Source: Candidatus Latescibacterota bacterium (GTDB taxonomy: Bacteria; JAAXHH01; JACQVL01). Taken from it: DNA of 23,278 nt. Positions 1 to 23,278 of the stretch are shown in pieces (the first letter of the stretch is position 1; every line of letters begins with the position of its first letter). The translations under genes and the position numbers were made by a program. The stretch covers positions 1 to 23,278 of the forward strand of contig JACQVL010000188.1 of NCBI GenBank assembly GCA_016209865.1, written 5' to 3'. Under the pieces are notes generated by a model. It made no database searches. It had not been told where the DNA came from and saw only the letters and a list, made by a program, of their open reading frames with translations.

Positions 1-837
1 CACGTGGGCGATGCCTAAGGCCAGGGCCGCTTCCGTGCCGGGGTTGATGGGGATCCATTCATCCGCTTTCGCCGCGGTCGGGGAGAGCCGGCTCTCGACC
101 TGGATGAACCGGCCTCGGCGATCCGGCCGGCCCCGGCGGAGACGGCCGTAAGCCCGGTTCGCCCAGACGGGCGATCGCCAGGACTCTAAGATGGGTGAGC
201 CGAAGGAGAGCAGATAGGCCGTGTGTTCGAGGTCATACCCCAAGGGGGCGGCGATACCATGCGTCGCCCATGCGACGAGGGTGGACGTCTCATCATACAG
301 ATCAGGGATTTCGAGGAAATTCGGCGTGCCGTACGCCTCGCAGAACCGCCGGAGGAGCTGGCCGATCATGCCCGATTGCCGGCCGGTCAGCCACACGACG
401 CTCTGGGGCTGTCCTTGCTGACGAAGCGCGCCGAGCCGCGTGGCGACTATCCGGAGAGCTTCTTCCCACCCTATCCGCTTCCATCGACCCGAGCCGCGCG
501 GGCCGAGCCGCTGTACCGGACCGACGAGACGATCCGGGTCGTAGAGCGCCTGGAGCCCGGCCGCTCCCTTCGGACAGAGGCCGCCCCGGCTGACGGGGCA
601 CAACTCATTGCCCTCGATCTTCACCGCGTGGCCGTCGACGACCCGGACGTTGAGGCCGCAGCCAGCCGGGCATTGCCCGCAGACAGACCGTACCCATTGC
701 TCAACGCCCGGTCCGTCACCCCAGGATTCCTTGAACGTCTCGTGGGCGAGGATCCGGTCGCGGCCGAGGCGGCCGAGCGTCACGCCAGCGACGGTGAACC
801 CGGCGAAGGTGAGGAATTCGCGGCGATTGACTTTCAC
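1..837 (-). CDS. Molybdopterin-family oxidoreductase (CISM type), N-terminal part, cut by window edge
   Basis: The minus strand is open from a GTG at 837 to base 1 (279 codons, no stop), so the 3' part lies outside the window. A GGAGAG Shine-Dalgarno lies about 10 bases upstream of the GTG. The N-terminus carries a twin-arginine signal (NRREFLTFAG, residues 4-13), so the folded protein is exported. Cys53, Cys56, Cys60 and Cys88 (CGQCPAGC, then LCPKG) match the N-terminal [4Fe-4S] domain of the DMSO-reductase superfamily, and a molybdopterin-oxidoreductase fold follows. No clear Cys or Sec molybdenum ligand is visible: the likely loop reads YDETS near residue 185. The gene follows a membrane-anchored pentahaem cytochrome, the order seen in Qrc (qrcA-qrcB) and alternative complex III (actA-actB). 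I infer a periplasmic catalytic or structural subunit of a quinone-linked complex. Iron-sulfur and NrfD-like subunits should lie beyond base 1. A true reductase such as PsrA/TtrA-like is the alternative. Confidence 0.85.
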   Translation of the reverse strand, partial: MKVNRREFLTFAGFTVAGVTLGRLGRDRILAHETFKESWGDGPGVEQWVRSVCGQCPAGCGLNVRVVDGHAVKIEGNELCPVSRGGLCPKGAAGLQALYDPDRLVGPVQRLGPRGSGRWKRIGWEEALRIVATRLGALRQQGQPQSVVWLTGRQSGMIGQLLRRFCEAYGTPNFLEIPDLYDETSTLVAWATHGIAAPLGYDLEHTAYLLSFGSPILESWRSPVWANRAYGRLRRGRPDRRGRFIQVESRLSPTAAKADEWIPINPGTEAALALGIAHV

Positions 838-854
838 GGTCTGTCTCTCCAGTT

Positions 855-894
855 GTTCCAACGTTCTAACGTTCCAACGTTTAAACGTTCTAAC
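855..894. repeat. Five tandem copies of an 8-bp GTTNNAAC repeat
   Basis: Five perfect head-to-tail units (GTTCCAAC, GTTCTAAC, GTTCCAAC, GTTTAAAC, GTTCTAAC) fill the gap between the pentahaem cytochrome gene and the molybdopterin oxidoreductase gene. Each unit has the dyad GTT..AAC, and only the two central bases vary. A degenerate sixth unit (GTTTACTT) runs into the end of the cytochrome gene. The array lies just upstream of the Shine-Dalgarno of the oxidoreductase gene. A two-unit version with the same period is found at 13979-13994. Confidence 0.9.
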
Positions 895-896
895 GT

Positions 897-1400
897 TTAC
901 TTATGGCATGCGGCGCAATCCGTGCTCACTCGCTGTTGTTCGTGGCAGTCGAGACACTTGTCCATCGAGATGGTCGTGAGCGGGTGAGATGGTGGTGTCG
1001 TCCGTTCCGCCATATCGCCGTGACAGACGGCGCAGTCGAGCTCCGCTAAGACAACGTGACGGCGGTGGGAAAAATAGACATGCTTCGGCACCCGATAGAG
1101 CCGTTCCCACTTGACTCGTTCTACTATCCCTTCCGAGCTGATATTCATCCATTGTTGGAGTTCGTCAGGCCGTGTGACCGGGGCGGTCGCGTGGCATCGG
1201 ACGCAGAACCGTGTGCTCGGAATGGACGCCACGGCCCGGGTTTCTACCCCCCGGTGACACACGACACAGGCCATCGCCGTGTGCGCCTGATGATTGAACG
1301 AGAGGGGTTGCCGAACGCCTTCCCAATCCCACCCTAAGTAGAGTCCTGTCCCGAATACCAGACCAGCTATGCTGATCACCACGAGCTTAAGCCGTTCCAT
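897..1400 (-). CDS. Membrane-anchored pentahaem c-type cytochrome, QrcA/ActA-like
   Basis: A 167-residue protein with an uncleaved N-terminal membrane segment (about residues 5-23) and five CxxCH haem motifs at Cys45, 66, 123, 149 and 162. The stretch RVPKHVYFSHRRHV (about 103-116) with its His residues is typical of the cytochrome c3/c7-like subunits of Qrc and alternative complex III. QrcA usually has six haems and ActA five. The start ATG at 1400 is chosen because AGGAG lies eight bases upstream and the membrane anchor begins at once. A longer reading from GTG 1469 would add 23 residues encoded by an intergenic repeat (1421-1450). It is followed by the molybdopterin oxidoreductase gene and preceded by two monohaem cytochrome genes. 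I infer that it passes electrons between soluble periplasmic cytochromes and the quinone-linked complex, facing the periplasm. Confidence 0.85.
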   Translation of the reverse strand: MERLKLVVISIAGLVFGTGLYLGWDWEGVRQPLSFNHQAHTAMACVVCHRGVETRAVASIPSTRFCVRCHATAPVTRPDELQQWMNISSEGIVERVKWERLYRVPKHVYFSHRRHVVLAELDCAVCHGDMAERTTPPSHPLTTISMDKCLDCHEQQRVSTDCAACHK

Positions 1401-1420
1401 CGTCACTCCTGTCACGGCCG

Positions 1421-1450
1421 CTTGGATTCCCGTCTGCGCGGGAATGACAT
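1421..1450. repeat. Interspersed palindromic repeat of the 'ATTCCCG..CGGGAAT' type
   Basis: ATTCCCG (1426-1432) and CGGGAAT (1439-1445) form a perfect 7-bp stem around a six-base loop. This is the widespread repeat whose translation gives 'VIPAQAGIQ'-like peptides. Here a reading from GTG 1469 would give VIPAQTGIQ at the N-terminus of the pentahaem cytochrome. It lies between two cytochrome genes of one operon, upstream of the Shine-Dalgarno of the second. Confidence 0.75.
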
Positions 1451-1465
1451 CGTGCGGAACGTGAG

Positions 1466-1909
1466 TCACGAACCTTTCTTCCCCGACTCGGCTTCCTTCA
1501 ACTTCTTCTCATAGAGCGCCTTCTTCCGTGTCTGGGAGTCGTATTTCAAGAATTCAAAAATCTTCTTCCCATCCTCGGAGGTGATCCCGGAGCCTGGCTT
1601 GCGCATCATGCGCTTGATGTACCGCTCCCACTCGTCCGACAGGGCGAACGACGAGTTGATCGGCCGGGCCAGGGTATGGCACTTCGCGCATCTGGACGCA
1701 AAGACTTTGTAGTTCGTCTGCTGGTCTGACGGGTACTTGGAGACATCGATCGAGGCTGGGCCTTTGTCCATCGTCGCGTACTTGGGATCGTTCTTCGTAT
1801 CCTGCTGGGCGTTCGTCACTGAAACGGTCAGCACGACAGCCAGGGCTGCAGCGACAACCCCGGCCACGATGAGAATGAGCATCACAACATCTCCGATTCG
1901 TCGTTTCAT
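1466..1909 (-). CDS. Membrane-anchored or exported monohaem c-type cytochrome
   Basis: A 147-residue protein with a basic N-terminus and a long hydrophobic segment (about residues 8-33). It could be a signal peptide ending near VTNA-QQ or an anchor. One haem motif CAKCH (Cys74-His78) follows, with Met101 or Met102 in WERYIKRMMRKPGSGI as the likely axial ligand. The C-terminus is strongly charged and rich in Lys and Glu. The layout (FASRCAKCH, NSSF, WERYIKRMM) resembles small electron-carrier cytochromes of the class I superfamily. I cannot name a subfamily. ATG 1909 is preferred over a start at 1936 because AAAGGAG sits six bases ahead of it. It lies 20 bp after another monohaem cytochrome gene in the same operon. 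Probable role: electron carrier in the periplasm between the conduit and the pentahaem protein. Confidence 0.8.
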   Translation of the reverse strand: MKRRIGDVVMLILIVAGVVAAALAVVLTVSVTNAQQDTKNDPKYATMDKGPASIDVSKYPSDQQTNYKVFASRCAKCHTLARPINSSFALSDEWERYIKRMMRKPGSGITSEDGKKIFEFLKYDSQTRKKALYEKKLKEAESGKKGS

Positions 1910-1929
1910 CGTGCGCTCCTTTCTTTGGT

Positions 1930-2400
1930 TCACCACTTCTCTTCAGCGCCTTTGGGCATCAGACTCATCATATACTGCACGAGCGCGTCGAGTTCTTCTG
2001 GTGACATCCACTCTATCGCTGGCATACGGTACGGGGGTCTGGGCCCCAGCGAGTCAGATCTGGCAATCTCCCAGACTCCATTGAGGATTTGAACTTTCAA
2101 CTCATCTACCGTGTACCCCTCAGCCACGTAGATCAATTTCGGAATCTCCCCACCGGTCTGCGAGTTGGGGTTCTTGATGCCCCCCTGCCCGTCGGGACCG
2201 TGGCACATCGCACACCCGTACTTCTGGTAGACGAAGCGCCCACGTTCGACCGGGCTGAACGCCGTGTCCCGCACCCTCGCGCTGGCAACCTGGGCGATCG
2301 AGAGCCGTGGTAACTCAGATGATCGCCAACGACAGCCCCCCGTGGGCATCGACAGCGCGCCCAGCACGACAACCCATAAGAGGCTACGAGCCATCATCAT
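1930..2400 (-). CDS. Class I monohaem cytochrome c, paralogue of the N-terminal domain of the 11-haem cytochrome
   Basis: A 156-residue protein with an N-terminal hydrophobic export signal (about residues 4-19). Cys23 might be lipidated, but the sequence before it (PTGG) is a poor lipobox. The haem motif CAMCH lies at Cys63-His67 after VYQKYG, and YRMPAIEW near residue 128 supplies the distal Met. A C-terminal helix ending ALVQYMMSL closes the class I fold. The domain closely matches residues 46-138 of the fused cytochrome at 5137-6408 (shared QKYGC, VAEGYT, EL..QIL/KIL, PEELDAL against EEELNDL), so the two share an origin by duplication. AAGGAG lies seven bases before the ATG. It follows a receiver-domain gene whose stop overlaps this start. 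Likely a periplasmic shuttle. Confidence 0.9.
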   Translation of the reverse strand: MMMARSLLWVVVLGALSMPTGGCRWRSSELPRLSIAQVASARVRDTAFSPVERGRFVYQKYGCAMCHGPDGQGGIKNPNSQTGGEIPKLIYVAEGYTVDELKVQILNGVWEIARSDSLGPRPPYRMPAIEWMSPEELDALVQYMMSLMPKGAEEKW

Positions 2401-2786
2401 GTGTGGTCTCCTTGTTCATGACCAACAGCATGACTGACCGCCTGCCGAACCGCATCCCGCAGTTCGCGGAGGTCGACCGGCTTGACCAGATAGTAGAAAA
2501 TCTTTGACCGCCGGGCCGCCTGCTCCGTTTCCAATCTCTCGTCATCCGCGACGAGGATGACGGGCAATGAAGGGTCGATCTGATTGACGATCGGCAGCGC
2601 TTCCAGTCCACTCATCCCCACCGTGCGTATCCCGAGTACGACCACATCAACCTGTTCCGACAGGATGTGCCGGATCGCCTCACCCGCCCGTTCCGTCACC
2701 TCAACCCGGTATCCGTCATCCATCAGTTGTCGGCGCAGAGAGAGGGTGAACAGCGGGTCCTCGTCGCAGATCAGGATGCTGGCCAT
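2397..2786 (-). CDS. Stand-alone receiver domain without the phospho-acceptor Asp (pseudo-receiver)
   Basis: A 129-residue CheY-like protein with no output domain. The acidic pocket is present (CDED, residues 7-10) and the conserved Lys102 lies in YLVKPVDL. The phosphorylation site, however, reads VVVLGIRTVGMSG, with Gly52 where Asp is expected, and Ala80 replaces the usual Thr/Ser. It should therefore not be phosphorylated in the normal way and may act by binding a partner. The reading frame runs upstream to a TTG at 2894 that would overlap the barrel gene. The receiver fold starts exactly at ATG 2786, so I use that, although its ribosome binding site is weak. The gene sits between the outer-membrane barrel and two cytochromes, and its stop overlaps the next start. 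Confidence 0.8.
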   Translation of the reverse strand: MASILICDEDPLFTLSLRRQLMDDGYRVEVTERAGEAIRHILSEQVDVVVLGIRTVGMSGLEALPIVNQIDPSLPVILVADDERLETEQAARRSKIFYYLVKPVDLRELRDAVRQAVSHAVGHEQGDHT

Positions 2787-2884
2787 GTGTTCCGTTCTCT
2801 TTCGCCATTCCTGGGCTCGGTAGGGGCACGACATGCCGTACCCCAAGTCCACCTTCATCTGTTCAGCGCATTGCAAGGCCATTC

Positions 2885-5122
2885 CTAAAACCAATACCCG
2901 ATCAGGAAGCTGATGATGTGCGCCTTATAGCCGGGCTGGGTCGCCCCGAGGAACGCCGAACTCGACGTTCCTGAATCGACCGCTCCCATGAATGGGTTCA
3001 GGTTCTGCTGGGCGAAGTGCGTCGCTTCATACCGCTCGTACCGGTACTCGAGCCGTGGGGTCACACTGTCTGACAGGTGGTATCGCAGCGCAGCAGCCAC
3101 CTGATGGATCTTACTCTTGGTATCGGGATAGTTGGCTGCCGTGGTGACGAGGTCGGTCGCCCCCAGGGTTCGAGTTGCGATCGTCCCTTTAACGTCGGAC
3201 AGGGCGTAGCTGAGGGTTGTATCCAGCCTGTTGTTGATCAGGACTCCGTCGATCCCTGCCTCGAAGGTGTTCGCCTTGTCTGCCAGATCGCTCTGCCAGT
3301 CGTTCGCCGGTTTGTCGTTCGCGGGGTTGGACCCTGACGCCGGCGTGCGCTGCCGTGACTTCTGCTGATACTTATAGTCCTCCCTGGTGTAATTCGTGAA
3401 CAGGGCAAAGCGAGCGACCGGGTTATAACTCACCTCGAAAGAGACGTTGTTGTTCCGGTCCCCCAACAGCCCATAGGCTGATTTGGTGAAATCGTCATTG
3501 GCATAGCCGACCGAGGCGGAGAAGCTGAGGACGTCCACGGGGGTCACCTGAGCGACAGCCATCACACGATCCCGCGTCCGCGCGGCCATGTCGTACTTCC
3601 GCAGTTCGGAGATCTGCCCCAGTCCCGATTCACCCTGAGGGTAGGTAAAGTGGGCGACATGCTCCTCGGCATCATACTCATGGGTTTTCCGGTCGGAGCG
3701 GGCATAGGAGGTTCGGAGCACGAACCAGTTGGTCGGGGTGAGGTTCAACGCGGCCTGGAGGGTCTGCTCATCGACTTTCGGCGCATCCCGGTACGTGCGC
3801 TCCCAGTTCTCCCATCCGTACCCGACCTTCAGGGATGCGCCCCGGCTGAACTGCCAGCCGACGTCGAGTCCGGCGTTCTGTCGGGTATGGGCAATCGGCA
3901 GGCTGCGCCGGGCATCGCCGCTCAACCCGTTATCGTAGCTGACGTATTTCGCAAAGGTCAGGCTCGGTGTCTTGTTCGCGTAATCATACAGCCGGTACCG
4001 GGCGTTCACCGAGACCCTGCGGTACGGCCGGCTGGTCAGGGTGATGTTCGTGTTCAGGATGTTCACTTTCCCGCTCAGACTGGTCGCCGGCAGCGCCGGG
4101 TACGTGGAGAGGGCGGCGACCGCGCTGTTGATCGTCAACGGCAGGAACGGCTCGTTCTGCCGCCGCCAGCCGTAAGAGACTGTCGTGGCCAATCGGGAGG
4201 CTTTCGGCAGGTTGATTGCGCCCGCGAAGGCCAGGTTCTGCGCGGTATTATCCGGGAATGAGGCGAGGCGGCCCCGGGACGGGCTCGCGACCTTCTCCAC
4301 GGTGATAAACGGGTTGTCCCAGACGAGCGCCTTCACATCGTTGTTGAAGGCAGCGTTGGTGTACGCGAACCGGGCATCCCACCGCTTCGTGGCGTATTCA
4401 CTGCTGGCTTTGAGCTCCTGCGTCCGATAGTCGATGGGTTCCGGAAGCTCTGTGGAGTTAAAACCAAAGTTCGTCCCCAGGGGTTTCGAGCCCGTCCTGT
4501 TCTCGACGGAGTACTGGAGCCGGACATCCCATTCCTGGGCCGGGGTGTAGCGGAGCAACACCTTCCCGGTCTTCCGCTGGGTGCGCAGGTCGAACCCGCG
4601 GGCGGTTCCGTTGACCAGGTTGCCGATGGCGGTCATATCAGGCTGAACCCCGGCCACGGCGGGGTTCGTGTCTGTAGTGACCAGCTTATTCAGGTCCTGC
4701 CGTGTCTGGGTGGGCAGGGTAAAGACGCCTGCTGTAGACGGGGCGAAGAGGGACCGGCCCGTCATGCTGAGGAAATGGGGCGTCTGGTCCCACTGCACCT
4801 CCAGAGCAACCTTGCCCGTCAGACCCGTCTGGAGGAACACACTCTGGTTTTCCTGGGCGGGCCTCGTGGCCCAGAGCTGGAAGTAACGGTGGTTCTTCTG
4901 ATCCCCCAGGTTTAAATAGAGCCGGTTGAGGAACAGGCCGCTGGGGATGTGCCGGTACTCCTCAAACTTCGAGGAAGAGCGGTCTCCTTCCAATCGTTGT
5001 TGGCCGATTTCAACGTGCCCGTTCTTGATCGTCTGCGCCCGTACGAGTCCTCCAGAGGCCGCTAACATGAGGGCCGCGGTGAGCGCACCGATCAACGCTC
5101 GAAGAGTGATCCTTCGTTTCAT
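2885..5122 (-). CDS. MtrB/PioB-family outer-membrane beta-barrel of a porin-cytochrome conduit
   Basis: A 745-residue protein with a signal peptide (about 1-29, ending GLVRA-QT) and long runs of alternating hydrophobic and polar residues typical of a many-stranded barrel. It ends in Phe (FLIGYWF), the usual outer-membrane insertion signal. Length, the early motif FLNRLYLNLGDQ and the neighbouring decahaem cytochrome point to the MtrB/PioB family, which sheaths an MtrA-type cytochrome across the outer membrane. I see no N-terminal CxxC like that of Shewanella MtrB, so it is closer to PioB in this respect. GGGAGGTGA lies just upstream of the ATG. The cytochrome gene ends 14 bp before this start. 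No outer-surface MtrC-like multihaem cytochrome is seen in the window, as in Pio systems. Direction of electron flow cannot be read from sequence. Confidence 0.9.
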   Translation of the reverse strand: MKRRITLRALIGALTAALMLAASGGLVRAQTIKNGHVEIGQQRLEGDRSSSKFEEYRHIPSGLFLNRLYLNLGDQKNHRYFQLWATRPAQENQSVFLQTGLTGKVALEVQWDQTPHFLSMTGRSLFAPSTAGVFTLPTQTRQDLNKLVTTDTNPAVAGVQPDMTAIGNLVNGTARGFDLRTQRKTGKVLLRYTPAQEWDVRLQYSVENRTGSKPLGTNFGFNSTELPEPIDYRTQELKASSEYATKRWDARFAYTNAAFNNDVKALVWDNPFITVEKVASPSRGRLASFPDNTAQNLAFAGAINLPKASRLATTVSYGWRRQNEPFLPLTINSAVAALSTYPALPATSLSGKVNILNTNITLTSRPYRRVSVNARYRLYDYANKTPSLTFAKYVSYDNGLSGDARRSLPIAHTRQNAGLDVGWQFSRGASLKVGYGWENWERTYRDAPKVDEQTLQAALNLTPTNWFVLRTSYARSDRKTHEYDAEEHVAHFTYPQGESGLGQISELRKYDMAARTRDRVMAVAQVTPVDVLSFSASVGYANDDFTKSAYGLLGDRNNNVSFEVSYNPVARFALFTNYTREDYKYQQKSRQRTPASGSNPANDKPANDWQSDLADKANTFEAGIDGVLINNRLDTTLSYALSDVKGTIATRTLGATDLVTTAANYPDTKSKIHQVAAALRYHLSDSVTPRLEYRYERYEATHFAQQNLNPFMGAVDSGTSSSAFLGATQPGYKAHIISFLIGYWF

Positions 5123-5136
5123 CGTCGTTCACCTCC

Positions 5137-6408
5137 CTACCTCTGGAATCGGACCCCAGAAGGATGATTAGAGCCGTGAATCTGTGAATGGCAATTCTGG
5201 CACGACCGGTTGAAGACAAACCGGCTGGCGACCGGCTGCGGCGTGGTCGGATGCCGTGCCTCGATATGGCACCGCTGGCAGAGCCTCGGCCGCTCGGACT
5301 TCAGCAGCGAGGCGTGATTCGACCCGTGCGGTTCGTGGCAGTTCAGGCAGCTCTCCGCCACCGGCGGGTGCTCCCAGAGGAACGGCCCGCGCTTCTCGGC
5401 ATGGCACTTGTAGCAGGTCTCGTTGACCGAATCGGCGGATAACAACTTCTCTGCGGTGGTGCCGTGCGGGTTGTGGCAATCGGTGCAGGTCACCTTTGCC
5501 TCGCGAAGCGGCATGTGGCTCGTCCGCTGCAACTGGGCACGCCGGACTTGATGGCACTGGAAGCACACCTCCATCTCCTGTTGTTTGGCCAGGAGCCTTC
5601 GGTCGGAGGCCGGCGCCATGATCTTGTGACAATCCGCGCAGACCATATCCCTCGACTCGTGCGCACTTCCTCGCCAGGAGAAGCGTAAGCCCCTCTCGTG
5701 GCACGCCAGGCAGGCTGCGTTCTTGTCATGAGCCGAAGCCGACGACACATCGTTAAAGCGGATGATGGTACGGAGGTCACTCGGGTTCTGCGCGTGCCGG
5801 TCCCCATCGCCATGGCAGACGGCGCAGGTCGTCGCGATGTCGGAGCGACTGTCCTCTTCCGGCCAGGCCTTCGCGTGAATGTTACTCTCGAACTGTTTCA
5901 CCACCGCCGCATGGCACACGCGGCAGTTACCCTTTCCCAGCATGGAGGCAGGCACCGGGGGGCGAGTCGTGGACACCACCGATGGAGGGGTATCCAGACT
6001 CACCACATAGGCCACTAAATCGTTGAGTTCTTCCTCTGAGCCACGGAAAGAGGGCATAGAAAGCGGCGGAGTCGGTCCTTTGGGGTCTTTCTTCTGGATG
6101 ATCAGCATCCCCTCCAGGATCTTTTGCCTCAGTTCCGGGATAGTGTAACCCTCTGCCACCTTGATTAATCCCGCCACCTGCTCGGCGGTGATGGCGTTCT
6201 TATTCCTGACCCCACCGGCCCCACCGCTGCCGTGACAGACGAAACACCCGTACTTCTGGTAGGCCACTCCGCCGCGGTCGATGGCTGCTCGATCCGGGGC
6301 CGGCTGAGTCACCTGGCCTTGCTGTGCGGCTGCTTCCCCTGTCGGCAGGAAGACTATCCCCAGGATGACGAGCAGAAGCAGCCATCCTTTCTTGACACGG
6401 TTACTCAT
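5137..6408 (-). CDS. 11-haem cytochrome: monohaem class I domain fused to an MtrA/DmsE-type decahaem domain
   Basis: A 423-residue exported protein (signal peptide about 1-28, ending EAAA-QQ). Residues 46-138 are a class I cytochrome c domain with CFVCH at Cys55 and Met118 (LSMPSF) as axial ligand. A Pro-rich linker (141-155) leads to ten further CxxCH motifs at Cys162, 195, 233, 257, 282, 308, 332, 354, 377 and 403, with the NCRVCHAAVVKQF start and C.DCHNPHG / CLNCHEPHGS motifs of the MtrA/DmsE decahaem family. The decahaem part should sit inside the barrel encoded next. I infer that the extra monohaem domain projects into the periplasm as a built-in electron entry or exit port. Usual MtrA proteins lack it; PioA has a different N-terminal extension. 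The ATG overlaps the stop of the upstream response-regulator gene, implying translational coupling. Confidence 0.92.
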   Translation of the reverse strand: MSNRVKKGWLLLLVILGIVFLPTGEAAAQQGQVTQPAPDRAAIDRGGVAYQKYGCFVCHGSGGAGGVRNKNAITAEQVAGLIKVAEGYTIPELRQKILEGMLIIQKKDPKGPTPPLSMPSFRGSEEELNDLVAYVVSLDTPPSVVSTTRPPVPASMLGKGNCRVCHAAVVKQFESNIHAKAWPEEDSRSDIATTCAVCHGDGDRHAQNPSDLRTIIRFNDVSSASAHDKNAACLACHERGLRFSWRGSAHESRDMVCADCHKIMAPASDRRLLAKQQEMEVCFQCHQVRRAQLQRTSHMPLREAKVTCTDCHNPHGTTAEKLLSADSVNETCYKCHAEKRGPFLWEHPPVAESCLNCHEPHGSNHASLLKSERPRLCQRCHIEARHPTTPQPVASRFVFNRSCQNCHSQIHGSNHPSGVRFQR

Positions 6409-6808
6409 ACTCCTTCACCTCCTTCTCAATCGAGCAAGCAGGGACACCGTCTAAGTGCGGAATTCGTTGCAAGATCGATCGCAGTGTCATGACCACCTCC
6501 CTGAACTTGAATGGTTTGTTGAACATCCCCGAGAGGTCGGTTTCGATCCCTGGTGGGGCGTCGAATGCGGCCATCAAGAAGGTGTGTGCACTCGGACGCC
6601 AGGTTTTCACGACCCGTAATAACTCAAGACCATCAGTGCCGGGCATCCGCCTATCTGAAATGACAGCATCGAATGTGCCCTGCTGGAGCCGGGTAAGCGC
6701 CTCACGCCCGTCGTACACGTGCTCGACCGTAAAACCCTGGGTCGCCAGGTATCGGGCGAAGTAGTCACAAAAGGTCTTTTCATCATCCACGACCAGGATT
6801 CGGGCCAT
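6401..6808 (-). CDS. Stand-alone response-regulator receiver domain, first gene of the cytochrome operon
   Basis: A 135-residue CheY-like protein with an intact phosphorylation site: the acidic pair Asp8/Asp9, acceptor Asp52 (VISDRRMPGTDG), and the Lys in FNKPFKF. The usual Thr/Ser is Ala (FLMAAFD). No output domain follows; only a short tail remains after the receiver. ATG 6808 is used because the fold starts there (MARILVVDDE) and GGGAGG lies upstream. It is the first gene behind the sigma-54 type promoter at 6841-6855, and its stop overlaps the start of the 11-haem cytochrome gene. It may take phosphate from the nearby histidine kinase or another kinase and pass the signal by protein contact. 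Confidence 0.88.
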   Translation of the reverse strand: MARILVVDDEKTFCDYFARYLATQGFTVEHVYDGREALTRLQQGTFDAVISDRRMPGTDGLELLRVVKTWRPSAHTFLMAAFDAPPGIETDLSGMFNKPFKFREVVMTLRSILQRIPHLDGVPACSIEKEVKEYE

Positions 6809-6840
6809 CGCGCCATCCTCCCTCCATCCCCGCAATCAAG

Positions 6841-6855
6841 GCAAACCACATGCCA
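6841..6855 (-). promoter_or_regulatory. Sigma-54 (-24/-12) promoter of the cytochrome-conduit operon
   Basis: On the minus strand TGGCATG-TGGT-TTGC matches TGGCACG-N4-TTGC, with the obligatory GG and GC separated by exactly ten bases. The predicted transcript would start near 6829, about 20 bases before the ATG at 6808. The site lies directly after a terminator-like hairpin that would stop read-through from the activator gene upstream. Confidence 0.8.
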
Positions 6856-6891
6856 GAAAATAAAAATGCCACGATCGCTTCGCGATGTGGC
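6856..6891 (-). terminator. Intrinsic terminator after the sigma-54 activator gene
   Basis: On the minus strand GCCACATCGC and GCGATCGTGGC pair with one bulged base around a GAA loop (6868-6891). An A/T run rich in T on that strand follows (6856-6867). It lies about 160 bp after the stop of the activator gene and directly ahead of the promoter of the next operon, so it would separate the two transcripts. Confidence 0.7.
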
Positions 6892-6911
6892 TTGGTGGAG
6901 AAAGCCTTACA

Positions 6912-6942
6912 GGGATACAATCCCCACATCATACGGTGGGGA
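6912..6942. repeat. Two overlapping, mutually exclusive dyads
   Basis: TCCCCAC (6921-6927) and GTGGGGA (6936-6942) form a perfect 7-bp stem. GGGAT (6912-6916) and ATCCC (6920-6924) form a perfect 5-bp stem that uses the same ATCCC bases, so only one can form at a time. The pair lies in the leader region between the activator gene and the cytochrome operon. It could be an RNA structure in the activator transcript or a protein site; its function is not known. Confidence 0.45.
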
Positions 6943-6968
6943 ATATCACAACGTCAGCGGGGAGACAC

Positions 6969-6981
6969 GGACATTTTGTCC
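6969..6981. promoter_or_regulatory. Putative activator-binding dyad, site 1
   Basis: GGACA-TTT-TGTCC is a perfect 13-bp dyad centred about 146 bp upstream of the predicted start of the cytochrome operon. This is a normal distance for an enhancer site of a sigma-54 activator. A near-identical dyad lies 71 bp further upstream. The assignment to the activator encoded at 7052-8440 is inference from sequence and position. Confidence 0.6.
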
Positions 6982-7039
6982 ATATCTTTCAGCGCTTCAT
7001 GGCATGATCTTACAGAGGTCCAATGAGATAGTCGAAGTA

Positions 7040-7052
7040 AGACATTATGTCC
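7040..7052. promoter_or_regulatory. Putative activator-binding dyad, site 2
   Basis: AGACATTATGTCC contains the perfect dyad GACAT-T-ATGTC and matches site 1 at 11 of 13 positions. It touches the stop codon of the activator gene and lies about 217 bp upstream of the predicted start of the cytochrome operon. Two similar spaced dyads are typical of enhancer sites for oligomeric sigma-54 activators. Confidence 0.55.
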
Positions 7053-8440
7053 TACTGGTTGACCTCCTCGTCAAGGGGGAGAGAAGGGGCCTCGCCGTTC
7101 CGGAGTCGCCGGTGTAAATGTCGTTCGCTGATGCCGAGGATGCGTGCGGCCTGGCGTTTATTCCCGCTGACCGCCTGCAAAACTTGCTCGATGTATTGAT
7201 CTTCGATTTGCCGGAGGGGTTGGAGAGAGCCATTCGGTTCCGTCTCACGGAGTCTGGACGCTGCGCGGAGGGTCTCGGGCAGATCCTGCGGCGCGATGAC
7301 ATCCCCTGCCGAGAGGATCATCGCGCGTTCGATCACGTTCTCCAGCTCCCGGACGTTTCCGGGCCAGGTGTACTGGCAGAGGAGGTGTATCGCGTCAGGG
7401 GAGATTCTCTTCTTGTTCTTGCCGGAGATCCGGGAATGTGCGGCGAAGTGGGCAGCCAGGAGCGGGATATCGTCTCTCCGGTCACGGAGCGGGGGGATGA
7501 CGATGGAGATCACGTTGAGCCGGTAGAACAGGTCTTCCCGGAACTTTCCCTGTGACACCAGCGCCTCAAGGTCCTTATTCGTCGAGGCCAGGACCCGGAC
7601 GTCCACCTGGATGTCCTTCGTACCCCCCAGACGCCGGAATGTTTTTGTTTCGATCACCCGGAGGAGCTTGGCCTGGATGGTGGGACTGATCTCCGTGATC
7701 TCATCCAGGAAGACCGTGCCCCCGGTGGCGACCTCGAACAGGCCGTGCTTCAGGCTGACCGCTCCAGTGTACGCGCCTCGCTCGTGTCCGAACAACTCGC
7801 TCTCCAACAGGTTCTCCTGCAACGACGTGCAGTCGATCACGACGAAGGGGGATTTTGCCCGGAGGCTGTTCGTGTGGATCGCCCGGGCGACGAGCTCTTT
7901 GCCAACTCCGCTCTCCCCCCGGATGAGGACGGTGGAGTCCGTCATGGCCACCTTACCGATCATGTCCAGGACGGTCTGCAGTGCCGGGCTGTGTCCGATG
8001 AACCCGAACGCCTGCCCGCACCCACAGCGCGAGAGCTCGTACTGCAGGGTGACATTTTGTCGAGTCAGCAGGCTCTTCTCATAGGCTTTTCGAACCGTGA
8101 CCTCGACCTGATCCAGCTCACAGGGTTTGGTCAGGTAGTCATACGCGCCGCTCTTCATCGCGGCGATCGCATTCTCCACCGTCCCGTGCCCAGTGAGCAT
8201 GACGACCTCGGTTGCCGGCGCCCGTTCCCTTACGGTTTGCAGGACCGCCAGGCCATCCATACCGGGCATTTTGATGTCGAGCAGCACCACGTGAAGTCCA
8301 CCGCCATCGATCCGGGTGAGGGCTTCCTCCCCATCCGCCGCCGCTGTCACGTCGAACCCCATCTTGCGGAGTTCCTTGCTGATCACCGTGCGAAACATTT
8401 CGTCGTCATCGACGACGAGAAGATTGATCCGTTCACCCAC
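7052..8440 (-). CDS. NtrC/ZraR-family sigma-54 dependent response regulator
   Basis: A 462-residue activator. The receiver domain (1-120) has acidic residues 11-13, phospho-acceptor Asp55 (LLDIKMPGMDG), Thr83 and Lys105. The AAA+ domain has Walker A GESGVGKE (175-182), the sigma-54 contact loop GAYTGA (222-227, Tyr in place of the usual Phe), and Walker B FLDE (244-247). A Fis-type helix-turn-helix (NKRQAARILGISERHLHRR) closes the protein. A Cys139-Gly-Cys141 pair in the linker between receiver and AAA+ domain is unusual and might respond to metal or redox state. The GTG start at 8440 follows a G-rich ribosome binding site and overlaps the end of the kinase gene, so the two are co-translated. 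Four sigma-54 type promoters lie in this window and are its obvious candidate targets. Confidence 0.95.
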   Translation of the reverse strand: MGERINLLVVDDDEMFRTVISKELRKMGFDVTAAADGEEALTRIDGGGLHVVLLDIKMPGMDGLAVLQTVRERAPATEVVMLTGHGTVENAIAAMKSGAYDYLTKPCELDQVEVTVRKAYEKSLLTRQNVTLQYELSRCGCGQAFGFIGHSPALQTVLDMIGKVAMTDSTVLIRGESGVGKELVARAIHTNSLRAKSPFVVIDCTSLQENLLESELFGHERGAYTGAVSLKHGLFEVATGGTVFLDEITEISPTIQAKLLRVIETKTFRRLGGTKDIQVDVRVLASTNKDLEALVSQGKFREDLFYRLNVISIVIPPLRDRRDDIPLLAAHFAAHSRISGKNKKRISPDAIHLLCQYTWPGNVRELENVIERAMILSAGDVIAPQDLPETLRAASRLRETEPNGSLQPLRQIEDQYIEQVLQAVSGNKRQAARILGISERHLHRRLRNGEAPSLPLDEEVNQ

Positions 8441-10430
8441 GCGCGATCCCCCCTTCTGTGCTCATTTCGACAGGACTGTCGCTCTCATCCGCAGCGGAGG
8501 GAAACGTAGCGATGAACGTACTCCCGCCCCCCACACGGCTCGTGACCTCGATCGTGCCGCCATGGCGTCTGACGATACTCTCACAGATCGATAGTCCTAA
8601 CCCGGTCCCTTTGCCGACCGGTTTCGTGGTGAAGAATGGCTCGAAGATTCGTGGGAGGTGTTCCTCCGGAATCCCGCATCCGGTGTCCGTGACCGTGAGA
8701 TGTACCCTATCGTCGCTGGAGCGAGTCGTGACAGACACGGTTCCGGTTCCGTTGATCGCATCCAGACCGTTCAGGATGAGGTTCAAGAGGAGTTGCCCGA
8801 CCTGGGCTTTGTCCCCGCTGATCGAGGAGACCTCCTGATCGAGGTGGATCGTCACACGTTTCCCTTCGAGTTCTGCTTCATGATCGACCAGGGAGATAAC
8901 CTCCTGCGCCACGTCATTGATGTTGACCGACTCGAAGATGGGCGCGGCCTGGCGGGAGAAGCTCAGCAGCTTCTCGGCGGTTCGTTTGCACCGGTAGGTG
9001 GCCTTCCGGATGATCTCCAGGTATTCCGGGAGGTCATCCAACTCGCCAAGGTTTGTGGGGGTGACCCGGCGCTGGAGCCCTTCAACACAGGCCGCGATCG
9101 AGGCCATCGGGTTATTGATCTCGTGGGCGACGCCAGCGGCTAATCGTCCCAACGACGCGAGTTGTTCGGACCTGACAAGCTGGGCTTGTGCATCCCGCAG
9201 CTCCGTGAACGCCTGTTCCAACGCCGTGCGCTGTTCCTTGAGTGAAGCGGCCATGCTGTTGAATTGATGGGTCAGCCGTCCCAGCTCATCGCTCGTCTGG
9301 ACCGGAAGACGATGATCGAAGTCGCCGCTCGCGATGACCTCCGTCCCTCTGGTCAACTGGATGATCGGCCGGGTGAAATACCGGGTGACCCGGAACCCAA
9401 CCACGACGCCCACCCCGGCACTTACGAGAAGGAACGCGCCGAGGATCATCCTGAATGACGCGATTGACGCAAAGAGGACACGCCGGGGGATGCTATGAAA
9501 GATGACATAAAAGCGTTTCGGATCGATGGGGTCGTAGAGGAGCGGGACGTAGGCGATGATTTCGTCCCGGTTCTCCGTGAGGGTTCCGGAGCCGCCAGAC
9601 AGGATCGTCGACGCGATCGAGGCGGGATAATCGTAGTAGAGGGTATTATCTGGCTGAGTGGCCAGTAATTGTCGCCATTCCTTTTTCTTCCCCGGATGGT
9701 ACAGGTAGAACCCGTCCTGGTTGACCAACACGGTCTTTCCGCCCGGACTCATCGGAGTTTCGATGAGCCTCTTGAAGAAGTCCTGCGCGAACACATCCGT
9801 GATGAGGAGCCCGCGGCGGTCTCCTCCACTGTCGAAAACAGGGGTGACACAACTGAGGACGGGGATCAACTGCCCTGGCACCCCATCTGACTGAACCTCC
9901 CTGGGGATGAAGACGACTTCACCAGGGTGCAACCCATTCGCCTGGAAGAAGAAGTAAGGCTCACGGTGGGGATGGAGCCGTTCCTGAGGGACGATCACCG
10001 GCCGGACACCGTCCGAATTGATCTGCACCACGGTCGTCCCGGTTCCATCCATGTAACGGATCTGATAGTAGATCTTCTTATGCCATGAGAACACGAAGAA
10101 CGCCTCGTCGACCAACCGGCGCCACCGGGCTACTTCTTGTTCGTCCCCCTGTTCGGTTGCCTGCATGAAATACCGCAGGGGGACAGAATCCCTCAGGAAG
10201 AGAATATCCCCCCGCATTCCCGTCAGAAAATTTTCTGTCTTCTCCTTGACGACGGCGACATCATGGCTGACGTGGTCGACGCCAGAGGCTTCTAATGCCC
10301 GGCTGCTCGTGTAGATGGCATACGCCCCGATGAGCAGGAGGGGGACAACCGACAGCCCGACGAAGGCGCCAGTAAGCCGTGCCCGGATGTTCAACCGTGA
10401 GATGATGTCATTCAACCATCGACGCCACAT
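8433..10430 (-). CDS. Membrane sensor histidine kinase with periplasmic double-Cache-like domain
   Basis: About 665 residues. A first membrane segment (about 20-42) leads to a large periplasmic domain of some 275 residues, with a Cache-like pattern (YYQIRYMDGTG, VTPVFDSGGDRRGLLITDVF, TVLVNQDGFYLYHPG). A second membrane segment (about 325-350), a HAMP linker, a short coiled coil, HisKA with the phosphorylated His near 436 (AGVAHEINNPM) and HATPase (N box NLILNGLDAI, DTGCGIP, FEPFF, GKGTGLGLS) follow. This order is that of ZraS/NtrB-like kinases paired with sigma-54 activators. ATG 10430 is preferred to GTG 10439 because GAGGTG lies six bases ahead of it. The gene overlaps the activator gene and starts behind a -24/-12 promoter. 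Copper or another metal is a reasonable signal given the divergent efflux operon, but the ligand cannot be read from sequence. Confidence 0.93.
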   Translation of the reverse strand: MWRRWLNDIISRLNIRARLTGAFVGLSVVPLLLIGAYAIYTSSRALEASGVDHVSHDVAVVKEKTENFLTGMRGDILFLRDSVPLRYFMQATEQGDEQEVARWRRLVDEAFFVFSWHKKIYYQIRYMDGTGTTVVQINSDGVRPVIVPQERLHPHREPYFFFQANGLHPGEVVFIPREVQSDGVPGQLIPVLSCVTPVFDSGGDRRGLLITDVFAQDFFKRLIETPMSPGGKTVLVNQDGFYLYHPGKKKEWRQLLATQPDNTLYYDYPASIASTILSGGSGTLTENRDEIIAYVPLLYDPIDPKRFYVIFHSIPRRVLFASIASFRMILGAFLLVSAGVGVVVGFRVTRYFTRPIIQLTRGTEVIASGDFDHRLPVQTSDELGRLTHQFNSMAASLKEQRTALEQAFTELRDAQAQLVRSEQLASLGRLAAGVAHEINNPMASIAACVEGLQRRVTPTNLGELDDLPEYLEIIRKATYRCKRTAEKLLSFSRQAAPIFESVNINDVAQEVISLVDHEAELEGKRVTIHLDQEVSSISGDKAQVGQLLLNLILNGLDAINGTGTVSVTTRSSDDRVHLTVTDTGCGIPEEHLPRIFEPFFTTKPVGKGTGLGLSICESIVRRHGGTIEVTSRVGGGSTFIATFPSAADESDSPVEMSTEGGIARG

Positions 10431-10484
10431 CGCGCTCACCTCATCAGTCCCACGTTCGCAGTGACAGAGCTAAATATTTAAAAC

Positions 10485-10500
10485 AGCAAAGAGTGTGCCA
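10485..10500 (-). promoter_or_regulatory. Sigma-54 (-24/-12) promoter of the kinase-activator operon
   Basis: On the minus strand TGGCACA-CTCT-TTGCT matches the sigma-54 consensus with the correct ten-base GG/GC spacing. Transcription would begin near 10474, about 44 bases before the kinase ATG at 10430. It lies back to back with the promoter at 10522-10537, suggesting positive autoregulation as in the divergent zraP/zraSR arrangement. Confidence 0.78.
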
Positions 10501-10521
10501 TGACCCTGAGTTGAGGATGTC

Positions 10522-10537
10522 TGGCACGCATTTTGCT
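10522..10537 (+). promoter_or_regulatory. Sigma-54 (-24/-12) promoter of the copper-efflux operon
   Basis: TGGCACG-CATT-TTGCT is a perfect consensus match with the correct spacing. Transcription would start near 10548, about 57 bases before the ATG of the first gene. Only 21 bp separate it from the divergent promoter at 10485-10500. I see no dyad like those at 6969 and 7040 close by. Confidence 0.85.
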
Positions 10538-10604
10538 GCAATAAATCTCATGGAACAAACTTTGCATCCCGGTTGTTTTTTATCTGCGATGGATGGAGGT
10601 GTTC

Positions 10605-11024
10605 ATGGTCCGTAAGGTCTTTATCGTCCTGTTGCTGGTGTCCGTCTTCCTCCCGGCTTCATCCGTCTGCGCGTTCGCCCATGATTGTGGCACCGCAGAA
10701 CGCGACGTTGTCGCCAGTGGTCACTGCGGCGATCGACCGGAGCAGACGACTGCGCCTGGCCCTGACCAGGGCAGGACAGGGATCGTTTCCTTCTCCATGC
10801 CTGGTGCCTCGTGCTGCCCGAGCATGGAACCGAGTGAAGCGCGCCCTGCGGTCACGCTCACCTCAAGCCCTCTCGGGAATGACCAAAGCGCTCCGCCTGT
10901 CTGGCTCGTGCAGCGTATTGAAGCGAGTGTTCAGCCGTCGCACCCGATCTCGCTGAACGGTCTCGTTTCTTCCCTTCCTTCTCCTCGCCAGCTCTACTGC
11001 CTGTATTCCTCGTACCTGATCTGA
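10605..11024 (+). CDS. Small Cys-rich exported protein, first gene of the efflux operon
   Basis: A 139-residue protein I do not recognise. A clear signal peptide (MVRKVFIVLLLVSVFLPASS, cleavage likely after CAFA) precedes a mature part beginning HDCG. The mature part has five Cys (HDC, GHC, a SCCP pair, LYC near the C-terminus) plus His and Met, and is otherwise rich in Pro, Ser and Gly with little predicted structure. GGAGGTG five bases before ATG 10605 decides the start. It is the first gene after the consensus sigma-54 promoter and precedes cusC-, cusB- and cusA-like genes. I infer a periplasmic metal-binding or sensing accessory protein, comparable in position though not in sequence to ZraP or CusF. 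Function is not shown. Confidence 0.75.
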   Translation: MVRKVFIVLLLVSVFLPASSVCAFAHDCGTAERDVVASGHCGDRPEQTTAPGPDQGRTGIVSFSMPGASCCPSMEPSEARPAVTLTSSPLGNDQSAPPVWLVQRIEASVQPSHPISLNGLVSSLPSPRQLYCLYSSYLI

Positions 11025-11100
11025 TCGTCCTTCGATCGCTCACGGTCCCGTGGCCGTGTACCGTTGCTGACCGTCTGATTTCTCCTTAAAATCATCAGAG

Positions 11101-11213
11101 CCTAACCCCCGGCCCCTTCCTGGGCAGATGGGCAGTAGGCAGATAGGCAGTGGGGTGACTGCCCACTGCCCATTGCCCACCTGCCTGGTCGGGAATGGGG
11201 TCGGGGGGTTAGG
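11101..11213. repeat. Long imperfect inverted repeat built of simple motifs
   Basis: Arms of about 50 bases begin CCTAACCCCC at the left and end GGGGGGTTAGG at the right. Inside are iterated GGCAGT/GGGCAG units on the left and their complements (ACTGCCC, TTGCCC) on the right. The bases 11101-11120 are identical to 17250-17269 at the end of the cusA-like gene. The element fills the gap between the Cys-rich gene and the cusC-like gene and could form a long RNA hairpin within the operon transcript. Confidence 0.8.
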
Positions 11214-11233
11214 AAGATTCATGAGGTCTCTGT

Positions 11234-12505
11234 ATGACACGTATCCCCCTGCTCTGTGCTATGACACTCTGGATGACCGTCTTCGGGCTGCACATCGACG
11301 CACACGCCCAGCACCCGGATGAGCCGACTGTCACCCTCCGCGACCTGCTGACCGAGGCGCGTCAACGCAACCCGGACATCCGGGCAGCCCGCGCTCGCGT
11401 GAACGCGGCGCAATACCGGGTTCCCCAGGCGGGCGCGCTTCCCAACCCGTCTGTGATGTACGAACTGAATAACATCGGGCTGTCGAGCTTCTCCATCGGC
11501 CGGACGGATATGAGCATGACCGGGCTGTCGTTCGTCCAGGCCATCCCGTTCCCCGGCAAACGCGGGCTGCGGACGCAGGTCGCGGCAACCGATGTGCAGA
11601 TCAACGAAGCGAGCGCTACGGCAACCGAATTCGACGCGCTCTCTCAGCTCAAAGTCGCCTATTACGACCTCTACCTGATCCACCAATCGCTCATCATCGT
11701 GGACAAGAACCGGGAACTGCTGATGACGTTCGCGCGAACAGCCGAGGCGCGGTACGCGGTCGGCACCGGCATCCAGCAGGATGTGCTCAAGGCGCAGGTG
11801 GAGATTTCCCGACTGATCGAGCGCCGCAAGCGTCTGGAGCAACGTCAGCAAGCGGTGGAGGCGAGGATCAACAGCCTGCTCGCCCGCCCCTCGACGACCC
11901 CGGTCGGCCGTCCGGCCGAGGTGACCCGGACTCCGCTTCAGTCTACGCTGGACGACCTGATCACGATGGTCGACCGCCAGGCCCCCCGTGTACGGACGCA
12001 AGACCGTATGATCGAGCGCCAGCAGACGGGAGTCGCATTGGCGAAACGAGACTATTACCCCGACTTCGACGTGAGCGCCAGTTGGCTCACGCGCGGCGGG
12101 CTGCCGGACATGTACCAGGTCCGCGTCGGTGTGGAGCTGCCGCTCTATTACCGGCGGAAGCAGCGGAATATGGTGGCAGAGACCCAGGCGATGGTGGCGG
12201 AAGCGCAGGCGGAACGAGACGCGACTAAACAGATGTTCTTAGCCGAGGTCCGGGACCAGTACGCGATGGCCCAGACTGCCAACGAGCAGGCCGACCTGTA
12301 TGAGCAGGCGATCATCCCGCAGGCGACGCTGTCGTTAGAGTCGGCGGTCGCGGGCTATGAAGTGGGAAAGGTGGATTTTCTCACGTTGCTCGACAACCTG
12401 ATGTCGCTGTTAGAGGACGAGCTGAGTTATTACGAGAAAGTCGTCGAGCACCAGCAGGCGCTCGCCCGGCTGGAACCGCTGGTCGGGGCGACGTTGGTGG
12501 AGTGA
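11234..12505 (+). CDS. cusC: TolC-family outer-membrane efflux protein, CusC/CzcC-like
   Basis: A 423-residue outer membrane factor with a signal peptide (cleavage near AHA-QH, residue 25). Two repeated outer-membrane-efflux domains follow: the first has RNPDIRAARARVNAAQ and a barrel hairpin around ALPNPSVMYELNN; the second has AKRDYYPDFDVSAS, a GLPDMYQVRVGVELPLYYR strand and a long coiled coil ending GYEVGKVDFLTLLDN. It should trimerise and form the exit duct of the CusCBA efflux pump. There is no N-terminal lipidation Cys of the kind found in E. coli CusC. A GAGGT motif lies about eight bases before the ATG. It is flanked by repeat elements on both sides. The family is certain; copper specificity rests on the CusA- and CusB-like partners. 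Confidence 0.92.
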   Translation: MTRIPLLCAMTLWMTVFGLHIDAHAQHPDEPTVTLRDLLTEARQRNPDIRAARARVNAAQYRVPQAGALPNPSVMYELNNIGLSSFSIGRTDMSMTGLSFVQAIPFPGKRGLRTQVAATDVQINEASATATEFDALSQLKVAYYDLYLIHQSLIIVDKNRELLMTFARTAEARYAVGTGIQQDVLKAQVEISRLIERRKRLEQRQQAVEARINSLLARPSTTPVGRPAEVTRTPLQSTLDDLITMVDRQAPRVRTQDRMIERQQTGVALAKRDYYPDFDVSASWLTRGGLPDMYQVRVGVELPLYYRRKQRNMVAETQAMVAEAQAERDATKQMFLAEVRDQYAMAQTANEQADLYEQAIIPQATLSLESAVAGYEVGKVDFLTLLDNLMSLLEDELSYYEKVVEHQQALARLEPLVGATLVE

Positions 12506-12517
12506 GGGGATAAGGAT

Positions 12518-12598
12518 GAATGGGAGAGTGGGGGAATGGGAGAAAAAGAAGCGATCGCTCCCACTCGCTCACTCCCCCACTCCCCCATTCTCCCATTC
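12518..12598. repeat. Inverted repeat of GGGAG/CTCCC simple motifs
   Basis: The left arm starts GAATGGGAGAGTGGGGGAAT and the right arm ends with its near-complement (CCCCCATTCTCCCATTC). The perfect palindrome AGCGATCGCT lies in the loop region (12550-12559). The element fills the gap between the cusC- and cusB-like genes. It stays open in the cusB frame and would add a spurious 37-residue N-terminus if the start were placed at 12520. Confidence 0.8.
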
Positions 12599-12630
12599 TT
12601 TCTCTGTCCTTTATCACAGGAGCAGTCACT

Positions 12631-13974
12631 ATGAAGACGAAGCGCATTGTCGGTCTGGTGTTCGTGGCAGTGATTGTAGCTGCCGCCGGATACTTCCTCT
12701 ACGCCCGTAACCAGGGGAAGGTGGATTATACGGAACACGCCGCAGCCGGTGCGGATACAACAGCCATGACGGGGCATGAGGGGCACGACATGGCGAAGAT
12801 GGAAGAGCAGAAGCCGGGCGGGCCGAAGAAAATCCTCTACTACCGCGACCCGATGCACCCTGCGTATACTTCCCCGAAGCCAGGGACAGCGCCCGATTGC
12901 GGGATGGACCTCGTCCCGGTCTACGAAGGCGAGGAAGCGGTGACCGTCACTGTACCCGGACTGGCGACCGTGACCATCAGCCCGGAGCGGCAGCAGTTGA
13001 TCGGAGTCAAGACTGAAGTTGTCACACGGCAGACATTGGACAAAACGCTTCGCACCGTAGGCCGTGTGGATTACGACGAACGCCGGCTCGCTCATATCCA
13101 CACGAAGACCGAAGGCTGGATTCAGCACCTACACGTCGATTACACCGGCCAGCTCGTCCAGAAGGGACAACCGCTCCTGACGATCTACAGTCCGGAGTTG
13201 GTCGCCACCCAGGAGGAATACCTCCTCGCTCTCAGGGGACGCCAGTCACTCACCAAGAGCCGGTTTACCGACGTGGCTGCGGGCTCGCAGTCCCTCGTCG
13301 AATCGGCACGACGGCGCTTGCAACTCTGGGACATTTCGGACGAACAGATCGCCCAGCTTGAGAAGGCCGGGAAACCCCAGACGATGATGACCCTCTACTC
13401 TCCAATCCAGGGGTTCGTCGTCGAGAAAATGGCGTTCGAGGGGAAGAAAGTCGACGGGAGTGAGGACCTGTACCTGATCGCGGACCTCTCCGCTGTCTGG
13501 GTGTACGCCGATATCTACGAGTACGAACTCCCGCTCATCAAGGTCGGACAACCCGCCTCCGTCACCCTCTCGTACGAGCCGGGTAAGATATTCACTGGGA
13601 AGGTCGTCTACATCTATCCGGCTCTCGATCCAATGACGCGGACGGCGAAAGTGCGAGTGGAGTTTGCCAATCCGGGCTGGACGTTGAAACCCCAGATGTA
13701 CGCGAACATCGAGATCAAGACCGGGCAGGGGGAAGGCCTGGTCGTCCCGGACGGGGCGGTGCTCGACTCGGGCACGCGGCAGATCGTGTTCGTGGACAAA
13801 GGGGGCGGCCGGTTCGAGCCACGTGAGGTCAAAGTGGGACTACACCTCACCGGAGCCTATGAGATTCGCGCCGGTCTTCAGGAAGGGGAACGGGTCATCA
13901 CGAGCGCGAATTTCTTGATCGACTCGGAGAGCCAGCTCAAGGCGGCCATCGGGCAGATGGGGATGAAACATTAA
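12631..13974 (+). CDS. cusB: CusB-like periplasmic adaptor of copper/silver efflux, with heavy-metal-binding domain
   Basis: A 447-residue membrane fusion protein. A membrane anchor or signal (about 5-24) is followed by a His/Met-rich stretch (GHEGHDMAKM). The heavy-metal-binding domain typical of CusB-type adaptors comes next (YYRDPMHPAYTSPKPG, then APDCGMDLVPVYE). Lipoyl/hairpin domains (TEGWIQHLHVDYTGQLVQKG; GFVVEKMAFEGKKV), a beta-barrel and a membrane-proximal domain (GEGLVVPDGAVLDSG) complete the fold. It should bridge the CusA-like pump and the CusC-like duct and deliver Cu(I)/Ag(I). ATG 12631 with AGGAG eight bases upstream is chosen; a longer reading would translate the intergenic repeat. 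The next gene starts 30 bp after the stop. Confidence 0.93.
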   Translation: MKTKRIVGLVFVAVIVAAAGYFLYARNQGKVDYTEHAAAGADTTAMTGHEGHDMAKMEEQKPGGPKKILYYRDPMHPAYTSPKPGTAPDCGMDLVPVYEGEEAVTVTVPGLATVTISPERQQLIGVKTEVVTRQTLDKTLRTVGRVDYDERRLAHIHTKTEGWIQHLHVDYTGQLVQKGQPLLTIYSPELVATQEEYLLALRGRQSLTKSRFTDVAAGSQSLVESARRRLQLWDISDEQIAQLEKAGKPQTMMTLYSPIQGFVVEKMAFEGKKVDGSEDLYLIADLSAVWVYADIYEYELPLIKVGQPASVTLSYEPGKIFTGKVVYIYPALDPMTRTAKVRVEFANPGWTLKPQMYANIEIKTGQGEGLVVPDGAVLDSGTRQIVFVDKGGGRFEPREVKVGLHLTGAYEIRAGLQEGERVITSANFLIDSESQLKAAIGQMGMKH

Positions 13975-13978
13975 CAAC

Positions 13979-13994
13979 GTTAACACGTTCGAAC
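13979..13994. repeat. Two-unit 8-bp GTTNNAAC-type repeat between cusB and cusA
   Basis: GTTAACAC and GTTCGAAC keep the same 8-bp period and GTT..AAC pattern as the five-unit array at 855-894. Its end overlaps the start of the GAGG ribosome binding site of the cusA-like gene. Confidence 0.55.
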
Positions 13995-14004
13995 GAGGTT
14001 TATT

Positions 14005-17000
14005 ATGATCAACCGCATCATCGAATACTGCGCGACCCATAGATTCGTCGTGTTTCTGTTCATCGCGGCGCTCGTCTTCGCCGGGCTGTGGTCGATGCTG
14101 AACGTCCCGCTGGATGCCATCCCTGATTTGTCAGATACGCAAGTGATCATCTATTCCCGCTGGGATCGCAGTCCGGACATCATGGAAGACCAGGTGACCT
14201 ACCCGATCATCACCGCGATGCTGGGCGCGCCAAAGGTGAAAGACATCCGGGGCTTTTCCGACTTCGGCTACTCCTACGTCTACGTCATCTTCGACGAAGG
14301 CACGGACATCTACTGGGCACGGTCGCGGACGTTAGAGTACCTGAGCAGCATCCTCCCCCGGCTGCCGCAGGGGGTGCAGGTCGAACTGGGGAAGGACGCG
14401 ACCGCCGTCGGCTGGGTGTTCCAGTACGCCTTAGTCGATACGACCGGCCAGCACAGTCTGGCGGAGCTGCGGAGCTTTCAGGACTGGTACCTCCGGTACG
14501 CCATCCAGAGTGTGCGCGGAGTGGCTGAAGTCGCCCCGGTCGGCGGGTTCGTGCGACAGTACCAGGTGAACATCGACCCGAACAAGTTAGCCGCGTACAA
14601 CATTCCCCTGGAAGAAGTCATCGAGAAAATCCGGATGAGCAATAATGATGTTGGCGGACGGTTGGTGGAGTTCACCGGACGAGAATACATGGTCCGCGGA
14701 CGCGGGTACGCCCGTTCGACGACCGACCTGGAGCAGACCGTGGTGATGGTCAACCCGCAGACCGGGACACCCGTGCTGGTGCGGGATTTGGGGACGGTCA
14801 CGCTTGGGCCGGACATCCGGCGGGGTCTGGCCGAGCTGGACGGGAAGGGGGAGACGGTCGGAGCGATCGTCATCATGCGGTACGGGGAGAACGCACTCAA
14901 GGTGATCGATCGAGTCAAGGAACGGCTGAAGGACCTCGAACCGACACTCCCGCAAGGGGTGGAGATCGTCACCACGTACGATCGGGCGGAGCTGATCGAG
15001 CGGTCGATCGAGACGCTGAAGGACACGCTGACCGAGGAACTGGTCATCGTCAGCCTGATCATCCTGATCTTCCTGTGGCACATCCCGAGCGCGATGATTC
15101 CGATCGTGACCATCCCCATCACGATCATCATCGCCTTCATCCCGATGAAGATGATGGGGTTGACCTCCAACATCATGTCGTTAGGCGGGATTGCGATCGC
15201 TATCGGGGCGATGGTGGACGCGGCGATCGTCGTCGTCGAGCAGACGCACAAGAAATTAGAGCACTGGGACGCGGAAGGCCGGCCGGGACGGTACCAGGAT
15301 GTCGTCATCAGCGCCGTGAAGGAAGTCGGAGGGCCGAGTTTCTTCGCCCTGCTCGTCATCGCCGTCTCGTTCATCCCGGTGTTCACCTTAGAAGGCCAGG
15401 AAGGCCGGCTGTTCAAGCCGCTTGCATTCACGAAGAACTTCTCGATGGCCATCGCGGCGGTGCTGGCGATTACCCTCGACCCGGCGATCCGACTGCTGTT
15501 CACCCACATGAAGGCATACAACTTCCGGCCGCGGGCGCTGTGCGCCCTCACCAACGCGGTGCTCGTCGGGACGATCCACAGCGAGGAGCGCCATCCGTTG
15601 AGCCGCATCCTCATCCGGATGTACTATCCGGTCGTCGAGTTCGTCCTGCGCCGCCCCTGGAAGGTGATCATCGCGGCGATGCTCATCGTGGCCGCGACCG
15701 TGCCAATCTACGGGCGGCTCGGGTCGGAGTTCATGCCCCCGTTGAATGAGGGGGTCATCCTCTACATGCCCACCACCCTGCCGGGTCTGTCTGTGGCCGG
15801 AGCAACCGACCTGCTCCAGACGCAGGACAAACTCCTCCGCGCGTTCCCGGAAGTCGAGCGGGTGTTCGGCAAGGCGGGACGGGCGGAGACGGCAACCGAC
15901 CCGGCTCCCTTCTCCATGATGGAGACGGTGGTGGTGTTGAAGCCGGAAGCTGAGTGGCGGGAAGTCCCGACCTGGTACTCGTCCTGGGCACCGGAATGGC
16001 TCAAGAAGCCGCTCCGTCATTTCTGGCGGGACCGGATTACAGTTGAGCAACTCACGGCGGAGATGGACAAGGCACTCCAATTGCCTGGCACAACCAATGC
16101 CTGGACGATGCCCATCAAAGCTCGTGTGGACATGCTGACGACCGGCGTCCGCACCCCGGTGGGCATCAAAATTCTCGGACGAGATGTTCAGACGATCCAG
16201 CAGATCGGGGAGCACATCGAGATGGCCCTGAAAGACGTGCGCGGGTCGCGGTCGGTCTACGCCGAGCGGGTGGCGGGCGGGTACTTCCTCGACTTCACGC
16301 TCAAGCGGCCAGAACTCGCCCGGTACGGGCTGACGGTCATGGACGTGCAGAACGTCATCATGTCCGCCGTCGGCGGGGAGAATGTGACGACGACCGTGGA
16401 GGGTCGCGAGCGGTACCCGATCAACGTCCGCTACCTGCGGGATTTCCGGAGCAGCGTCGACCGGCTCCGCCGGACGCTCATCGCCACGCCCAGCGGGGCG
16501 CAGGTCCCGATGGCGCAAGTCGCAGACGTCCAGCTCCTCTCCGGTCCGTCGATGATCCGCGACGAGAACGGCATGTTGAGCGGGTACGTCTACGTAGACG
16601 TGGCCGACCGGGACATCGGGGGCTACGTCACGGAAGCGAAGCAGGTCATCCATGAGAAAGTCCAGCTTTCGCCCGGCTACAGTCTCGTCTGGAGCGGACA
16701 GTACGAGTACATGGAGCGGGTCAAGGACCGGCTAATCGTTGTCCTCCCGTTGACGTTCTTCATCATCTTCGTCCTGCTCTACTTCAACACCGGGTCGGTG
16801 GTGAAGACGTTCATCATCTTTCTCGCCGTGCCGTTCTCGGCGGTCGGGGCGATCTGGCTGCTCTACTTCCTCGGCTACAACATGAGCATCGGCGTGTGGG
16901 TCGGTCTGATCGCGCTGATGGGGGTGGATGCGGAAACGGGAGTGTTTATGCTGCTGTACCTGGACCTCGCCTACGAGGAGATGCGCAAGAACGGCCAGAT

Positions 17001-17298
17001 GCGGTCGTGGAACGACCTGCGGGAGGCGATCATCCACGGCGCGGTCAAGCGGGTGCGCCCGAAGGTCATGACGGTGGGCGTCATGTTTATGGGACTGTTC
17101 CCCATCATGTGGTCGACCGGGGCGGGGGCGGACGTGATGAAGCGGATCGCCGCGCCGATGATCGGGGGGATTTTTACGTCGTTCATCATGGAACTGGTCG
17201 TCTACCCGGCGATCTACGCGATCTGGAAGTGGCACAGCGAGGTGAAGCGCCTAACCCCCGGCCCCTTCCCTGAGAGGAACGAAGGAGGTTCAGCATGA
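14005..17298 (+). CDS. cusA: CusA-like heavy-metal RND efflux pump (copper/silver type)
   Basis: A 1097-residue inner-membrane proton antiporter with the two repeated halves of 12-helix RND pumps. Copper/silver type is supported by three Met in the contexts of the E. coli CusA substrate triad (Met573, Met623, Met672): YMPTTLPG, FSMMETVV and RVDMLTTG. The proton-relay acidic residue is present in GAMVDAAIVVVEQ, the Glu in GVDAETGVFML, and the Lys in RVRPKVMTVG. It is about 50 residues longer than E. coli CusA. An inserted segment around WYSSWAPEWLKKPLRHFW lies in the periplasmic pore domain, and the last 15 residues (LTPGPFPERNEGGSA) are encoded by an interspersed repeat. A GAGG motif seven bases ahead supports ATG 14005. 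The stop overlaps the next start (ATGA). Confidence 0.96.
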   Translation: MINRIIEYCATHRFVVFLFIAALVFAGLWSMLNVPLDAIPDLSDTQVIIYSRWDRSPDIMEDQVTYPIITAMLGAPKVKDIRGFSDFGYSYVYVIFDEGTDIYWARSRTLEYLSSILPRLPQGVQVELGKDATAVGWVFQYALVDTTGQHSLAELRSFQDWYLRYAIQSVRGVAEVAPVGGFVRQYQVNIDPNKLAAYNIPLEEVIEKIRMSNNDVGGRLVEFTGREYMVRGRGYARSTTDLEQTVVMVNPQTGTPVLVRDLGTVTLGPDIRRGLAELDGKGETVGAIVIMRYGENALKVIDRVKERLKDLEPTLPQGVEIVTTYDRAELIERSIETLKDTLTEELVIVSLIILIFLWHIPSAMIPIVTIPITIIIAFIPMKMMGLTSNIMSLGGIAIAIGAMVDAAIVVVEQTHKKLEHWDAEGRPGRYQDVVISAVKEVGGPSFFALLVIAVSFIPVFTLEGQEGRLFKPLAFTKNFSMAIAAVLAITLDPAIRLLFTHMKAYNFRPRALCALTNAVLVGTIHSEERHPLSRILIRMYYPVVEFVLRRPWKVIIAAMLIVAATVPIYGRLGSEFMPPLNEGVILYMPTTLPGLSVAGATDLLQTQDKLLRAFPEVERVFGKAGRAETATDPAPFSMMETVVVLKPEAEWREVPTWYSSWAPEWLKKPLRHFWRDRITVEQLTAEMDKALQLPGTTNAWTMPIKARVDMLTTGVRTPVGIKILGRDVQTIQQIGEHIEMALKDVRGSRSVYAERVAGGYFLDFTLKRPELARYGLTVMDVQNVIMSAVGGENVTTTVEGRERYPINVRYLRDFRSSVDRLRRTLIATPSGAQVPMAQVADVQLLSGPSMIRDENGMLSGYVYVDVADRDIGGYVTEAKQVIHEKVQLSPGYSLVWSGQYEYMERVKDRLIVVLPLTFFIIFVLLYFNTGSVVKTFIIFLAVPFSAVGAIWLLYFLGYNMSIGVWVGLIALMGVDAETGVFMLLYLDLAYEEMRKNGQMRSWNDLREAIIHGAVKRVRPKVMTVGVMFMGLFPIMWSTGAGADVMKRIAAPMIGGIFTSFIMELVVYPAIYAIWKWHSEVKRLTPGPFPERNEGGSA
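17250..17290. repeat. Interspersed repeat forming the 3' end of the cusA-like gene
   Basis: Bases 17250-17269 are identical to 11101-11120 (CCTAACCCCCGGCCCCTTCC). In frame they encode LTPGPFPER, the familiar translation of this kind of intergenic repeat. The element also supplies the GAAGGAGG ribosome binding site of the next gene. Confidence 0.85.
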
Positions 17299-17909
17299 GT
17301 ACGCGTGTTCAGCGTGGAGGTGTATCCATCGTCCTGGCGATGCTCTGCACCATGCTGCCCATCGCATCGTCTGCGCAGCATCATGGGGGGATGGATCATC
17401 AGGGAATGGCTGGACGTACGAGCGTCATTGTCGGGACGACGGAGGTGGCGCTGGAGGTCGTCGGAGCGGAGCCGGGGAAGGCGGGACAGGTTCTGGTTCG
17501 ACTGACGGATCGGCGCGGCGGGACCCCGATTTCGGACGCGACGGTGACGGTCGATGTCGAACGGATGGATGAAGCGAAGATGGACAGCACGCACCGGATG
17601 GAGGGGATGGACATGGGGGGTGAGAAGGCCGGATTACCAGCTGTCGAACGCGAAGAGAAGGGGGTGTATGTGCATCAGTACCAGTTCGACAAGTCAGACG
17701 GCACGTACCGCATCACCGCGCAGGTCTCAGCCCTCGGCGGGCGTCCGCTCGACACGCCGATCAGTGTGACGGTGACGCACACCGTCGCCAAGAAGAGCGG
17801 GCGAGGGATGATGGGCATGATGCATCCCATGCCTTCCGGGGTGTGGGGTATCGCGGCCATCAGCGCGGTGATGGTCGGGATGATGGTGCTTCGGGTTGTT
17901 CTGTTTTGA
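17295..17909 (+). CDS. Exported YtkA/FixH-like protein with His/Met-rich ends, membrane-anchored
   Basis: A 204-residue protein with a signal peptide ending SSA-QH (residue 27) and a metal-ligand-rich N-terminus (QHHGGMDHQGMAG). An immunoglobulin-like domain of the YtkA/FixH type follows (EVALEVVGAEPGKAGQVLVR, then GTYRITAQV). It carries a Met-rich insert (RMDEAKMDSTHRMEGMDMGG). The C-terminus has MMGMMHPMPSG and then a membrane segment (about 178-204). GAAGGAGG lies ahead of ATG 17295, which overlaps the cusA stop. In related proteins this fold sits in the periplasm and is often linked to copper handling. I infer a periplasmic Cu-binding accessory of the pump. The stop is followed by 244 bp that carry the next promoter; I see no clear terminator. 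Confidence 0.8.
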   Translation: MSTRVQRGGVSIVLAMLCTMLPIASSAQHHGGMDHQGMAGRTSVIVGTTEVALEVVGAEPGKAGQVLVRLTDRRGGTPISDATVTVDVERMDEAKMDSTHRMEGMDMGGEKAGLPAVEREEKGVYVHQYQFDKSDGTYRITAQVSALGGRPLDTPISVTVTHTVAKKSGRGMMGMMHPMPSGVWGIAAISAVMVGMMVLRVVLF

Positions 17910-18042
17910 ACATGACGGCATCAACATCGTAAAGCTCATCATCAGATGGGGGTCCGGCTACAGCAGCGACTCGGCTGGAAGCGGACGCGTTCGTGAAGAC
18001 AAGAAAGATGACCTTGCTGCGGTAGTAAACCGGCTACTCTTC

Positions 18043-18058
18043 AGGCATAGTTTTTGCT
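18043..18058 (+). promoter_or_regulatory. Sigma-54 (-24/-12) promoter of the Met-rich protein / phosphoketolase operon
   Basis: AGGCATA-GTTT-TTGCT has the invariant GG and GC at the correct ten-base spacing and a full TTGCT -12 element; only the first T of the -24 box is changed. Transcription would start near 18069, about 85 bases before the ATG at 18154. It lies in the 244-bp gap after the efflux operon. Confidence 0.7.
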
Positions 18059-18153
18059 GCTTGAAAAAATAGTCCATTCACGATGAATCAATCGTCATCC
18101 ATCGACCAGAACCCGGTGACTGTGTCACCACACCACAACCACGGAGGCACGTG

Positions 18154-18675
18154 ATGAGAACGTCATTGAAACCCTCGACAAGCGCTATCGGAGTCCTGGT
18201 GCTTGCCCTGGCCCTGGGAACGGCAGCCTGGGCGCAACAACAACATCGACACGGCTCCGGCTCAGGGATGGGCACCCAGCAACCACAGATGAGCACGATG
18301 ATGCAGCAGCACATGACTCAGATGGGCAACATGATCCAGAGGATGGATCAGCTCCAGGAGCGCTGTACCCAGATGACGCAAAGTATGGACCAGATGCTCC
18401 AGCGGTCCCAGAACCCGGAGAACTTACAGCGGATGCGCGACATGATGAGCATGATGGGGACTATGGCCAAGCAGACGAAGTCCCTCATGGAAAACCTCCG
18501 GACCACCATGCAAGGCCAGCTTATGATGCAAGACGAGGCCATGGCCCCGCACATGACGAAAATGCAAGACCACCTCAACGCCATGACGGAGCAGATGGAC
18601 GGCGCAGTCCGCACGATGGAGGCGATGACCCAGCAGATGGCCCGGACGAAGACGCCAGGCCCGAAGAAACCGTAA
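18154..18675 (+). CDS. Met-rich exported helical protein, probable periplasmic metal binder
   Basis: A 173-residue protein with a signal peptide (cleavage near AWA-QQ, residue 27) and a mature part with about 29 Met in roughly 146 residues. Gln is also abundant, there are a few His (HRHGSGSG, QQHM) and one Cys (QERCTQM). The rest is low-complexity and strongly helical with heptad-like spacing (MIQRMDQLQERC, MTKMQDHLNAMTEQMDGAV), suggesting a coiled coil. GGAGG six bases upstream fixes ATG 18154 rather than GTG 18151. It is the first gene behind the promoter at 18043. Such Met arrays bind Cu(I)/Ag(I), as in PcoE/SilE- or CopK-like proteins, but I see no true homology to these. I infer a copper sponge or chaperone; exact family unknown. 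Confidence 0.78.
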   Translation: MRTSLKPSTSAIGVLVLALALGTAAWAQQQHRHGSGSGMGTQQPQMSTMMQQHMTQMGNMIQRMDQLQERCTQMTQSMDQMLQRSQNPENLQRMRDMMSMMGTMAKQTKSLMENLRTTMQGQLMMQDEAMAPHMTKMQDHLNAMTEQMDGAVRTMEAMTQQMARTKTPGPKKP

Positions 18676-18679
18676 CACG

Positions 18680-19606
18680 ATGCTGAAGCGAAAGGAACCG
18701 GCCGCCGTGGCTTCTCGATGTTTCCCCCGTGACCGCACCCGTCGCCTGTTCGGCCTCATCCTGGCTGTCCTCTCTGTCGCCTGGTTTGGAGAACCGCTCG
18801 ATACACATGCCGGAGGACTCACCTACTCCGGAACCCTCCGCCTCGCCTCCGGGAGCTACATCGATACGACCCGGACGACCAGTTATTACCTGTTCTCCGG
18901 CGTGCGGTACACGGCCGGCCGGCTCCAACTCGGTGCCAGCACCGCGCTCATCCTGCAGAACACCGACTTAGTGGCCAACTCCGGGGCCGGCATGATCCCC
19001 TTCAATCGCCAGCATGGCGACAGCCAGCGCCGACATTCGCAATCGCCGGGCGGCGGGTCTCACGACAGCCCGATGATGAAACCCCTCATCGACGGCACCG
19101 GCACACGCCAGATGACCGCCGGGTTGGGAGACCTGTTCTTCAACGCCGACTATACTGTACACGCTGGCGGCAGCAACCGCCCGATCATCACGTTGACGAC
19201 CCAAATCAAGCTGCCGATTGCGAATGCCTCATCAGGGTTCGGGACCGGAGAGACGGATGGCCGGGCGGGCGTGGTCATCAGCCATCCGATCAGAACCAGC
19301 TTGATCATGGCCGATCTCGGCTACCTGTTCTTAGGCGATCCGCCCACCGTCGATTTCCGGAATGCCATGAGCTATGGATTCGGCTACGGTCAGTCGTTTC
19401 GAGGAGGACGGTATACCCTGGCCGTCTTCTACTCGGGCACGACCCGGATCGTGGACGGATACCCGCCTCCGCGGGAACTGAGCCTCGGCATGAATTACCG
19501 GGCCTCATCTCAGACTATAATGAATGTCTCCTTCTCGTTCGGACTCAGCGAGACGACCCCGGATGTCGGATTCTCCATCGGCACCACCCTCACTCTTGTC
19601 CCATGA
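18680..19606 (+). CDS. Outer-membrane beta-barrel protein of unknown role (MetA-degradation/'transporter' type)
   Basis: A 308-residue exported protein (or about 299 if GTG 18707 is used; AAAGGA lies some 11 bases before that GTG, while ATG 18680 has no good ribosome binding site). The signal segment ends near THA-GG. The rest alternates polar and hydrophobic residues, with Gly/Tyr-rich strands (TTSYYLFSGVRYTAGRLQLG, MSYGFGYGQSF, YTLAVFYSGTTRI) typical of a 10- to 12-strand barrel. It resembles the loosely defined phenol-degradation-associated transporter group. An exposed loop is rich in His, Gln and Ser (RQHGDSQRRHSQSPGGGSH). Position between a Met-rich metal binder (5 bp gap) and phosphoketolase (30 bp gap) gives no firm function. 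The C-terminus (TLTLVP) lacks the usual terminal aromatic residue. Confidence 0.7.
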   Translation: MLKRKEPAAVASRCFPRDRTRRLFGLILAVLSVAWFGEPLDTHAGGLTYSGTLRLASGSYIDTTRTTSYYLFSGVRYTAGRLQLGASTALILQNTDLVANSGAGMIPFNRQHGDSQRRHSQSPGGGSHDSPMMKPLIDGTGTRQMTAGLGDLFFNADYTVHAGGSNRPIITLTTQIKLPIANASSGFGTGETDGRAGVVISHPIRTSLIMADLGYLFLGDPPTVDFRNAMSYGFGYGQSFRGGRYTLAVFYSGTTRIVDGYPPPRELSLGMNYRASSQTIMNVSFSFGLSETTPDVGFSIGTTLTLVP

Positions 19607-19636
19607 ACGGTAAGCCCTGAAGAAGGAGGAACGATC

Positions 19637-22036
19637 ATGAATCAGCGCCCTCGCGCGACAGCGATCGCGGACGAGCGGAAGACCGGACTCGATCCTGACA
19701 CCCTGGCCACGATCGAGCGGTACCGCCGTGCGGTCAACTACCTGGCCGCCGCCCAGGTGTACCTCAAAGCCAACCCCTTGCTCGAACAGCCGCTGCGGCC
19801 GGAGCACATCAAAGACCGGCTGCTCGGCCATTGGGGCACGGCCCCGGGGATCAACCTGATGTACGCTCACCTGAATCGGTTGATTCTGCAGACCGATGCC
19901 GGCGTCTTACTGATCACCGGGCCGGGTCATGGGGCCGCGGCCAACCTGGCCAACATGTACCTGGAAGGCTCGCTCACCCACTACTACCCGGCACTCACCC
20001 ATGACCGGGCCGGACTGCTGCGGTTTATCCAGTGGTTCTCCTGGCCGAACGGGTTCCCCAGTCATCTCAACCCGGCCTTGCCCGGCGTGATCCACGAAGG
20101 CGGGGAACTCGGTTACGCGCTGGCGACCGCGTTCGGAGCGGCGCTGGACAACCCCGACCTGATCGTCGCCTGCATCGTGGGAGATGGGGAGGCCGAGACG
20201 GGGCCGACGGCCACCGCCTGGCACAGCACCAAGTTTCTCAACCCGGCGACGGACGGAGCGGTGCTTCCCATCCTCCATCTCAACAGCTTCAAGATTTCAT
20301 CCCCCACCATCTTCGGGACGATGACGAACGACGAACTGGAGGCGCTCTTCACCGGGTACGGGTATGGCGTGCACATCGTCGAGCAGACGGATCGGGTGGA
20401 TGAGGACATGGCGGCGGCGCTGTCCCAGTCGTACGATGACATCCGCCGGTTGCAGCGGGCGGCACGGTCCGGCCAGACGCCCGGCCGGCCGCGCTGGCCG
20501 ATGATCGTCCTTCGGTCGCTCAAGGGATGGACCGGGCCGCAGGAGATCGACGGGAAGGTCATCGAGGGGTCATTCCGGGCGCACCAGGTGCCGGGGAAAG
20601 ACCTCAAGACGAACCCGGCGCACCTGCAGGCGGTCGAGCGCTGGCTGCGGTCGTACCGGCCGCAGGAACTCTTCGACGAACAGGGACGCCCTGCCGAAGA
20701 CATCCTGACGTTGTGTCCCCACGGTGATCGTCGCATGGCGATGAACCCGCACAGCGTCGGCGGCAAGGTCCGCCAGCCGCTCGACCTTCCGCCGCTCGAT
20801 GAGCATGCCGTCGCCATCACGGGACGGGGAGCGACGCGGCTGAGCGGGATGGAGCGGCTGGGGGGGTACCTCCGGGACGTCATCCAGCGGAACCAGCACA
20901 CCCGCAACTTCCGGATCGTCTGTCCTGACGAACTGGAGTCCAACCGGCTGGGCGCGGTGTTCGAGGTCACGAACCGCCAGTACGCCTGGCCGATCCCGGA
21001 GGTCGCGGAACACCTCGGCCCGGATGGACGTGTCCTGGAGGTCCTGAGCGAGCACAACTGCCAGGGATGGTTGCAAGGGTACCTGCTCACCGGCCGCCAC
21101 GGGCTGTTCCCCTGCTACGAGGCGTTCATCTCGATCGTGGACGGGATGATGAATCAGTACGCGAAGTTCCTGAAATCGTCGTTAGAGATCCGGTGGCGCC
21201 TGCCGATCTCGTCGCTCAACTACCTCCTGACCTCCGAAAGCTGGCGGCAGGATCACAACGGGTATTCGCACCAGGGCCCGGGGTTCATCAACAACCTGAT
21301 GACCAAGAAGGGGCAGACGTACCGCATCTACCTGCCGCCGGATGCCAACTGCCTGGTCTCGACGATCGATCACTGCCTGCGGACGACGAATTACATCAAC
21401 CTCGTGATCGCGGGGAAACTCCCGATGCCGCAGTGGTTGTCGATGGCGGAGGCGGTCGACCATTGTCGGGTCGGCGCGTCCGTCTGGCGCTGGGCGAGCA
21501 CGCATGACGGCGAGGCCCCGGAGATCATCCTGGCCGGCTGCGGGGATAACCTGACGCTGGAGGTGATGGCGGCCGCGCAGATCCTCCGGGAGGACGTCCC
21601 GGACTGGCGCGTGCGCGTGGTCAACGTCACCGACCTGATGGTCTTAGGCATCCCGCAGAAGTATCCGCATGGCCTGGACGAAGGCCGGTTCCAGCGGCTC
21701 TTTCCCCTCGACTGTCCGGTGATCGTCAACTTTCATGGGTACACCGCGGCCATCAAGCAGCTCATCTTCGAACGGCCGCAGGACGAGCGGTTCGACATCA
21801 ACGGGTACCGCGAAGAGGGGACGACGACCACTCCGTTCGATATGCAGGTGAGGAACCGGACGAGCCGGTACCACGTCGTCATCCAGGCGGCGCAGAAGAT
21901 GGCGGCGCGCAACCCGGCCGTGGCGGCGCGGGCGGAAGAGGTCGTCCGGACGTACGAGCGCAAACTCAGCGAACACCGTCGCTTCATCGACACGAATGGG
22001 ATTGATCCGCCGGAGATCGCGGAATGGCGGTGGTAA
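19637..22036 (+). CDS. xfp: Phosphoketolase (xylulose-5-phosphate/fructose-6-phosphate)
   Basis: A 799-residue cytosolic thiamine-diphosphate enzyme, full length for the family. It splits xylulose 5-phosphate (and often fructose 6-phosphate) with phosphate into acetyl phosphate plus glyceraldehyde 3-phosphate (or erythrose 4-phosphate). Signature motifs are present: HWGTAPG, TGPGHGA, the diphosphate/Mg site GDGEAETGP followed by LNSFKI, IEGSFRAHQVP, the C-terminal active-site region HNGYSHQGPGFI, and DLMVLG. AAGGAGGA lies seven bases ahead of the ATG. It is followed after 15 bp by acetate kinase, which consumes acetyl phosphate, so the pair converts sugar phosphate to acetate and ATP. Co-transcription with a metal-related exported protein and barrel is unusual. 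Confidence 0.97.
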   Translation: MNQRPRATAIADERKTGLDPDTLATIERYRRAVNYLAAAQVYLKANPLLEQPLRPEHIKDRLLGHWGTAPGINLMYAHLNRLILQTDAGVLLITGPGHGAAANLANMYLEGSLTHYYPALTHDRAGLLRFIQWFSWPNGFPSHLNPALPGVIHEGGELGYALATAFGAALDNPDLIVACIVGDGEAETGPTATAWHSTKFLNPATDGAVLPILHLNSFKISSPTIFGTMTNDELEALFTGYGYGVHIVEQTDRVDEDMAAALSQSYDDIRRLQRAARSGQTPGRPRWPMIVLRSLKGWTGPQEIDGKVIEGSFRAHQVPGKDLKTNPAHLQAVERWLRSYRPQELFDEQGRPAEDILTLCPHGDRRMAMNPHSVGGKVRQPLDLPPLDEHAVAITGRGATRLSGMERLGGYLRDVIQRNQHTRNFRIVCPDELESNRLGAVFEVTNRQYAWPIPEVAEHLGPDGRVLEVLSEHNCQGWLQGYLLTGRHGLFPCYEAFISIVDGMMNQYAKFLKSSLEIRWRLPISSLNYLLTSESWRQDHNGYSHQGPGFINNLMTKKGQTYRIYLPPDANCLVSTIDHCLRTTNYINLVIAGKLPMPQWLSMAEAVDHCRVGASVWRWASTHDGEAPEIILAGCGDNLTLEVMAAAQILREDVPDWRVRVVNVTDLMVLGIPQKYPHGLDEGRFQRLFPLDCPVIVNFHGYTAAIKQLIFERPQDERFDINGYREEGTTTTPFDMQVRNRTSRYHVVIQAAQKMAARNPAVAARAEEVVRTYERKLSEHRRFIDTNGIDPPEIAEWRW

Positions 22037-22051
22037 GGAGGATTCCCGCTC

Positions 22052-23278
22052 GTGAACATTCTCATCCTCAACGCCGGGTCGAGCAGCGTGAAGTTCGGCC
22101 TCTTCGACGCTGAGGCTCGCGAGACATTGGCCTCAGGCCTGATCGATTGGACGGCCGATCCTCAGCGTGCGCCCCTGGTCATTCAGCGACCGGGGGCTGA
22201 AGAGGTGCGGTCTTCCGTCGAAGTGACGGACCACCGCACGGCGCTGGTTCACGTCGTGCAATCGCTCACCGGGACAGCAGGGGGAGAGAGCGGCCAGGAC
22301 GATGTGATCACCGGAGTCGGCCATCGGGTCGTCCACGGTGGGGCGGTGTTCCGGGACAGCGTGGGCATCGACGACGGAGTGAAGGCTGCCATCGCCCGGT
22401 TTTCTGAGCTCGCCCCCCTCCATAACCCGCCGGCCCTGGAGGGCATCGAGGCGGCGCAGTCACTCCTGCCCGGCGTCCCGCACGTCGCCGTCTTTGACAC
22501 CGCCTTTTACGCTCATCTCCCCCCCAGCGCGTACCTCTACCCCGTGCCGTACGAGTGGTACACCGACTGGGGCATCCGTCGTTTCGGCTTCCACGGGATC
22601 AGTCACGCCTACTGTGCCGGCCGCGCCGCGGAGTTGATCGGCCATGACCTGCGAGAGCTTCGTCTCGTCAGTTGTCACTTAGGCAACGGGTGTTCCGCCA
22701 CGGCGGTCCGCGGCGGGAAAGCCGTCGCCACGACGATGGGGTTCACGCCGATGGAGGGGCTGATGATGGGCAGTCGCTCCGGCTCGATCGACCCGGGGAT
22801 TCTGTTCTACATCCAGCAACACCGGGGGATCACCGCTGAGCAACTCGACGACCTGCTCAACCACCGGTCGGGTCTGCTCGGCGTGTCGGGTGTCTCATCC
22901 GATTTTCGTCGGGTCGAGGCGGCCGCCCGGTCGGGCGATGAGCGGGCCCGTCTCGCCCTGGAGATGTACGCCGGGCGGGTCCGGGCGGCTGTCGGCGCTC
23001 TGGCTGTGACGATGGGCGGGGTCGATGGGTTGATCTTCACGGCGGGCGTGGGCGAGCACTCGGCATCCTTGCGGGCCACCGTCTGTGAGGGACTCGACTG
23101 CCTGGGCTTGCGGCTTGACGGCCAGCGGAACGCCGTCTGTCAGCCTGATGCGGACATCGCCACGCCCGACTCGCCCGGCCGAATCGTCGTCATCCACACC
23201 CGCGAAGAGTTGATGATCGCCCGTGAAACGCGGCGTGTTGTGTGTAATCTGATGAATGTTGATGAACAAATTCGGTAA
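22052..23278 (+). CDS. ackA: Acetate kinase
   Basis: A 408-residue cytosolic kinase of the ASKHA fold that converts acetyl phosphate and ADP to acetate and ATP. The family residues are in place: NAGSSSVK (Asn7), GHRVVHGG (Arg), FDTAF (Asp), FHGISH (His), HLGNG, MGSRSGSIDP (Arg), FTAGVGEHS, and the C-terminal EELMIARET (Glu). Small changes from the common consensus are FDTAFY for FDTAFH and HTREEL for PTNEEL, neither of which removes a catalytic residue. The GTG start at 22052 is supported by AAGGAGGA about ten bases upstream. Its TAA is the last codon of the window, so a downstream partner cannot be seen. It forms an operon with phosphoketolase. Confidence 0.97.
   Translation: MNILILNAGSSSVKFGLFDAEARETLASGLIDWTADPQRAPLVIQRPGAEEVRSSVEVTDHRTALVHVVQSLTGTAGGESGQDDVITGVGHRVVHGGAVFRDSVGIDDGVKAAIARFSELAPLHNPPALEGIEAAQSLLPGVPHVAVFDTAFYAHLPPSAYLYPVPYEWYTDWGIRRFGFHGISHAYCAGRAAELIGHDLRELRLVSCHLGNGCSATAVRGGKAVATTMGFTPMEGLMMGSRSGSIDPGILFYIQQHRGITAEQLDDLLNHRSGLLGVSGVSSDFRRVEAAARSGDERARLALEMYAGRVRAAVGALAVTMGGVDGLIFTAGVGEHSASLRATVCEGLDCLGLRLDGQRNAVCQPDADIATPDSPGRIVVIHTREELMIARETRRVVCNLMNVDEQIR

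Follow-up and report, generated by a model that had tools for sequence, protein, structure and literature searches.

Predicted sigma-54 promoters around an NtrC-type two-component system flanked by an outer-membrane electron conduit and a Cus-type efflux operon

Overview

The 23,278-nucleotide window analysed here (contig C134 of a metagenome-assembled Candidatus Latescibacterota genome of 3.75 Mb, 83% complete) encodes a histidine kinase and an NtrC-type sigma-54 activator between an 11-haem outer-membrane conduit operon and a Cus-type efflux operon, with predicted sigma-54 promoters ahead of all three and a weaker sigma-54-like site ahead of a phosphoketolase/acetate kinase operon (Table 1). 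We lean towards reading this arrangement as a locally acting sigma-54 two-component system, similar to ZraSR and CorSR, that drives its own promoter, those of the Cus operon and probably that of the conduit operon, with the phosphoketolase operon as a possible addition. The dCache-domain kinase would phosphorylate the NtrC-type activator, and the phosphorylated activator would bind at and switch on its own sigma-54 promoter (10485-10500), making the system autoregulatory, and the back-to-back Cus promoters at 10522 and 10551. It would probably also drive sigma-54 RNA polymerase at the conduit promoter (6840-6855), using tandem GGACA-N3-TGTCC dyads as enhancer, and the phosphoketolase/acetate kinase operon (18043), for which there is less evidence, may be a further member. 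Local co-control of some of these promoters is likely.

Table 1. Genes, predicted promoters and other sequence features of the window.
Feature	Position	Strand	Evidence and remarks
Rest of conduit operon: second receiver, two monohaem and one c7-type cytochrome, molybdopterin oxidoreductase	1-2894	minus	Cut by window end
MtrB/PioB outer-membrane barrel	2885-5122	minus	PF11854, 1.3e-127
11-haem MtrA/PioA-like cytochrome with N-terminal cytochrome c domain	5137-6408	minus	11 CXXCH; TIGR03508, Pfam
Single-domain receiver, first gene of conduit operon	6401-6808	minus	Domain search; receiver at same place in L049, L050 and L051
Predicted sigma-54 promoter TGGCATGTGGTTTGCC	6840-6855	minus	Receiver-MtrA-MtrB conduit operon; matrix 14.5 bits, rank 4; 32 nt ahead of ATG 6808
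Intrinsic terminator, hairpin then ATTTTTATTTT	6868-6891	minus	Ends kinase-NtrC operon just ahead of conduit promoter; -14.7 kcal/mol, z -4.1
Dyad GGACAAAATGTCC, candidate enhancer (UAS) of conduit promoter	6969-6981		~122 bp upstream of -24
Second dyad GGACATAATGTCT, candidate enhancer	7040-7052		~190 bp upstream of -24
NtrC/ZraR-type sigma-54 activator	7052-8440	minus	Receiver, AAA+ with GAYTGA, Fis HTH (Pfam, sequence); PDB neighbours NtrC1/ZraR
Sensor histidine kinase	8433-10439	minus	Periplasmic dCache domain, HAMP, HisKA, HATPase; same sensor in L049/L050
Predicted sigma-54 promoter TGGCACACTCTTTGCT	10485-10500	minus	Kinase-NtrC operon; exact consensus, 18.7 bits, rank 1
Predicted sigma-54 promoter TGGCACGCATTTTGCT	10522-10537	plus	orf143-CusCBA-YtkA-like operon; exact consensus, 18.3 bits, rank 2; divergent from 10485
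Extra tandem sigma-54-like site TGGAACAAACTTTGCA	10551-10566	plus	Precedes orf143/Cus; 15.6 bits, rank 3
orf143, CusC, CusB (heavy-metal-binding domain), CusA (Met triad present), YtkA-like protein	10593-17909	plus	Profile and alignment
Weaker sigma-54-like site AGGCATAGTTTTTGCT	18043-18058	plus	Precedes Met-rich/OMP/phosphoketolase/acetate kinase operon; 14.2 bits, rank 5; 2 mismatches to consensus
Met-rich secreted protein (17% Met), predicted outer-membrane protein, phosphoketolase, acetate kinase	18151-23278	plus	Profile and composition

Sigma-54 sites in the window

The four GG-N10-GC sites listed in the preliminary description of this DNA were all recovered among the five best matrix matches on the two strands of the window; the remaining one, a tandem site at 10551-10566 (+) ahead of the Cus operon, is absent from that list. 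The sigma-54 sites of the window display the GG-N10-GC core with TGGCAY and TTGC boxes, the 18043 site having an A instead of the first T of the TGGCAY box. All five top-scoring sites face a gene and lie in promoter-position gaps, within the 988 bp (4.2%) of the window that are noncoding. Scored with a matrix that approximates published sigma-54 frequencies, and on which the bit scores and ranks depend, matches of at least 14.46 bits occur 0.14 times per shuffled window. A matrix-free search with WGGCAYN5TTGC returned five matches in the window, where chance predicts 0.10 (0 of 100 shuffles), namely the four previously listed sites and an intragenic one inside cusA (16070). The distances from site to start codon (~32, 54, 55-67 and 92-95 bases) agree roughly with the 20-90 bases given earlier, and transcripts starting 12 bases past each GC would precede ATG 6808, ATG 10430, ATG 10593/10605 and GTG 18151. 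An alternative start of the first receiver gene at TTG 6835 was discarded in favour of ATG 6808. Sigma-70-type promoters, which the preliminary description had named as evidence against its proposal, were sought at the Cus and phosphoketolase promoters, and no good sigma-70-like site was found at either. The predicted sites are very probably genuine sigma-54 promoters. The window contained no match to any Rfam RNA family.

Confidence is lowest for the 18043 site, because TGGCACN5TTGC shows no enrichment in the window when two mismatches are allowed (19 matches against 19.5 expected) and because the AGGCA form, which has two matches in the window, also occurs at 16070 within cusA. With its two mismatches the site is thus at chance level by mismatch count, and it could be a chance match, the phosphoketolase operon being transcribed by read-through from the Cus operon or from an unrecognised promoter. 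Such read-through is possible, since no terminator-like site is found between the Cus and Met-rich operons (17909-18151). We nonetheless consider this explanation rather unlikely: the site has the fifth best matrix score, stands in the correct orientation in a 241-bp gap, and has no sigma-70-like site as a competitor there.

Sigma-54 promoters and activators across the genome

A profile search of the genome identified one RpoN (PF04552, 3.4e-61) and 14 clear sigma-54 activators, 13 of them besides that of the window. The preliminary description had called for the sites to be compared with chance also at this level, and genome-wide counts, which rest on the strict pattern TGGCAYN5TTGC and not on the matrix, gave 37 sites against 11 for a reversed control. 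A strict site lies within 5 kb of 8 of the 14 activators, compared with 1.1 expected (p ~3e-6, a calculation in which the sizes of two contigs were assumed). Three strict sites each surround the activators on contigs C109, C16 and C134, the last being the window. The gathering of sigma-54 promoters around activators is therefore a habit of this genome, which supports local control in general and also means that the window is not exceptional in this respect.

On C109 (locus L137), three strong sigma-54 sites (695, 7601-7616 and 8004) surround another activator in a comparable multi-promoter local cluster, whose neighbours, judged by eye, include formate-tetrahydrofolate ligase, alanine dehydrogenase and CoA-transferase. 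Palindromes next to the sigma-54 sites of this locus (ATTCCCGC..GCGGGAAT, at 650-671 and 7649-7670) were rejected as enhancers, since they look like a dispersed repeat of the genome. A second back-to-back pair of sigma-54 sites occurs on C16 (locus L138, 1952-1967 and 1985-2000), 17 bases apart in a layout like that of 10485/10522, near another activator with what by eye is a PAS-like N-terminus.

The conduit operon and its candidate enhancer

The conduit operon places an MtrB/PioB barrel beside an MtrA-family multihaem cytochrome, as is characteristic of MtrAB/PioAB conduits. It shares with the MtrAB/MtoAB/PioAB porin-cytochrome conduits the combination of an MtrB/PioB barrel and a DmsE/MtrA-family decahaem domain (PMC5566968), but differs from them in an eleventh haem contributed by the N-terminal cytochrome c domain, in the receiver genes within the operon, and in a c7 cytochrome and a Mo-oxidoreductase that are also present in the relative L049. 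The strong terminator at 6868-6891 separates this operon from that of the regulator, so that the conduit operon needs a promoter of its own.

Upstream of the conduit promoter, the two dyads of Table 1 form a tandem GGACA-N3-TGTCC pair at distances typical of enhancers, one of them overlapping the end of ntrC. With one mismatch allowed, such a dyad should turn up by chance roughly once in 23 kb, which makes the closeness of the two notable, and we infer from the sequence that they are candidate sites of the window activator. The motif occurs at 12 places genome-wide, that at 6969 included; the other places are mostly within open frames and none lies beside a sigma-54 site, and the motif was rejected as a genome-wide regulon marker. 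It is absent from the kinase/Cus gap and from the region ahead of 18043. An enhancer common to all promoters was also sought, through a listing of palindromes, a scan of GACA/TGTC spacings and a de novo dyad search, and was rejected as not above random regions, the de novo search detecting no spaced dyad common to the three regulatory regions beyond what random regions gave. Degenerate, weak or distant common enhancers are possible.

Relatives in other genomes

To our knowledge, the regulation of MtrAB/PioAB-type conduits has been little explored except in a handful of model bacteria. With the MtrA-like protein as query, 84,980 species genomes were scanned and yielded relatives at 31-60% identity. 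The order kinase-NtrC-receiver-MtrA-MtrB is found in L049 and L050 (Bacteroidota) and in L051 (Latescibacterota), and a kinase-NtrC pair lies near the conduit in the Acidobacteriota loci L055, L057, L059 and L093. The two best plus-strand sites in the 21 kb of L049 precede the kinase (18.4 bits) and receiver-MtrA (12.5 bits); L051 has TGGCACGGTTCTTGCC (15.4 bits) ahead of receiver-MtrA, and L052 (Acidobacteriota) has TGGCACCGGGCTTGCC (13.0 bits) ahead of MtrA and followed by a good start codon. In L050 the counterpart of the conduit site is weak (GG-N10-GT) and the kinase gene has no clear site. A search for more such loci within the taxonomic class of L049 added one, which is ended by a contig edge.

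Further along, the operon of L049 encodes a c7-type cytochrome and a Mo-oxidoreductase resembling those of the window. Between 9995 and 20206 of L049, the conduit operon goes on with a cupredoxin-like protein, the c7 cytochrome, the Mo-oxidoreductase and an NrfD-like membrane protein, all assigned by eye except for the c7 and Mo matches; this gene content suggests coupling of the conduit to a quinone-linked complex.

Among the loci compared, the best match of the window kinase, sensor included, is to the kinases of L049 and L050. The NtrC proteins of L049 and L051 were rejected as orthologues of the window NtrC, from which they stand apart in the tree and differ in their recognition helices. 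Well-supported branches of the activator tree force at least two separate pairings of such activators with conduits. The conduit-linked activators are thus not one group, and sigma-54 two-component control of conduits appears to recur, partly with different activators; the sequences suggest that this kind of system became associated with a conduit on two or more occasions, in different phyla. This recurrent pairing offers a rule, open to testing, by which the building of MtrAB/PioAB-type wires in uncultured bacteria might be predicted. It supports the conduit promoter and autoregulation, and not the links to Cus or phosphoketolase: no relative with Cus or phosphoketolase linked to the activator was found, this linkage occurring in the source genome only, and at the thresholds used there are no kinase or phosphoketolase orthologues in the other 15 of the 16 genomes that represent the phylum in this comparison.

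These results also bear on how many activators operate in the window. The sites may be real sigma-54 promoters under two or more activators, with the local NtrC running its own and the Cus promoters and the conduit and/or phosphoketolase operons answering to other activators through enhancers of their own. The distinct tandem dyad at the conduit promoter alone and the want of a motif common to the promoters point in this direction, and the 13 other activators of the genome could serve any promoter. We judge this division of labour unlikely, given that sigma-54 sites of this genome tend to gather near activators and that a conduit beside a sigma-54 two-component system recurs across phyla.

The preliminary description had gone further and suggested that all four of its promoters form one regulon under the window activator. 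Spelled out with the present annotation, a single sigma-54 activator whose dCache sensor is of the small-molecule type would switch on, as one regulon, the conduit and Mo-family oxidoreductase, the pump for Cu(I) efflux, phosphoketolase/acetate kinase and the genes of the two-component system itself. The proposal is supported in part, by very probably genuine sites, an encoded RpoN, activators that adjoin sigma-54 promoters beyond chance, and autoregulation and conduit control that recur in other phyla. Four strong-to-moderate sites around one activator also speak for it, as do the three sites found near each of two other activators of the genome, and phosphorylated activators can act from weak or distant sites. 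The extension to all four promoters under one activator and one signal fared less well: the dyad is confined to the conduit promoter, no common enhancer was found, 18043 is the weakest site, 13 other activators are encoded, and the Cus and phosphoketolase linkages have no counterpart among the relatives. We therefore hold the single regulon to be possible though doubtful. If true, it would tie extracellular electron flow to copper export and acetyl-phosphate supply, and the link to copper export would sensibly protect haem maturation and periplasmic redox proteins. The alternatives discussed here are not mutually exclusive, so that our estimates of their likelihood overlap.

Sensor, signal and comparison with known systems

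As the preliminary description stated, the activator is a full-length member of the NtrC family. It has a receiver, a sigma-54 AAA+ domain whose GAFTGA-type loop reads GAYTGA, and a Fis HTH. The ZraSR-ZraP system of enteric bacteria is autoregulated, and its two-component genes and a metal/envelope stress gene are read from divergent sigma-54 promoters (PMC4987338). The window likewise pairs an NtrC-type regulator and a kinase with divergent sigma-54 promoters, 10485(-)/10522(+), for the kinase-regulator and a stress operon, yet its proteins miss the equivalog cut-offs (ZraR 422 vs 760 bits, ZraS 185 vs 479), its divergent operon is a Cus pump and its sensor is a dCache domain. Judging by domains and promoter layout, it is built like ZraSR without being classed as ZraSR.

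Other pairings within the window have precedents as well. In Myxococcus xanthus, CorSR provides a sigma-54 response regulator for copper genes, and the curA cluster carries four putative sigma-54 promoters and includes a cytochrome c-like gene (PMC3707914), but the multicopper oxidase and CopA ATPase of curA share one operon, whereas the Cus pump, outer-membrane conduit and phosphoketolase of the window lie in separate operons. In Geobacter sulfurreducens, sigma-54 control extends to cytochromes of extracellular electron transfer (OmcB) (PMC2725144), a global RpoN effect on a different conduit family, in contrast to the single local activator proposed here. In Desulfovibrio vulgaris, the response regulator DVU3023 acts on an operon with acetate kinase, and the authors mention a possible acetyl phosphate effect (PMC3333781); unlike the window, its target is a lactate utilisation operon without phosphoketolase, metal pump or conduit. 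The earlier remark that no described regulon has this content accordingly stands for the combination, since conduit, Cus and acetyl-phosphate genes in one place were not described in the literature searched, and not for the single pairings, each of which has a precedent.

The sensor model (pLDDT 64, modest) matched in fold the dCache domains found in kinases and in chemoreceptors (2p7j, 3lid). At this pLDDT, and with three sequences compared (window, L049 and L050), the dCache match and the lack of Met and Cys among the invariant sensor residues speak against a periplasmic Met/His sensor for Cu/Ag of the CusS type. Because it is an ordinary dCache domain without conserved Met or Cys, the modelled sensor lends no support to copper as the signal, which is possible; a small molecule or a redox/envelope cue appears more likely than copper itself.

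CusA keeps all three methionines of the E. coli CusA triad (aligned YMPTTLPG, FSMMETV and RVDMLTTG; we take the E. coli residues to be M573, M623 and M672), so the pump is of Cu/Ag type. This triad, the heavy-metal domain of CusB, the abundance of Met in the Met-rich protein and the CorSR precedent (PMC3707914) would all suit a copper-sensing switch whose regulon is a copper stress response. We regard such a switch as unlikely in view of a sensor resembling those of small-molecule chemoreceptors, of sensor residues conserved with L049/L050 that include no Met or Cys, and of the L049/L050 conduits, which have no Cus neighbour.

Two minor observations concern annotation and a further locus. The annotated start of CusB is probably too far upstream (window 12520-12640), the signal peptide seeming to start at MKTKRIVG after a stretch that resembles translated noncoding DNA. 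In genome G020, a related activator (49% identical) and a kinase lie near a Mo-oxidoreductase like that of the window and a further membrane protein (L202, 7749-18001).
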